From positions 222,417 through 286,416 of the forward strand of contig LGRX02030310.1 in the NCBI GenBank assembly GCA_001247695.2: DNA of 64,000 nucleotides, in the 5' to 3' direction. Source of the stretch: Cymbomonas tetramitiformis. Taxonomy: Eukaryota > Chlorophyta > Pyramimonadophyceae > Pyramimonadales > Pyramimonadaceae. This document shows positions 1 through 64,000 of the stretch, in pieces. The stretch's first letter is position 1; every line of letters begins with the position of its first letter. The notes below the pieces were generated by a model. The model had not been told where the DNA came from. It did no database searches and saw only the letters and a list, made by a program, of their open reading frames with translations. A program made the translations under genes and the position numbers.

Positions 1-168
1 TATCGAAGTGGCCCACGAGCGTGACGGTTCATTACTGCCGGCGTGGCACACCCTGGGATCCTGGTGCCATCACGTGTACGCGCGTCTGGACGGCGTTCCT
101 TGTCGGGGTAAGAACATACATAACGTTTTGAATGATATTGCAAACTCTTAAAACTGATTTCCCTACCG
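1..168. other. Intergenic, no gene seen
   Basis: No convincing coding sequence was seen. A short CTCTTA at 145-150 mirrors the TAAGAG at the start of the repeat at 169, so the edge of this stretch may be a remnant of a second repeat copy. Confidence 0.4.
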
Positions 169-391
169 TAAGAGTCAGTTTTCGTAAGGGGTCGGAGTTT
201 GTAGGTCTGTTTTGGCAGCGACAATTTGTAGGTTCCATTGTTGACACCTGATAATAATATTATAATTGATATAAAGAGTGTGGAGTTATCAAACGAGAAA
301 AACTGTCTGTGCCCTTATTTCTACACTATTAGTTTTCTACATATTAAGAAACGTCCACACCATTCTCACACGTACCGAAAATTGATTCTTA
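169..391 (+). repeat. MITE-like dispersed repeat, copy A (expanded)
   Basis: Begins with TAAGAGTCAGTTTTCGTAAG and ends near 391 with CGTACCGAAAATTGATTCTT, which is an imperfect inverted match of the start. The internal stretch (GGGGTCGGAGTTTGTAGGTC, then TTTTGGCAG, then AAAGAGTGTGGAG) is shared with the other copies. This copy is about 60 bases longer than the usual 150-170, with unrelated sequence after GTGTGGAG, so it probably carries an insertion or has diverged there. Confidence 0.7.
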
Positions 392-518
392 ATGTATAAC
401 CCATCTTGGTGTGACAATCAATTAATGTCCGTACTACGTTTTGGTAGTACGATCACCAAAACCCGACTCTCGAAAACTCATCGATGAGACGATCTTCGCG
501 AGAAAGGGTGAAAAAATA

Positions 519-560
519 CGCGCGCGCGCGAAGCCCCCCCCATGCTTCGCGCGCGCGAAG
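519..560. repeat. GC-rich hairpin repeat, copy 1
   Basis: Perfect 14-base inverted repeat: CGCGCGCGCGAAGC at 521-534 pairs with 544-557 around a loop of seven C plus AT. Four other copies occur in the window. The sequence just to the right (to about 607) is also similar to the flank of the copy at 1890, so this copy and that one bracket the methyltransferase gene. Confidence 0.85.
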
Positions 561-674
561 AAATCACAGGCTTCGCTCACCAGCCGTACATCACGGTATG
601 ATTCAGGTGCGCGTCCGAGACTGCGCAACGTGTTTTTTCATCGCCACCGCACGAAATGATTTTGACGCAACCAG

Positions 675-1844
675 ATGACGGACGAAACGAATTCGCAAAT
701 AAAGTATCTATCCCTTTTTTCTGGGATCGGAGGCTTCGAGCATGGTTTGTTGCGCGTGAAGCCGGAGGCGGTATGCATCGGCTTCAGTGAGATTGCGAAG
801 CGGGCTACCGCCGTGTACAAAAAACAATGGCCGCAGGCGCACGCGTACGGTGACGTATGCAACATCACGCGCTCGAGTGTCTTGCGGCGCTATTGCGAAC
901 GATGCGCCGAGAGCGACACGTCGGTATGTGAAACGCATGCCGACCCGTCAACGGCCGCCATCGACCTGTTGCTCGGAGGCAGCCCATGTCAAGACTTTTC
1001 ACCGGCGAGAACTGATGAGCGCAAAGGTTTCGAAGGGAAAAAAAGCTGCCTGATGATGGAATTTTTTAGATTGGTGAACGAGTTGCGGCCTAAGGTGTTT
1101 GTTCTGGAAAACATCGGCACCATGCTCGCGAAGGATGCGATACGAATCGACCGTCAACTCAAATGCGGACATGTCAGCGTGGACGCCTCGCGTTTCACCT
1201 CGCAGTCGAGAGTACGGCACTTTTGGACCAACGCGAGTGAACAAATACCTCCAGTCACACGGAAGGGTCCCGCTTTCCGCGAGATGTTGGACGCAAAGGT
1301 GGACGCGAAAGAAATCCTCAACACGTGCGAGCTGTCCAAACTGTATCATCGTTTGCACGTCAAAAAATACAACCGAACGCGTCACTGCAAAGGAGGAATA
1401 CTCCCACACGTGAAAACCGCAACAAATATTTTTACCGGTCTTTCATACTCGTTCAAAAAGAAAAGCGCCACTCTCATGCGGTCATCTTCGAATCGAACAA
1501 CCAACATGCTGGTCTACGACGACCGCTTATCGTACGACGAGATTCAGTTTTGTTCCGAAACAAATTGCCGTTTGCCCTGGCGTAGAATGTCTGTTGCGGA
1601 GTGCCATCGCTTGCAAGGTTTCTCAATATCCGAGACCGCTAGAACCGATGCGGAGGCTCTCGACGAAAATCTGAATAGGCGAGAAAGAGTCGCCATGCTA
1701 GGGGACGCTGTCTGCGTGGACGTCGCCGAGTACCTGTTTCGCTATATCTACGACAGTACCGCTCGAAATTCGGGGCAGCTAAGCGTATCGCGTATGTTCG
1801 CACGCACCCTGGAAAAACCACAGATATGCGATGCGCGCCAGTGA
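675..1844 (+). CDS. C5 DNA cytosine methyltransferase
   Basis: Predicted to transfer a methyl group from S-adenosylmethionine to C5 of cytosine in DNA. The 389-residue protein shows the family motifs in order: motif I LSLFSGIGGFE (12-22, cofactor binding), motif IV GGSPCQDFSP with catalytic Cys105, motif VI as LENI (144-147, usually ENV), motif VIII QSRVRHFW (177-184), motif IX RRMSVAECHRLQGF (303-316) and motif X GDAV (343-346). The QSRVRHFW and GGSPC spellings recall eukaryotic DNMT3-type enzymes more than typical bacterial ones, but this is an impression. Between motifs I and IV, Cys74, Cys77, Cys85 and His88 (CxxC-x7-CxxH) could bind zinc. The target-recognition region is short. The ATG at 675 is the natural start. 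GC hairpin repeats lie on both sides. Target sequence and biological role (self-marking or host DNA modification) cannot be read from the sequence. Confidence 0.93.
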   Translation: MTDETNSQIKYLSLFSGIGGFEHGLLRVKPEAVCIGFSEIAKRATAVYKKQWPQAHAYGDVCNITRSSVLRRYCERCAESDTSVCETHADPSTAAIDLLLGGSPCQDFSPARTDERKGFEGKKSCLMMEFFRLVNELRPKVFVLENIGTMLAKDAIRIDRQLKCGHVSVDASRFTSQSRVRHFWTNASEQIPPVTRKGPAFREMLDAKVDAKEILNTCELSKLYHRLHVKKYNRTRHCKGGILPHVKTATNIFTGLSYSFKKKSATLMRSSSNRTTNMLVYDDRLSYDEIQFCSETNCRLPWRRMSVAECHRLQGFSISETARTDAEALDENLNRRERVAMLGDAVCVDVAEYLFRYIYDSTARNSGQLSVSRMFARTLEKPQICDARQ

Positions 1845-1889
1845 GTATGTACGACCACATGAACATACGACTCGTGCTGCTTCAATTTC

Positions 1890-1938
1890 CCGCGCGCGCG
1901 CGAGACATACCCCCCCCCCATGCTTCGCGCGCGCGAAG
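1890..1938. repeat. GC-rich hairpin repeat, copy 2
   Basis: A CGCGCGCGCG arm at about 1891-1900, a loop with a run of ten C, then TGCTTCGCGCGCGCGAAG at 1921-1938. It lies 45 bases after the methyltransferase stop. It matches copy 1 in the same orientation, with an identical 24-base stretch from CATGCTTCGC through GAAGAAAT, and scattered further identity (CGCTCAC, ACATC, ATTCAGG) to about 1985. Confidence 0.8.
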
Positions 1939-2103
1939 AAATTTGAGATGGCCCGCTCACAACATTCGTGACATCGTATTCAGGAGTAACTTATGTGAAG
2001 TTCCATAAAAATCACGCATTGCAAACCCGAGATGGCAGCGTGGAACTATAAACCACAAGAAAATTGTAGATGGATATACCATCTGCTATTCCACATAGTA
2101 GCG

Positions 2104-2110
2104 TATAAAT
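2104..2110 (+). promoter_or_regulatory. Possible TATA box for the aminopeptidase gene
   Basis: TATAAAT lies 83 bases before an in-frame ATG at 2187 and 182 bases before the preferred ATG at 2286. A weaker AATATAAG near 2240 would suit the 2286 start. Which one is used cannot be settled by eye. Confidence 0.35.
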
Positions 2111-2285
2111 TTTAGAGCTTTTTTTGCGCTTAGAATATCGCCGTGCCTTGTTTCTGACATGCGTGTGCGTCAAAAGCTAAGTGTTTATGGGCGTAGAGCC
2201 ATGCGCGCCTCTTAGACTGTTGCTCATATTAACGCACACTCAATATAAGTATGTAGTAGATCCGGGCCCCACACGGACCATACAG

Positions 2286-3287
2286 ATGTCGCTGTTCCAA
2301 ACAAAGTCTTACGCGGATCGTGTGAAGGTCGCAAGCACAAGGTGCAGAAAAGGAAAACAGGACGCACACGACGTGTCTCACGTGGCGGATATTTCAGATT
2401 ACGACGGTGTCAAGGCCGCCTGTCGCATCTGCGTCCTCTGTATGCACGCGGCGAGCGACGCAATCGGCACCGGCTTCGCGAAAGATGGCTCCCACGTCGA
2501 AGAGGTGGTCGCGCGAGTGATGCTAAAAAACGGAGCTCACTCCGGATGCATGTGCGACACGGCCGACTTTAACGCATGCTGTTCCGTGTCCGTGAACGAA
2601 GTAGCGGCCCACGCCGCGCCAACCCGTAAAACCTTTGCACCCGGCGACGTCATAAAGGTCGACGTGGTGGTTCACATTGAGGAACACATGGGCGATATGG
2701 CTCGCACTTTCTTCTTCGATCCACCCACAATTGACACCAACATTTTTAGATTATACAATGTCAACCAGAAAGTGGTTCTGAGCACGATCCTCGAACTCAA
2801 CTCGCGTTTGTCAAAAGGTCCGGACACGTTGACGTACGTCGAAATCGGCGAAGTTCTGAATTCATTCGTCCGGATGCGTCGGACGGAATGCCGAGATTTT
2901 CGATGGACCGCCGTCAAAAATCTTTGCGGACATCGCATCGGCAAAAAGATGCACATCCGACCGTGGATATGCATGAGAGATGGACCAGCGACATCCGTGG
3001 ACACGGAGCCTGTAAGAGAATACGACACTTTTTGTATCGAACCTGTATGCTGCCTGGGAGACATCCCGTGCGCAACCGTGAATGAACGGCATGAAGTTGT
3101 CGCAGCCGACCTTTGCACACATTTTGAAGTGACGTGCGGCGTGAAGAGATCTCCAAACGGACGCTTACGAATCGCGTGTCTGACGTTCACGGATTTCGAT
3201 ATGAGCGAGTTCGAAAGCATTTCTGAATGCGTAAACAATGCCGGCATATCGCTCGGGATTGCGTCCGCCAAGAATCAACGATTCTGA
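2286..3287 (+). CDS. Methionine aminopeptidase (M24 family)
   Basis: Predicted cytosolic metalloprotease that removes the first methionine of new proteins. All five metal ligands of the pita-bread fold are visible, numbered from the ATG at 2286 (333 residues): Asp126 in KVDVVVH, Asp137 in MGDMARTFFF, His216 in CGHRIG, Glu252 in FCIEPV and Glu281 in HFEVT. The substrate-site His109 is present in SVNEVAAHA. His-x-Ile-Gly-x3-His spacing is closer to type 1 enzymes, but the protein has extra sequence between ligands and lacks the type 1 N-terminal zinc fingers. A short basic N-terminal stretch precedes the domain. The frame is open further upstream: another ATG at 2187 would add 33 residues that do not look like part of the domain. 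It sits in a same-strand group with the methyltransferase and an ERCC4 nuclease. EBP1-like non-catalytic relatives are less likely because every ligand is kept. Confidence 0.88.
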   Translation: MSLFQTKSYADRVKVASTRCRKGKQDAHDVSHVADISDYDGVKAACRICVLCMHAASDAIGTGFAKDGSHVEEVVARVMLKNGAHSGCMCDTADFNACCSVSVNEVAAHAAPTRKTFAPGDVIKVDVVVHIEEHMGDMARTFFFDPPTIDTNIFRLYNVNQKVVLSTILELNSRLSKGPDTLTYVEIGEVLNSFVRMRRTECRDFRWTAVKNLCGHRIGKKMHIRPWICMRDGPATSVDTEPVREYDTFCIEPVCCLGDIPCATVNERHEVVAADLCTHFEVTCGVKRSPNGRLRIACLTFTDFDMSEFESISECVNNAGISLGIASAKNQRF

Positions 3288-3459
3288 GCTAAGACCCAAC
3301 CGACTATCGTCAAGATTCGATTGAGACCGACATCGCCATAGGCGAATTCGCTGAGCACTCGCGGGCTAGGAGCCGAAACAAGAACGAATTACGTTTTTTT
3401 TCTACCGCTGCGCAGCACGTCAAACGAGAACCACTCGGCACAGCTTGCGAGCAACTACG

Positions 3460-4320
3460 ATGAGTCCCACGGTGTTGTTGGTCGTCGATTCTAGGGAGCC
3501 GCAATCCGTGAGGAATGCGCTCTCCGAAATTCAGGTACAGTACGAGCAAGCGTGCCTGGACGTCGGAGATTTTCACATTGTGAGAGACGGACGTTTATTG
3601 TTGACCTTGGAGCGCAAGACCTGGGGAGATCTGGAGAACGCGCGCGTGTCCGGGCGTTTCGATGATCAACTGATTCGCGCCTTGGCTAACGGCTGTGAAA
3701 AGGACGCCATGCACTTCGTGATACTGGAGGACGCACGCGTGCGTTCGAATGCGGAATTGAAAAAAGAACGTACATCAAACGCGGGATTGATGGCGTCTTC
3801 CGCCGTGAATCGGTGCATCTTACAGAGCGGAGTGGGCGTCTTTCGCACCGCCGACACGCGCGACACGGCTCAACTCTTGAGATGGATTATGAAGAAGTGC
3901 GAAGCGGAGAGTGTCTTGATCGATAATGTCGACGGAAATAAGTATGGAAAGCGTCTGCGCGACTGCACCAACAGTCCGTATTACGGCGGCGTGATACACG
4001 CAAAGAAATCAAAAAATCAGGATTCCCCCACCGCCTGTTGGGTGAATATGCTGACGGTCATACGCGGACTATCCGAAACTGCAGCGCGAAGTATCAGCGA
4101 TCAGTACGGCGATGCCGGCATGCTTTTTGAGGCGGCGAGGAGTCGGCAAAACAAGCTGGGTAAGGGAACCTTGGTAACGCACGCTTCCGATCTGCTCAGC
4201 CAGGTGGTCGTGAACAATTCCAAGCGTAAAGTGGGCCCTGCGGTGGCAAAGCGAGTGGCCGCCTGCTTGTTTTCTTCGACACAAGCTGCGGCCGACGCGA
4301 CCACTTCCGCGAGAAAATGA
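3460..4320 (+). CDS. ERCC4-family nuclease (Mus81/XPF-like) with HhH
   Basis: Predicted structure-specific DNA endonuclease for recombination, repair or resolving replication intermediates. In the 286-residue product the nuclease core shows VVDSRE (8-13), LDVGDF (33-38) and LERKTWGD (50-57), which fits the GDx(n)ERKx3D catalytic signature. A helix-hairpin-helix-like stretch (LTVIRGLSETAARSISDQYG) follows near residues 195-215, as in Mus81/XPF proteins. The frame is open upstream to a TTG, but the first ATG is at 3460. Viral relatives of this nuclease type usually work alone or as homodimers, and no partner subunit is seen nearby. It ends 42 bases before the next same-strand gene. Confidence 0.85.
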   Translation: MSPTVLLVVDSREPQSVRNALSEIQVQYEQACLDVGDFHIVRDGRLLLTLERKTWGDLENARVSGRFDDQLIRALANGCEKDAMHFVILEDARVRSNAELKKERTSNAGLMASSAVNRCILQSGVGVFRTADTRDTAQLLRWIMKKCEAESVLIDNVDGNKYGKRLRDCTNSPYYGGVIHAKKSKNQDSPTACWVNMLTVIRGLSETAARSISDQYGDAGMLFEAARSRQNKLGKGTLVTHASDLLSQVVVNNSKRKVGPAVAKRVAACLFSSTQAAADATTSARK

Positions 4321-4362
4321 CGCGCACCACCGAGAGCGCCTCGGTGCGGAGACAATAAATCG

Positions 4363-5574
4363 ATGACACGACCGACCGCAGCTAAGCCGTTGTACGCGCG
4401 TCGCTATGTATACATGATACGCTCCGAATATAATTTAAAGCTAATTTGCTGGACTTGTCAAATGAGAGAAGGGTCATATGGATTAAATTACGCCAACTGG
4501 AGGATCGCGTGCCCGGATACGCTAAAGCGCTCAAAGCGTCGGACGATTGCTTACCCGCATCATCTTCTCACGGTGGTCCTGGAAATATTGTCGGATTACG
4601 CAGTGAATCGAGTCACGCTCCTCAGCGACATCGATAAGAAAGTGTTGTCAATGGTCTGCAGATGGACCCGAGATTTGTGTTTCAAGTGGACGACGAAATC
4701 GTTTAGTGTAAAATATTTGTGCGGTTTGCTTCAAACCGAAACGTCCCAGGGCCATGCCAACGCGTTTGACACGCGGCTGCGTGTCGAGAAAGAGGTGAAA
4801 CGGGCCTTGCGCATGCAATGCCCCCTGTGCGTGCTGCACAGCGGGTTCCTGCTTTGCAACGTCGGGAGTGACGTGTGGGACTTTACGCCGAGGGCGACGT
4901 TACAAACGGTTCGTCTGGCCGCCTACACGGGGGACGTTGCCGCCTTCAAGAAAATAAGTGAATTCAAAGATTTCGACAAATCTCAACGATTGGACACAAC
5001 CTACTTCACTCGCGCCGTCCTTTCGGGGAACGTGTCGCTGACCGCGTACATGCAAAGTCATAATTGGAGATACAGCGAAGACGACGTCGCTTCCTGTGTG
5101 GTGACGTCCATTGAGATGATGCATTGGGTGTGCTCGCATATTCTCATGTCAGACGCGCACGCCTACGCTTGCGCCGCAAACTGCTACGCCTTCTTGGGAA
5201 ATCTGACCGCTTTGCAACACTTGCACGACACGGCGATGTATCGCGGAAAATCTCATCTGTTACTGCAAAATCCTTACGTGCGACTGGTACAACAGTGCGC
5301 CTACCAAAACCACCTGCACATTCTGAGATGGCTAGCGACGGAAACCGAATACGACATCGACAAAGACATCGTCATGTTTGAATCTTACCTGTCTTGCGTC
5401 AGGAGGGGCAACTTGGAGGTTGCAAAGCACCTTCACGAACACGCGCCAGGATTCTTGAGAGACTCGTCTCTCAACGCCAACAGATTGCTTTTGCACGCTC
5501 AGGATTGTGCCATGCGCGAGTGGCTCGCGCAGTTTAGAGGACAAATTGAGCGCAGCAACACATTTAACGCGTAA
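4363..5574 (+). CDS. F-box and ankyrin-like repeat protein
   Basis: 403 residues. An F-box-like segment spans about 66-110 (LLTVVLEILSDYAV, then LSDIDKKVLSMVCRWTRDLC). The rest is built of degenerate ankyrin-like units between about 180 and 395, recognisable from phrases such as TVRLAAYTGDVAAFKKI, RAVLSGNVSLTAYM, CAYQNHLHILRWL and CVRRGNLEVAKHLHEH. Such proteins in large DNA viruses are thought to plug into host SCF ubiquitin ligases through the F-box and choose targets with the repeats. Family recognition is fairly firm for the repeats and moderate for the F-box. The ATG at 4363 is first in frame; Met34 is an alternative. A MITE-like repeat begins a few bases after the stop. Confidence 0.75.
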   Translation: MTRPTAAKPLYARRYVYMIRSEYNLKLICWTCQMREGSYGLNYANWRIACPDTLKRSKRRTIAYPHHLLTVVLEILSDYAVNRVTLLSDIDKKVLSMVCRWTRDLCFKWTTKSFSVKYLCGLLQTETSQGHANAFDTRLRVEKEVKRALRMQCPLCVLHSGFLLCNVGSDVWDFTPRATLQTVRLAAYTGDVAAFKKISEFKDFDKSQRLDTTYFTRAVLSGNVSLTAYMQSHNWRYSEDDVASCVVTSIEMMHWVCSHILMSDAHAYACAANCYAFLGNLTALQHLHDTAMYRGKSHLLLQNPYVRLVQQCAYQNHLHILRWLATETEYDIDKDIVMFESYLSCVRRGNLEVAKHLHEHAPGFLRDSSLNANRLLLHAQDCAMREWLAQFRGQIERSNTFNA

Positions 5575-5577
5575 TTC

Positions 5578-5727
5578 CTCTTAGAGTTGATTTTTCGGTA
5601 GCCGTGGGAATTTTGTGAAAGTGATTTCGTCCACGTTCTTTACATCGATTATAACATCATTGAATGCATCTTTGTCACTGAACAATCTCTTATATAAAAA
5701 TCATAATACTTACAAGACTGACTCTTA
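5578..5727 (-). repeat. MITE-like dispersed repeat, copy G
   Basis: Reverse-oriented copy. It starts CTCTTAGAGTTGATTTTTCG and ends CTTACAAGACTGACTCTTA, with shared internal blocks GTGAAAGTGATTTCG and TTTACATCGATTATAACATC. The middle is shortened and diverged. It begins about four bases after the stop of the F-box/ankyrin gene. The rest of the interval to 5990 shows no gene. Confidence 0.7.
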
Positions 5728-5990
5728 AATGAAGTGACTGTCTAAGCTGTAACACAACCTTATTCTTATCGTGCTTGCATAGAGATACTCCATGTTACAT
5801 GTAGCAATTAGGCCTATTGTGTCACCAGGATGTGCCATCTACGTTTGCGCTACCGAAGAAGCAGTGGAAGGGATAAAGAAAGCTTGAAGTGTGACAGCTC
5901 CGCTCTGCCTCTTTGATCGAACGCTGGTCGCATTCTTTATAGTCGTGCACGAGCTGTAACGATGTTCGGTGTCAACGCCCGAAAGCTCCT

Positions 5991-6443
5991 TTAAGCCAGA
6001 TTCAACTTCGTTTGCGATGATTGCAATTTCTTTCTGTTCATCGAAACGGTCTTAGGTGCCACGAGCTTCGGCGTGTTGAACTCGCCGAACTCGCGGAAAG
6101 CGGAGGTCGCGTTCAGCGATCTTTCAACGCTGGGACAGACGCAGCAACAGAGAACACAGCAAAGACTGTGGCACACGCCCTCGCCTTGTCGCCTTTCTCC
6201 CAGCGACGTCACGCCGGGACCGAGCGCACGCCTTCGCATGTTGTACAGCAATAGGGTGTACATGGGACAGATCAAGCAGGTCGATTGCGCTATAAGGTAG
6301 CTTGTGATCAGGGTGGTCTCGTCGCCGGATAGATTACGCATGACGACAGCGTACCCCAACGACGGAAAGCAACAGGCTATACACCTGTTTTCAGATTTGG
6401 TCGTGCCAGAAAAAAAGGGTTGCGCCTCGTAAGCCGACGCCAT
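5991..6443 (-). CDS. Small Cys-rich protein, PLAC8-like
   Basis: 150 residues starting at a clean ATG. A hydrophobic, Cys-containing first half (RCIACCFPSLGYAVVMR, then TSYLIAQSTCLICPMYTLLL) is followed after a basic linker by CHSLCCVLCCCVCPSVE. This arrangement resembles PLAC8/Cys-rich domain proteins, which are small membrane-associated proteins with two Cys clusters. The similarity is by pattern only. A TATAAATA box on the same strand lies 115 bases upstream. It lies just past the 3' end of the giant genes and is read in the same direction. Confidence 0.5.
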   Translation of the reverse strand: MASAYEAQPFFSGTTKSENRCIACCFPSLGYAVVMRNLSGDETTLITSYLIAQSTCLICPMYTLLLYNMRRRALGPGVTSLGERRQGEGVCHSLCCVLCCCVCPSVERSLNATSAFREFGEFNTPKLVAPKTVSMNRKKLQSSQTKLNLA

Positions 6444-6557
6444 ATATCAGACTCGGTCATGAAAGGCTCTGATCATGCCCATGTGGTAGCGCAGCACACT
6501 TTTGCTCGACGAAGACGCGTCGTGGAAGCATGCGCTTCAAACTCGCGTACGTGCGCG

Positions 6558-6565
6558 TATTTATA
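6558..6565 (-). promoter_or_regulatory. TATA box for the PLAC8-like gene
   Basis: TATAAATA read on the minus strand in the 166-base gap between the PLAC8-like ATG and the giant gene's stop. The same octamer precedes several other genes here. Confidence 0.6.
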
Positions 6566-6609
6566 CAGCGGCCGCCTCTTTACGATAAAATATCGATGTA
6601 GCGAAATCA

Positions 6610-9600
6610 TCACAACGCGTGTTCTTTGTTATGATTCTTAATGGCTACCATGCTCGTCAAAACGTATAACTTGATGTTGAGATACGCCACGACGTACTGC
6701 ACGTAAGTTCGTAAAGTCAAAAAAACCGCAAACATTTGAATAGAGGTACCGAGGAGCAAGGTGATCAGAATGGTCACGATGGCCACGGCGGTGATGGTGA
6801 AGGCAAATGCCGGTACGAAGTTCAGCATTGTACGAAGTTGACAGGCGTCGTACACCTTAACCAAGCTGTCGACGTTGTCGTATCCGTACTGCAAGGCGGT
6901 GTGCATGGAGTCGTACTCCTTGTAATAGCGAGCGTATTGGTCGAACAAGGTGCAGACCCACGCGGTGCCGCGACTGTCGCACAACGAATCTAAAGACTCC
7001 GGGCCGTGTCGCCTCCAAAGGTAAAATACGTTGCGGTAACCGTCCGAGAATCCGAAGGGTGCGCTGGAGCAATCCACGTTATCGTATAATCGGTTGTTTT
7101 CCGAGTTCCTTTTTGCCCATGTTACTGGCCAGTTGATGTGGCGCGGAAGAAAGTAAGTCTGCACGTCGTTGGCGACGTCGTCGAAGAGACACGTGGGCAG
7201 CATCGGGTAGCAGCCGATCTCCCACTGGTAGGATTTTACCAGCGACATATGGAAAGCGACGAGCATCGACACGCTTCCGATCATGTACATCTCCACATTT
7301 TGCATTCCGAAAAGGTACTTCAGTATTAACACGATCATAACGGAAATGATGAAATTGGACACGAAGACGCATGTGACTGGCCACCGATTGTCTCTGTGAG
7401 CGCACGTGATGACGCTAGTGTCCTTGCAGGATCTCTCGGTGTTCGAGACTAATTGAGTGCTTATCTCGAATTCCTCCTGCTTTGAGGTCAAATTGGCTAC
7501 CGTAGTTAGCAGCTGCGACGGCAGTGGGACGCAGGGCAGATCGTCCGCGTCGGTCATGGTGGACCTGCAATCCCACCAGCCTCCGATGTCGTACACAAAC
7601 TCGGGTGGATCCTGCATGTTCTTTTGCGTGAAATAACTTCGCTTGGGCGCGATGCACGCTTCGTTTTCCAAGCACGCGTCCAGCTCGTCATCCGAATATT
7701 CGGAGCACACGCAGTAGTACAGCTGTCGCCGAACCGTGCTGTTGTCAAAGAAGTTATCCTCGTGCATGTCCAAACGCACGATCACACTTCTGTTGATATA
7801 CGCTTCGGCCTGCGCCGCGTTCACCTCCGCCCGCAGGACCTGCGGATCATACATCAGCCTGTGCAGCGGATTGGGGTAGTCGACATGCATTCGTAGCAGT
7901 CCGTACGCTCGCTCCTTGGGACGATCAAACCTGAACGACGTCTTCGTGAAAGGCACCTTGAACCATCCGTACGCCGTCTGGTTCGGTCCGTAACCCATGT
8001 CTTTCCACATGAGCGCGTGGTTAGGCCCGAAAGTCGTGGATTTGCTGTTCTCGTCTATGCACCATCGCATCACGTCCGTCGTAACGGTCTCGAGCTCCGC
8101 GGATCGAATTTCGCACATTCCCATGAACAAGTGCGCGGGCATCATCCCGATGCGTCCATAGAAGTCCGCGTTCCACCATGACGCGTTTTGCTCCTGTTTG
8201 TGATACGTGTAAAAATCGACGTCGCGATACTCGCGCATCTGCTTCAGAATTAGGACGGACAAGTCGTCGCTCTGCGTAAAATTGTACTCCTCCCAACGTT
8301 CGTACCACGATCGAAAGTACGCGACCTCGTGGTCGTCTTGTCGCCACGTCGTCGGCTTGGAGGGCCAATTGCCGAGCGGCCAACGGAATCCCGAGAGGTC
8401 GTACCGAACGCTCCCTCGCGGCAGGGATTCGGATTTCACGGGATCGTCGGGGTACAGCAAGCCCTCGTAATTCGGATCGTAAAAAGAAATGTTGTTGATC
8501 ACCTCGATGCTGACGTTCTCGTTGATCGTGGAGGATATGCTCCACATGTCGTTCACGACCGTTTGCGTGACGTCCTCGTCGAAATCGAAAGCCACATTCG
8601 CCCAAGCGCACACCACCTCCACGACGCACACAAAGAAGGTGGTAGTCGTGATGTGATTACAGGCGTCGATCTTGTCGGTTTCGGAGAGACCAGTGCGAGT
8701 CACGTCGTTCGCCCTCGCGTGCGCGGCGCTCGGCCAGCTGATCACGTCGTTTATCTGCAGCAGGTAGTGATCGTAGATGATCGTGAATACGCCTCTCGAA
8801 TCCTCCTGCCGCTGCTGGTTGTAAAGTGAATTTTTACAGATCGAGTCGGATTCGACCATTTTCATCGCATCCAAAAAAGCGCATACGCTACTCTGCATAG
8901 TGTGATTCACCTCTTCGAGCGTGGCCGCGTCGAATCCGTAATACTGAGCCCCAAAATCCGAGGTTTCCTCAATCACGGACACGATGTTTTGGTACACGTC
9001 GCAGTACTCGGTTCGCGAGTTCGACACTTCTGCGGTGTCGTCGTCGGTTTGCAACAGTTTGCGCAACAAACCGCTCTGCCGATTACTGTCGTTGGCGGGC
9101 GCGCTTTCCCAGAACGAAGAGTTTAGGTGCCACTTGTGTTCGTACTGCAACCGATAGAAACGTTTCACCTTCTTGAAAAACGTTTTCCCGTGTACGGGAT
9201 CCGACGCGAGAGCGTGCGTCCGTTTTATATTTCCTGCCGCGTGCCATACGCTGCTCATCGCGGGTGTGAATACCTGCGTGACGTTTTTTATGTGATGAAA
9301 AAGATCTTTCTTGGCCACGTGCCGCAAGATCCGCCCGGAGGTCAGGTACATACGATGGCAGCGATCTTTCATACTGTTCACGATGTCCGTTTCGTTCGTT
9401 ACGACTGTGACGACCTTGTTCGTCTGGACCTTGGAGTAGAGCGCGGCGGTTACGTTTTGCATCGCCTCCCGGACCGCGCGGTATACCGGAGCAAACAAAT
9501 CGCTCAGCTTTTCGTGAAGCGTCAAATACAACACCGGGTCCACACCGTGCTTTTCAAACGCACTCACGATGCGCGTCGTGTTCATCTGCGTATCGTTGTG

Positions 9601-12600
9601 ATCGAGGACGGAGTAGTACACATAAGTCCCTATGCCCGCTTTTTGTATCAAATCGAAGGGCCGTTTCCAGTTGTAAGCGATGTCCACGGGAAAAGTTGGC
9701 ATGCCCAGCGCGGTCTGCAGACGCAACCCGAACATGCGCCACTCCATGCACTTTTTGATGTGCACCCACTCCGCCACTCCGAGGTCATCCAGGTTCAACT
9801 TGGGATTTCTTTCGACCAGATCCCTGAAGAGGACGTCGCAGAAACTGTCCCCGGGCCACATCTCGACGTTGGCCAGAAAGGCCAGTGTGACGTTCTGCGC
9901 CTTTTCGATGTTGAGGTCCCCCCCGCGCTGATGCAAAGTCTGCGCCGGGGATATTCCGCATCGGCACACTTTCGTGGTTCCATCGCAGTGCCGTGCCGCT
10001 TTGGCGGTGACGAAGGAATCCCTCAGGCAGCTCGCGCAGAGCACCGGCGCGTCCGACCCGGAGTATAGCTGAGCGCAAGCCTTATCGAGCTGGTAACAAT
10101 CCGCGTCCGAGTGGCAGGGCGACCCGGATTTCGAATCCTGCGTCGCGCCAAAAATAGCTCGAAGCACTTCGTGCGTGTACGCGTTTGGGGGTTCGACGTC
10201 GCCGGACGTCGCGTTGGTGTTGTTCGTCGACGTGCCATCAGCGGGTTGCGCCGGGCTCGGAGGCGGGCGCGGAGGCGGGCTCGTGTCGTGCTCCGAATCG
10301 CTGTCGTTTTGCAGCAGTCGACGCAAACGTCGGCGACGGCGGGCTTCGTCTTCGGCACCCGACGTCTCCAACTTTTGCGCGGTGAACGTGTTGGTGTTCA
10401 CCTCGATATCCAGGGTACTGACGTCCTCGTGGTTATCGACGGCATCCATGTACACGGATAAAAGATTCAGGTCGCACGTACAAAACTCGGTGGTGGGTAT
10501 GTCGCTGGCGTCCATCGCTAAAGATTCGTACAGGTTCAGGTTGCTGTGCGTGGTGTAGTTCAGGCTGACTCGGCTATAGAGTAAATTCATGCTGTTCTTC
10601 ACCGACGAGTCGCAGTAGGTGCGGCACAGAACCGGGCCGAAGACCTCCAAGTTTGCCAAACACTCGGACAACGGCTGGGCATCGGCGTTTTCGATTCCGG
10701 AGTACGACAGGCGCGAACGATAAAAACAGAACTCGGCTTGGCGCACGTAGCACACGCTCTCGAAATGCGCCTCCTTCGGGGACAGGGCTTTCGCGCCGAG
10801 ACTCGGGCAGGTACCGCACGGTTTCGTGGAGTCGCCCGGCGAACGCGTGAACACCTCTATGTCGCCCTCCTGCTGCACCGTCATCGCGCTCTGGCACTCG
10901 AGTCCGAGCGTGAGATACGGCAGCACGCCGCACGTGCAGAAACCGCCGGCGCCGCAGTAGACGCCTCCTCGGCATTTCTCGCAGACGCAGGGCTGACCGT
11001 AGTACTCGTTTCGCACCGTCCTCCGTCCGAGACACTTCCCCGGGGACGCGCGTAATTCTTCGTCCTCGGATTCCGCGTAGAAGTACGGATCCCACGCGCA
11101 CATCGCGATGTTCATGTCCGTCTGTATGTTCGCTTCGCAACTGGATTTTCGGGTGTGTTTGCTGCACAAACTCATGGAGTCCTTCTCGAAGGATCCATAC
11201 GTCGTGAACATGTTCGCCCTCGCTCCGTTGGAATCTTCGCCTCCCGTGCGACTTTCCATGCAAAACGACTCGGACGTGGCCCAGCACATGCTGCACTTGA
11301 CGCGCCAGTCGTTCACGTACCCGATGGTTGGAAGCAGGTCAGTCTCGTAGATGTTCTCGAGATGCTCCGTGGTGCGGGTGTAACACAACGAAGCCTCCAT
11401 CGGCCGAAAACTCGTGGCGCTCGCTTGGCTGGGCATCGTGCAGTCCGACTCCTTGAGACAATCGTCGTATTTGCTATCCCTGTACCTGTCGGGATCTCTG
11501 CTGATGTCCTTAGGTTTTGGGCAGTGACAGCTGAACATGATCTCGAGCTGGTTCATGAACCCGCTGCCGAATAAACTCGCCAGCTTCTTGTTTTTCAGCG
11601 CGAGCGTGGGGATGGACACCTTGAAGCTCCCGAGCGATCCGAAGTTGAATTTGTGCCTGTACTCGTCGTACACCGGCTGCGGAATCGTGGAGGATATGAG
11701 ATCGCACAGACCGTTCTGCACCGTGTACAACGTCTGCATCAAGGAGTTGCTCATTCCGCAGAGCGTCTCTATCAGCTGCAGCAGCTGCTCCCCGAAGGAG
11801 GACATCGACATCATGCGATAGACCAGCTGAAAGATGGTCATGGCGAAGTCGATGATGATGTTAAGCATCGACTCGACCGCGGTCTTTATGTCATCCAGCA
11901 GTTGCGACGCCAACGACGGGTCGCTGATGCTCTGCATCGCTTTAACTAGAATGGAAACCAGCTCCATGAGAAATCGTATGCCGTCGTCCATCAGGTCCAG
12001 CCACGCGCTTCCCAGAGTGTTCACGAGATCTTGTAGCATGTCGACGAGATCGACCAGGTTGCGCTGAAAATCCAGAAAAGCGGAATCGTCGTCCTCGTGC
12101 ATGACGATCACCATGGCTCGCAAAAACTCCAAGTACGCGATTATCACATCCCGGAAATAGAGAACCATTTGAGTTTGCGTGTACAGGATCGGTATGAGAT
12201 AGTCCGATTTTTTTTTCAGACTCTTGTGTATGGAGGCTTCCAAGCTCTCAAGAGGACTCACGTCTTCCTGTGGATTCATGGTATTCTCAATGGCGGTTTC
12301 TATCTTCTTCATGTACCGTTGAAAGTAATAGTACGCAGTTTTGTTGCAACTGATTATTAATCTTTGACCGCCGCTGAGAGCGGCTACGATGAACGTGCTC
12401 GTCGCCGCTTCCAGTGGGTAGGGTTGAATGTGATGCGCGTCGGACGAGCAACCGTATCGACTCGAGTAGCTACAGCCAGCACGAACGAAAGGCACCGACG
12501 TTCCCTTGACAGCCTCTGGCACGTACGTTTCGAAGGAGCGGCCGCATTGATCCTTACTGCTGGTGATGTCGCACGCCGACACGCACACGCCCGCGGAGAA

Positions 12601-15600
12601 CAGCCAGTAAGGGAACGGACCATCGTGGGACAGGTATTTGTCGTAAGCGTCCTGGCTCTCGATGTAGCCGTACTTGGTGATGTTCACTCCTAAAGCGCTC
12701 TGTCGGTAGTACTTTATGGTGGCGTTGTCGAAGCCGGCGAAACCGTACGTGTGAGCTTGGGTAGCGTTGGAGGTTTCGGTGATGCCGGTGACGTGTGAGC
12801 GGTGGTACAGGGTTCCGCTATCGTCTCCCCGAAAATCGAAGAAGGAGCGCTCGCTCATGGACCACGCACAATGGCACATCTCGCGATCGCAAGCGTGAAG
12901 GACACGCCTCTCACCTCCCGGTGCGTTTACGTGAAATGTGTTTCTCCCTGGAGAAGTAAAGTCGCCAAGACCTTGTTGGACGCACTGGTAATGCGGCAAT
13001 CCTATGCACATCGTCTTCGGAAGCATGGCGGCGAAAGATGCTTCGTCGGGCCAATTCGAAACCGTGGAGTATAAAGAGGGGTCGTAATCCGCCGAGGAGT
13101 ACATAAAAGACCAGATGTAAGAAGTGAAGCTTGTCAAGAGATTGGCGAGGTGCACTTGCGTCTCGAAGCTGATCACCATCGCGGCGTTTATTGCGAAAGT
13201 GGGATAATCCAGGCTCGACATCAAAGCCGCGCAGTCCGAGTCTTCCTCGTCGTCTCCTGTGATAAGCTCCATCATACAATTCAAAACATCAAGTGTCAAC
13301 TTCACCGCAAAGTGCAAGAGCGTGCGCAGTGCTCTTATTGTGGCCACCGACACCGCGCGAGTTTGAAGATATTCGAAGGGTGACGACGACCCTTCCGACT
13401 CCTTGGGAAATATGTCAAATTTTGACTTGGACGTGCTGAACAGGTTGACCACGGCTGCTATATCCGCGGGCGATGGCGAGTTCTCTATGACGGCCGTCAT
13501 AGCGCACACCGGGTTCAGATTCAGCATGGTGTCCGCGAGATACTCTCCGTGGCTGCAGTTCATGCGCAGCGGATTGCAGCCCACGGACTCTCCGTGCAAG
13601 CTACCGGGCATCGGATAGTTTGCCGCGGTGGAAACGGCGGCGCTGATTTTTAAGCTGCCGCTCATGATGTGATTGGGCAACTTGGAAGCTTCGCAAATAA
13701 TTCTTGCGGATCTGTGGTCGTAAGCTATGTTGGGGCTCATGAAGAAGTGAATGACCTCGAACAAGCTCGAGGCCATGGCCATATACTCGTGTAAAACCGC
13801 GTCCAGATACTCCCACACAACGTGAAACGAGACGCGATTTCCGTGCGCTATACGGTACCCCACGTAGATGAAGCCTTCGTACACCCCCTTCAAAATCTCT
13901 GCGTACAGTCGAACGCCGTGAAAAAAAAGATTCGATATGGCGGGAAAGCGCTCGTTCCCCCAGGCTCTCATGTTGATCGCCAGGTTGTTCTTGATCACGT
14001 AATACACGCTCGCGTCTAGCTCTTCGATGGTGTCCTTCGCCATCACCCAGAATTGTTCGTACGTCGCGCTGAGAGATGCGCTTTTGCTTTCGGTGGTGTT
14101 CGTATCGACCGTCTCTTCCGCTTCGCCTCCGCTTTCTGTGGATGCGTCCTCCGTGTGCGCGTTAAAGGTCTCGATAGAGCTCATGTCCAGCGGAGGCGGT
14201 GGGTACGCGACAGGGGGGGGAGGATTGTACTCCTCACTCTTCAGCACCACCTCGTCCACGTAGAGCAGGAGGCGACCGCCCATATTGAAGTCGTAACTGT
14301 CTCCGTAATAAAACTCAAAGGGTCGCGATGACTCGACGCCGTATTGTGTTTCTTTGCACAGAAGCGTTTCGTCGAATCGGTGTTCATCCTTATCGCATAC
14401 CTCTCGGACGGCTTCGTAGCTGGCGCACATGTAAGCAAAAACCGACGGCGGCGGAGACGGCGGCGGCGGCGGTGAAAGAGGAGGCGGGGATAAGGGCGGA
14501 GGCGAGTGCGGAGGAGGCGGGTACGGAGGCTGCTCTCTGTGCGGAGAAGGAGGTGGGGGTGGCGCTGGTGGGGAAGGCGGATACGGGGGAAGCGGTGGAG
14601 GGCTGGGACTTGGAGGTGGGCGCGGTGACGGCGGAGGTGGCGCTGGAGACAGCGGAGGCGGTGGATCTGCCGGAAGCGGAGGAAAGTTGGGTCTGGAGGA
14701 GGACGAGGTCGAGGAAGTGGGTGGAGGCGGAGGGGGAGGAGGAGCGGGTAAGCGCGGCGGAGGTGGAGGCGGAGGAGGAGAGGGTGGCACGGGAGGTGGA
14801 GGACTCCCGGGAGGCAGCGGAGGACCGGGAGGATCGGGAGAGGGCGGCGATTTCGGAGGAACCGGAGGCGGAGCAGGCGGAGGAGAGCAGGGAGGCGGCG
14901 ATGGCGGGGTAGGCGGAGGCGAGGGCGGCGCCGGAGGAGCGCAAGGCGGAGGCGGAGGCGAGGGCGTCACGGACTGAACGCACTCCGGGCTGCACGCCAG
15001 CATGGTTTTGGGATGCGAGTTGTAAACCTCGCAGCCCTGATGCACCCCGTAGCGCACGATGTAAGCCGCCGTCAAATCTATGGTGCCTATGTCGGTCAAG
15101 GTGACCGGATCCACGCACGTCTTTTCGAAGTCGGTCGAGTTCGTGTTGTTGAAAGCGCTCCGCACGATGTACTCGCACCGCGCGATGTCCTCAACGGCGT
15201 CTGAGTCTTGAGAGCTAGAAGAGTTCGCGGTGCTCACGATTGCGAAGTAGCCATTCGTCGGGACTGCGTACTCGGAGGACGCGTTGTAAATCAAATTACT
15301 GGGGTACACGTAAAAATCGATGTACTCGTCATCGCTGGAATCAGTGTAGTACGTGTCAGCCCCGCGCATCGACAGCGGAAACGCCTCTCCGCTGGGGTCC
15401 ACCAGGGGACTGATATCGCTCTCGACGTCCTCGCTCGACACCCAACCCGTGTCGTGTCTGTATATCGACAAGGTGTAGCCTTTGGTGGTCTCGTCCAAGG
15501 ATCGCATAGGGTCAGAGGATGTAGTTTTGTGCATGCGAAAGGTGTAGGAGCTCAGCATGCTCAACCGAATCGTCGCGTGCGCAACGCCGTTTATGACGTA

Positions 15601-17664
15601 AGCTCTGTGCGAAGCCGACCCGTACTCCGCGAGGGACTCGTCGTCACTCTTGTCGGGGTCGCAAACGACGTAGTATGCGCTGATGTTGCATACCGTTCCG
15701 TTGTGCACGGACGCTTTGGCGCCGCAAGGAACGTGCATCGGCTCGGTAACGTACATGCCTGCGGTGTCGTACTCGAGCAATCTCCTGCGAGTTGCGGAAA
15801 CCATCTCCTGATCGGGATAGAATACGTTACGCAAAATACGCCTTGTTCTTGGCGTCTGCTGGCAGCCGTCATCCGCTCGCGAGCAGTCTCCGCGCGCGTC
15901 CACGAGCGCGAAGCAACCGTCCTGGTGATATACACACCCACGCACCTGCGCGCAAGTCGTGGAGTTGAGGGAATCGCAGGAGCTCTGTTGTCCTCGACAC
16001 ATGCTGGTGGAGCTGTTGTACGCGAGACTCTCGCATCCCACGTACCGTTGGTGACAGTGACCGTCGTGCCACGCGCACATAGGTATACGCTCCGGACTTT
16101 TCTCGCATGACTTTTGATTCGTCCTATTGGAACACACGCCGAAAGTTGGAAAGCAATCCACGCTCCAGTCAGCGTGCGGATGATACCCGCAGAGCGTCCG
16201 GCCGTCATATTTTGATGGGTTCGCCGTGTGTTCGCAGTAAAATGCGCGAGCGGTGGAGTCCACGTTGCTATCCTGTGCGGGGGACATGTAGCAGCGAGAG
16301 TACAGATTGTCCAGTATGCCGGGGTAAGCCGTTCCTTGTGTGTTCGCTCCACTCGTTGAAGCCGTCTCCCTATTCTTCGGGTTACCGCAAACATGCTCGC
16401 CCGTCGATACGTGCTCCTGAGGACCTTGAGTGCCGCTCGTCGGTCTGCATATGCAATCCAGTTCGGCATCTTTGGTCGGCACGACGTAAGCCTCCTCTTG
16501 ATCGTATTCGTCCGCCTTCTGATATAAACGATTTCCGTAATCTTTGTACAAGCTCCAGTATTTCCACCCAACACGATCGTAGACTCTTGCCGATCTTTGC
16601 ATCTGGAAGGCTTTTCCGTTTGTGATCGAGGCCTCTGTCGAATCCGATCCTCCCAGCATGTGCTCGAAGGGCTTGTGCTTGTACTCGCCGATCGTGGTGT
16701 GCACATACCAATTGGTTGGTGTCGACCACTCGGAGGGTACCGTCCTGACGTCGGAGTAAGCCGCGTCACTCAAAATGCACATCAGACGCTTTTGCTGTCC
16801 GTCTTTACGGGACAGATTCATCGGTCGATAAATGCTTAACCAAGGCATTTCCTTGGATGAATACACATCTTCCGTTGCGATCGGTCTGTTCATGATATCC
16901 TGCACCACGGAGACGCTCAAGCATTGAAACGCGACGCTGTTGTAAATGGAATCGAATCGCCTGTAATTGGACTTGTAACGATCTTTTGTGACGTCGTCCA
17001 GGAACGCTTCGTTGACCTCCATCTCGAGAAACTCTTCTGGCTCACCGTCTTCGTTTAAGGCTCCGCGGCGATTCGAGTCCATGCATGCGTCGAAGCACGT
17101 TCGTACGAACGCCTCGTCGGACTGCCACGGGGCGCCCTCCCGACGCGATTCGCCGTAGAGATTTGCGAGATTGTACGTCTCTCGCATGCTATCCGAAACT
17201 CCGTCCGCAAACATTTGGGCATACGGCGGGTAGGTGCACTCGAGTGTGTCGTCGGCGCACGACTTCGCTTGGTAAAGTGCCAACCTCCAACTCTTCATAG
17301 GGGGAATCACGTTTATTGAAGGACGAAAGGTGCCGGTCTCGGATTCTCCTTCGTCCTCCGACTCCGCTTCTGTTTCTTGCGCTTCGTCAACGGTCAGAAG
17401 CTGCCAGGACAATGTCTGCGCATCCGAGTCGGACGTCGACGTAAAGGTTTCGTTTATCGAAACAAAACACTCGTGATACACATCCCACCCGTCCGCGAAA
17501 TCCGTCCCTGTCGACTCGTTCGCCAGACCGCTTCCCGAATTCACCTCGTAAAGTCCGTACTCGTCGCCAAAAAAAGGCTTGAGAAGATTGTCGTAGGCAT
17601 TGATCTGACACACCCGCGCGCTCAGTCTCAGCAAAACGTCACACAACAGCACCCTACCCCTCAT
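6610..17664 (-). CDS. Giant Cys-rich, proline-rich multi-pass membrane protein
   Basis: About 3,684 residues from the ATG at 17664 (the frame is open to a TTG at 17718 but has no earlier ATG). The N-terminal stretch RGRVLLCDVLLRLSARVC is a weak signal peptide candidate. Residues up to about 890 are rich in Cys and N-glycosylation sites. Residues about 894-1075 are a nearly pure Pro/Ser tract (SPPPPP style), like extracellular glycoproteins of algae and some algal viruses. Residues about 1150-2050 contain long amphipathic and hydrophobic helices. A Cys cluster with an EGF-like look (CVCEKCRGGVYCGAGGFCTC) lies near 2225-2250. Hydrophobic segments near 3428-3482 and 3612-3684 look transmembrane and anchor the C terminus. 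I do not recognise a named family. A virion surface or membrane role is inferred from glycosylation sites, Cys density and anchors. It sits 182 bases downstream of a second giant gene of similar style. Confidence 0.8.
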   Translation of the reverse strand: MRGRVLLCDVLLRLSARVCQINAYDNLLKPFFGDEYGLYEVNSGSGLANESTGTDFADGWDVYHECFVSINETFTSTSDSDAQTLSWQLLTVDEAQETEAESEDEGESETGTFRPSINVIPPMKSWRLALYQAKSCADDTLECTYPPYAQMFADGVSDSMRETYNLANLYGESRREGAPWQSDEAFVRTCFDACMDSNRRGALNEDGEPEEFLEMEVNEAFLDDVTKDRYKSNYRRFDSIYNSVAFQCLSVSVVQDIMNRPIATEDVYSSKEMPWLSIYRPMNLSRKDGQQKRLMCILSDAAYSDVRTVPSEWSTPTNWYVHTTIGEYKHKPFEHMLGGSDSTEASITNGKAFQMQRSARVYDRVGWKYWSLYKDYGNRLYQKADEYDQEEAYVVPTKDAELDCICRPTSGTQGPQEHVSTGEHVCGNPKNRETASTSGANTQGTAYPGILDNLYSRCYMSPAQDSNVDSTARAFYCEHTANPSKYDGRTLCGYHPHADWSVDCFPTFGVCSNRTNQKSCEKSPERIPMCAWHDGHCHQRYVGCESLAYNSSTSMCRGQQSSCDSLNSTTCAQVRGCVYHQDGCFALVDARGDCSRADDGCQQTPRTRRILRNVFYPDQEMVSATRRRLLEYDTAGMYVTEPMHVPCGAKASVHNGTVCNISAYYVVCDPDKSDDESLAEYGSASHRAYVINGVAHATIRLSMLSSYTFRMHKTTSSDPMRSLDETTKGYTLSIYRHDTGWVSSEDVESDISPLVDPSGEAFPLSMRGADTYYTDSSDDEYIDFYVYPSNLIYNASSEYAVPTNGYFAIVSTANSSSSQDSDAVEDIARCEYIVRSAFNNTNSTDFEKTCVDPVTLTDIGTIDLTAAYIVRYGVHQGCEVYNSHPKTMLACSPECVQSVTPSPPPPPCAPPAPPSPPPTPPSPPPCSPPPAPPPVPPKSPPSPDPPGPPLPPGSPPPPVPPSPPPPPPPPRLPAPPPPPPPPTSSTSSSSRPNFPPLPADPPPPLSPAPPPPSPRPPPSPSPPPLPPYPPSPPAPPPPPSPHREQPPYPPPPHSPPPLSPPPLSPPPPPSPPPSVFAYMCASYEAVREVCDKDEHRFDETLLCKETQYGVESSRPFEFYYGDSYDFNMGGRLLLYVDEVVLKSEEYNPPPPVAYPPPPLDMSSIETFNAHTEDASTESGGEAEETVDTNTTESKSASLSATYEQFWVMAKDTIEELDASVYYVIKNNLAINMRAWGNERFPAISNLFFHGVRLYAEILKGVYEGFIYVGYRIAHGNRVSFHVVWEYLDAVLHEYMAMASSLFEVIHFFMSPNIAYDHRSARIICEASKLPNHIMSGSLKISAAVSTAANYPMPGSLHGESVGCNPLRMNCSHGEYLADTMLNLNPVCAMTAVIENSPSPADIAAVVNLFSTSKSKFDIFPKESEGSSSPFEYLQTRAVSVATIRALRTLLHFAVKLTLDVLNCMMELITGDDEEDSDCAALMSSLDYPTFAINAAMVISFETQVHLANLLTSFTSYIWSFMYSSADYDPSLYSTVSNWPDEASFAAMLPKTMCIGLPHYQCVQQGLGDFTSPGRNTFHVNAPGGERRVLHACDREMCHCAWSMSERSFFDFRGDDSGTLYHRSHVTGITETSNATQAHTYGFAGFDNATIKYYRQSALGVNITKYGYIESQDAYDKYLSHDGPFPYWLFSAGVCVSACDITSSKDQCGRSFETYVPEAVKGTSVPFVRAGCSYSSRYGCSSDAHHIQPYPLEAATSTFIVAALSGGQRLIISCNKTAYYYFQRYMKKIETAIENTMNPQEDVSPLESLEASIHKSLKKKSDYLIPILYTQTQMVLYFRDVIIAYLEFLRAMVIVMHEDDDSAFLDFQRNLVDLVDMLQDLVNTLGSAWLDLMDDGIRFLMELVSILVKAMQSISDPSLASQLLDDIKTAVESMLNIIIDFAMTIFQLVYRMMSMSSFGEQLLQLIETLCGMSNSLMQTLYTVQNGLCDLISSTIPQPVYDEYRHKFNFGSLGSFKVSIPTLALKNKKLASLFGSGFMNQLEIMFSCHCPKPKDISRDPDRYRDSKYDDCLKESDCTMPSQASATSFRPMEASLCYTRTTEHLENIYETDLLPTIGYVNDWRVKCSMCWATSESFCMESRTGGEDSNGARANMFTTYGSFEKDSMSLCSKHTRKSSCEANIQTDMNIAMCAWDPYFYAESEDEELRASPGKCLGRRTVRNEYYGQPCVCEKCRGGVYCGAGGFCTCGVLPYLTLGLECQSAMTVQQEGDIEVFTRSPGDSTKPCGTCPSLGAKALSPKEAHFESVCYVRQAEFCFYRSRLSYSGIENADAQPLSECLANLEVFGPVLCRTYCDSSVKNSMNLLYSRVSLNYTTHSNLNLYESLAMDASDIPTTEFCTCDLNLLSVYMDAVDNHEDVSTLDIEVNTNTFTAQKLETSGAEDEARRRRRLRRLLQNDSDSEHDTSPPPRPPPSPAQPADGTSTNNTNATSGDVEPPNAYTHEVLRAIFGATQDSKSGSPCHSDADCYQLDKACAQLYSGSDAPVLCASCLRDSFVTAKAARHCDGTTKVCRCGISPAQTLHQRGGDLNIEKAQNVTLAFLANVEMWPGDSFCDVLFRDLVERNPKLNLDDLGVAEWVHIKKCMEWRMFGLRLQTALGMPTFPVDIAYNWKRPFDLIQKAGIGTYVYYSVLDHNDTQMNTTRIVSAFEKHGVDPVLYLTLHEKLSDLFAPVYRAVREAMQNVTAALYSKVQTNKVVTVVTNETDIVNSMKDRCHRMYLTSGRILRHVAKKDLFHHIKNVTQVFTPAMSSVWHAAGNIKRTHALASDPVHGKTFFKKVKRFYRLQYEHKWHLNSSFWESAPANDSNRQSGLLRKLLQTDDDTAEVSNSRTEYCDVYQNIVSVIEETSDFGAQYYGFDAATLEEVNHTMQSSVCAFLDAMKMVESDSICKNSLYNQQRQEDSRGVFTIIYDHYLLQINDVISWPSAAHARANDVTRTGLSETDKIDACNHITTTTFFVCVVEVVCAWANVAFDFDEDVTQTVVNDMWSISSTINENVSIEVINNISFYDPNYEGLLYPDDPVKSESLPRGSVRYDLSGFRWPLGNWPSKPTTWRQDDHEVAYFRSWYERWEEYNFTQSDDLSVLILKQMREYRDVDFYTYHKQEQNASWWNADFYGRIGMMPAHLFMGMCEIRSAELETVTTDVMRWCIDENSKSTTFGPNHALMWKDMGYGPNQTAYGWFKVPFTKTSFRFDRPKERAYGLLRMHVDYPNPLHRLMYDPQVLRAEVNAAQAEAYINRSVIVRLDMHEDNFFDNSTVRRQLYYCVCSEYSDDELDACLENEACIAPKRSYFTQKNMQDPPEFVYDIGGWWDCRSTMTDADDLPCVPLPSQLLTTVANLTSKQEEFEISTQLVSNTERSCKDTSVITCAHRDNRWPVTCVFVSNFIISVMIVLILKYLFGMQNVEMYMIGSVSMLVAFHMSLVKSYQWEIGCYPMLPTCLFDDVANDVQTYFLPRHINWPVTWAKRNSENNRLYDNVDCSSAPFGFSDGYRNVFYLWRRHGPESLDSLCDSRGTAWVCTLFDQYARYYKEYDSMHTALQYGYDNVDSLVKVYDACQLRTMLNFVPAFAFTITAVAIVTILITLLLGTSIQMFAVFLTLRTYVQYVVAYLNIKLYVLTSMVAIKNHNKEHAL
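14440..14985 (-). repeat. Proline-rich low-complexity coding tract
   Basis: Degenerate CCN-rich triplet repeats inside the 3.7-thousand-residue gene encode about 180 residues that are almost all Pro with Ser, Ala and Leu. Because of the codon bias, long open frames appear on both strands here; only the minus-strand frame continuous with the large gene is credible. Confidence 0.9.
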
Positions 17665-17846
17665 GGCGCAGATCTCTTTTCTTAGTTCGTAGCATGCGCG
17701 CGATTTGAAGCCTTTCAAGATTCGGGAAAATCGTGTATTCTTTTACACACCAACCAATCAAATTACAATTCAACGCCTTTTTCTTCTTGCAAAAATCGGA
17801 CGTCGTCCTCAAGAACAACGTGTTGCTATGTGGTGAGCACGGATCC

Positions 17847-20800
17847 CTAAATATTTTCGCGCGCGCGAAGGGCCCCCCTCGCTTCGCGCGCGCGAAAAAT
17901 ATGCGGCTGTGCAGATTTACAAGCGAAAGGGGGACGCACCTCGGGCGAATCGGTCTGCGAGGTGGCACGACGCACGGAGTCCGAGATGGCGCTGTCGCCC
18001 TCCGACATCACCCGGCGCTGCAAAACTCGCGCTTCGTAATCTGGCTGTGACCGAAAAACGCACGAACGAAATGTATCACCCGAATCGAAAGGGACGTCAT
18101 CCAGGAAGCCAACAAAAGTTTTTTCCTTGGACATTTCGACGGCCGCTTTGTAAACATACGCGTATCTCTCGTTCCAGTAGTTCAGCAACGCCAGAAAAGG
18201 CAACGCGGTCTGGGTTTCGTCAAACGTGTGATTGGTATAATTCAGCGACGAATTCAGGTAGGAGAGCTCGGCGTGAAAAACTTGCGTACGCATCTTCTCT
18301 GCGACGGTCTGTTGATCCAAGCCTCGAAACATCCGCTCCAGGCGGCCGCTGATGTCCGCGAGGGAAACATCGGATAAGTTCTCAGCGTGCACCGATGTTA
18401 TGTCGCAAGGCCCGATCGCGTGTCGATCGTCATCCTGCATGCGCTCGAAGGATCTGTAGGACAAGGTATCATCCTGGGTTCTCTTGGTCGCGTTGTCGGA
18501 TCTAAAAAATCCTAACACCTTCTCCGCGTAATCGGTGTCCGCATCCTCGGTCGTGTTGTCGGCGTAACACTCTCTGTGCAGGGTGTGCTCAACATCCGTC
18601 GAGTGCTGCGAGAAAGGGTCGGGCGACTCGTAGAAGGACAGCCGCTCTCGACGCGGGGTTCCGCTGAGCGCTCGGGGCTCTATGGGCAAGAAAGGACCCC
18701 ACTCGCCCACGCGTCGGTAAACCCGCAAAGATGAGTTACCGTTTCCACAAATCTTTCCACCCGCCTCGACATCCGGGATCACGACAACCGCGTGGGCGTG
18801 ATCTCCGGTGACGCGATAGGTGCTGAGCCGCACCGTACCTTCACGGGACTGAGCGTTGTCAAAGTACGCGTTACGGAAAGGCCCGTAGATCACCGCGTCT
18901 TCGATGTTGACGGGATTTTCACATTTGGTGATGTTGTCCACGCATGTGAATTTGTAATAAACCTCCCAGTTGAAAGTCGTTAGTTCCAAATCGCGGTCAT
19001 CGGTATCGTCCGTCGAGACGTTCGATCCGGCGTCTCTGACCGAACCCGTTTCTCTCAGTCCGAAGGTTTCGCACAGGTCTTGCTGCACTCCGCGATTGTA
19101 CGTGTCGTCCAAGTACTCTGCAAAGGCGTCTCCGTTAGACGTGAATATTCTACCTTCGTACCCTTCGGAGATTTTCGATGGATTTGATTCCTCCGATGAC
19201 GTTCCGGAGTCGTCCGTCGTGAAGGTGTCGGTGTACAGCATCGCCTCGGTCGCCGAGAGCAATTCGTCAAAAACGAAAGCCTGATCACCCCAACGAGCCA
19301 GGCTCTCGACGTCGGATACCGTAAAGGCGGAGGTGTTGTCGTCCGTCGAGTAGGTGAAAGATCTGTATAGCGTGTCGTTCCATGCCTTCTCGGAATGAGT
19401 CAATCCGTATAGGTTGGCGGAGGACTGGGATCCCCACTTTGTCATCGAAGATCCAAAAACCTGACCCGAGTTTTCGTGAGCAGAAAACAAAGTGTACAGG
19501 TTTTTTTCGTAGTAGTGAACGTCGAATAGGTCGTACATAAATACGGGCAGCGCGGCGCGCTTGCTGTACCAGTTGGTACCGCCGCTGTCGGCGTTGAGAA
19601 GGCTTCCTCGCGCACGAAATCCGGTCGACATCATGGGCACCGTCAGTACCTTGGTCGTCGAGTCCACGTAATACGACTTGGTGTACGCGGCAGGAAAGCA
19701 TCCATCGAAGATTGTGTTGACGGTGTTCATCAACAAATCGGTGCTCTCCGTGCCGTAACCGACACCGTGTTCGTGTTCGGTATGGGACAGCTCGGTGCTC
19801 TCCAACTCGAATTCGTCCGACTGATCCAGATGAAGGAGATCGGTCGTGTGGATCGATAAATCGTAGTACTCCCGAGAATCGGAGTTTGCCTCGTTCGTGG
19901 CGCTGATCAAGCGCGTCGCTGGTCCCCATAAGAAACCGTGATCGCTCGCTAAAAGTTCCGAAACCACGGGCGCGGTATACATTATGCAAGCCCCGATGGT
20001 CGGCATGCGATCCCACCGCTCAGTGACGGTCTGCTGCACACACCAATCGGAATCGCACCCTACCGTGGACGGATCAACTTCTTGCGTGCCATTAAACACG
20101 CTCTTGTGAGTGCTTCCGGCGTAAAAGGAGCGCAGAGTTCTCTCATAAGTGGCTTGACACAAATTAAGACCGTACTCTTCCGTGCCGTCGTCGGTGATGA
20201 TTGTGTCCGTGTTCATCTCGGAAACGTTGTACAGAGGGTACGATGCCTCGTTGTGATACTGTACTCCGCTTTGCACCACACTGTCGAGGTTAAGGTCCTG
20301 TAGAGAAAGCCCGCTTTCGCACGTTCCCATTTGCGCGAACTCGCAGATAGACCCATCGTCCGCGCAGACGTCTTCATCTAACCATTCCGAAGGCCGTTCG
20401 ATTCCTCTCCAAGCCTCTCCACTGCAGGTCGTTCTGGCGAGAGACCTGCGAAGGGTTTCGTCGGAGAAAGCCCGGGACGCGTCGTGTTGGACTGAACTGC
20501 TATCGTCGCGCACGAGCATTCCGTCTAAAGCGAACGCGATCGACACCTGTTTGGTTTTGGGCTGCACGCTCTGGTCGATCTCATCTGCGGGAACCCCGTC
20601 CGTAAGGATGGAAGCGGTGACGCCTTTGCACACGCTCCACATTGGCACCATGACGCTGAGGTCGAAACGACAATCGTCGGTCTCGCAATCGACCACATCC
20701 TCCGGCAAGGGAGGGGAGGTTCCTTCCGCGATCCGACGAATGGCGTTTTCGTTAATCTGTCGGCATATTTTTTTCCCGCTATTCAGTAACTCCGCCCAGA

Positions 20801-23800
20801 GGGAATCCCCGTCTATGACGCCGCCACGATACTTGTCCGTGTACAGGACCGCTCTAGGTCCGACAAGACGAAAGTCCGAGTTTTCGTCGTGTCCAATCCG
20901 ACATCGTCGCTCGGTATGCTTCGCATCCTCCCCGCATATCCAAGCGCCCACCGCGTTGAGCTCTTCGTACACCAGCTCCAGCTCTCGATCTAGCAATTGA
21001 CCCAGCGCAATCGTCAAGGCGTACTTGATCCATCGGGCGAAGTAAGCGTGATCGGAGTAAAGGCTCGCATCAGTCACGGCATCATCCACGTAAAGATATG
21101 CTGGTTTTTTCATCACCTCGCTGTGGAATGTCGCTCTGGAAAGGACGAACGCGGTGGGCTCGTCGTCGGCAAGATCGCACGCCTTTGGCCAGCACCTATG
21201 CTTGGGCGAAAAAGCCCAGGTGAAGGAGCCCATCTGCCAGAAAGCGCTTCCGTCCAAAAAGCCTCCGTTATTCGCGGGAACCCCTAGATTGCTAAGACTT
21301 TGCGCCGATCCGTTCCGAACGCGATAGGCGTCGTCTTGAAGATAGGAATCGGAAGCCAGGCTGTACATCCAGTCCGACCTGTACATGCGTCTGTGGCTTT
21401 CCATTCGATCATTCTCCGGAATTTTCCACGCCTCTCGCAGCTCGGAGAAAACGCACTGCAGCACCTCGTCCACAGGTTCGCAGTGACATCGCATGGCGGT
21501 GTTTGAACTTTCGGTATCAAAGGTGTTCTCGTCACAAGTCAACTCTTCGTCCTGAAACACTCGCGTCGCTCGAGCGGCGATCTTGGCCTGCTCGAACGTC
21601 TTCTCGCTGCCGTCGCTGTTGTACTTTTCTGAAAAGTACACAGTACCTTTGCACGCGCACAAGTCCCCTTGATTTTCGGCGCATACGTGATTATCCGTCT
21701 GGTACTCCGAGACGGAGGTGTTTTTGTCCAAGATCCGACTGGTGGATAGGTAGTAGTAGGATACGGAACCACACCTGACGTAGTACACGCATCCCATGTC
21801 GAAGCACACAGCTTGGCTTCGCTCCTTCGAAACGTGGAGAGCGTTGATGCGATGCAGCGGATCGTAGTCTACCGTGAGGCTTGACCCCCACGAATTCATT
21901 TGAAAGTCGGGCTCTACCCAATCGGTGATGTCAATCTGGTTCTCCTTCAGAATTTGTGCGCTGTAATAAATATCGACGCTCTCGTCAGTGAAGCGTCTCG
22001 CGTAATGCGCGTCCGCGTATCGCGACTTTGGCAGCGCGTCACCGACGGATGCGATCGTCGCTTGCGTCTCAGTCGTCGTCGTCGTCTCGTATGTGATGAC
22101 GGACGTGTTGCCGGTGGTTGTGTTGATCTCCCTAACGACGCTTACTTCGGTACGGTTTATCAGCTGTACAAAAGCGTAATTTGTGGCGACCACACCCACT
22201 TGCGCGCAGCGTGTGCTCTCGTCTTCGAGTTGCGCAGCCTGCGTGAGATTGAAGTGCGAGTTTGTACGGCTTCTTCGAAGCGTGAAGCACACCAGGTCGT
22301 ATTGCGATCCGTCGTCCTCGTTCTGCAGGAAAACGGTGAAGTACATCTCGCAGTTCCGATCTCTCTCGCAACGAGAGATACAGGTGGTCGACTCGAACTC
22401 GAAATTGGATTCCGAGTCCGCGCTGATCCAAACTCCTTGGTAGCGATCGCAAGGACCGAATTCGGATTCGAGCGTCCTCTGAGGGTTGCTCTCCTTGGAC
22501 GGCTGTACGCTGACCATGGTCGTGGAGAGGGTTTCGTCGTTCAGCTGGTAATACGGTCGATCGTCGCAAGTTTCGTAGGATCCGTCGAGGCACACGACAG
22601 ACCTGACGTCCTCCCAAGTCGCGGCGGCTTGGTGCATGTCGAGAGTGTCGTCGATGATATTCGACATCAAGTAAACCTGGTCGTAAACGTCGAAGTTGTG
22701 GGATCGTCCATCACCCGTGTACTCGGGAGGGGGGCTTGGAGGGATCGGCGGATAAGGCGAAGGCGGGGGCGATAGAAATATCTTGTGGGCCACCTTCAGA
22801 CGGGTCATATGATAACCCTTGCTGCCGTCCGAGTGATCGCTCTTGCACAGCTTCTGGTCGTTGTCATTGTTGGTCTCGTCACCATGCTGGCAAGTGATGG
22901 TTTGATCATGGCAAAGATGAAACTGACCGTTCTGCATATTGTATGTAGAGAACCCGCAATACAGATTAACGCAGAAGTACACCTTATGGTCGTAATTCGT
23001 TTTCCTCAACTCCACAGCCGTGTAAGCGCCGCAATACTGATCCGATGTGCACTGACTTTCGCATTCATCGATGTTCTTCTCTTTATCGTTTCCCCAATAA
23101 TACACTTTTATGCGGTCATGATCGTTGTTGTTTTGCAGCGAGGTCACCGGCAATCTCTGCATACTGGATTCGTCCGTGCTTTTTTTTTTGTCGTTGATCG
23201 TTTCGTGCATGACGGTGTACACGCCGGGGCTCGGCGGCGGGTTCGGTTTGCCGGGTGGTGACGGTGCGGATGGTGGCGACATGTACTCCGGGCCTTGAAA
23301 TCCTTCGTCGTATCCGAGCGGTGGCTTCAGAGACTCGCAGCCATCCTGGGACTGATCGTGCCTTGAAAAGTAATACCGCCCCTGCGTGTCCTCGCGATAA
23401 CACGTTGGCATCCGGTTCCGCAGAAATCGATTCCACAGGAGGCCAAATTCGGGAAGCGCCGTGGGTCGTATCTCGGTGGTTTGATTTGCCGCAGACGTCG
23501 TGCGATCCAAAAACTCTCCTCCGGTGTACGCGCAGACCTCGCTTCCGTCGCAGCCATCCTGCTCAACCCCGTGTTTCTTATACCCCGTAGGTGCATGCTT
23601 GAGCCTCCAGGCTCCGTTGATGTCCGAAAATACGCTTGTCGGCACGTCCGGTGTTCCGAATACTTCCCTCGACGGCATTCGCGCTCGTTCAGCTTCTGCG
23701 ACCCTTGTCCAGAGCGTCACTTCAGGCGGAGGCCACAGTATCTGGATTGGTCTGTCGACGCCTCGATCGCTGGTGGCGCGATCGTACGTCCGCTCGTCTA

Positions 23801-26800
23801 TCAAAGAATGATTCAGAAGCTCCGTTAAAGACGAGTCTGGCATTGTCTTGTATATAAACGCCGGGTAGTAGTATCTCTCGCGCAGATCCAGAGCGGTGTG
23901 AGTGGCGAGAAGGTGTCCGGAATGTCTCGTGTACAGGGAGGAGCCTTTGTCGTCGTCGGTTGCGATCTCGTCTCCGCGGACGCCTCCGATGCTACCCGTC
24001 GGTAAAAAGGCTTCGTAGGATGCCGTCACGGACGGCGAATGCTTTGATCGAGGCGCGCCCGTCCTAGACTTGCGCGCGTATTCGTAAGCGTCCTCGCTGA
24101 TGTTGCTCGACGTCGTCCACGGCCTGGCGTGGGACACGCGTAAGGTCTCCAAGCGTTCGCGTCGACGCACGCCAGTTTCTTTGGTCGCGTATTTGCGCTT
24201 TCCGTACAAAGTAAACAAAAACGCTCGAATCGCGCCGCGCCCGTTTATGTCCGTCTCGTCGTTCACGGCGAAGGCGTTTTCAAAATTAGAGCTACGGGTG
24301 TACAAGGATTCCTGCGACGAGCGCTGATCGCCGTTGGCGTCGTAAACGAAGCTACTGTACAGCCCCTCCGGGTTCTGCCTCGTCGTTTCTTCGAGCGCGT
24401 AGAAGATTCCGTCCCGCGTTTTCGACCACGACTGTTTCTCGCTACGGTGGTGCTTCCAGTCTTGGTAGTTCGGGTAGTAATGAGACGACATCATCTGATA
24501 TCGGTGCTCCTCGCAGCCTTGCATGTTCGAATTTATACACTCCGGCGCCAACATGTCGTCGAGATCGTACGGAGCTCCGTCGTACACGTACATATCCTGC
24601 GCCGCGAAGCCCATGCACGGCTGCGAGTACATGGGCTCGTCCGCGGACTCGCTGTTGAAGCGTCGATACGCGTAAGTGATGTTATCGCACAGATCGGCGA
24701 TCAGGTCCGACACCTTCTTGAACGTTTCCTTGTTGTTGAAATCGGCCATGTTTTCTAGGTCGTATCCGTAAAGACGCTTCTCTGAGCGTGAGTACGCCTC
24801 GACGTTGACATCACCGTAGTGTTCCGGCTCGTAGTTGAGGGTGTCACCATGCTCATTGTTGTAGGGAAAAGTCACGAGCACCCTGGCCGGTCCGAAGTTT
24901 CCGTCGTCGTGTCTCCATCCCTTACCGAAGTTGTTGTACAGGAACGTCGTGTCGTACTTGACGCCTCCGTGTGCACCGACATCGTTCCACATGTCGACCA
25001 CCGGCAACACCTTGTTAAGCGCGTCGTTGCTGGGATCCGCTGTCGAGTTCCACATGCTCATAAAACTTTCCATGAACGCCGCCTCAGGTCGCGGCCGAAC
25101 TTCCTCCGTCACGGTTTGATATTCCTCCGGTTCTTTGGTGGCGATCGGCCGGCAGTGCAGGTCCGGCGAGGTCTGAGTGCACGTGCAGAGGTGGTGCGGC
25201 GTCGCCCCATTTTCGTCGCGCTTGTACGTGTCGTTGACGTCCCTCATTTGCAGTCGCCCTCGCGCCTCGTATAACCAGCTGCGCTTTTCGCAGACGTCGC
25301 ACGTGAGCGGGCAGTAATAAGAAGCGGCGCGAACTAGATTCTCACACTTTCCCTTCAAGTTTTCGTAGTCCGACTCCGATATGCCATCGACGTAATTAGC
25401 CTTGTCCGCACACCAGTCCATGTTGCCAGAGTCGCACACAAAGCTCGTGTCGTCGCCGTCGAAACTGTACAACTCATTCGCCTCGCTTTTGAACTTTGTG
25501 AACGACAAGACTTGATCGCAGGAAAGAATTTCGTTCCACCTGATGTCCGTCGAGGATAACTGCTTGATTACCGGATCCTCGCTGAGACCCGCGTTGTCAT
25601 CTCGACATCCTTCCGAGAGGCTGTGGTGACAATGATCGTGTGCTGCGCTCTCCTTGTACATGCTTCGCTGCTGCACGCACTGTTCGATGGGAGAATCTAG
25701 TCTGTTGGTGCACATACCACTGTCCTGGTCGCAGCGGTAGGAGTACGCGTGCGTCTCGTCGGACGGCGAGCAAGTGCCCGTCTGATTGAAAGAGTGGCCT
25801 CTAATCCAGACATGCAGGCCCTTTTTGTTGCTGTTTTCCACCGGCGGCGACCACCGGTAGGTGTACTCGGACGGCATCTGCAGGCGAGGTCCGGCGACGT
25901 AGTGATCGTCCACGCTCGCATCTTGGTGAGCGAACGATTTCGCTCCTCCCAGTACGCGGTAGTGATCGACGGCGTCGGTGTCGCTCAGCTCGCCGTCCTT
26001 GTAAAGACGGTTCAAGTATCTCCTGCACGTGTGGTAGTCGTCGTTGCACGTGCTTTGCGTCTCCTCAGAGCGTTCCGTGGCGCCGTACTGCACGGTCGCC
26101 GACAGAGCTTCCACCCCGCTAAAGCTGTAAGTGTTGTACGCGGAGTTAGGCCGGTACGCTTGATGCGCGTCGACGCTTCGCTGGAACGTCCGCACTGAAC
26201 TCTCGGCGTTCGACACCGTGTAAGCTTCGGCGATGTCGCGTCTGACCCTTGCGTTTCCGGTGTTGTTGACCTGTACGAGCACGCCTCCGGCCGTAACCTG
26301 AAAATTTCCGATATTCGTGTTTTCGTTGCTCGAGGAGAATTCGGAAGGCGGCGAGTTGGGCGCGGGCGGATTTCCCAAAGTGATCGCGGGTTCAAAAGCC
26401 AGCGTCTTGCCCGCGCAGGTGTACAGCCATCCGTTGGAGTGCACCTCGTCCAGCGAGGTTATCTGTTTATGCACCTCCATGTCGTCGCGGTCGTCGTGTA
26501 GTATGGGATACCAGAGACTCCTGCGATTGCTGGGCTGGGCTATGGTTTTCAGATGCTTCGCGGTTTTGGATTCCGAAAACAGCTCGGGATCCTCGTCGTC
26601 CTCGGCGGCGCTCCACAGGGTGTCGAGTCGCTCGAGTGATATCGTCTGCGAAGAACGCGGTCGCGCGTGCACCCCTTCGACAAAGCCCAGCCTCCTCCCG
26701 GTCAGTAGACTCAACAAGGTGCACCGCTCGTCGGATTTGTAAGAGTCGACGCCACACGTAGACGGAGCGTAAACCTCCTTGATACGAGGAGCAGGCAGGT

Positions 26801-29800
26801 GATCGACCAGGCTGGCGCATGTTTCCGCGTCATACGGAAAGGAAGTGTCGGAATCGCTTGTACTTTCGCACGGGTACGTGGAGGCGTTCAGCGTGCCGAA
26901 GTACGCCTTAAAGTCGACGACCCCCCTGCCGATGCCGAAGGTCTCGTCCGACGGCTCCGCCGCGACATGCGGCCCGCCGAACACCCTCGACCGCAATCGA
27001 TCACCCGGATCCAAAGCGGAATCCGCAGCTCCGCGGGTGCCGTACGCGAGCCTCGCGGCGAACGGCTCCTCAACCCCTCCGTCGGAGAGCGCGCTCTCGT
27101 TTCGGCGGTAGGCGTCCGTGAGAAGCGTCTCGTTCATGCTCTTCGTCCACCCGAAGAGACTGCTCGCGTCGCTGGTTTGCGCGATCACACGGCTGCGCGT
27201 GGAAGAGCTTCGCGTGCGAACGTACATCACGGGCCTGTCCAGCGAAATGTCCTGCGTGAGCGTCTGCATGACCTCGTCCGTGCTCTCGCCGTCGGTCGGA
27301 ACGATCACTAAGTTAAGTCTCACGGCCACGTTCACATCGAACTGAACCGTTCCGCAGTGTTGCTCAAGGCTACACGTGACGATGGAAACGTTGTGCAGCG
27401 GACGATTCGGTCGTGCCTCCGATTGAATGCACCTTCCGGATCTGGCGTTGTCCATCGTCACGCCTGTTCGGTATCCGCTCTCCAGCATTTTTAAAGTGGT
27501 CGCGCGGGTCCTCCACACCGACGGCCGCAGAGGATGCTCCAAGTGGTCTTCGAAACTGCTTTGATAATCTGCAAGCAGATGGCTCGCGGACTCGATGGAG
27601 TAGGGGATGAACAAGGTTCGGTTTTTGTTTACCGCGTGTACGAACGCCTCCGCGTTGCGAGTGGCCGTCTCCGTTCCGAGCGCTTCGGCGTCGAATGGAT
27701 GCGATGCCTCGTGTACGGCCAGCAGAACGGACCGGCCTGTCGGGTCGCGTCCGACGATCGCGTATTCGCCCGACACGTGCGAATCCGAGTCGTCTTTACA
27801 CGGCACGACCTCGAAAAGCATCGTCTCCGCGACCGAGTCGATTCCTCGAAGATCGCATTTGCCGTATCGCTGATCGGAAAAACGCCGCAATCTTCCGTGT
27901 CTCCGTATGCCCATCCACACGCCCCCGTATTGCAGATTCCACGCGTCGCCGTAGGATGCGTCGTCGTCCGATGTGATCGTTTCCCCGTTCGCGTAAAAGG
28001 ACCCTCGAGCGTGAGACCCAGCTCGTACGAGGTCTTCGCAAGCAAAGTGCGTAGCGCCGGCGATTCCGACGTGATTCCGCACCAAGGTTTTCTCGGTCGA
28101 GTTGTGGGCATACACGTACAGGTAAGCGGAGGTGGTCTCGCAGCAGTGGTACTTCTGTAAGAGGGAGTCGTGTTTCACGCACGAGGAGTCTATTGAGTCC
28201 GCGAGCGTTTTTGTCGTATGCTTCTCGGCGTGCGTGGCGTCCGGATATTGACTGCAGATGTCATCTCCGTCCCTTGCGTACGGTTGGAGCTTCTCCGCGA
28301 CGCACAACGCGTCTCTTGCGGTGTTCGCCAGATCCGAGTTTTCGATTTCGTTCGAAGGCGGGGAAGCCAGGTCGTAATCGGAACCGAATTCTAGAGCGCA
28401 GTGAGCTCGGGCTTCTTTGAAGGTCATGGGGGTCGTGATCACTTTGACGAGCTCGCCATTGCCGCAGACGAAGGGCTTGCGTTGCGAGCACGGAAGCGTC
28501 ACCCACTGCGCATACTTTGCGTCGTGACCAATCAGACATTCGCTTTCGTCATCCGTGTACAGAGCGCAATGAGAACCGGACAACACGCTGACCGCCGCGC
28601 AGTCGAAGTTCCCGCTTCCAAATATCGCGTCCATCGCTTGTTTTTTGAGAGTCACCCCATGCATGGGATAGCCCGAGGCCCAGTTGTTGTATCTGCGTTG
28701 ATTCATCGCAGTGCACAGCTTGCTGTCTAGCTTGGAGTCGTGCGGCGAGGGCCTCGAGTGGCGTGTCGAAAAGGTACTCGAGGTGTCGTCGTCCCCGGCC
28801 GTGCAGAAGGATAGTAAACCATCGGACTCGCCGACAACGGAAAACAGCTGCCGGTTAAACGTGCGCACCTCATCGGTCCAATCGGTTTCGGTCGTCGCGG
28901 ACAGGTCTTTGAGCGGAAGGTGCTTGTTCTCTCGAGTGGCCACACCGTAGGTTCCGACGTGGCCCAAGGGATCGAAATCGCCTGCGACGGACTCGCTGTC
29001 GCCGTCATCGCGTAGATCGTGGCGGGCACCGTGCGTCAGATGAAGGTCGCTCTCGAACAGGTATCCCCCAAAATCGTATAAGCGACTAGCGTTCGACGCG
29101 AGACCGGCAGTCGAGTCGCGCACGAGGAAGCTTTCGTCGTGTTTCTCCACGAGGTACACAGTGCTGGAGCGACGAGTCGCAGGGTCAAGACCTTCGTGGG
29201 CGTCCTCGGCCGTGGAGTTTGTCGACGCGGACCTCGCGACGGCCTCGAAGGTACCGTTGGTGTGGTAGCGTTCGTGGTGCAGTCCCGGGTCAGCCTGGTA
29301 GCGTTGCGTTCGCGAAAACCGAGGGTGCTGCGTGACATTCGCGAACTCCGATGGTAAGTTGGGATGAGGACCGGCGCCTTTCGTTTTAAGAAAGCGGTTA
29401 TCAGCAAGGGATCTGATTCGGAAGAGAGCCCGGCGTGAGGCGTCCTCGTCTACGCAGCGTTCGATACCGAAAGTGACCTGCGACAGCTGGTTGCGCAAGG
29501 AGGTTCCGAAGGCTGTCGGGTCGTCCCTCGCAAACGCGAAGGCCAGGTCGCTTTCAAAGATGACAGGATCCTGCCGCTGCGCTCCTTGAGCGTTACCACG
29601 TGCGTCGTGTCGTAAACGTCCGGGGGCATCCACCCGGATGGTCGCGGCCGCGCCCTTGACTTCCACGCGCTCTGAAACGGGACCCACCGAGCTCAGCTGC
29701 GCGTAAGCGCGACCGTTCGTGGCGTTCCGTACGACGGCTCCAATCGTCACGCGAGTCATGTTGCTCAACGAGGCCCGCTTGGTCCATGGATACGGCCAGG

Positions 29801-32800
29801 GCGTGCCGCCGGATCCGTTCAATCGTGGAGGCAAGATTCTTTCCAAAGAGTTTGCCCGCGACTTGGCGTACAGCGACGCGAAGCCGTGAGAGTCGTCGGA
29901 GTTCAGGAAAGGGAAGGTGTTCAAGGAGTTGAGAGCGCATTTGGCGACGTGAACCTTGAAATCCGCGACCGCGTCCCTCACCTCCCGCAGACGCCCTTCG
30001 CTTAACTCGCCCACGCCGTCCTGGCGTGTCTCCGTTTCACCGTCCGTGTCGACGAGCACGCTTCTGCTCAAATTTTTGGGAATGGCACGCGAGCAAACCG
30101 CCACCAGCCTACGACCCGCGCTCTGGAAGGCGTCCACTTCCGTCTCATTGAGGATAGTTCCGTTCAGAACGAGCAGCTTGTTCTCGGGGTCGTGCATGTC
30201 CGTCGTGTTGACCGGGTCGCTGGGAGCTGCGAGCGCGTGGTAGACGTAGTCGGTACGCGCGCTGTCGTCGTCGCCGTCTTCCCTGGGTGACCAGTTGTAC
30301 GTCTTTTGCTCGGTCACGCCGCACCGATGAACAAAACCGTACGGAAGCGAGCGGCAAGCCGTGCGCGCGTTCGTGGGTCGTACTGTCTCGGTGACGAGGG
30401 AGAATCCGCAAAACGCCGCCGCCTGAGACATTTGCTCAGCGGAAAGCAGATTCGCGTCGTGGCAAAGACTTTGCACGTCCGACTCGCTGCTGTTGGAACA
30501 CGTCCGGTGATCGTCGGAATGCTCGTGTCGTTTGAGGAAAGGGCCGGTATCGCTAAAATAGCGTCGTTTCGGATGCTCGGAGATTTTAAACTCGCTAGTG
30601 AGGTAGGTTTGATCCACGTACATTTTGCACACGTGTGAATTCTCGTCCGAGGACACGAAAACGTCCGAATAATCCGAAAACGCGCGCGGAAGCTCGCAAC
30701 GATCCGTCGCACTCACGTACCCCGTCTGGTTCAGCAGACTCACGCGTTGCAGCCTGCCTTCGATGTGATGCATAAATCCGTAGGCGGAGTCCTTTATCTG
30801 CGAATATTCTTGAAGCGCGTCCAGATTAGATTGTGAAAATCTTCGATTTAAAGCATCCGCAGCCGTGTAGACGGGCGTGTCGTCTTCCCTTGTCACGCAT
30901 GCAAGACTGTAGGCAGACCCGTCATCGCTTATCATGTATTCTTCGTCGATGGAGCACGTTCGATTAACGCCGAAGCGCAGTCGATACCCAGAGGCATTGT
31001 CCGCCTCGTAAAATACAGACATTATCACCGTATTCCTTATGTTATTCAGCAGAGGATCGTTCACCGCACAGTCGGTAGGTGTTTTCTGATTCCTAGACGA
31101 CGCGGAATAAAGCGCGTCCGAAAGTGCCGCGTTGACGTAGTCGACGTCGTCCTGATTGTAGATTCCCGCGTCGTCTTTGTTTCGCGCGTTGGCCAGTCTC
31201 CAGGTTGCGCGACTCGGATTTAGAACGGCACGGATGGAAGACACCTCGTCCGGATGCAGATTTCCAGTGTAGTGCCGTCGTCCTCGGGGGGGCAGCGCCA
31301 CCGTATATCTGTCAGCGCACAGCGCGTGACCGTCCATGAAGGCCATACCGGTGGCCGCCATGACCCAGTCGTTCACTCGCTCGTCGACCACGACCTGCAA
31401 CGCCTCGCGCGTGTCGATCTGCGATTGCGAGTCGCCGTCACGATCAACATGCAGATCCCATCCCTCGCCAAGATGAGTAGAGCAAAAGTCCGATTCGGAA
31501 ATTTCCTTGAGCGTGGGAAAACGCGCCGTCTCTGACTCGAAATCGAAGCTGTAAGCGAACTCGAAGTCGGATCGGTTCGAGGTTTCGTTGGACGCGGCGT
31601 GCTCCGCGTTAACGGACGCCACGTCAACGGAGACCTCGTTCAACACGTGCAGCAGTTTCTGCTTGGCCTCCTCGATGCCCACGGACACGCTGCGCTTTCC
31701 GTTTGCCTGCGTCTCCATAAGCTCGATGTCCTGTCGCCGGCAGATACAGGTGGGCCCGCCGTTGATGGACGACTGGTCGCACTCGTCCGGGCAATAGTAC
31801 GTGTCCTCCACGGTCGAGCTGTAGCTCGCCACGGGCGACATCCCGGATTCCTTACACACGCAATTTACGGGAGAAATGTCCTTGGCATGATACCTCATCT
31901 CGTACCCCGACATGATGTATCCACCGGGGCTTCGGCACACGGTTGAGTTGGTCACCAGCGGCGCGGAAGGCGCTGGCGGAGGCGGTGCGGACGGACCGCT
32001 CGGAGGCGTTGGTGGAGGAGGAATTCCTTCAAACACCCTTGGAGCGCAATGCTTCACGTTCCGTACCGGGGTAGGGGCGACGTATTCAAAAGGGTCGCAG
32101 GAGCACAACGGTTGATGCATCCCCGCACCAAAACCACCCACGCTTTTGAAGTCGCTCCAGATAGGCGAAACCTCGTCGCTGATGCTTCCATCGAAGAGCT
32201 GTTCAGCCACACGAGCCGTCCAAGACGGACCCTGCGCGAGCAGGTCGACGGTCGGAGACAGCATGTTTTTCTCGTACGCCAGATCGTCGTTTGACGAGGA
32301 GCCGTTGATGTAGCGTCTGATGACGCGCACGGGAATTCGCATAACACGCGCTTCGTCAGAAGTTATGAACGACGCGGCTTGACGCAGCGTATCGTTTGAT
32401 ATATCTGTTATGGCCACCAGACTGCATTCCACCTGACGCCCGTACCCTTCAGTTTCTAGTCCGTTGGTGTACTGATCGGACGCGAGGCGACACCGGCCGC
32501 TCATCGTGAAGTCGTAGGATACGTTGCCCGCCTCGCTGTCCATAAGGCTTACCTGCAACCCTCTGCAAACCTGGTGGGGATAATCGATTGTACCCTCTCG
32601 CGTGTAGAACCCGAGACTCTCGTCCATGCTAGCGGCGTCGTGATCCGTATCGACCAAGTAGGACACCACCGTGACGTGCTGCTTATCGCGCCCCTGAGAG
32701 ACCGTGGGAGCGTAGTATTTGGATGTTGGACAGGTGTAAAGCGCGCCCTCCGATACCGGCGACGAGGCCTGGTCGTCGCAGGAGCAATCCTCCTGGTTTT

Positions 32801-35285
32801 CCGTGTTGAACATGAACACGTTAGGAACGGTACGCAGATTCGTTGTGTCGACATTCGCGTCGTCCTCGAGTGAAGGGAATCCGGACAGCACGCACATATC
32901 GGCGTCGGCGTCGCCTTGTCTGTGCTCGGGAACAGGACAGAGGCTCTGCGCCCAAGACTCGTTGCCGTACGCGCCGTAGATGGGTACGAAAAAACAGTCG
33001 ACGGTCAGGTTGCTAGGAGCCTCCGTGAACGACCACTGCTTGTTGAGGTACGCGAAGCTGTAGGTCGCGTTCGAGCCACGTTTGCGATCGTGCGTAACGA
33101 CGTTTCCCGAAGGGTTGTCCTGCGCGTACCCGCAACCGTAGGCGTTCCAAGCATCCAGGCCAAGGCCGTGTGTCGTTGCGCCCGTCGCGTCGTTCGTGGC
33201 CTTCGTGACCGGCACCAAGCATTTGGGAGGAGGCGGGGGATTAGGCGGCGGACTCGGAGGCGCCGGATATCCGGGGGAGTCGGGCGGAGCTTGGTAAGGA
33301 CCGAAAAGGACGACCGTCAGCAGCCGATACATGAAGCGGATCTTCCCCGTCCCGACCCTCACAGCATACTTGAGGACATCGGCTTCGGTTGTCAAGTTCA
33401 CCGAGCGAATCAAGTCGGGCACGCCGAGAAGCGATTGCTCCAACTGATCGACCAGGTACGCTTTGGCGCAGTAGTAGCGCGCGTTTGAGTACGTGGACTG
33501 CTCGGCGCTCGTGCTGGCGTAAGCGCTGTTCTCTCCGTGCAAACAGCCGATCGTGTTCGGAGTTTCGACCATCTGATGCACCAGTCCGGTGACGTCGTCG
33601 TCGCCGTTGTCGTTTTTCCCGGTCAAAAGACCTTCCCACACAGATCGCAACGCCTGAAAGAAAATGTCCAAATACGAGACGAAGCGTCCGCATATGCGCG
33701 CCGTGCCACCCATGATTTGTAGCGGATGCTTTATGAATCCCATCGCCGAGGGTGGAGTCGTGGTGCACGTATTGGATTCCGCGTCGTAGAAAGGTTTATG
33801 AACGGACCAAAACTCGCCGCACGCCGATTTAAGGTCTTTATCGGAGGATTCCTTGATAATCAGATACTGCAAATAGTTGACAACCTCCATGTACCACTCG
33901 TCGAGCGCATCAAATCCGAATCCCAGCACGTCCAATTGAGAGGTGGTGAGGCCGTCCATGTCGAAGGTGCGGTAGTGACTGGCGTAATCGGGGCAAAGCA
34001 GCCAAGGCGGGTGATGCAAATACGGTTCCACCGGAAACCCGTTCTCGTGTTTGCCATCGTACCCCGTGTAGGAGTTCCAGCATATGCTATACTTCATCTC
34101 CGAATGATCTCCCGTGAAGAAGTACTCCTGCACCGTACTGTCCGAGGTTCCGCGCTCGAGCACTTCAGGGATCTTGCGAAGTCCGAACGCACTTGCGACC
34201 GTGTCGAAGGCGGATCGTGATCGCAACACGTAGTACACCGGAAGCTGTATCCACTTGCACAACACAACGAAAACCGCGTTCAGCGCAACCGGCGCGTTGT
34301 AGGCGTGGGGCACGCAGTCTTGACGAACGTCGTTGTCGAAGTCACAGGCGGCGCAGTACGAAAATTCCGGCGTGTACACTTCCAAGACCTCCCTCATGGA
34401 CTCGTCGTACCTCACGGAACCGGTCAGGTTTTGCACGTAGCACCACTTATTGTACGCCTCGTATGCGCTCATGCTTTTGGCTGCTGGAAAATAGTGTTCG
34501 CCGAGACTCACATCCGTATTCGTGGGTTCGTAGTACGACAACGGAGTCAGCGCGCTCTCCCAGAAATGTCGCAGCATGTCGCATGGTTGTATCAGCAACT
34601 CTCGGCAAACCCACACGAATCGCTGAATAGCGAAACAGACGCGAAGATAGTCAGGCGAGCCTTCTATAAAACCATCCACCACAATCCATTTGTGGAGCGA
34701 TCTGAGCCATTCGCTGATCATCGTGCATATCGCACCCACGCCCTCCAAAAGCAGATCGGTCTTTACCTTCAGAAAAATATTCGTGAAGAAGGATGATATG
34801 TTCCGGGTTAGCATATTGACCATCGTGTAGAAACCCGCAAAAGCTGAGTACAGCACCCCGAGCGCATGCAAGGCCACCTTGAGTGGATACAGCACAACAT
34901 CGTGAACGTCTTCGTAGAAGAGGTTAAACTTGTCTAGGATAACGTGACCCTGATGACTTATGATGAACGCGAGGAAGGAAAGCGCAATGATGGAAACAAT
35001 GGCGTATCGATGCTGAGTGACGTAAATCAGTAGCTGTTTCACGCTGTCGTACCATATGTTGAATATCCACATCGACGAATTCGTGAAAGTTTGTATTAGC
35101 TCTCGACTCTGGAGCTCCACCAAGTGATCGAAGTAGCCTCGGTAATCGTGATAAGAAACGTTGTGTATGGAATGCTTGTAGGTGTCCACATAAACGTAAT
35201 GCACCACAGCAAAAGACAAGAAGGTGTACAGGGAGGCCACGACCATAGCGGTGGGGAACAATACGTACAAAGACAAGTCCAACAT
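17847..35285 (-). CDS. Giant membrane-anchored Cys-rich protein with lectin-like modules
   Basis: 5,812 residues from a clean ATG. The first 250 residues hold several hydrophobic segments (about 8-32, 88-108 and 125-160) that look transmembrane, followed by amphipathic helices like those in the neighbouring giant protein. Short Pro-rich linkers occur near 662-690, 1084-1108, 3999-4023 and 4172-4190. Around 2199-2282 is a C-type-lectin-like C-terminal half (DCAAVSVLSGSHCAL, then WVTLPCSQRKPFVC), followed by the start of another (TFKEARAHCALEFGSDYDLA) and VWMGIRRHGRLRRFSD. A compact Cys motif near 3330-3365 ends SYYCPLTCDVC, resembling ShK-type folds. Dense Cys and NxS/T sites suggest an exposed glycoprotein. 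The last 18 residues are encoded by a GC hairpin repeat, so the native C terminus may be altered. The exact family is unknown; a virion surface or attachment role is inference. Confidence 0.8.
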   Translation of the reverse strand: MLDLSLYVLFPTAMVVASLYTFLSFAVVHYVYVDTYKHSIHNVSYHDYRGYFDHLVELQSRELIQTFTNSSMWIFNIWYDSVKQLLIYVTQHRYAIVSIIALSFLAFIISHQGHVILDKFNLFYEDVHDVVLYPLKVALHALGVLYSAFAGFYTMVNMLTRNISSFFTNIFLKVKTDLLLEGVGAICTMISEWLRSLHKWIVVDGFIEGSPDYLRVCFAIQRFVWVCRELLIQPCDMLRHFWESALTPLSYYEPTNTDVSLGEHYFPAAKSMSAYEAYNKWCYVQNLTGSVRYDESMREVLEVYTPEFSYCAACDFDNDVRQDCVPHAYNAPVALNAVFVVLCKWIQLPVYYVLRSRSAFDTVASAFGLRKIPEVLERGTSDSTVQEYFFTGDHSEMKYSICWNSYTGYDGKHENGFPVEPYLHHPPWLLCPDYASHYRTFDMDGLTTSQLDVLGFGFDALDEWYMEVVNYLQYLIIKESSDKDLKSACGEFWSVHKPFYDAESNTCTTTPPSAMGFIKHPLQIMGGTARICGRFVSYLDIFFQALRSVWEGLLTGKNDNGDDDVTGLVHQMVETPNTIGCLHGENSAYASTSAEQSTYSNARYYCAKAYLVDQLEQSLLGVPDLIRSVNLTTEADVLKYAVRVGTGKIRFMYRLLTVVLFGPYQAPPDSPGYPAPPSPPPNPPPPPKCLVPVTKATNDATGATTHGLGLDAWNAYGCGYAQDNPSGNVVTHDRKRGSNATYSFAYLNKQWSFTEAPSNLTVDCFFVPIYGAYGNESWAQSLCPVPEHRQGDADADMCVLSGFPSLEDDANVDTTNLRTVPNVFMFNTENQEDCSCDDQASSPVSEGALYTCPTSKYYAPTVSQGRDKQHVTVVSYLVDTDHDAASMDESLGFYTREGTIDYPHQVCRGLQVSLMDSEAGNVSYDFTMSGRCRLASDQYTNGLETEGYGRQVECSLVAITDISNDTLRQAASFITSDEARVMRIPVRVIRRYINGSSSNDDLAYEKNMLSPTVDLLAQGPSWTARVAEQLFDGSISDEVSPIWSDFKSVGGFGAGMHQPLCSCDPFEYVAPTPVRNVKHCAPRVFEGIPPPPTPPSGPSAPPPPAPSAPLVTNSTVCRSPGGYIMSGYEMRYHAKDISPVNCVCKESGMSPVASYSSTVEDTYYCPDECDQSSINGGPTCICRRQDIELMETQANGKRSVSVGIEEAKQKLLHVLNEVSVDVASVNAEHAASNETSNRSDFEFAYSFDFESETARFPTLKEISESDFCSTHLGEGWDLHVDRDGDSQSQIDTREALQVVVDERVNDWVMAATGMAFMDGHALCADRYTVALPPRGRRHYTGNLHPDEVSSIRAVLNPSRATWRLANARNKDDAGIYNQDDVDYVNAALSDALYSASSRNQKTPTDCAVNDPLLNNIRNTVIMSVFYEADNASGYRLRFGVNRTCSIDEEYMISDDGSAYSLACVTREDDTPVYTAADALNRRFSQSNLDALQEYSQIKDSAYGFMHHIEGRLQRVSLLNQTGYVSATDRCELPRAFSDYSDVFVSSDENSHVCKMYVDQTYLTSEFKISEHPKRRYFSDTGPFLKRHEHSDDHRTCSNSSESDVQSLCHDANLLSAEQMSQAAAFCGFSLVTETVRPTNARTACRSLPYGFVHRCGVTEQKTYNWSPREDGDDDSARTDYVYHALAAPSDPVNTTDMHDPENKLLVLNGTILNETEVDAFQSAGRRLVAVCSRAIPKNLSRSVLVDTDGETETRQDGVGELSEGRLREVRDAVADFKVHVAKCALNSLNTFPFLNSDDSHGFASLYAKSRANSLERILPPRLNGSGGTPWPYPWTKRASLSNMTRVTIGAVVRNATNGRAYAQLSSVGPVSERVEVKGAAATIRVDAPGRLRHDARGNAQGAQRQDPVIFESDLAFAFARDDPTAFGTSLRNQLSQVTFGIERCVDEDASRRALFRIRSLADNRFLKTKGAGPHPNLPSEFANVTQHPRFSRTQRYQADPGLHHERYHTNGTFEAVARSASTNSTAEDAHEGLDPATRRSSTVYLVEKHDESFLVRDSTAGLASNASRLYDFGGYLFESDLHLTHGARHDLRDDGDSESVAGDFDPLGHVGTYGVATRENKHLPLKDLSATTETDWTDEVRTFNRQLFSVVGESDGLLSFCTAGDDDTSSTFSTRHSRPSPHDSKLDSKLCTAMNQRRYNNWASGYPMHGVTLKKQAMDAIFGSGNFDCAAVSVLSGSHCALYTDDESECLIGHDAKYAQWVTLPCSQRKPFVCGNGELVKVITTPMTFKEARAHCALEFGSDYDLASPPSNEIENSDLANTARDALCVAEKLQPYARDGDDICSQYPDATHAEKHTTKTLADSIDSSCVKHDSLLQKYHCCETTSAYLYVYAHNSTEKTLVRNHVGIAGATHFACEDLVRAGSHARGSFYANGETITSDDDASYGDAWNLQYGGVWMGIRRHGRLRRFSDQRYGKCDLRGIDSVAETMLFEVVPCKDDSDSHVSGEYAIVGRDPTGRSVLLAVHEASHPFDAEALGTETATRNAEAFVHAVNKNRTLFIPYSIESASHLLADYQSSFEDHLEHPLRPSVWRTRATTLKMLESGYRTGVTMDNARSGRCIQSEARPNRPLHNVSIVTCSLEQHCGTVQFDVNVAVRLNLVIVPTDGESTDEVMQTLTQDISLDRPVMYVRTRSSSTRSRVIAQTSDASSLFGWTKSMNETLLTDAYRRNESALSDGGVEEPFAARLAYGTRGAADSALDPGDRLRSRVFGGPHVAAEPSDETFGIGRGVVDFKAYFGTLNASTYPCESTSDSDTSFPYDAETCASLVDHLPAPRIKEVYAPSTCGVDSYKSDERCTLLSLLTGRRLGFVEGVHARPRSSQTISLERLDTLWSAAEDDEDPELFSESKTAKHLKTIAQPSNRRSLWYPILHDDRDDMEVHKQITSLDEVHSNGWLYTCAGKTLAFEPAITLGNPPAPNSPPSEFSSSNENTNIGNFQVTAGGVLVQVNNTGNARVRRDIAEAYTVSNAESSVRTFQRSVDAHQAYRPNSAYNTYSFSGVEALSATVQYGATERSEETQSTCNDDYHTCRRYLNRLYKDGELSDTDAVDHYRVLGGAKSFAHQDASVDDHYVAGPRLQMPSEYTYRWSPPVENSNKKGLHVWIRGHSFNQTGTCSPSDETHAYSYRCDQDSGMCTNRLDSPIEQCVQQRSMYKESAAHDHCHHSLSEGCRDDNAGLSEDPVIKQLSSTDIRWNEILSCDQVLSFTKFKSEANELYSFDGDDTSFVCDSGNMDWCADKANYVDGISESDYENLKGKCENLVRAASYYCPLTCDVCEKRSWLYEARGRLQMRDVNDTYKRDENGATPHHLCTCTQTSPDLHCRPIATKEPEEYQTVTEEVRPRPEAAFMESFMSMWNSTADPSNDALNKVLPVVDMWNDVGAHGGVKYDTTFLYNNFGKGWRHDDGNFGPARVLVTFPYNNEHGDTLNYEPEHYGDVNVEAYSRSEKRLYGYDLENMADFNNKETFKKVSDLIADLCDNITYAYRRFNSESADEPMYSQPCMGFAAQDMYVYDGAPYDLDDMLAPECINSNMQGCEEHRYQMMSSHYYPNYQDWKHHRSEKQSWSKTRDGIFYALEETTRQNPEGLYSSFVYDANGDQRSSQESLYTRSSNFENAFAVNDETDINGRGAIRAFLFTLYGKRKYATKETGVRRRERLETLRVSHARPWTTSSNISEDAYEYARKSRTGAPRSKHSPSVTASYEAFLPTGSIGGVRGDEIATDDDKGSSLYTRHSGHLLATHTALDLRERYYYPAFIYKTMPDSSLTELLNHSLIDERTYDRATSDRGVDRPIQILWPPPEVTLWTRVAEAERARMPSREVFGTPDVPTSVFSDINGAWRLKHAPTGYKKHGVEQDGCDGSEVCAYTGGEFLDRTTSAANQTTEIRPTALPEFGLLWNRFLRNRMPTCYREDTQGRYYFSRHDQSQDGCESLKPPLGYDEGFQGPEYMSPPSAPSPPGKPNPPPSPGVYTVMHETINDKKKSTDESSMQRLPVTSLQNNNDHDRIKVYYWGNDKEKNIDECESQCTSDQYCGAYTAVELRKTNYDHKVYFCVNLYCGFSTYNMQNGQFHLCHDQTITCQHGDETNNDNDQKLCKSDHSDGSKGYHMTRLKVAHKIFLSPPPSPYPPIPPSPPPEYTGDGRSHNFDVYDQVYLMSNIIDDTLDMHQAAATWEDVRSVVCLDGSYETCDDRPYYQLNDETLSTTMVSVQPSKESNPQRTLESEFGPCDRYQGVWISADSESNFEFESTTCISRCERDRNCEMYFTVFLQNEDDGSQYDLVCFTLRRSRTNSHFNLTQAAQLEDESTRCAQVGVVATNYAFVQLINRTEVSVVREINTTTGNTSVITYETTTTTETQATIASVGDALPKSRYADAHYARRFTDESVDIYYSAQILKENQIDITDWVEPDFQMNSWGSSLTVDYDPLHRINALHVSKERSQAVCFDMGCVYYVRCGSVSYYYLSTSRILDKNTSVSEYQTDNHVCAENQGDLCACKGTVYFSEKYNSDGSEKTFEQAKIAARATRVFQDEELTCDENTFDTESSNTAMRCHCEPVDEVLQCVFSELREAWKIPENDRMESHRRMYRSDWMYSLASDSYLQDDAYRVRNGSAQSLSNLGVPANNGGFLDGSAFWQMGSFTWAFSPKHRCWPKACDLADDEPTAFVLSRATFHSEVMKKPAYLYVDDAVTDASLYSDHAYFARWIKYALTIALGQLLDRELELVYEELNAVGAWICGEDAKHTERRCRIGHDENSDFRLVGPRAVLYTDKYRGGVIDGDSLWAELLNSGKKICRQINENAIRRIAEGTSPPLPEDVVDCETDDCRFDLSVMVPMWSVCKGVTASILTDGVPADEIDQSVQPKTKQVSIAFALDGMLVRDDSSSVQHDASRAFSDETLRRSLARTTCSGEAWRGIERPSEWLDEDVCADDGSICEFAQMGTCESGLSLQDLNLDSVVQSGVQYHNEASYPLYNVSEMNTDTIITDDGTEEYGLNLCQATYERTLRSFYAGSTHKSVFNGTQEVDPSTVGCDSDWCVQQTVTERWDRMPTIGACIMYTAPVVSELLASDHGFLWGPATRLISATNEANSDSREYYDLSIHTTDLLHLDQSDEFELESTELSHTEHEHGVGYGTESTDLLMNTVNTIFDGCFPAAYTKSYYVDSTTKVLTVPMMSTGFRARGSLLNADSGGTNWYSKRAALPVFMYDLFDVHYYEKNLYTLFSAHENSGQVFGSSMTKWGSQSSANLYGLTHSEKAWNDTLYRSFTYSTDDNTSAFTVSDVESLARWGDQAFVFDELLSATEAMLYTDTFTTDDSGTSSEESNPSKISEGYEGRIFTSNGDAFAEYLDDTYNRGVQQDLCETFGLRETGSVRDAGSNVSTDDTDDRDLELTTFNWEVYYKFTCVDNITKCENPVNIEDAVIYGPFRNAYFDNAQSREGTVRLSTYRVTGDHAHAVVVIPDVEAGGKICGNGNSSLRVYRRVGEWGPFLPIEPRALSGTPRRERLSFYESPDPFSQHSTDVEHTLHRECYADNTTEDADTDYAEKVLGFFRSDNATKRTQDDTLSYRSFERMQDDDRHAIGPCDITSVHAENLSDVSLADISGRLERMFRGLDQQTVAEKMRTQVFHAELSYLNSSLNYTNHTFDETQTALPFLALLNYWNERYAYVYKAAVEMSKEKTFVGFLDDVPFDSGDTFRSCVFRSQPDYEARVLQRRVMSEGDSAISDSVRRATSQTDSPEVRPPFACKSAQPHIFRAREARGALRARENI
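17851..17902. repeat. GC-rich hairpin repeat, copy 3
   Basis: Near-perfect inverted repeat: ATATTTTCGCGCGCGCGAAG at 17851-17870 pairs with 17882-17902 (one base longer) around GGCCCCCCTCG. It overlaps the last 18 or so codons of the upstream giant gene, whose stop is at 17847-17849, and it separates the two giant genes. Confidence 0.9.
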
Positions 35286-35684
35286 GCTTCAGCTTGATGT
35301 TTGCACCACGCAAGAATAAGACGAGATCGCGCGGTGTTTATCGGTCTAGCGGTTGATCACTCGCCGCAGGCGTACGAAATCTACTAAAGGCCAAACACGC
35401 GCACGTACGATAGGTCATCTACGTGTGTATGTATATATATCATATCTTTTGCTTGCACCTTCGAGCGCGCGCAAATACGTTTTTTGCGTGGTGATACACT
35501 GCGGGGTGTTGCGAGCTTGCCATACACGCAAGTCGACCGAGTACGTTTACGTGCCTGTTTCAATTTATCGAAGTAGAATCGACAGCTTCGGCGCGTATAA
35601 ATACGGCGGGTAAAACCGGACGTGCAAGCTGAATCGGTGTGGCGCAGATTGATTCGGGTTGATCACATATCACCGCTGAATGCT
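35286..35684. other. Divergent intergenic region between giant gene and ART-like pair
   Basis: No gene seen. It holds a TATATATATC run near 35430 and the TATAAATA box at 35596, so it probably contains promoters for the minus-strand giant gene and the plus-strand gene. Confidence 0.5.
35596..35603 (+). promoter_or_regulatory. TATA box for first ART-like paralog
   Basis: TATAAATA 82 bases before the in-frame ATG at 35685. This spacing is used as the model for choosing starts elsewhere in the window. Confidence 0.7.
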
Positions 35685-36716
35685 ATGTTGCATTCCGCAA
35701 ACAACTCGGAGAATCTCTCGAATACCTCACGGTTCGCTAGTCTCCGCGTTCCGCTGCACACCGAGACGATACCAAACGGCAGCCTTTTGTACGCCAAGAC
35801 CGTACCGATCGTCGACTTCGACGACACCGACAACGTCATCGTGCAGACATGGGCCAGATATTTGGAAAGTCAAAGAATGGTTTTCTTCAAGCGGACATGT
35901 CCCACGAATGTGAGCACAAACCCGGTGGTACATTTCATAACGGACTCTCGGGACATGCGCAAATCGACTTATTCTAAAGATTCGCATATCGTGGCTGGGC
36001 TTTCAGTAAATGAATTACCCAGCTATCAATTAGAAACTGTGCGCGCCGTTTTCGACAACGCCTCCCACGTTCGGACAAACGATAAAGAATCGGAGAGAGG
36101 CGTGCCTTTCGCGTACAGCGAAGGAAAGTATGGCGCGGTCATGAGGCACGAAGTAGGCAGTTCTGCGTTGCGGCTAGTCGACATGGAAGACAAGGAAAAT
36201 TTGAAACTTCTGGACACGATCGGCAGCATTATGTATGAGAGTGAGAGTGAAGCTTGGAGTCCCAGTAGTGAAATGTGGAAACTCGGTGGTCACGACTCCT
36301 CCGAATGGGGTGACGGCCTTCGCAAAAACTGGTACGATTCAGAAAAGAATGAATACCGACGAGTCGTTGTCAAGCCGACTGAGGATCAATTTCTTAAAAC
36401 TTTTTGTAAGTACGTAAAGAATACTCCGGATCTTCAAGGCAATGTGCATGGCGTGATTTACACCGAAGACGGACACGAATCTGGCGCAGACAAAACGGTG
36501 TGCTTGTTTAATCCTCACCAGCTCGTGCTTTCTGGTAAAATTGAAACCGGAGCTCTGGTAATAAGAGCCGATCACAGATTAAGCGCAAAATACGAACGCT
36601 TAGGATTGCCAAAGTTGGACGAGTTCGTCGAGCGCAACTCGGACGCGTCGCGAGTACTTCATGATACCGACGAAACGTTTGCCTCAGCTCTGTACTCTCA
36701 CGACAAATCTGAATGA
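35685..36716 (+). CDS. Paralog 1 of an ART-like pair, HG motif lost
   Basis: 343 residues from the ATG at 35685; the longer open frame begins at GTG and is less likely. It is clearly related to the next gene: both share HFITDS, GVPFAY-x2-GK-x-G, NWYD or GWYD then YRR, HGVI or HGII, and a C-terminal LPxLxEFV. Where the second copy has MYHGT, this one has LYAKT, and the following aromatic segment is MVFFKRTCPTN rather than MFFGAIPTAKSYG. If the family is ADP-ribosyltransferase-like, this copy has lost the NAD-binding His-Gly and would be inactive. An ATG at 35680 in another frame overlaps the start. The family call is tentative; the paralogy is firm. Confidence 0.7.
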   Translation: MLHSANNSENLSNTSRFASLRVPLHTETIPNGSLLYAKTVPIVDFDDTDNVIVQTWARYLESQRMVFFKRTCPTNVSTNPVVHFITDSRDMRKSTYSKDSHIVAGLSVNELPSYQLETVRAVFDNASHVRTNDKESERGVPFAYSEGKYGAVMRHEVGSSALRLVDMEDKENLKLLDTIGSIMYESESEAWSPSSEMWKLGGHDSSEWGDGLRKNWYDSEKNEYRRVVVKPTEDQFLKTFCKYVKNTPDLQGNVHGVIYTEDGHESGADKTVCLFNPHQLVLSGKIETGALVIRADHRLSAKYERLGLPKLDEFVERNSDASRVLHDTDETFASALYSHDKSE

Positions 36717-36777
36717 TCCTATGTGGCGTTTTGTCGATTTGCAGTACATCTAATTGTGAAGGTCGACACAAAGCTTG

Positions 36778-36785
36778 TATAAATA
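36778..36785 (+). promoter_or_regulatory. TATA box for second ART-like paralog
   Basis: TATAAATA lies only 15 bases before the ATG at 36793 but 75 before the ATG at 36853, which argues for the later start. The promoter between the two paralogs implies separate transcription. Confidence 0.65.
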
Positions 36786-36852
36786 TATTAAAATGTCGAT
36801 CATTGAACCAGCGCAAAGTGAACGCGGCGAAGTTTGTCGTGGGCGAGCGAAA

Positions 36853-37908
36853 ATGAGTGTGTGCAATGCAGCGATGTCTTGTATGCCCTTGTCCAACGAT
36901 GAAAGCTGGAAGGCGACGGATTTTGAACCTGACGAATACGCACGAATCGACATCGAAGGCACGCTGAATTTGTCGTGCATAAAGGTCGTCGGGGGTACCC
37001 GTATGTACCACGGAACACGCACTATTTTCGAGCATGACGCCTCCGATGACACGATCGTGCAAGAGTGGATAAAGGACAGAGAATCGAAAGCGTGGATGTT
37101 TTTTGGAGCTATTCCGACGGCGAAGAGTTACGGATTCAAGACGAACACCGTGATCCATTTCATCACGGACAGTGAACGTATGTACGCTCCTGGCCATTCA
37201 AGACGCAGCATGCAAGATGATTACGCACTCGCCGAATGGGATCAAAATAAACTGTCAGAATCCACCTTGTCGTCGATCACCAAATCGCTCACCGTCAAGG
37301 GAAGCGACGTGCACAAAGCACGGGATCACACCTACAAAGGAGTTCCTTTCGCTTACACCGCTGGAAAAATCGGCGTCGTCCTAAAATTTACTCTGACTCG
37401 CGATTTTCATCTGCTGGACATGACCGACGTGCACAACTTGCGCCAACTGCACGAGCTCGGTAAAAGGCTCAGCGCCAGAGATGAGTACGACTCGTGGAAC
37501 ACACACTTGGAGCACGGGTGGTACGACCAAACCAATGATAAGTACCGACGTCAATCGACGTACGAGAGCGATTTTAGTTTTCTGTACGCGTTCCAAACCT
37601 ATCTAAAAGAGCATAAAATAGAAACCATACATGGCATCATCGCGGTTAAAGACGAGGATTCTAATTTTCATTCGGAAACATGCATCTTCGAACCAGTCAA
37701 AGCGATCCAAGCAGGCGTCATGAGGAGGCCGACTGTGCACGAACGACCTCCCACGTTCGAGGAAAAGATCGTAAAGGAATTGTCGCTACCCTCTTTGAAA
37801 GAGTTCGTCAGGCAGAGAAGGGAGCTTGGCGATGTACTTTCAGATGACGACACGCAAAAAGAGTATGTATATTCCAACTTTGCGTACGGCGTGTGGCACA
37901 TTCGTTAA
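36853..37908 (+). CDS. Paralog 2, ADP-ribosyltransferase-like
   Basis: 351 residues from the ATG at 36853, chosen from promoter spacing; 36793 is an alternative. MYHGT (51-55) followed by WMFFGAIPTAKSYG (81-94) recalls the HG and aromatic-A-Y pattern of PARP/ART-type folds. Further on, GVPFAYTAGKIGVVLKFTLT and FHLLDMTDVHNLRQL are typical of poorly characterised proteins in large DNA viruses as I remember them. If correct, the protein would transfer ADP-ribose from NAD to a protein or nucleic acid. No clear catalytic Glu could be assigned, so activity is unproven. It lies in tandem with its diverged copy, and a MITE-like repeat starts six bases after the stop. Confidence 0.7.
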   Translation: MSVCNAAMSCMPLSNDESWKATDFEPDEYARIDIEGTLNLSCIKVVGGTRMYHGTRTIFEHDASDDTIVQEWIKDRESKAWMFFGAIPTAKSYGFKTNTVIHFITDSERMYAPGHSRRSMQDDYALAEWDQNKLSESTLSSITKSLTVKGSDVHKARDHTYKGVPFAYTAGKIGVVLKFTLTRDFHLLDMTDVHNLRQLHELGKRLSARDEYDSWNTHLEHGWYDQTNDKYRRQSTYESDFSFLYAFQTYLKEHKIETIHGIIAVKDEDSNFHSETCIFEPVKAIQAGVMRRPTVHERPPTFEEKIVKELSLPSLKEFVRQRRELGDVLSDDDTQKEYVYSNFAYGVWHIR

Positions 37909-37913
37909 CAAAC

Positions 37914-38075
37914 TTTAGGAGTCAATTTTCGTAAGGGGTCGGAGTTTGCAGGTCTATTTTGGCGGTGATAATTTGCATGTTACATTGTTAACACACGACA
38001 ACGATGTTATAATCGATGTAAAGAGTGTGGAGATCACTTTCACGAAATTCCCACACCTACCAAAAATCAACTCTT
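37914..38075 (+). repeat. MITE-like dispersed repeat, copy B
   Basis: Starts TTTAGGAGTCAATTTTCGTA and ends ACCAAAAATCAACTCTT, with the full shared interior (GGGGTCGGAGTTTG, TTTTGGCGGTGATAATTTGC, AAGAGTGTGGAGATCACTTT). It lies in the gap after the ART-like gene; the remaining bases to 38307 contain no convincing gene. Confidence 0.85.
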
Positions 38076-38307
38076 CATGCGTAGAAGTGTGTTTTAAGAG
38101 GATATGTGTTTATGGTACGTTTTATTTGGCGGCAACAGTTTGAGAATCGAGATTGAATGAACACGGTATATATTTTTTCTTTACAGACCGCTCACACCTA
38201 GCGCACTTTGAATCCGAGTGCGTGCTTCGCGTTCGCCCTCATCCCAGATGCGTTAATGTCAAGCATTGAAAGGAACGTCGGAGGTCTGATCGCAGAGTCA
38301 AATAGAT

Positions 38308-38709
38308 CTACGTCAAGCTTCGATACAGGGCGTGCCCATTCCACGTCGCTTCGTATTGAATTCGTGGTAGCTCGTTGTAAAGGTCCACGCATAAGAGCGC
38401 TGCCATCGCAAGGCACCACAGGCTACGAAGAAATACACACATAATTGCACTCATTCCGGTACCAGACGCGCACGTGGAACCCTCGCAAAGCCTCTTGCTC
38501 GATTTTGAAATGTACAAGGTCAACGTGTGATGGTCGGCGCAGTCCAAACACGGCTTTTTTTGAATGTAAAAATCTGCGCCTTCCGGTATACTTCTGCTAA
38601 ACTCGTAAAGACCTGTGCGGGAGGACACGTGTATGATGTACATCTCGTAATCTTTCCTAAGATCCTGACTAAGAATTTCCATCCCTTCGACAACCTTGAA
38701 TGGACCCAT
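38308..38709 (-). CDS. Small protein with C-terminal membrane segment, unknown
   Basis: 133 residues from the ATG at 38709; the open frame continues upstream to a TTG. The first 90 residues are soluble-looking with Cys pairs (CLDCADHH, CEGSTCASG). A hydrophobic stretch at about 95-117 (MSAIMCVFLRSLWCLAMAAL) looks transmembrane. A TATATATA run 86 bases upstream is shared with the divergent gene at 38866. No family recognised. Confidence 0.5.
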   Translation of the reverse strand: MGPFKVVEGMEILSQDLRKDYEMYIIHVSSRTGLYEFSRSIPEGADFYIQKKPCLDCADHHTLTLYISKSSKRLCEGSTCASGTGMSAIMCVFLRSLWCLAMAALLCVDLYNELPRIQYEATWNGHALYRSLT

Positions 38710-38794
38710 GTAGCCAATAAAACAAGCACGACTGTACAAGACACAATCGCGATCGCTTATTAATTTGTGTTTATACTATCAGTGCAGGCACACA

Positions 38795-38802
38795 TATATA
38801 TA
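38795..38802. promoter_or_regulatory. Shared divergent TATA element
   Basis: TATATATA sits 86 bases from the minus-strand ATG at 38709 and 64 bases from the plus-strand ATG at 38866, and could serve both directions. Confidence 0.55.
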
Positions 38803-38865
38803 CACAACGCCAGTAATCGTCACGGTCAAGCCGCGAAAACGCAGTCTCACGTCGATCCGATAAAC

Positions 38866-39189
38866 ATGTCCGCTCGCGGCCCGCACAACCCCTCGCGTTC
38901 GCAATACGACGATGACGATATGCTGGTCACCAAGCCTGCGGCGAACGATGTCCTAATTTCTGTGGCAGATCCCGATGAGGAACCCATTTCAAACGAAGTG
39001 GAAAGTATCAACTCCTTGGCTGGACTGAACACCCGCGCGCAGGTGCTGGTCAAGTTTGATCACGGTAACAAAATCGTGATCTCTTCGGACGAGTGGCACG
39101 AACTCGTTGTGCAGCGTCTGGAACAAAGCGCACATGCCTCAAAGTGCGTCGCATTCGCAATCGTTGAACCAATCCGTCTGCGTTTTTGA
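38866..39189 (+). CDS. Unknown small acidic protein (ORF 1 of a three-ORF run)
   Basis: 107 residues from the ATG at 38866. It has an Asp-rich N-terminal segment (SQYDDDDML) and a compact C-terminal part (RAQVLVKFDHGNKIVISSDEW). The stop overlaps a region open in another frame, and the next two short ORFs follow closely on the same strand, so this may be the first exon or first fragment of a longer gene. Confidence 0.5.
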   Translation: MSARGPHNPSRSQYDDDDMLVTKPAANDVLISVADPDEEPISNEVESINSLAGLNTRAQVLVKFDHGNKIVISSDEWHELVVQRLEQSAHASKCVAFAIVEPIRLRF

Positions 39190-39206
39190 AAGCGAGTCCT
39201 CGTCTA

Positions 39207-39632
39207 ATGATCCTCGAATGCTGTCGCAGGTATCGGGATTTTCACAGTGTGCGTCTCGATTTCTCGAAGGCGGTCGTCAAGGAGGTCGTGCTGAACTACG
39301 TATTGGAAGACGCGTCCGCCGCCTCCGCGCTTCGCAATTTCTTGCTCTCGATTGAAACCGCCGATCATGTCTACCTCACTCACGGATGCGGATGCTTCTG
39401 CGTTTCAGACAAGTGTCAGCGAGAGTTTCGCAGCAGTCAGGCCTTTCCTATTATGAACGGCATTCAAAATACGGACTGTGTCATTTTCAAGAACAACGAG
39501 CGCACCACCGAACACAACAAGCAGATTGCCGACGCCAACCTAAACTTCCTGACCGAGTACAACCGGGACACGAAGAAAGGTGCGCGCGATGGCTGCTCGC
39601 TTTTCTTAACCATAGGAACGTACGGGCCGTGA
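39207..39632 (+). CDS. Unknown Cys-containing protein (ORF 2 of a three-ORF run)
   Basis: 141 residues from the first ATG, 17 bases after the previous stop and in a different frame. It contains LTHGCGCFCVSDKCQREF and an Asn/Thr-rich tail. No TATA box is seen just upstream. It may be a separate gene or the middle part of a spliced or frameshifted one. No family recognised. Confidence 0.5.
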   Translation: MILECCRRYRDFHSVRLDFSKAVVKEVVLNYVLEDASAASALRNFLLSIETADHVYLTHGCGCFCVSDKCQREFRSSQAFPIMNGIQNTDCVIFKNNERTTEHNKQIADANLNFLTEYNRDTKKGARDGCSLFLTIGTYGP

Positions 39633-39702
39633 TCCTTGGTATATGGTCATTCGGATGCGCAGCTCCGTGAGGTGGTCATCGTAAAGTCCTGACCCTTTTG
39701 GC

Positions 39703-40095
39703 ATGACAGGTTACGTGTACACCTGGTCCATGCCCGGGGATGAAGATCGCGCCGTGATTCCTCGGCAAAGTGAGCAGACGCTGGAGTTAATCATGAACGC
39801 TCTCGCCGAAAACTCGCCTTTCGATTTCGGCGAAATTCAGAAAAGCGAGTTCCGAGATTGGCTCAACAATCCCAATTTCGACGGCGATAACATGACCAAA
39901 TGGTTGCCGAGAAAGCTTATGGATCAGATTCGCAAACTGTACTATCAAATGCAATGCAAGTATGTGTACACGCACAACATGTCCGCCGTCTCTATCAAAC
40001 TCGACCCGATCGACAAACATTGCACCAATAAAGATACAGTCGGCATCGTGTCACTCTGTTTCGACTTTTTTGTGCCAACTATGCAAGACATTTAA
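39703..40095 (+). CDS. Unknown protein (ORF 3 of a three-ORF run)
   Basis: 130 residues from the ATG at 39703. It has mixed charged and aromatic composition, with FDFGEIQKSEFRDWLNNPNF and KLYYQMQCKYVYTHN. The stop codon TAA lies inside the terminal repeat of a MITE-like element, so the native end may have been replaced. A candidate splice acceptor (CTGACCCTTTTGGCATGACAG) lies over the start codon, raising the possibility that this is a downstream exon. Confidence 0.5.
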   Translation: MTGYVYTWSMPGDEDRAVIPRQSEQTLELIMNALAENSPFDFGEIQKSEFRDWLNNPNFDGDNMTKWLPRKLMDQIRKLYYQMQCKYVYTHNMSAVSIKLDPIDKHCTNKDTVGIVSLCFDFFVPTMQDI

Positions 40096-40250
40096 GAGCT
40101 AATTTTCGGTAGGTGAGGAAATTTCGTGGAAGTGATCTCCACACTCTTTACCGCGATTAAAACATCCGTTGTCAAGTGTTAACAATGTAACATGCAAATT
40201 ATCACTGCCGAAATAGACCTACAGACTCCGACCCCTTAGAAAAACTGCCT
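40091..40250 (-). repeat. MITE-like dispersed repeat, copy C
   Basis: Reverse copy: it starts TTTAAGAGCTAATTTTCGGT and ends near 40250 with CCCCTTAGAAAAACTGCC. All interior blocks are present (GGAAGTGATCTCCACACTCT, TAACAATGTAACATGCAAAT, CCGAAATAGACCTACAGACT). Its first bases form the stop codon of the gene ending at 40095. No gene was seen in the rest of the interval to 40438. Confidence 0.85.
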
Positions 40251-40438
40251 GTCAAGGTACTGCTCGGAACGTTCAACTTGTACACAACGATCACAAAACA
40301 ACCTCGCTCCACGATTTCATACCAAAAACGCATTGCACTTCAAACGTCGATACTGCACCGATTGCACGGTGTGTAGTAACATACGAACACGCGCCTCAAA
40401 CAAATCGCTATTTCTGTAAGGGTTATCTGCGGTGATAA

Positions 40439-40747
40439 TCAAGCGTCTTCGGCCTCCGATTTTACCCCAAAGTATCTGTTCATCAATGTCTCGAGTGCAT
40501 GTCTGCTGCATTTTTCGGCTGTCATCGTCGAGCGCAGATTATCCAGCTCGATGCTTAGCTCTAAAACTCTTGAGCTCAACTCTTCCAGCTCGCGCGCTTG
40601 GTGTCGAATCACTTTCGTACTCTGCGTTTTGTATTTCTTAAAACGGGTTTCAAGATCCGCGAAAGCGCTCTGCGTGCATCCTTGACAGTCGTCTTTGCGC
40701 GCTTTCGCCGGATTCGCTTTGCACGAGGGTTTGACGCTGGACAGCAT
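40439..40747 (-). CDS. Small coiled-coil protein, unknown
   Basis: 102 residues from the ATG at 40747 (the open frame extends 4 codons to a GTG). A basic, Cys-containing N terminus is followed by heptad-like helix (ADLETRFKKYKTQSTKVI, then LEELSSRVLELSIELDNL). It is probably an oligomerising protein. It is divergent from the F-box/LRR gene, separated by 128 bases that contain a 13-base inverted repeat. Confidence 0.5.
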   Translation of the reverse strand: MLSSVKPSCKANPAKARKDDCQGCTQSAFADLETRFKKYKTQSTKVIRHQARELEELSSRVLELSIELDNLRSTMTAEKCSRHALETLMNRYFGVKSEAEDA

Positions 40748-40831
40748 GTTCGGGTTCACAAACGAACGGATTTAAAAAAGGCGAAAGGCGAATTGTATAT
40801 CCGTACGGCGCGCGCGGGGAAACAGTTGTTA

Positions 40832-40877
40832 ATATTCGATCGACAAAATTCTTGACATTTGCTCGTCGATCGAATAT
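40832..40877. promoter_or_regulatory. 13-base perfect inverted repeat over a start codon
   Basis: ATATTCGATCGAC at 40832-40844 and its exact reverse complement at 40865-40877. The right arm ends in the first two bases of the ATG of the F-box/LRR gene. It could be an operator for a dimeric regulator or a leader hairpin controlling translation. Confidence 0.5.
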
Positions 40878-42642
40878 GGACAACTGTGACGTGTTCCACG
40901 GAGCATCCTTGAGAAAAAAATTCAAGACAGATCAACCTCGTGCGATAATCATTCACGCGCTTCAAATGGCCTTTTCGTTGCGTCGAGAAGCTTACACGGA
41001 AAGCTGCAGTGAGCTGTATCACATAATGCGATACGGCAAGCAGGATGAAGTGGATTACTCGAACATAGCGAAGCGTCGCCGAGTCGATGAATCGGTGCAC
41101 GACACTACGTTTCTACTTTTAATCGAGCGCTTTGACGATTTTGTGCAGCATTTGAAGGGGTTTCTTGATCGCGATTCCGTCAAGGAGTTACGTCTCGTGT
41201 GCAAGGCGGCATGCACCAAAATAAACAACACTGTACGCAGCGTTATTGTCACCACAGTTGCTCAGAGGCGATATACTTCTTCGATAATCGGAGACTCACT
41301 TCGATCTATCGATTTTCGTCTTATGCCGGACGTATTGACTTTCGGCATGACACTTTTTCTGAGTGGTTTGAGAAACGTGCAACGCATCGCCGTGCACACG
41401 AGGTTGTTCGACGATTATTTCGTCGCGCGGACATTCGTTTGCCGAGTTGCTGAAAGTCGATCCATAAATACCGTGGATCTCATCGCGGATTCTCGGCATC
41501 GAATTCAGCACGTATTGCAGTTGGAAAATGCCGACTTTAACAGGAAGGTGAAGAAGTTTTTGATCACGAACACAACCAGCGCGTCGCAAACTGACGGGAA
41601 TTGCGACGAAGACTTCATCACAAGACCCGTGCAGATTATGTCTTACCCCAACTTGACATCTCTGACGTTTGTGATTAGCGCGCACGTGTGCATTTCGAGC
41701 ATGCCTTATTTTCCTCAGCTTATATTCTTGAAGATATTACACCCCGTGGACACCTTCTTCGAGAAACGATACCCATGTTCCCAGCGACGCGTAAAAAAGC
41801 TTAGCATCAGATCAGTATGGGACTCGGATGTCTGGGCACACAATTACGATGCCTTGAATGTCATACTGATATCGACACAGTCGGTGCGTCACCTATCCAT
41901 CGAAGGATTTGGATTCCTACCTCGCGGCACATTGAAGATTATTTCTACAATGAAAGATCTTCAGCACCTATCGCTGATGAGTACGTATCCTACGGTTCCG
42001 GGGGACTTTCATTATTTGAAGCGATTGCCAAATATGAAGTCGCTCGCTCTCACGACCGGCGACAATCCCTTGTACAAGCACACCTTTAACGGGCAGACGT
42101 GTGTATGGTTGAACACGCATTTCATTGTCACCTCCTTGACTTACATGGCGAGTTGCTTGACTCGACTGACCTTAACGGGACTGAAAGACACTGTAAACTG
42201 CGTGGACACGTACCGCTACGTGCTACCCCGGTGTGTCGACGGGATGAAATGTTTGGAGCACTTAAACTTCTCTCAGGCTTGGATACCGTTCGAGCTCTCA
42301 CAGAGCTTCAGTCAGAAATCGACTCTGAGATCGCTCGTGCTGTACAAATGTCATTTTTCTTCGCACGACTCGCTCTACGAGCTTCAGTGCGCACAGAGTT
42401 TGACTGTTTTGGACGTTGGTTCTATCAACCAAGAACCATATCCAAGGTCTTTCGACATAACCGAAGACACACCGCGTATTGATTGGGCTCTAAGTCTTCA
42501 GAATCTGCGGAAGTTGTACATCGAAAACTGGTCATGGACACCGCTTTCAACCCTCGACGTTCCCGATCGCTTGCAGATCATGCACAAGCCCGCAGTGGTT
42601 GGCATGCGGCACGAGTACGAATTTTTTCGTAAGTATCTGTGA
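40876..42642 (+). CDS. F-box and leucine-rich repeat protein
   Basis: 588 residues from the ATG at 40876. A basic KRRRVDE (67-73) may be a nuclear signal. The F-box-like part is at about 84-118 (FDDFVQHLKGFLDRD, then VKELRLVCKAAC). The C-terminal two thirds consist of leucine-rich repeats of irregular length (YPNLTSLTFVI, RVKKLSIRSVW, SVRHLSIEGFGF, DLQHLSLMSTY, NMKSLALTT, CLTRLTLTGL, CLEHLNFSQAW, TLRSLVLYKCHF, SLTVLDVGS, NLRKLYIENW). The expected role is a substrate adaptor for a host SCF ubiquitin ligase. LRR recognition is firm and F-box moderate. The start is overlapped by an inverted repeat. Confidence 0.78.
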   Translation: MDNCDVFHGASLRKKFKTDQPRAIIIHALQMAFSLRREAYTESCSELYHIMRYGKQDEVDYSNIAKRRRVDESVHDTTFLLLIERFDDFVQHLKGFLDRDSVKELRLVCKAACTKINNTVRSVIVTTVAQRRYTSSIIGDSLRSIDFRLMPDVLTFGMTLFLSGLRNVQRIAVHTRLFDDYFVARTFVCRVAESRSINTVDLIADSRHRIQHVLQLENADFNRKVKKFLITNTTSASQTDGNCDEDFITRPVQIMSYPNLTSLTFVISAHVCISSMPYFPQLIFLKILHPVDTFFEKRYPCSQRRVKKLSIRSVWDSDVWAHNYDALNVILISTQSVRHLSIEGFGFLPRGTLKIISTMKDLQHLSLMSTYPTVPGDFHYLKRLPNMKSLALTTGDNPLYKHTFNGQTCVWLNTHFIVTSLTYMASCLTRLTLTGLKDTVNCVDTYRYVLPRCVDGMKCLEHLNFSQAWIPFELSQSFSQKSTLRSLVLYKCHFSSHDSLYELQCAQSLTVLDVGSINQEPYPRSFDITEDTPRIDWALSLQNLRKLYIENWSWTPLSTLDVPDRLQIMHKPAVVGMRHEYEFFRKYL

Positions 42643-42671
42643 TGCGGAGAGTCTTTGAAGATATGAAATAG

Positions 42672-42834
42672 AACGAAAGTCAGTTTTCGTAAGGGGTCGG
42701 AGTTTGTAGGTCTATTTTGGCAGTGATAATTTGCAGGTCACATTCTTGACACATGACAATGATATTATAATTGATGTGAAGAGTGTGGAGATCACTTGCA
42801 CAAAATCCCCACATCTACCGAAAATCAACTCTTA
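42672..42834 (+). repeat. MITE-like dispersed repeat, copy D
   Basis: Starts AACGAAAGTCAGTTTTCGTA and ends CTACCGAAAATCAACTCTTA, one of the best-preserved copies. It begins 29 bases after the F-box/LRR stop. Confidence 0.9.
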
Positions 42835-42947
42835 ACGCTATTTGTGCACTATTTCGATCTGCAGTTCCTACTGATTGATTGTCCAATCGTGTCATCGGAG
42901 TAGAGTTTACGTTTGTTCATTTTTCGTCGACGTCTACGAGTGTGTTA

Positions 42948-43004
42948 TTTTTCACGCGCGCGCGCGCAGCACGGGGGGGGGGTGTGCTTCGCGCGCGCGA
43001 AAAA
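42948..43004. repeat. GC-rich hairpin repeat, copy 4
   Basis: TTTTTCACGCGCGCGCGCGC and GCTTCGCGCGCGCGAAAAAC surround a run of ten G. The loop strand is opposite to copies 1-3. It lies between two genes that converge (stops at 42642 and 43130). Confidence 0.85.
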
Positions 43005-43129
43005 CTACAGCCGCCTACAAAACGACCACGCTCAGCTCTTATTATGCGGAACATACGTACAAAAACTCAACCGATGTTCATAACAACCGGCGACCTGCGA
43101 ATGGAAATTTTGATATACAAAGGGTGTCG

Positions 43130-44011
43130 TCACACGTGCATCAAACCCCATACGGACTCTTTTTCTTTTTCTTGTTCGGGCGTCTTGCGGTTTTCCCACG
43201 CATTTAAAGCTTCTGTAAGCAGAGCGAGCACGCCACCTGAGGTTCTTTCGTACACTTCCACTTTGTCCATTGTCTTGTCAACCAGAGACAAGGTACGATT
43301 TATTATGCGATCGTCGCTAGCAATGTACAACATCTGGTTGATGGCCTTCATGTCGACGGATGCCACTTTTTCGTTGAGAACGTCGCGCATTGCGTCCATC
43401 AGTGTTGTTGTGTGTGTGCTCGCTATCGTATCGGTTACCCTCTGCACGGCCCCCAGTGTCTGATTGAGCGCGTTGAGTCGTTGCTCTATTTGATGAGCGC
43501 GCTCCTTTTGAGTTCTGTGATCGTTGTTGTCAGGCTCAAAGTCGTTAAAGTGTTTGTTTTCCAAGGACGTGGCGTTACTTATCACGGAAGTGGTCAAGTG
43601 TGCCACATTCACCATGTCGTAGACTTGTGAACTCATATTGGACATACGAACGGCCGAGAAGGGCGCGGACGGCAAATCGGGAGATGTCATGTTATGCAGG
43701 TAGACGCGCACGTACTGGTCGTAAGAGTTCACATAATAACCGATCATGCACATCGCGAAAAAATTGCTTATTACAAAGAAACAGATCAGAGTGATCAAGA
43801 CGCATAATTTACGATTTAAGGATTTGGTCACGGAGGTGATTTCATTTGGAACGGACTCTGTGAAGTAGTCGTCCAAATCGTCCAAGGGCGCATTGGCGGC
43901 GTTTTTATTAGATATCGATTGGTATTTGTGATTGTCATCATGCTCGATTTTGTGTATGTACATCTTTGCCTTATTTCTAACGCCGAGTCCATCCTGCTTG
44001 ATGGGATACAT
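43130..44011 (-). CDS. Type II single-pass glycoprotein, unknown
   Basis: 293 residues from the ATG at 44011. A charged N-terminal tail of about 69 residues precedes one clear transmembrane segment (about 70-93, KLCVLITLICFFVISNFFAM). The C-terminal domain has many N-glycosylation sites and heptad-like helices, ending in a Lys/Glu-rich tail. It would expose the helical domain outside the cell or virion. A TATATATA box lies 92 bases upstream. No family recognised. Confidence 0.7.
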   Translation of the reverse strand: MYPIKQDGLGVRNKAKMYIHKIEHDDNHKYQSISNKNAANAPLDDLDDYFTESVPNEITSVTKSLNRKLCVLITLICFFVISNFFAMCMIGYYVNSYDQYVRVYLHNMTSPDLPSAPFSAVRMSNMSSQVYDMVNVAHLTTSVISNATSLENKHFNDFEPDNNDHRTQKERAHQIEQRLNALNQTLGAVQRVTDTIASTHTTTLMDAMRDVLNEKVASVDMKAINQMLYIASDDRIINRTLSLVDKTMDKVEVYERTSGGVLALLTEALNAWENRKTPEQEKEKESVWGLMHV

Positions 44012-44102
44012 TTGGATGACCAAAGTTCGTCACCAATACACTTGGCTCCCCGTTTGCGTCGTTTCGACTTGCAGCCGGTGCAAGACTTGACTGTAATGTG
44101 TG

Positions 44103-44110
44103 TATATATA
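44103..44110 (-). promoter_or_regulatory. TATA box for the type II membrane protein
   Basis: TATATATA 92 bases before the ATG at 44011, within the usual promoter spacing in this window. Confidence 0.6.
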
Positions 44111-44149
44111 ATGTGCACGTGAGTGTATGCAGATTCAAAACGAGGAAAA

Positions 44150-44591
44150 GACAAACACACGGTCATCGGTAAAAAGTCGTCTTTATTAAAAATAATTTTT
44201 TAAATTCGGCATTTGGGTTATGCGCGTGACGTTTTTGTGCAAACCAAATTTTCAGTCCTTAGGTTGATCACCGTGTTGTCGTCCCGTGCTAAACGTGCAA
44301 TACAGCAAGTCTTTAAGCCATACTACCAACCAAAGCAAAGATACGAATACTTGCCCCTGAAAGGGTCGAATCATTCTGTGAAAAGCATGCACCTAAAGCA
44401 CGCATGCACAAGCGTTTTCGCGCGCGGAGGCAGGGCTTGCAAAGCTTCACTCCTTTGCGAAAACGAGACGTAGGCACTCTTTTCGGTATCGGTCCTCCTT
44501 ACGTTGCGCCTTTTCGAGATTCGGTATCTTCGACCGTTGCGATTTTACGCGTATCTAAAAGGAGTTGTTACCGATACAGGTTACGAGCGGT
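44150..44591. other. Intergenic, no gene seen
   Basis: Open frames here start at TTG and lack protein-like composition. GTTTTCGCGCGCGGAGGCAG near 44413 recalls one arm of the GC hairpins but has no partner arm. TATCTAAAAG near 44552 is a weak TATA candidate for the next gene. Confidence 0.4.
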
Positions 44592-45806
44592 ATGGTCAGG
44601 TTATACATATCGGTACCGATTAGACGTGATCATGAAGATCTCGCACTTTCCAATATCGATTTTATGATCGACGGCTTTCGAATCAACATGAACGTCTGGG
44701 CCGAGTGGGTAAATCACGCCGCCAATTGCATGCGCGTGTGCTTGACCTGGTCGAAGGAATGCCGTCTTTTGATTTGCGCTAGATTCAGAGGGGTCGTGGA
44801 CGAGTATCCGTGGAAACAGTTTTGTACCGCCGAGCAGAATCCGTGTATCGTCGGTTTGAACAGATACATTCTCACCAGACAAGGAGCGTACATGTTGCTA
44901 AAGTGCGCCTCCTCGCACGATCGAAAGTGGTTTGAGAATGCGTGCGAGAACACGTACGATCGCCTGCTATCGGAAGCGAGCGAGTATCACGCGAATCCAA
45001 TTAAAAAACAAGAGTCTAAACACATGACTGCGTGCCTTATTTTGGATGTGCGACACGTGCGAGAGGATGCCTTTTTGCTCAACAACTACAACTGCTTCAA
45101 GGGTCTTTTAACAAGCAGGACGATCGAGCAGGATCTGACCACGAACAACCAGTTCGTTGCTTACAGTCTTTATATCGACCCAAAAGATGCTGCGCCTTGT
45201 TGCAAGAGGCTCCTGCTCTCTGATGATGATACCCACGTTTCGCCGATTCCCATCTCGCTTGTGGGATCTTCGCATCTTCTGACGCATTGCTTACAGCAAC
45301 ACGACCAGGTTATCTTAAAGAATCGGGACGGTTTGATCACGAAGGATCGAATCGTGCAGGATGTGTGCGCCTTATACAACAAAAAGCAAGACGTAGAGTT
45401 TGAAGAAGAGATGTTGACGATCATGCACACGCATAACGTGACATATCAAGAACTGTACCCACGTATGTGCGAGGTCTACAGAATAGCCGCGTACAACGAG
45501 TTGGATTGGCTTCTGTGCATGAGCAGCCTATACCTGCTACAAAAATATCGCAATTCGGAATATCTTTGCGAGCTGCACAAGTTCTTTTACGAGCATAACG
45601 TTCACTCGGGTGTGACGCCTTCCTTCGAGCAACGAATACTACAAGGCGCGGTGGAGCGCATGCTCAAGTTCAACCGCACCGACGATAAGCCGAGCACGAT
45701 CTTTATGCAGAAGATTTCTTGTGAATTATCCGAATGGCACGTAAATCTACTCAACGACATGACGCAAGGTTCGTGCAAGCGCAAACGTAATCAGTTTGAG
45801 ACGTAG
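44592..45806 (+). CDS. Unknown helical protein
   Basis: 404 residues from the first ATG at 44592; Met at 44664 is an alternative. It contains Trp-rich WAEWVNHAANCMRV and WSKECRLLICARF, then long helical stretches to a basic C terminus (CKRKRNQFET). There is no transmembrane segment or catalytic motif that I recognise. It converges on the ESCRT-III-like gene with 83 bases between the stops. Confidence 0.65.
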   Translation: MVRLYISVPIRRDHEDLALSNIDFMIDGFRINMNVWAEWVNHAANCMRVCLTWSKECRLLICARFRGVVDEYPWKQFCTAEQNPCIVGLNRYILTRQGAYMLLKCASSHDRKWFENACENTYDRLLSEASEYHANPIKKQESKHMTACLILDVRHVREDAFLLNNYNCFKGLLTSRTIEQDLTTNNQFVAYSLYIDPKDAAPCCKRLLLSDDDTHVSPIPISLVGSSHLLTHCLQQHDQVILKNRDGLITKDRIVQDVCALYNKKQDVEFEEEMLTIMHTHNVTYQELYPRMCEVYRIAAYNELDWLLCMSSLYLLQKYRNSEYLCELHKFFYEHNVHSGVTPSFEQRILQGAVERMLKFNRTDDKPSTIFMQKISCELSEWHVNLLNDMTQGSCKRKRNQFET

Positions 45807-45889
45807 TGTCGTAACACGAACTCGATAGTGTAACCTTGTTGGCATCGCCATAAATGAAGGCACCTTAGTTGTGCCGCTTTGAACAGCTA

Positions 45890-46597
45890 CTAGGAGCTCT
45901 CGAGCACAAATACAGTAGAAGGGGCAGAAGGCATAGCAAAGTCGCTTTCGGCAAGAGGTGCGGACTCGTCCGCGAGCATTTGAGCCGAAGGTGCCTGCAC
46001 GTTAGGAAAGTAAGTCGCCACGGGTGTTTGCGTTTTTGCAGTGATCTCTTCGGTATCGTTCGTCGCTGTTCCGAAGAGCTCATTCAGCTCGTCCTGTAGA
46101 TCATTCTCACTGAACGCGGTGTCGAGCCCCGTGTTCAAAGCCTCCTGAATTTCGTCACTCGAGGCTTGCAAATCGATCATGTTCTCATTTATCTCGTCGA
46201 TGGACTTGAGATTCATGTCCACATTCTGATGCGCCCCCTTCACAAAGAAGTTCGCGTGATTTAGGGCTTCCATCGTCATGCACATGTCGTCGCTTTGCTG
46301 TATTTTCTCTAACGCCTCCGCACATATGTTGCGTAGACCGCTTGCGCGAGAGATTTTTTGTACCAGCTTCTTCTTCTCGATCATCTTAACACACGCAATC
46401 GTTCTGTTACGACTTCGTACGCTATGATTTAAGGACATCTCCACCATATTTAGGTCGTATCGCAGGGATCTCAAGTTAGCATCATGCACACATATCTGTT
46501 TTTCCAGCGTTTCGCGACTTTGCCGTTTGCTGTAACCGGGCGCGGCATAAACTAAACATCGCTTCACGATTTTTCGAAAAGCCGAGACGCACTGCAT
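45890..46597 (-). CDS. ESCRT-III subunit, Snf7/CHMP4-like
   Basis: Predicted membrane-remodelling filament protein of the Snf7 family, which cuts membrane necks in budding away from the cytosol. In the 235-residue product, a basic N-terminal stretch (1-30) leads into the helical core (31-175). The best matching part is ALNHANFFVKGAHQNVDMNL (111-130), then IDEINENMIDLQASSDEIQE (133-152), ending in the acidic DLQDELNELFG (166-176). Length, order and this central signature fit CHMP4/Snf7 better than CHMP1/2 types. The Pro/Ala-rich tail (about 190-235) is where cellular members carry binding sites for Vps4 or ALIX, but I cannot assign a motif. The ATG at 46597 was chosen over an upstream TTG. Its likely origin is the host. 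A role in virion budding or nuclear egress is inference. Confidence 0.8.
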   Translation of the reverse strand: MQCVSAFRKIVKRCLVYAAPGYSKRQSRETLEKQICVHDANLRSLRYDLNMVEMSLNHSVRSRNRTIACVKMIEKKKLVQKISRASGLRNICAEALEKIQQSDDMCMTMEALNHANFFVKGAHQNVDMNLKSIDEINENMIDLQASSDEIQEALNTGLDTAFSENDLQDELNELFGTATNDTEEITAKTQTPVATYFPNVQAPSAQMLADESAPLAESDFAMPSAPSTVFVLESS

Positions 46598-46721
46598 ACG
46601 TGCGAAACGCAAAGTCGCAGACTACTCAGCTCGACTTCGATCACTCGGTACCTCTCCCGTGTCGACACTGTACGTCTGAATACACTAAATTACTTGTTCT
46701 CCGCATCAAAGAAGTTACACG

Positions 46722-46729
46722 TATATATA
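46722..46729. promoter_or_regulatory. Shared divergent TATA element
   Basis: TATATATA lies 62 bases before the ATG at 46791 and 125 bases from the ESCRT-III-like ATG on the other strand. Confidence 0.55.
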
Positions 46730-46790
46730 TGCGTACTTGAAACTTGCGAAACGGCGCCGTCTTGATATGTGCTATATTTGTTAATCCAAT

Positions 46791-48089
46791 ATGAGCATAC
46801 ATACCGTACCTCTATACCTTGCCAGCGATAATGAATTGCTCCAAGAAGCGACACGTCCTCATGCAGGCGCTATACCAACGAAAGACAGCACAGTAGAGGA
46901 AAGCGATGAAAACTCGGAATCAGGAGAGGAAGAAGTATTGAGCCTCACGGATAAACGTATGGCAGTCGAACACGGCATAGAAGAGTGTCACTTCGACACG
47001 ATTAACAAAGCGCGCAACATAATAACCAACAAAAGTACACCATCGTTAATCTTTGACGTCGAAATTATAAAGAAAAAGATGGAAACCTTCTACAATAATC
47101 TCGAGTTTGATGTTGCAAAATGGACCGATTATACTGCGCAAAAACATTACTCCACATTAGAGGTAGGGGGGGACACATACGAAAAAGATTATGAGACAAC
47201 AACGGGCAAGTTCATTGTCAACACAAATGATCCGACACTTGTTAAATCTCAAAATATATACATTGGCGGCCATCCAATATTACCTAAGAGAGGTAATATC
47301 GTTACAGAACGAAATGCTGACGTAATAAAAGCGGTGGAAGAAAATGTGAACCGCTTGAAGACTGAATCTGACGTCTATATTGTAGGTGATCACGAATATT
47401 TGGGGTCGGCCAAAGATCGTATCGGATTTCATCAACTTTACGCACTCACACAGCAATTCATTTGGAATCGAGAAGAGTTAAATGATAGGGAATTTAAATG
47501 TCTCACAACTCCTGGGTTTGTTGTGCAACAACTATCGCGCGCTTTCTGGCAGAACGATGAAACATACGCTGTTTTGGTCATGAAGTCGAGTAACCTTACG
47601 AGCGAAAATGGTGATGCCAGACTAAAGCTGCACGCCGCCGTTTTGTATACCACCGATATAAAGCATGTAAAGGAGGAACTAATACGTAAATGCTTCGAGG
47701 GCCTAGAAAATCAGAAGCCACCCGACGTGCTGATACCCCCGTCCCAAAGCTCTTTATCCGGGGTGTGCCTATATTACAGCGCGCAGAGTAATTGCAAACG
47801 CTCTAGCAAATACCCATATCTGGCTTGCACAATCGTGAGTATGGTGAGAACATTGAAGATCTTCAATGAAACTACCGGTACCGACCTCGATGTTGTAAAG
47901 TCCTTGCAGCAGTATCTAGAAGGTGACATACAGTCGGATTGGAAAGATATGCACGAGATGATCGTCTTCGCGGTGGTTCTTCCTCGAATGGACGCCATCA
48001 AGGCTCATCTTGCAAGGGGTAAGTCGTACAGTAAGTCTTCTTCGTCCGTGAATGAAGTATTTGGCGTAACACGCCTATCTTTTTACTAA
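46791..48089 (+). CDS. Unknown protein, AT-rich tandem gene 1
   Basis: 432 residues from a clean ATG. An acidic N-terminal segment (STVEESDENSESGEEEVL, about 33-50) precedes a globular part with YIGGHPILPKRGNI and GFVVQQLSRAFWQNDETYAV. Base composition is visibly richer in A and T than in the genes up to 46 kb. It is followed after 39 bases by another large gene of the same strand and style, suggesting co-expression. No family recognised. Confidence 0.75.
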   Translation: MSIHTVPLYLASDNELLQEATRPHAGAIPTKDSTVEESDENSESGEEEVLSLTDKRMAVEHGIEECHFDTINKARNIITNKSTPSLIFDVEIIKKKMETFYNNLEFDVAKWTDYTAQKHYSTLEVGGDTYEKDYETTTGKFIVNTNDPTLVKSQNIYIGGHPILPKRGNIVTERNADVIKAVEENVNRLKTESDVYIVGDHEYLGSAKDRIGFHQLYALTQQFIWNREELNDREFKCLTTPGFVVQQLSRAFWQNDETYAVLVMKSSNLTSENGDARLKLHAAVLYTTDIKHVKEELIRKCFEGLENQKPPDVLIPPSQSSLSGVCLYYSAQSNCKRSSKYPYLACTIVSMVRTLKIFNETTGTDLDVVKSLQQYLEGDIQSDWKDMHEMIVFAVVLPRMDAIKAHLARGKSYSKSSSSVNEVFGVTRLSFY

Positions 48090-48128
48090 CGATTGTTTTT
48101 GCGTAATCCATGGGCAACAGGATTCAAA

Positions 48129-49766
48129 ATGGCACATTCCTTCTACTCCAACATACAAGATGTGTACATGTTCCAGACCTTATTTGAGTTTGTAAATCAC
48201 AAAACACAACAACAAGACCTGAAACTGTACGAGACAATCTTAGATTCCAAAGGGCAGTTTTCGAAGGACAAAATCTCAGAACTGCAACAGTTCTACATCG
48301 AGCGATCCGAGTGCTCGATACCTATGAATGAGTCACAAACACTAGCAGGTCAATCTTTTCCAGGAAAAAGGCCCATTACCAGAGTCGATGAAGAAAATGC
48401 ACGCAGAGAACAAAACCAACAGCATTTGCAAAAACAAGTTTTCATGAACCTTTCCGATACGTCCATCCAACAAGAACTGCTAGACCTTGAGACGACATTG
48501 GGTCCGGCCACAGACAAATTAACGATAATCGAGATGACGAAAAATTACAAGTACACCATTTATCCTGAAACTGATGATGCTGCAGACGACGATTCAAAAA
48601 TGTCGATATACAACGAGTGGGACATGGTGCCGACAAGAAACGGGTCCTATGCAAAACACTTTAAGTTGAAGATCGACGTGTACAACAAGATTGCAGGTAC
48701 ATACGACGATTTCTTGTGCGTCGTGCACAGCTCGCATCTTTACCAAGAGTACGGGGTTTATTGGAACGTAGATCCCGGTGAGTTTTTTGATAACGTGCAA
48801 GCCGAAGTCTACCCGGAAAATCTTATCAAGATCGAGAGTGTAGACGACAGAGAACGCTTGTGCATTGGCGAATTGATGCATCAGGAATTGCTCGAGACCT
48901 TGTACAAGAACGAATTTGACGATCCCGTCGACATTGCGAATTATACCTTTGAAAAAAAACAAGTGTATTATTTTGCTAACCTCCTCCGCAAGATTCTGGT
49001 ATACCCCAAAGATCGGGCGCTCAATCCAAATCTGTCATTATTAGAGGACGGTCTGTCCAAAAATGGCGCGACAGGCATGCATATAATACTCGAAGAAACG
49101 ATCAAACATTCAGGAATTTGTGCCATGTTGATCAACACGCTGTATGTCAAACGCTCGTCTGAATTACAAAAAATGGAATCGCAAAATCAAGGAGATGATG
49201 AGAATATGGATGACATGGACACTGCGGACGGTCAATTCGATGACACAATGGAGGATACTGACCAAACGGCCCTTGATGCACCAATGGCAACGGATGCCGA
49301 CGAGGACATGGAATCTGAGGCAGAACAGTTCAATGAAAAAATAGAAGCGAATAACAAAAAAACTGATGCATCAATGGCAACGAATGCCGCCAATAAGGAA
49401 GATGAAGATGACAAAGAAGTTGAAGATGACGAAGATGAAGATGACGAAGATGAAGATGACGACGAAGATGAAGATGATGACGAAGTTGAAGATGACGACA
49501 CAATTTTTTTATCGGGATTGGGGAACAAAACGCGTACAAATTACAACTGCTTTTTGAAAAACGGATATGTATACTTGTATGCAGACGTTTCAAAACGCGA
49601 CAAATTTATCGACGAATGTCCAGTGGTAGGTGACCAATTATACATGTTTTACACTACCTACAGAAAGGCGCAACCTACCGGTAACGAGACCTTTCAGACA
49701 GAAAACAGCCGAGATATTTTTTCCAACTTTGACCAGCTCTCTGAAAATTGTCATGTAGGAAAGTAA
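48129..49766 (+). CDS. Unknown protein with acidic repeat, AT-rich tandem gene 2
   Basis: 545 residues from the ATG at 48129 (the open frame starts at a TTG four bases after the previous stop). A Gln/Glu-rich helical N terminus is followed by a mixed domain (KYTIYPETDD, VYWNVDPGEFFDNV). An extremely acidic tract of Asp and Glu (about 430-458) and a short C-terminal domain (NCFLKNGYVYLYADVSKRDK) complete the protein. Acidic tracts of this sort often bind basic proteins such as histones, but no function can be assigned. Confidence 0.75.
   Translation: MAHSFYSNIQDVYMFQTLFEFVNHKTQQQDLKLYETILDSKGQFSKDKISELQQFYIERSECSIPMNESQTLAGQSFPGKRPITRVDEENARREQNQQHLQKQVFMNLSDTSIQQELLDLETTLGPATDKLTIIEMTKNYKYTIYPETDDAADDDSKMSIYNEWDMVPTRNGSYAKHFKLKIDVYNKIAGTYDDFLCVVHSSHLYQEYGVYWNVDPGEFFDNVQAEVYPENLIKIESVDDRERLCIGELMHQELLETLYKNEFDDPVDIANYTFEKKQVYYFANLLRKILVYPKDRALNPNLSLLEDGLSKNGATGMHIILEETIKHSGICAMLINTLYVKRSSELQKMESQNQGDDENMDDMDTADGQFDDTMEDTDQTALDAPMATDADEDMESEAEQFNEKIEANNKKTDASMATNAANKEDEDDKEVEDDEDEDDEDEDDDEDEDDDEVEDDDTIFLSGLGNKTRTNYNCFLKNGYVYLYADVSKRDKFIDECPVVGDQLYMFYTTYRKAQPTGNETFQTENSRDIFSNFDQLSENCHVGK
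49405..49500 (+). repeat. GAAGATGAC-type microsatellite in coding sequence
   Basis: Imperfect repeats of GAAGATGAAGATGAC encode the acidic tract. Repeat number could vary between isolates. Confidence 0.8.
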
Positions 49767-50349
49767 GATCCTCTTGAGATGATTCGCATGTTGAACGTCT
49801 GCGATACATTTTTTGCACTAAACGTAAATCTGCGCGTAATTATAATTGTTTACAAACCTGTAAATTACTACTTGTGCTTCACGAGAAAGAAGGATCCCCG
49901 AAAATAAGAATTTTATAGGATATTCGGGCCGTCTGGTGGTCTTTAACACTGGCTTAATCACCAAATTTTGAATATATGAACCGTCCATTTGCCCGATTTA
50001 ATTACTCCGTCCAGCACCTTATATATTCAGTGGAGCACCCGTACGACATGCCGTTGCAGTGGTATAAGTCAGTTTTTGTAAAGGTTCGAAGTTTGTATGT
50101 TTGTTTTGGCAGCAATAATTTGCAGGTTACATTGTTAACACGTGATAATGATATTACAAATGATGTAAAGCGTGTAGAGATCACTTCCACAAAATTCCCA
50201 CATCTACCGAACATCAACTTTTTAAAGACATCGACTGCCAATGTCCTCTGTTTAAACTTATGTGTTTTGGGCAATATTTAAAAGTCGCAAACCGATCCCG
50301 ATGATCTATTTTGGCGAGATATAAAACTCGTCGATGACAATTCATTCTT
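49767..50349. other. Convergent intergenic region
   Basis: No gene seen apart from MITE-like copy E. ATATAAAACTCG near 50319 looks like a TATA box but has no plausible gene after it. Confidence 0.4.
50063..50225 (+). repeat. MITE-like dispersed repeat, copy E
   Basis: Starts TATAAGTCAGTTTTTGTAAA and ends CTACCGAACATCAACTTTTT. The interior blocks are conserved (TTTTGGCAGCAATAATTTGC, GATAATGATATTACAAATGA). More diverged than copies D and F. Confidence 0.85.
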
Positions 50350-51339
50350 TTACACTATACGCTGTCGTTTAGAACCTACGAGGTCACCGGAAAAATCGTC
50401 GGGTACAATTCGACCAACACCACAAGAAGTGTCGTAGCTCTTCAAACCATCTTTTAAGGCCGACGGTAGCAGACTGTAAGCTTCTTTGTATTTGCTTTCC
50501 GACGCTGAGACAGACATCATTCGATTTGGATTGGCAAGTGCATTACTCGCGTGGTCCTGATTCAGAATAACTTGCTGCGAAGCCCCCGCACTGCGCAAGC
50601 TCGAGAGCTCTTTTTGATACTCCCGAAGTTTCGTAGTGAGCGCACTCTCGTTCGCTTCGGAGTGCGATTTCGTGGCGTCTCGCAGTTGATTTCCAACGTT
50701 GAGAAGTTGTCTTTGGGCACTCATGGCAACGGTAGCTGCAGGTAATCCGCGCAGAGTTTTTACGAGTTCGCCGTTACCGCAGAGATGCTCGTTGAACTGC
50801 TTTTTGGATTGGTCATCCATCGGCGCACCGTTGTACTGCATGTAAATGTCACTGATCGCGTCAGTTATTTGCGATGCCATGTCGCCGTACTGTGCTTCAC
50901 GCTCCTCGACCATTCTCTTGTTATCCTTTTGTAGATCTTCGTACATACTCTTCAATTCCTGATTTGTAGAAGTTGCGGTATTGAGCTGTTTGTAGATGTC
51001 CATTTGCATTTTGGTCATCTTCTCAAAAACTTCCGCCAGGCCTTTGCGTTTATCTTCCGGAATTTCTTTGGCAAGATCTTCGACCACGTCCGCTATGTTG
51101 ATCAAGTCATCCGCAGAGGCACCGGAGTGCGTGTTATTCTGTGGGGATTCCTGCGGTGGTGGGGCTTCGTTTGAAGCTGTTTCGAACGAAACCTTCCGAG
51201 CACGTCCGTCTCTACTATTTGTAGTATCTACACCTCCTGTCTGCTCTACAGCTTTGGGCTGACCAATGGTGTGGCTCGCGTTGATACCGTCCGCCACGAG
51301 AGACTTTTGCGCTTCGCTGGTCACAACTCCGGCACTCAT
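50350..51339 (-). CDS. Coiled-coil protein, candidate capsid scaffold
   Basis: 329 residues from the ATG at 51339, chosen because a TATAAATA box lies about 75 bases upstream; earlier ATGs would fall too close to that box. The N terminus is low complexity with Pro/Gln/Ser (APPPQESPQNN). The middle is long heptad-rich helix (IADVVEDLAKEI, then MYEDLQKDNKRMVEEREA). The C terminus ends in basic GSKRQRIV. It follows the maturation-protease-like gene by 26 bases, and its promoter sits inside that gene. In herpesviruses the scaffold is expressed from a nested promoter at the protease gene's 3' end, and phages also pair protease with scaffold. The scaffold role is therefore inferred from context plus coiled coil, not from sequence similarity. 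Confidence 0.6.
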   Translation of the reverse strand: MSAGVVTSEAQKSLVADGINASHTIGQPKAVEQTGGVDTTNSRDGRARKVSFETASNEAPPPQESPQNNTHSGASADDLINIADVVEDLAKEIPEDKRKGLAEVFEKMTKMQMDIYKQLNTATSTNQELKSMYEDLQKDNKRMVEEREAQYGDMASQITDAISDIYMQYNGAPMDDQSKKQFNEHLCGNGELVKTLRGLPAATVAMSAQRQLLNVGNQLRDATKSHSEANESALTTKLREYQKELSSLRSAGASQQVILNQDHASNALANPNRMMSVSASESKYKEAYSLLPSALKDGLKSYDTSCGVGRIVPDDFSGDLVGSKRQRIV

Positions 51340-51365
51340 TTTTACGATCTGCGTGTACGAATACC

Positions 51366-51914
51366 TCACGTTGAACTGAGTCTTAGTAAGTGACATCGCA
51401 AAGGACAAGGGTATTTATACTGACGCTCTGCATGTCTACGCAGGGTCACGTGGCTCGAGACGGGCTCGCGTACCTGCGCGCAATATATATGTTTGCCAGC
51501 GGAAACCGCGCGCGAGCACTCCACCTTGCAAATGTGCGTACCCTCTCGTGCTCCCTGCAAGCACAGGCTTACTTCCACCGGCTCCTTCTCCCACAGTTCG
51601 AAAGGCATATCCGAGTCGCCGTATATGTTGTGACACAAGCTCAAATCCGGCAGACCGCCGTATTTTATCAAATTGATTAAAGCATCGCCGGCGTATCCCT
51701 CGTCAATATTGAAAGTGATTGTCGTGTATCCGCTCTCGTCATTCGTATTTTGATTTGTGATTACTCCCCTGCAAGGCCCGTCATGCTCTACTTTGATAGG
51801 TAATCCAACCAAATTCATGTTCTTCAGTTCGTCTTTCGTAAGATCCGTAAAACTAGCTTCCTTCTTGTTTAGCGGCGGGTTCGAATATATGCAGCCCGTA
51901 AAGTTGCGCGACAT
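51366..51914 (-). CDS. Capsid maturation protease-like (herpes assemblin/HK97 prohead type)
   Basis: 182 residues from a clean ATG. The pattern NLVGLPIKVEHDGPCRGVIT (34-53) matches the histidine strand of herpesvirus assemblin and phage prohead proteases (family: LPI-x-V-x-H, then G-x-V), giving His44. YGGLPDLSLCHN (85-96) matches the serine strand, giving Ser92. EPVEVSLCLQGAREGT (111-126) matches the third strand, where herpesviruses have His in HVALCxxGRRxGT and many phages have Glu in an EVS motif; here it is Glu114. The triad would be His-Ser-Glu. The role is to cleave scaffold and itself inside the procapsid so DNA can be packaged. The last 40 residues overlap the promoter of the scaffold-like gene and look less conserved. 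Recognition is by motif order and spacing. Confidence 0.75.
   Translation of the reverse strand: MSRNFTGCIYSNPPLNKKEASFTDLTKDELKNMNLVGLPIKVEHDGPCRGVITNQNTNDESGYTTITFNIDEGYAGDALINLIKYGGLPDLSLCHNIYGDSDMPFELWEKEPVEVSLCLQGAREGTHICKVECSRAVSAGKHIYCAQVREPVSSHVTLRRHAERQYKYPCPLRCHLLRLSST
51412..51419 (-). promoter_or_regulatory. TATA box of scaffold-like gene, inside protease gene
   Basis: TATAAATA on the minus strand lies within the last codons of the protease-like gene and about 75 bases before the scaffold-like ATG at 51339. It implies separate expression of the downstream gene. Confidence 0.65.
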
Positions 51915-52255
51915 TGCTCACCAACTCAGACCCTGTTGACCCACCTAGAGGTGTGCGCTGAATCAGACTCGAACCGCGTATTGATACAACTAGATCAGGT
52001 GGCGCGCGGTACTGTGGAGTTCACCTAGAATCACGCAGCAATTTTTACTACGTATTGTGGTCACGTTACCTCGTTTTACATTCGCAATCCACGCAAGGTG
52101 TGAAAGTTGGTCAAGCGTGCACGAGGGTATCAAGCGGCGGCTACGTGACATATTTATACGTATCTCGAATCTTCATACTCGCACGTAGCACCCGACAGGT
52201 TCAATGATGTTTGTGCGGACGTTTCAAACATGCTCCAAAGAACAGTTGACATCGA
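51915..52255 (-). promoter_or_regulatory. Long leader of the protease gene with a start-stop uORF
   Basis: A TATAAATA box on the minus strand is at 52151-52158, 237 bases before the protease ATG. The only ATG between them (52079-52081) is followed immediately by TAA (52076-52078), a minimal start-stop element. No other gene is seen in this interval. A leader intron is also possible. Confidence 0.45.
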
Positions 52256-52612
52256 TCACTCGTTCCGCAGAGTCGCCGATATATCAATACGGTTTGTAAT
52301 AAGGTCGTCTTTGAATACCGTGGAGGGCGATGGAGTGTTAGAAGTGTTGAAAAATGCGTAGTTGATGACGGGATGAGTGCTCTTTTTTAGCTGCATGTGA
52401 ATCATATTGTAAAACAGGTAGACCATCAAGCACAGAAAAAAAAACGTAACTATCGACTTTCCAAAAAGAGGAGCCTGTAAAAATATCATGCGAACTCGTG
52501 GCTTTTGGATATCTATGGCAGATGTGTCAACTTTCGGTACAACACTCGGGACTGTTACATAGCGATTTTTGCTGCTTGGAAAAAAAGATGCCATTCGACA
52601 TTTATGTTTCAT
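52256..52612 (-). CDS. Small single-pass membrane protein, unknown
   Basis: 118 residues from the ATG at 52612; an earlier open start is a GTG that overlaps the TATATATA-like promoter at about 52719. A transmembrane segment lies at about 52-73 (KSIVTFFFLCLMVYLFYNMI). There is a short basic region before it and a Ser/Thr-rich tail after. It may be a virion membrane protein. No family recognised. Confidence 0.6.
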   Translation of the reverse strand: MKHKCRMASFFPSSKNRYVTVPSVVPKVDTSAIDIQKPRVRMIFLQAPLFGKSIVTFFFLCLMVYLFYNMIHMQLKKSTHPVINYAFFNTSNTPSPSTVFKDDLITNRIDISATLRNE

Positions 52613-53012
52613 CGAGCAAAATAAAAGATGATTATGGAGACCGTCGTATGAAATCTCTCGCAGTGCTGTTATCTCCACTATTTTACCGGGCTCTTCACAA
52701 GTGAAAACACGCACGCATATATATTACGATTGTCGCAACAAAATACCTAATTGGCGATTCCATTGTCAATATCTGACAGGTGTAGTACCTGTGCGGAATT
52801 CGCACGACATTTGCTAATCGACAGTGACCGTTAATGCCGTTTTTAACGGTGCAGCCCTCACCATGTTCTTTCACAAGAAATCTACTGGTTGTCATTTTTT
52901 ACATATACACACAGCATGTCAGTACAAGTTTCTGACGAGCGAGGTTCCCTGGGAAATTACGCGATACGCACAACGCAGATTTGGCTTCGCGTCTAGCAAA
53001 CTCCGGTTTGAA
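52613..53012. other. Intergenic, promoter only
   Basis: It contains an ATATATAT run near 52718 that probably serves the small membrane protein gene. No further gene is supported; open frames here have TTG starts and lack composition typical of proteins. Confidence 0.4.
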
Positions 53013-53510
53013 CTACCGCATTCGTTTGGGTGCAACGTCTTTTGCATTCGACGTGTCCCTCACCTCTGCACGCGTTTTTTTAATAGCGATAAGATGGTCC
53101 ATCTCGACATCATCCACATTGCTGAAAGCGCTACCGCCTTTTTTTTTTGATACGTACGACCGTATTAGGAACACGGTTTCCACGAGTATAACAATCAATG
53201 CCAGTAAACTGAATACACGCAAGTACAATTGATCTTTGTGCTCAACAAAAACCATCAAACTCGGTATTAAGATAAATACGCCGTGAGCGACAAACCGCGC
53301 GTCGTAAAGCGTCGGGGACAAAGAGGTGTCAAATTGATACAAAAGACTGACTGTTGAAACGATATACGAGCTGCTCACTAGCTTATAAGCTGCCACGTAA
53401 TCGCGTTCGCTCCACATCAGAACAACAGACACTATCAGAAGCATAAACTGTGAAAGTTTTGCAAATAAGTCTACGGCAATGTAATGCGAAGGCATGCGCA
53501 GACCTTCCAT
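53013..53510 (-). CDS. Four-pass membrane protein, unknown
   Basis: 165 residues from a clean ATG. Hydrophobic segments at about 13-33, 42-60, 72-90 and 96-117 suggest four transmembrane helices, followed by a basic cytosolic tail with SKKKGG and KRMR. A TATATATA box lies about 105 bases upstream. No resemblance to rhodopsins or known channels could be made out. Confidence 0.65.
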   Translation of the reverse strand: MEGLRMPSHYIAVDLFAKLSQFMLLIVSVVLMWSERDYVAAYKLVSSSYIVSTVSLLYQFDTSLSPTLYDARFVAHGVFILIPSLMVFVEHKDQLYLRVFSLLALIVILVETVFLIRSYVSKKKGGSAFSNVDDVEMDHLIAIKKTRAEVRDTSNAKDVAPKRMR

Positions 53511-54057
53511 TCCTGCACCGAGCTTTTTGCGTCCTTTACATCAAACGACACGATGCAGTGAGTGCAAAAAGTCTTTTTGTACTTTGCAAAACCTTCTGTA
53601 AGGTGTTTGTATATATATACATTGTACGTATTTATATGTATACAATTGAAAGCATCTTGAAGCGGCGAATAATTCTTGGTCGAAGCTGAAGTCAACACCT
53701 TCTTAGACAACGACGTCATGTATTCGCGCAGTCATTGCACCGCATACGCATCTTCCCCGCATTCCACGTGAAAATACATTCTATATGCAACAAATCAAAT
53801 CTTCAAGTGACGTTTGTGTACGTATATTCGTATTTACGGAAGAATACACAAACATTGCAGCGCGGTGCCTCCGTTTTTCAATGCCGTGCTTGTTTTTGCA
53901 ATCGAATATCGCGTTGTTTTCCGGGGTTGAAAGGTTCTGAGTGGACATCATGTCTCATTCTCGAGTGCACACTCACTCGACAGCCCACTCAACGCACACA
54001 TTCGGAGCCGAAGTATCGCGCATCAAGTTTTCATTGCGATTTTCACGACCATCAAAT
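53511..54057. other. Intergenic with TATA run, no gene seen
   Basis: TATATATAC at 53612-53620 is the likely promoter of the four-pass membrane protein. A plus-strand open frame at 53735-54145 runs into the next gene's 3' end and looks like a shadow. Confidence 0.4.
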
Positions 54058-55608
54058 TCACGGCCGCAGTTTCCCCACTTTCCCTTGCGTGACGGACCAC
54101 ATTTTCGCACGCTGTAGATTTAATGCGCTTTCGTACAACTTGTAAGACTGATCGATCAGATTGCGAATATTGTCAATCGTCAGGTGTTCGTTGTGCTCTT
54201 CGACGATTATGGGCAAGTTGGCGGCGAGTGCTCGCAGGATTTCCGCGTATTCCGAAGCTCGGTTGGATGTTTCGTTTACCCTGAAGGGTTTGAATACGTG
54301 AATGGGGTTTTCCATGCCTTGCCAAAACGAGCTGAGCATTTCGTTGTTGTAATGTACAAGCTGGACCGTGTTTTTAGATGAAGTCGCGGTGACTCTTTCA
54401 GTCACCGGGTCTCCCTGGGTATCACTCAAGGCTTTGCGGAACGTCTCCAACATCTTCAGATGCACCTCGTGACCCCTTTGCATGGGATTGAGCGTGCCTA
54501 TGATGATCTTGTTCACCACGTAACCTGAAAAGTCCCCCGTGACTGGATTGTAATAATTTAGCTGACGGGAGCATTGCTTGCAGGTTCGCTCGATTGTCTC
54601 TCTCATCAAATCGATAATCGGCGAATCATGAATGCGACCACTAATTAACCCGAAGCCCATCATACCGAGTCCATCGTACGTGATATCAAACTCCGGGAAG
54701 CTCATGTTTTTTATCAACGAGTCCTTTATCGCTTCTGCTCTCTTCACATTTTTCTCAACGGATTGATCCATCGCATCCGGTGGGTTGAACGCGCCGTAAA
54801 CAGTTATGTGCCAGTACTCCGAGTTGCGCAGTTCGATGTTTTTCCATCTGCCAGGGAAGCCTTCATGCATCTTCGCGTTCACATAGTCTACGTCCCTATG
54901 GATTCGCCTCTTGATCACCTCACTCAAAGTTCCGATGACCACGGTGCTCCCTAACTTTCCCATGTCATCTTTTTCTGTCTCTACGAGCTTGATTTGCGTG
55001 TTCAGTTTGTCATGAAAGTCTCTTCGTTTCCACAGATTGCGGAACGAGTTATCCTGGTCTCGGTCGAATCGAACCCTCTCCGATATGGCTGTCGTTTTTT
55101 CGTCGCGTTTAACAGTCGACGCTTTCATGTTCACGGACATGGCGATACCTTTGAGGATTTGGACACCGACAACTTGCTTTTGTAAGAGGGTGGAATTTTG
55201 GAACAAAACGCAGGCCACGAACACGATGCACGGGAGTGCGGGGAAAACGCAGCTATCATTCGAGAATCGCGTGTATTCATACGCTGTGTCGAGATGTATT
55301 CCATATCGTTTTTGACATTGCTCATCCGTATTGTACAATGCAACCTCAAAATTCAGATCAGTTACGCTCTGCAGAGCACCCTCACGTCGAACAATTCGTG
55401 GTATCGCGGATTCTCTTTGTCGAATAGGTCGCAGAGCAACTTGAAGTCTTCGGTGGTGATCTTCGTGTTGCTCTTCAGGTACGCTTTGATTAAGGTGTCG
55501 CATCGTTCACGCTCTTTTCCAAAAAAAATCGCAGAGCTGCTTAATTCCAGCCGCAAGGAGATGCCCGCGACTGTCTAGAAGTCTTTGCGTTATATACGCG
55601 TTGAGCAT
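54058..55608 (-). CDS. Unknown protein, reading frame broken twice
   Basis: The long intact frame (to 55503) encodes a soluble protein with YWHITVYGAFNPPDA and FDITYDGLGMMGFGLISG; HITV could be half of a 2H phosphoesterase pair, but a second motif is not evident. Its first 45 or so codons look like non-coding frame (Arg/His/Gln-rich). In the same region another frame reads naturally (KITTEDFKLLCDLFDKENPR), and further upstream a third frame starts with an ATG at 55608 (MLNAYITQRLLDSRGHLLAA). The switches fall at a run of eight A (55521-55528, plus strand) and near 55379-55382 (a CCC run). Both are homopolymers, so sequencing error, true mutation or programmed frameshift are all possible. Alternatively the second break is a tiny intron with a GTGAGG donor. 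Confidence 0.6.
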
Positions 55609-55715
55609 TTTGTCGCATCGTGTTTTTTTAAGAGATAGGAACGATACTTGTTTTTTACATTTTTACTTTTTTGACCACCTAAGATGCACGCCTAAGATAA
55701 CTATGTATACATGTA

Positions 55716-55736
55716 TATAATATATATATATATATA
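55716..55736. promoter_or_regulatory. Long TA-rich promoter run, divergent genes
   Basis: A TATAATATATATATATATAT run between the divergent gene starts at 55608 and 55882. It is probably the TATA region for one or both. Confidence 0.5.
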
Positions 55737-55881
55737 GATGCGCGCGTGTGCATGCGCGCGGATTTTTAGGCAAGACCAGCTACAAAAACGCCCGTTGATA
55801 ATTTCCATATTTTGTGCTTTCACGGGCCGCTGCTTCACGCGACGTGTACGAAAACTACAAACCTATCGCGAACGATCGAGC

Positions 55882-57120
55882 ATGAAAGGCACAAAGAAAA
55901 AGGAAGAGCACGCCAAATGGATGAAGATGTTGCGACATCCGGAAGAGCACACCGAACCACCGGATCCAAGGAGTGGGACAGAGATAGTCAAAGTGAACAA
56001 TATCGCGTATTACGTCGCGAAAGTAGGAACGGAGCATACCTGGGAGGAATACAAAAAGTTACAGCTTTTCTTCAAAAAGCAAGTACAAAACAAAAAGTTC
56101 GATGAGCACCTACCTATAGTCACAAGTCAGGCGTATCGATATGTGAAAAATGAATACAGCGAAGTCGAGTTCGCGAAGAAATATTGCCAGAAGATCTTCC
56201 AAAGTTTTGTTTGGATAAAAAACTTGAAGCGCGGGGAGAGCTGTCCACGTCTACCTTTGAATCTGGCGGATCGATTGCACCGCCAATCATTTACCATGGA
56301 TAAAGGCAAGATCACCGCCACCTGTAACAATCGCTGCAGCAAATTCGACAATTTCCCTGAAGGGGCTGTTGCGCCTTTGGTGTGTACTAGATACTATCAC
56401 AACCAGGTACGGCCGAGATCGGGAAGCGTGTCCAGCGCTACTCTTGACGATAATTGCGATGTAGGAAACAAATCACGTAAGAGATCCGCTTCGGTCAATC
56501 CCGACACGATTTATCCGCACTGCGTCAAGTTACAGAAAGCGCGTTTGATCTCGAAAGACACCGATTTTTTTTTCCCGCTGCAAGACATGCTACCCGTCAA
56601 GCACGACGAAGAGAACGGCAACGCCCGCTTCGAGTCACACTTCGACGAGCACGTCGCGTGCTGCGTGCACCAGCTGATGGACGCCATCAAAGGAGACAAA
56701 GATTGTGCGCCAGACGTATACTCCACCAAACCCGAATCGCTCTTCAGAACCGTAGCCAAGGCTGAATTGGTGCGTGATGTAACACCGTTTTTCAAAAGGA
56801 TATTTATCGATGACGCACCAGAAAACAAACAGCACGTCGCTTCGCAGCTCGGTAATCTTGCGCAGGTATGCTTATCAAACAGCCAGCAGCAAGCAAGCGA
56901 CGCGGCTCACGACGAGGCGACGGACGACTCGCCCTCAGGTCGAGATAAAGGAATCGTCGACAATTACCAAATCGCGTCATCAAATATCACGACCGCGTAC
57001 GAATCTGCAAAAGAAGAAATACGCATCCTCGCAAAACAGTACGCACGGTTGATCTTTGAGAAATGTATGTCGGATTTAAGCAGGGTAAATCAACCTCATG
57101 CCAAATTCGGCAAATTGTAA
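55882..57120 (+). CDS. Unknown Lys-rich protein
   Basis: 412 residues from the ATG at 55882; the open frame reaches an ATG at 55738 that directly abuts the TA-rich promoter and is less likely. The basic N terminus (KGTKKKEEHAKWMKM) is followed by YYVAKVGTEHTWEEYKKLQL, a Cys/His-containing middle, a Ser/Arg-rich linker (KSRKRSASV) and a helical C terminus. No family recognised. It converges on the next minus-strand gene. Confidence 0.65.
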   Translation: MKGTKKKEEHAKWMKMLRHPEEHTEPPDPRSGTEIVKVNNIAYYVAKVGTEHTWEEYKKLQLFFKKQVQNKKFDEHLPIVTSQAYRYVKNEYSEVEFAKKYCQKIFQSFVWIKNLKRGESCPRLPLNLADRLHRQSFTMDKGKITATCNNRCSKFDNFPEGAVAPLVCTRYYHNQVRPRSGSVSSATLDDNCDVGNKSRKRSASVNPDTIYPHCVKLQKARLISKDTDFFFPLQDMLPVKHDEENGNARFESHFDEHVACCVHQLMDAIKGDKDCAPDVYSTKPESLFRTVAKAELVRDVTPFFKRIFIDDAPENKQHVASQLGNLAQVCLSNSQQQASDAAHDEATDDSPSGRDKGIVDNYQIASSNITTAYESAKEEIRILAKQYARLIFEKCMSDLSRVNQPHAKFGKL

Positions 57121-57337
57121 TAAACTGATTTCGCAACGCGATACTGACATTCATGTAAGCAGTGGGCTATAGCGTCGCCAAAATTCCAACCCTGTGACGG
57201 GAGTACACTCTCTCGCTATCGATTCCTAAGACGCCTCAACTAATTTATAAAAACATATAATATAACGACGTGTTCTTGTGCAACCAAGATTCCGACCTTT
57301 GCTCTCTTCGCAACAAGGAGAGGTCTGATTGGGGATT

Positions 57338-58339
57338 TCATTTGCTCGCGTTTGCAATCATGCTTGCCAGCGAGGATCTATCCGCGGTGGGCAGGTTGCC
57401 CTGTATCGTCAGGGTCGTGTTCTTTGCGCTGGTGACCATTTGTTGCATAAAATCCATAAGATCCAGAGGACTTTCACTCTTTTTGGACAAGTGTGTGGAT
57501 CGCATGCATTGCGTAACCAACTCCGGGGAACACATGTTAAGGCAAATTCGTCGAAAGTTGCACGCGGTGCGCATTGAGTCGATGTGGCGTTCCAATCCGA
57601 CGCTTAGTTTTAGAATTTTCCCGCACAGTGAAACGGCGTCGCATATCAACGTATTTATTGCCGGGGTGTGCAGCGTCTTTTTCATGTTCTGCACACAGTG
57701 GATGGCCATGCCAAGCGCTATCTTTTCGCACACATCCTTACGCTTGCCCGGGTCGCATCCTCCGCTCATCAAAGTACACACTTCGTAACACATCTGTTGT
57801 AGACAAAGCTTGTTTTCGACCGGCTGATCCGCGGTTTGACATTCAAACTCCGCCTGCATGCAGCACATCTTGTAGATGCAATCGGTCAAGCCCTGCAGAG
57901 CAGCGAAGCTATTGGTCTCCTGATCGTTCATGAAGCAGAAAAGCATACGGTGATTGTTGGCCATACACTCGGGCGTGTTGCCAAGTTCGTCGATGTTCAT
58001 GACCTCGTTGAACTGGACGCTGCATATATGATAGCAACTCGTCACTTGCGAGAACGCCTTCTGAACTGCGACACACTCGGTCATCAGTTCCGAACTCGGG
58101 GGCAGCGATTCGCTCGGCTTTAACAATACGTGCATGCGCACGCAAAACTTCTTTACCGCTTCCTCGTACACGTCCAGCGCTTGGCAGTACAGAGTGGACG
58201 GCAGCAGTTTGGAATGCTCGTCGTCGACGATCTGCCACATCTGCTTGTAGCAGTTCTGCTTGGTCTTGGTCATCTTCGCACCGGGCGAAACCGCGGTCGG
58301 AAACTCCGCGATACAAGAGGATAGCTTTTTTTCGTTCAT
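57338..58339 (-). CDS. Unknown Cys-rich helical protein
   Basis: 333 residues from the ATG at 58339; the longer open frame begins at a GTG over the TATA box. It has about 30 Cys spread along an all-helical-looking protein (CIYKMCCMQAEFEC, LCLQQMCYEVCTLMSGGC), without a signal peptide or membrane segment. It could be disulfide-rich or metal-binding. A TATAAATA box lies about 60 bases upstream. No family recognised. Confidence 0.7.
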   Translation of the reverse strand: MNEKKLSSCIAEFPTAVSPGAKMTKTKQNCYKQMWQIVDDEHSKLLPSTLYCQALDVYEEAVKKFCVRMHVLLKPSESLPPSSELMTECVAVQKAFSQVTSCYHICSVQFNEVMNIDELGNTPECMANNHRMLFCFMNDQETNSFAALQGLTDCIYKMCCMQAEFECQTADQPVENKLCLQQMCYEVCTLMSGGCDPGKRKDVCEKIALGMAIHCVQNMKKTLHTPAINTLICDAVSLCGKILKLSVGLERHIDSMRTACNFRRICLNMCSPELVTQCMRSTHLSKKSESPLDLMDFMQQMVTSAKNTTLTIQGNLPTADRSSLASMIANASK

Positions 58340-58396
58340 GTTGGACACACTGTGAATGTACAGGTTTAGACTGTATACAGGTGTCACGGGCACGGG

Positions 58397-58404
58397 TATT
58401 TATA
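58397..58404 (-). promoter_or_regulatory. TATA box for Cys-rich helical gene
   Basis: GGGTATTTATACTGA on the plus strand (TATAAATA on the minus) is nearly identical in context to the scaffold-gene box at 51412, suggesting the same expression class. Confidence 0.65.
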
Positions 58405-58499
58405 CTGAGCTGCTGTCTATTATCCACAATAGAATTCCCATGTGTACGTGCACCTAACGCAACCCCTGATGGCGTTACAGGTGAAAGTGACATAGGTTT

Positions 58500-58709
58500 A
58501 TGCCTAGTAACGGGAATACGGTTTTGGGAAGATTTCTCCTACTTCACGTTACACCGATGTGTACGCTCTGCAGCGAACCTTTACAAGCGGCAAGCGCAAT
58601 CACACACGTGCCGATCATTGAAAATTCGGCAAAACTGGCTCTCACAGCGTACGATGACCTAAACAACGCGCCGCGTTTGAAATATCGTACCCGTAAAAGT
58701 TCGATGTAG
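58500..58709 (+). CDS. Possible small protein with CxxC
   Basis: 69 codons from an ATG. The composition is protein-like (MCTLCSEPL, then SAKLALTAYDDLNN) and the tail is basic. No family or clear promoter was seen, so it may be chance. The surrounding gap 58340-58841 has nothing else except promoters. Confidence 0.3.
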   Translation: MPSNGNTVLGRFLLLHVTPMCTLCSEPLQAASAITHVPIIENSAKLALTAYDDLNNAPRLKYRTRKSSM

Positions 58710-58800
58710 TGCTCCGAGCATCGTTCATCGCTGCTTTCGGAAAACCCGAAGCACACAAAAAAACTCATTCAATGTTGGAGGAGACACTGGTATTCGCGCG

Positions 58801-58808
58801 TATAAATA
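58801..58808 (+). promoter_or_regulatory. TATA box for 58842 gene
   Basis: TATAAATA 41 bases before the ATG, a shorter leader than most. Confidence 0.6.
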
Positions 58809-58841
58809 TGTGCCAACCGATTGAAAATCACGTTTACAAAA

Positions 58842-59510
58842 ATGAACCCTAATGATTCGGCTCCCGTACCGTACGTGGACGACGCCCTGTCTTTCGTGAC
58901 GTCCATGACGTACACCTGTGACATATTTAAAAACATGTCCAACAGCGATATGTGTATAAACGATGAGAACTGGTGGAGGTTTCATTTCAAGTGCATGCAC
59001 CCAAGAACATTCTCCAACGTGTGTAATACAATTTCGAATCGCACACAATCCATATCGTGTCGTTACACTCTTAAAAAATATCTGCGATGGTACGCAAGCA
59101 GTGTGTTGTCACTGGATGGCACGTTCAACAACAAAGGCCTATGCAAGTTTTTTTGCGCCGCGTACTCTCACGATCTGTTATGCGACAACTCAGAGGTCTT
59201 CGACGCGAGTGTCCGTTTAGCGTTGCGAGCCGGTCTTCCCTTGATGCTGGCGAACGCCTGCACGAGCGCCGCGCTACATTACGGCAAGCCAGAGAGTCTG
59301 TTTTGGTTGTTCTTAGAAATCGGCGAAAGGTTCGAACCCTTATCGCTTGCGGCCTACACCGACTACATTAGATCGATACACAGGATGCGCCAATTGTGTT
59401 TGACGACCATGTCAAAAGACGAGTCCTTTCCGCAAACAGCAATCACGGACAACGAAAACACGGTACGCTTCTTAAATATGCTATACCCCTCGCGGCTGCG
59501 TGTAACTTGA
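58842..59510 (+). CDS. Unknown helical protein, weak F-box/ankyrin flavour
   Basis: 222 residues from the ATG at 58842. It contains ENWWRFHFKCMHPRTF, reminiscent of the segment after the F-box in viral F-box proteins. Later helical pairs (VRLALRAGLPLMLANACTSA, then LHYGKPESLFWLFLEIGERF) recall degenerate ankyrin or TPR units. The similarity is too weak to assign. It converges on the next gene. Confidence 0.6.
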   Translation: MNPNDSAPVPYVDDALSFVTSMTYTCDIFKNMSNSDMCINDENWWRFHFKCMHPRTFSNVCNTISNRTQSISCRYTLKKYLRWYASSVLSLDGTFNNKGLCKFFCAAYSHDLLCDNSEVFDASVRLALRAGLPLMLANACTSAALHYGKPESLFWLFLEIGERFEPLSLAAYTDYIRSIHRMRQLCLTTMSKDESFPQTAITDNENTVRFLNMLYPSRLRVT

Positions 59511-59671
59511 AGGTCGCGCTTACACATATTCACTTTCGCAGGATGACATCGTCTTACTTTGATTGGTACATCCAAGCGACACGGAGATATTCACAGAGGC
59601 TTTTATTTTCCCGTCGACAGTACTTTTACAACTAAAGTACACATGTCTATCAAAACAAAACAGTAAACCCA

Positions 59672-60493
59672 TCACAGAGCTTCCTTCAATCTTGATTTGC
59701 AATCTTCGCGGCACCCCGCCTGTACATCTTGCGCGTGTTTGCGTTTTCCGGTGGTCGTATTCATCGAGGTCACGTCTTTGATATTGAGCGTAAACCAGCA
59801 TTCTCTCATGTGCACACAAATTGACGACGAAAATGTTATTTTCATGCTCGATCTCATCGAGTCAAGTATCGAAAACACGTCACATATGTCTACGACGCGA
59901 ATGTCTTTCACGAGCAGATTGCACACGTTTCGGTCGTGGACGCACACAGAGGCTTGGAATTTCATGTCACCAGAGGATGCTCCGTACAAAGCTTCCCACT
60001 CTGTCGCATCGACGTCAATCCAATTCGTGCGACAGCGCCATCTGTCTGACGTTTGGCGTCTTATCATAGACTCCGTCTCGTATCGTTTCTTCCAAATCGA
60101 GACAAATGTGCGCACCGCCTTACCGAGTAAGTTGTTATTTCCTTCGCGAATGATGTGAAGATCACTATTCGGCTGAGCGTCGGCCAGCGTATGCGGGAAA
60201 CATCTGAATTTCGGTTCCGTATGGCGCCGCACGTATATTTTCCGCACGGGACTGGCACACAAAATGACCTCCCCTTCATCCTTCATAACGTTGTATAAAG
60301 TCTGTAGCGCGGCGGTGTCAATCATGCCGAAGTCACCGCTACCCACGAGCACAGTGGCGTTTTGCTTGTTTATAACTTCCCAAGACGTCTTGTACGAATA
60401 TCCGTTCTCGTCTTTTGCGGCATCCAATGCCTTAATAACGAAATCGGTGGTTTTTGACATCGATAGGTCAGCAGTTCTGAATACATAAAGCAT
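59672..60493 (-). CDS. Unknown protein
   Basis: 273 residues from a clean ATG; Met12 (60460) is an alternative. Early sequence NATVLVGSGDFGMIDTAALQ, then GEVILCASPVRKIYVRR, could be an alpha/beta domain. The C terminus is basic (GKRKHAQ, REDCKSRLKEAL). I did not recognise a family. Confidence 0.65.
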   Translation of the reverse strand: MLYVFRTADLSMSKTTDFVIKALDAAKDENGYSYKTSWEVINKQNATVLVGSGDFGMIDTAALQTLYNVMKDEGEVILCASPVRKIYVRRHTEPKFRCFPHTLADAQPNSDLHIIREGNNNLLGKAVRTFVSIWKKRYETESMIRRQTSDRWRCRTNWIDVDATEWEALYGASSGDMKFQASVCVHDRNVCNLLVKDIRVVDICDVFSILDSMRSSMKITFSSSICVHMRECWFTLNIKDVTSMNTTTGKRKHAQDVQAGCREDCKSRLKEAL

Positions 60494-60536
60494 TCAGGTC
60501 AACCTGATCGAATGTACAATGAAAGGGGTGCATGCG

Positions 60537-60544
60537 TATTTATA
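60537..60544 (-). promoter_or_regulatory. TATA box for 59672-60493 gene
   Basis: TATAAATA within a TATATATATA run, 44 bases before the ATG at 60493. Confidence 0.6.
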
Positions 60545-60578
60545 TATATATAGATTTACAGATCTGTGCATATAAACG

Positions 60579-60752
60579 GTCACTTAAGAGTTGTTTTTCG
60601 GTGGGTGTGAGACTTTTGTGGAAGTGATATCCACACTCTTTATATCAATTATAATACCACTGCCATGTGTTAAGAATGTGACCTGCAAATTATCACTGCC
60701 AAAATAGACCTACAAACTCCGATTCCTTACGAAAACTGACATTTAAGTGACC
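60579..60752 (-). repeat. MITE-like dispersed repeat, copy F, with extended inverted ends
   Basis: Complete reverse copy in a divergent promoter region. Beyond the usual ends, GGTCACTTAA (60579-60588) is mirrored exactly by TTAAGTGACC (60743-60752). Interior blocks match the others (GGAAGTGATATCCACACTCT, AAAATAGACCTACAAACTCC). Confidence 0.9.
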
Positions 60753-60871
60753 CGCTTGCTCGTTTTATTCTTGTCACCTGCGTAAACGAATGTCGATCGA
60801 ACTTATCAGAGGTGTACGTCGTGTCTCACTTGCGGGACCTCGCATCTAAGGACGTGTCTTTCTGCCTCGTG

Positions 60872-61672
60872 ATGTCGACGCTCCACGTGGTGCTCGATTT
60901 GGAGACCACAGGACTAGACGTAAAGACAAACGAGATCATATCGATGTCAATGCGTGTCCTGCACAGCGACTGTCGGTTTGACGAATTTGTACGTCCGCGA
61001 AAATTACCGATTCCGTATGCCGTTACGAGGTTGACAGGAATTGGATCCGATTTTTTGTCCACCAAGGACTCGTGGGAAGTGGTTGGCAACAGAATGTGCG
61101 ACTGGATGGAACGAGACGTTCTCCAGGGCAGCATCAAGCCCTCAACAATTACACTTGTGGGTCATAACATTCGACGCTTTGACGTACCAATCTTGTTGAG
61201 GCATTTGGCTTTACTCGCACGAAAAGCGCCCATCTCTTTTAATCAGATTCGCGTTGTGGACACCCTGATCGTCTTTAAACGCATTTACCCCAAACTGAAG
61301 TGTTACAAACAGTCTTTCATGTATCAGCATTTGTTCGGAGAGAAGCCGCCGTTGGCGCATTCGGCATCTGGCGACGTCGATGCTCTATGCAAAATTCTCG
61401 GCCACGTTTCAATTCCCAAGAAGGGCGAGCTGCAAAAGTACTCGTACGACATTCTTGAGTTTCACCATACGCAGGTTGTAAATATAGCACCTGTATTTTT
61501 CTTGACGAACAAATCCACTCTACCGGATTTCTTCACGCACCGATACAATACGCAGGTGGACCAGACTCACCAGATACTGCATTGTCATTGCGCGAAGTGT
61601 GGCAAAATCTATTGCGACTTCTTCGCGCACTCATGCCAGGCGCCCCCTATCACGCAAGGTAGCCATCGTTGA
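60872..61672 (+). CDS. DEDDh 3'-5' exonuclease (DnaQ-like)
   Basis: Predicted exonuclease acting on DNA or RNA ends. The 266-residue product from the ATG at 60872 has Exo I LDLETTGLD (Asp9, Glu11), Exo II VGHNIRRFDVPIL (Asp104) and Exo III HSASGDVDAL (His163, Asp168), which is the DEDDh set. A C-terminal extension ends in a Cys/His cluster (CHCAKCGKIYC, then HSC; about 238-255) that could bind zinc and is not part of the core domain. It is not fused to a polymerase here. A proofreading, repair or RNA-processing role cannot be separated from sequence. Confidence 0.9.
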   Translation: MSTLHVVLDLETTGLDVKTNEIISMSMRVLHSDCRFDEFVRPRKLPIPYAVTRLTGIGSDFLSTKDSWEVVGNRMCDWMERDVLQGSIKPSTITLVGHNIRRFDVPILLRHLALLARKAPISFNQIRVVDTLIVFKRIYPKLKCYKQSFMYQHLFGEKPPLAHSASGDVDALCKILGHVSIPKKGELQKYSYDILEFHHTQVVNIAPVFFLTNKSTLPDFFTHRYNTQVDQTHQILHCHCAKCGKIYCDFFAHSCQAPPITQGSHR

Positions 61673-61776
61673 GCGACACGTACAAGAGACGCACAAAATA
61701 AATATTGCGGTCTCAGTTCCGTCGACAGTTCACCAGAATATTGTTATGCAGGATTTCACGCTTTTGCGAATGGGTA

Positions 61777-61836
61777 ACTTTTCTCGCGCGCGCGCGAAGA
61801 TGGGGGGGTGGGGTGTTGCGCTCGCGCGAAAAATTT
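61777..61836. repeat. GC-rich hairpin repeat, copy 5
   Basis: TTTCTCGCGCGCGCGCGAAG and GCGCTCGCGCGAAAAA flank a G-rich loop (GGGGGGGTGGGG). The stem is less perfect than in copies 1 and 3. It lies about 105 bases after the exonuclease stop. Confidence 0.8.
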
Positions 61837-61925
61837 TGCAAGCAGAGTATACTGTGTCCAGGTTACATTTGCAACAGGAAACTTTTCGAGCGTCGTCCGA
61901 TGTTTTATAAAGGGTTACCAAGAAC

Positions 61926-62030
61926 ATGAGTTCAGCAAATGCTTCGCGGGAGTTGATAGACGACGTTCATGATTCTGAAGTATTAAACCTTGGCATACAT
62001 CTGAAATGCCTCCGCTTGCTTTTGTCTTGA
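61926..62030 (+). CDS. Possible micro-ORF
   Basis: 34 codons from an ATG, with TTTATAAAG about 20 bases upstream. The composition is plausible (SRELIDDVHDSEVLNLGI), but length and close TATA make it doubtful. Confidence 0.2.
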   Translation: MSSANASRELIDDVHDSEVLNLGIHLKCLRLLLS

Positions 62031-62298
62031 TGTGCGAGTTCTTCACACGTCACAGGGTACCGCTTTGAATATGGATGCGTTCGATCGTATGCAACGCAAG
62101 CGTGAGACTGTATATATATGTACGCGTGCGTGTGTGCGTTCGACGCGCAGCCATCCTCGTTCACGTGACCGCATGTAAACATCATTCGACACCGAACTCA
62201 AAACGTTAGGCATACATTACCTGTTTTGCCGCGAAAGAAGTCGATTGACGTTGTATCTTGCACACTATAGCTACAGATCGAAGCAATTTCGACTAAAA
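62031..62298. other. Intergenic, promoter-like
   Basis: It contains a TATATATATG run at 62111-62120. No gene was seen. Confidence 0.4.
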
Positions 62299-63270
62299 AT
62301 GAATATTGCAATTCAAAAAATGACCAAATCCAGGTCTCACAGCTTCGTGCAGTCAAGTGATTTGGAAGAAAGCTTATCGAGCGCGTCCAAGTCGAGAGAT
62401 AAAACTGCTACAAAGATCGAGGAGTCCTCCGATCACTCGTACATCACACACGAGCGGTTTCAAGAAAAGAGTGTGAACACGAAGTCAAAAACAAAATCAA
62501 GACGGAAAAGGTCAACGAATAGTGTACTCTCTGACGATGCCAACTCGGATGCCCCGATACACTCATCTAACGATTGTTTGAACGGGGACACAACGATGCG
62601 GGCACCAGGAGACGTTCCTCCATGTCCACCGTCTGCGTGCAAAAATACGGAAGCCTTTGAAAAAGAAAAATGTATAGCCTGTATGTACTCGCAAAAGTAC
62701 GACAAACAAAATCGTGACGAGTTCGTATCCACCGCAAACATTGACGAAGAGGAACAGCGTGCGGTTTACGAAGAAATGCTGAACCTGATTGATACCCATT
62801 ATAATAATGGCACGTCGAATAAACAACTGGTTGAAATGGTATACACTTTCTACAACACGCAAATCAGAGCTAATTGGGACTATGGAAGATGGTCCAAAAA
62901 GTCCATATGGAACCATATAATGCATCATTCAAATAATGAACGTATTCAAGCAAACGAAATGAGATCCAATCTGGTTTTTCAAATCGAAGCTTTACGCGAG
63001 TGTGCTTGGAAGCGGAAGGAAATACCCATAGAAGATGCGCTTTTGGTGCCCAGACAAGATTTTGACGGACTAGATTCCGCGGAAGATTCTATTTTGCAAA
63101 CGAAAAAAAATAAAAAAAATCGTGACTGTATACAAGTGCAAACGAAAACTGTTTTAGAGCCGGATCATCGAGCCATTCGGCTTATGTCAGAACTCATGAA
63201 GACCCACAACTTGTTACAAGAAAGTCAGTATAAAAGACAATCTCAGAACCACGCATCCGCTTTGCAATGA
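62299..63270 (+). CDS. Unknown Ser/Lys-rich protein with CxxC pairs
   Basis: 323 residues from the ATG at 62299 (the open frame starts at a TTG). The N-terminal third is Ser/Lys-rich and probably disordered (SRSHSFVQSSDLEESLSSAS). Then come Cys pairs (CPPSACKN, CIACMY) and a helical domain (ANWDYGRWSKKSIWNHIMHH). Near the end is a Lys/Asn run (KKNKKNR). No family recognised. Its composition is AT-richer than that of most genes here. Confidence 0.65.
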   Translation: MNIAIQKMTKSRSHSFVQSSDLEESLSSASKSRDKTATKIEESSDHSYITHERFQEKSVNTKSKTKSRRKRSTNSVLSDDANSDAPIHSSNDCLNGDTTMRAPGDVPPCPPSACKNTEAFEKEKCIACMYSQKYDKQNRDEFVSTANIDEEEQRAVYEEMLNLIDTHYNNGTSNKQLVEMVYTFYNTQIRANWDYGRWSKKSIWNHIMHHSNNERIQANEMRSNLVFQIEALRECAWKRKEIPIEDALLVPRQDFDGLDSAEDSILQTKKNKKNRDCIQVQTKTVLEPDHRAIRLMSELMKTHNLLQESQYKRQSQNHASALQ

Positions 63271-63478
63271 TGCGTCGCGTGTACGCAAAAATGTCATATT
63301 CTTTTAAATGTTGTATACGATTGTGTATATTTCAATCATTTGCAAACCGAATAGACGCGTGCATTCACAGAGGCACCGCGGGGCTTTCAACATACGTAAT
63401 TTACCTCTAGCCGAGTATATATGTTTATCAAACTAATTTCCTGAAGGTGGACGATGCTCACAAAAATAGTAGTGTAAA

Positions 63479-64000
63479 ATGGATTCTACAGAGAATGTCG
63501 GACTTTTGCGTAATCAGAAGGATATCATGAGTGTTGTGGAAAAGTTCTATAAAAAGTATCGCAAGAGTGCTGCACCGACAGAAGATGACATCACGGCAGA
63601 TTTCGAAAAAATAAAACAATACAACACAGCTTTTGAGGATAAGTTAAGAAAACTAAAAATGAATAGGAATAGTAAGAAAGAAAGCGAAAATATCAACAAA
63701 ATGTCGAACCAGTATACGATCCTAGTCGAACGAGTACGAAAAAGGATGTCCTCTCGAAAAGAACGTATAAAGGCCGAAGCGGCCAGGCAAACAGCCGCCA
63801 AGAAAGAGCCCGCCAGGAAAGAGGCCGAGGCCGCAGAAGAAAAAGAGGCAGAGGCCGCCAGGAAGAAGGCCGAGGCCGCAGAAAAGGAAGAGACCGCCAG
63901 GAAAGAGGCAGAGGCCGCCAGGAAGAAGGCCGAGGCCGCAGAAAAGGAAGAGACCGCCAGGAAAGAGGCAGAGGCCGCCAGGAAGAAGGCCGAGGCCGCA
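63479..64000 (+). CDS. Coiled-coil Ala/Glu/Lys-repeat protein, open at window end
   Basis: 174 codons from the ATG at 63479 with an in-frame TAG three codons upstream; it has no stop before the window ends. The N-terminal 75 residues are Lys-rich helix (VVEKFYKKYRKSAAPTEDD, then YNTAFEDKLRKLKMNRNSKK). From about residue 98 it becomes repeats of KEAEAARKKAEAAEKEETAR, a long charged single helix like TolA or caldesmon. The repeat is 60 bases at the end. The role is unknown; a structural rod or nucleic-acid/protein linker is possible. Confidence 0.8.
   Translation, partial: MDSTENVGLLRNQKDIMSVVEKFYKKYRKSAAPTEDDITADFEKIKQYNTAFEDKLRKLKMNRNSKKESENINKMSNQYTILVERVRKRMSSRKERIKAEAARQTAAKKEPARKEAEAAEEKEAEAARKKAEAAEKEETARKEAEAARKKAEAAEKEETARKEAEAARKKAEAA
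63881..64000 (+). repeat. 60-base tandem repeat, at least two exact units
   Basis: The unit beginning GAAAAGGAAGAGACCGCCAG is repeated exactly at 63881-63940 and 63941-64000, with partial related units from about 63780. It continues beyond the window. Confidence 0.95.

Follow-up and report, generated by a model that had tools for sequence, protein, structure and literature searches.

The locus raises the question of whether the alga Cymbomonas tetramitiformis carries a capsid maturation protease of herpesvirus or HK97 type with a nested scaffold gene, and of how the two are joined. The window (the whole 64,000-nt stretch analysed, G000:C20845:222417-286416) is the terminal part of a 286-kb contig in an assembly of 851.7 Mb and 25,745 contigs, and a sequence-only reading of it had proposed such a pair. 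Our main reading, to which we give a probability of roughly 0.8, is that an endogenous mirusvirus-like (duplodnavirus) element has its capsid protease-scaffold gene here. The single protein relative returned for the window protease ORF is a C. tetramitiformis protein, and 7 of the 11 rows of a protein search with the fused form of the gene, described below, bear the name of this species.

The protease ORF (51366-51914, minus strand) encodes 182 aa, and His44, Ser92 and Glu114, which had been singled out in it, are all encoded where they had been placed. The predicted protease features are as follows.

51474..51914, minus strand: exon 1, 147 aa, predicted domain of the capsid maturation protease with His44, Ser92, Glu114 and oxyanion-loop Arg123, from conservation, the AF2 model, and the assemblin and prohead protease folds
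51783..51785, minus strand: His44 (VEHxG loop), predicted catalytic; at least 90% conserved in the 30-sequence alignment A5, in a loop between model strands 39-42 and 48-57
51639..51641, minus strand: Ser92, predicted nucleophile; invariant in 30/30 sequences of A5, on model strand 90-98
51573..51575, minus strand: Glu114, predicted third triad residue; invariant in 30/30 sequences of A5, on model strand 109-118

An AlphaFold (AF2) model of the protease, made with 30 aligned sequences, reached a pLDDT of 84.5 and took the assemblin-type beta-barrel fold that had been expected of it. At E<=0.001 it matched 17 PDB chains, every one a herpesvirus assemblin, and many prohead proteases are among its best matches in a viral structure library. 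Peptidase S21 is the family name of the herpesvirus UL26 assemblin. The profile match that had been put forward as a check did not appear, as the window protease matched neither S21 nor S78 in Pfam and PDB sequence searches; an environmental relative, P0011, gave one weak S78 match (E 0.11). Comparison of the model strands with the description of pseudorabies assemblin in part of PMC4498786, where the triad is His43/Ser109/His128, puts the His and Ser in the assemblin topological places. The proposal that Glu stands in phage-like fashion for the third herpesvirus His agrees with the invariance of Glu114 and with the acidic third residue of a giant-phage protease, aligned to T4 gp21 with a His/Ser/Asp triad in the portion of PMC5694885 used here. 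His95 is likewise invariant in the protease alignment, so that the choice of Glu114 as third residue is tentative, and catalysis by Ser92-His44-Glu114 is a prediction. Fold and model together support the assignment of the ORF product as a herpesvirus/prohead-type capsid maturation protease. Alignment A5 drew 18, and alignment A6, used below, 17 of the 24 rows in the search that yielded the environmental relatives.

The second part of the locus lies downstream of the protease domain on the same strand.

51349..51473, minus strand: predicted spliceosomal intron, 125 nt, GT...CAG; donor and acceptor patterns in 13/13 window-type loci (10 distinct)
50350..51348, minus strand: predicted exon 2, I-V-K leader codons and scaffold; leader [IV]-[VI]-[KR] before the Met in the loci seen, exon dN/dS 0.10 against L003
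50350..51339, minus strand: ORF of the nested scaffold, 329 aa when begun at its own Met, coiled coil; from ORF reading, heptad periodicity and the match to a fused copy
51412..51419, minus strand: TATA box (TATAAATA) of the putative nested scaffold transcript, within the intron; from conservation and contig-wide enrichment

Protease and scaffold had been described as separate genes. The ORFs do overlap and are nested, the scaffold ORF extending to 50350 with its likely first Met at 51339, but comparison between loci indicates that they are most likely one spliced gene and not merely two overlapping genes. Removal of 51473-51349 by the predicted splicing would join the protease exon in frame to the coiled-coil scaffold. 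In the window-type loci (L001-L013) the protease frame stops soon past [AV][QR]/GT, and CAG with the codons [IV]-[VI]-[KR] precedes the scaffold frame directly before ATG-AGY. The 13 loci hold the near-identical pairs L001/L002, L003/L004 and L008/L009 and thus 10 distinct introns, which measure 107-143 nt with mixed remainders modulo 3 and share little similarity outside AGTATAAATA and their ends. The splice patterns were written from the same sequences (the donors of L008, L009 and L012 being assigned by eye) and fix phase 0, so that phase is no independent test, and what counts as evidence is their recurrence at one position in introns of varying length and frame. The 182-residue product that had been reported exists as an ORF but is probably not the main product: because window-type relatives diverge right after [AV][QR]/GT, its last 35 residues are probably intron read-through.

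Other copies of the gene carry the junction in different forms. A fused type accounts for 28 further genomic matches with open frames of 466-501 aa, and in the ten copies read (L014-L023; the interrupted copy L024 was left out of this count) protease and scaffold share a single frame. Moreover, P0005, a predicted protein of 479 aa from a 5.8-kb contig, reads straight over the window-type junction, and two environmental relatives are continuous ORFs, since their Tara records of 1233 and 1206 nt encode 410 and 401 aa. The in-frame fusion is thus seen in the ten fused copies and the environmental relatives, and in the window type by predicted splicing. In a third type (L025-L028) the intron lies within the protease domain, between WRK and VP[VI]EISLC (L025, L026 and L028 translated), and the GenBank protein P0006 is modelled in the same way. 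It is very unlikely, in view of these copies, that the window holds two separate unspliced genes, a stand-alone 182-aa protease and a scaffold made only from an internal TATA box, as the sequence-only reading itself had interpreted them. Both ORFs are open without splicing and the TATA box is conserved, as such an arrangement would have it, but the protease tail past CAG/GT varies between loci, the splice patterns hold in 13/13 loci while the spacer shifts in length and frame, the codons before the scaffold Met are [IV]-[VI]-[KR], and P0005 and the fused copies are joined. GenBank models P0007-P0010 join protease to scaffold from an upstream donor (after EPVE or EPIE) and so delete the oxyanion-loop motif; we regard this donor as mispredicted or as that of a minor isoform. 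At 51567-51575 of the window, GAAGTAAGC over the E114-V-S codons looks like a strong splice donor, and the models P0007-P0010, from related loci, place their donor at the equivalent site.

The next ORF had been called a coiled-coil protein, and the overlapping ORF that runs to 50350 agrees with this, its heptad periodicity being equalled in 2 of 200 shuffles. It also matches one of the fused copies in the genome over that copy's C-terminal part (32% identity, E 1.5e-16). The fused copies carry YAS or YAT near the C terminus, motifs of the kind found in the herpesvirus cleavage-site consensus; the window copy has neither, and no herpesvirus-type release and maturation sites are obvious in it.

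A TATA box had been reported inside the protease gene, and TATAAATA is present at 51419-51412 within the protease ORF and is kept in relatives. It occurs in 10/10 distinct introns, where its distance 5' of the scaffold's Met, measured in nine loci, is 67-94 nt, and in 7/7 of the fused copies checked (of ten fetched), where it is read as Ser-Ile-Asn-Thr; the third type has a TATATATA version in 4/4 copies. Because all 10 aligned distinct window-type introns keep AGTATAAATA, the scaffold TATA box is, on this sequence comparison, more than chance. Along 204 kb of contig C20845, TATAAATA was counted 34 times against 5.8 expected, and it lies at most 130 nt upstream of 14 of 92 ORFs of at least 200 aa (a mechanical set, overlapping ORFs included); of 92 control windows placed within these ORFs, 0 contained it. 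The 14 include the scaffold ORF, and TATAAATA is, judged from its distribution, a promoter-like signal on this contig.

Among the environmental relatives, alignment A6 (17 members) has Tyr-Ile alone fully conserved in the linker, and 17/17 members have, 42-72 nt downstream of it, a Met whose next residue is Ser, Ala or Thr; P0027 and P0029, outside A6, also have Tyr-Ile, and P0011 has Tyr-Val. The conserved Tyr-Ile is what an in-frame TATA box would leave, as seen in protein sequence only. We regard it as somewhat probable that across these mirusvirus-like viruses the scaffold promoter is enclosed in the protease-scaffold gene and that three gene architectures have each preserved its TATA box: one reads it in frame as protein (Tyr-Ile in the environmental relatives, Ser-Ile-Asn-Thr in the fused copies), one has it in an intron (the window type), and one has it in the linker, the intron having moved into the protease domain; with the same reserve, the intron would free the promoter from coding constraint, and the nested pair would be ancestral to herpesviruses and mirusviruses. 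Tyr-Ile in the environmental linker may instead be a protease cleavage or structural motif, a reading that we hold possible but not favoured. Capsid proteases require a release site in the linker, P0011 carries Tyr-Val, and the environmental relatives are known from protein alone, all of which suit such a motif. On the other hand, the fused Cymbomonas copies keep the TATA box in another frame (SINT), so that there the DNA and not Tyr-Ile is conserved, and the Met with Ser, Ala or Thr at its set distance in every A6 member also speaks for the promoter. If the promoter reading holds, the intron could be a switch deciding whether free protease, the fused pre-protein or scaffold is made.

Both exons are under selection, as shown by computation. 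The window copy, open in both exons, gave dN/dS values of 0.06 for exon 1 and 0.10 for exon 2 against L003; L008 against L012 gave 0.05 and 0.11, and L010 against L011 gave 0.06 for exon 1 (dS 2.1), the remaining comparisons being saturated at synonymous sites. This analysis took in 11 of the 13 window-type loci, with exon 2 of L012 cut by the fetched stretch. Values of 0.05-0.11 imply constraint over the time separating diverged copies. They weigh against the view that the gene is a relic, decayed or domesticated and now without function, be it a dead provirus gene or a host gene, and are compatible with recent silencing; the open exons of the window copy point the same way. A relic would fit the endogenous setting and the many copies, some interrupted, for the scaffold exon of L011 is broken and L005 has an early stop near a contig end, and most viral elements in the C. 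tetramitiformis genome are silent according to the part of PMC10675990 consulted. We judge a relic rather unlikely and keep to the viral capsid gene. In L011 (C18371:150900-153400) the scaffold exon enters unrelated sequence after ~100 codons, an apparent insertion or rearrangement.

The neighbouring genes of the window include the following.

675..1844, plus strand: C5 cytosine DNA methyltransferase (Pfam E 2e-32)
2187..3287, plus strand: M24 metallopeptidase, common to element C2382 (Pfam E 5e-19; 36% identity to the C2382 gene)
3460..4320, plus strand: ERCC4/MUS81-type nuclease, common to element C2382 (Pfam E 2e-11; 46% identity to the C2382 gene)
45890..46597, minus strand: Snf7/ESCRT-III-like gene (Pfam PF03357 E 7e-12)

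An RNase_T-family exonuclease is also encoded in the window. Methyltransferase, MetAP and F-box genes had been named as neighbours; Pfam recognised the C5-methyltransferase and the MetAP-type M24 peptidase, while none of the 20 proteins scanned from the window matched an F-box family. Directly upstream of the window, 100 kb of the contig encodes DNA polymerase B and a match to subunit 4 of DNA polymerase delta, together with FHA, RING and RCC1 proteins. The smaller element C2382 carries a fused protease-scaffold gene, has RING, alpha/beta hydrolase and exonuclease matches, and holds in common with C20845 the protease-scaffold, ERCC4, M24, FHA, exonuclease and a ~600-aa protein. One gene is in two pieces on C2382 (L041:2843-3992) and in one frame on C20845 (L044:3887-5035); the split gene probably corresponds to the exonuclease matched in PHROGs by two ORFs of C2382, and introns thus seem to come and go between elements. 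Two adjacent C2382 ORFs have similar starts (L039:8555-10000 and L040:1664-3076), two C2382 ORFs, probably these, weakly match an Ant-type anti-repressor PHROG, and a C2382 ORF has a weak MSV199 match.

A flanking search for HK97-type capsid, portal and terminase genes had been suggested, and none was found in the stretches examined: 204 of the 286 kb of contig C20845 yielded no recognisable HK97 MCP, portal or terminase, and Pfam and PHROGs identified no MCP, portal, terminase or triplex among the ORFs selected in the window, L029-L038, L043-L046 and C2382. A double-jelly-roll capsid gene, which would have spoken against the herpesvirus-related assignment, had no Pfam family among the ORFs chosen (20 from the window, 45 from L029-L038, 10 from L043-L046).

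Heliorhodopsin gives a further link, with at least 68 matches on at least 49 contigs of the genome. The protease was found on 51 contigs and heliorhodopsin on 8 of them, among the matches listed, at spacings of 108.6-111.9 kb (four contigs), 75.8 kb (one) and 35.8-40.3 kb (three), and it lies 3' of the protease gene in 7 of the 8. This family fits the CHeCME elements of Cymbomonas, described in the part of PMC10675990 used here as mirusvirus-like HK97 MCP genes with heliorhodopsin genes. Contig C20845 has no heliorhodopsin match, though a 3'-side copy should have shown; its closest relative apart from a near-identical copy, C25294, has heliorhodopsin 5' of the protease, and a gene placed in that way would fall beyond the end of C20845. 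Hence the linkage supports the element family as a whole, not this contig. C25294 (protease 229618, heliorhodopsin 117713) is the sole 5'-side case of the eight, possibly rearranged or belonging to a neighbouring element.

From the published Cymbomonas elements, the Snf7 gene (a core mirusvirus function in the sections of PMC12768974 covered) and the heliorhodopsin on related contigs we infer, and go no further since C20845 lacks a heliorhodopsin match and MCP, portal and terminase were not found, that the element belongs to the mirusviruses. The element might instead belong to a lineage that is related to herpesviruses but lies outside Mirusviricota, or be a chimera into which only the protease-scaffold gene was taken up. 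Such an origin would accord with these two negative results and with the DNA polymerase B and many unassigned genes, but it is unlikely given that the same genome holds mirusvirus-like HK97 MCPs in elements with heliorhodopsin (PMC10675990, in part), that protease and heliorhodopsin share the eight contigs among the matches listed, and that Snf7 is present.

Among known systems, herpesvirus UL26/UL26.5 is likened to the mirusvirus-like gene by its protease fold, by the His in the beta2-beta3 loop with Ser and the third residue on successive strands, by the oxyanion-loop Arg and by a protease-scaffold fusion with a nested scaffold frame, as the part of PMC4498786 used here describes for the herpesvirus pair. 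It differs in that the algal gene has Glu114 where S21 assemblin has the second His of its Ser-His-His triad, a domain of ~147 aa against PDB chains of 181-230, no detectable sequence match, and a fusion that passes through a predicted intron holding the putative nested promoter. With the prohead proteases of tailed phages (T4 gp21, HK97-type, Pfam S78) the algal protease has in common the fold, the acidic third residue and the short domain; it differs from them in being fused to its own scaffold and in having a putative TATA-type nested promoter and a predicted intron. A capsid protease has already been reported for mirusviruses in the part of PMC10132985 consulted, and the algal one resembles it, by description and not by sequence, as a duplodnavirus capsid protease in a protist-infecting group with heliorhodopsin and Snf7. 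Spliceosomal introns are, moreover, enriched in mirusvirus virion genes, giving intron-rich morphogenesis genes on both sides, and the virion module comprises MCP, terminase, portal, jelly-roll and two triplex proteins, in the covered sections of PMC12768974, whose main text there does not contain the words 'protease' and 'scaffold'. Neither scaffold fusion nor nested promoter is mentioned in the portions of PMC10132985 and PMC12768974 covered, and a mirusvirus scaffold or nested promoter-carrying arrangement was not found described in the open-licence literature searched, as far as the accessible text of these sources goes. The CHeCME elements share with ours the alga, the heliorhodopsin on eight protease contigs (among the matches listed), and RING, alpha/beta hydrolase and exonuclease as in C2382; they differ in that C20845 has no heliorhodopsin match and that 'protease' and 'terminase' do not occur in the main text of PMC10675990 in the part covered.

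By analogy, the likely design is that of UL26/UL26.5, one pre-protein and a nested scaffold. According to the part of PMC4498786 used here, capsid protein assembles together with the protease-scaffold fusion and a surplus of unfused scaffold; inside the procapsid the protease turns active, releases itself and cleaves the scaffold, and DNA then comes in. In the algal element a long transcript would be spliced (51473-51349 out) to give a protease-linker-scaffold pre-protein, whose scaffold part would bring the protease into the forming procapsid, and a second transcript beginning downstream of the intronic TATA box would yield scaffold alone, from Met 51339 and in excess. Once the shell has closed, the Ser92-His44-Glu114 protease would free itself and cut the scaffold, and DNA could enter. 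Splicing and both transcripts in cells, the cleavage sites and the role in capsid assembly are all inferred, the last after UL26/UL26.5 as given in that part of PMC4498786. If true, this would extend UL26/UL26.5 logic to viruses of algae, add one more character common to herpesviruses and mirusviruses, and supply a marker gene of ~450 aa with which to search for viruses of this kind.

The rest of the window holds two giant minus-strand ORFs of 3684 and 5812 aa (6610-17664 and 17847-35285) with raised GC (~0.53-0.61), for which no PDB sequence match was found with the 3684-aa ORF and the first 4000 residues of the 5812-aa ORF. A 545-aa neighbour ORF on the plus strand (48129-49766), with a long Asp/Glu-rich stretch and no assigned family, is convergent with the scaffold gene. 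The near-identical copy L002 (C22397:43355-46900) differs from window positions 49869-53414 by 2 of 3546 bases and is a haplotype, a recent duplication or an assembly copy.
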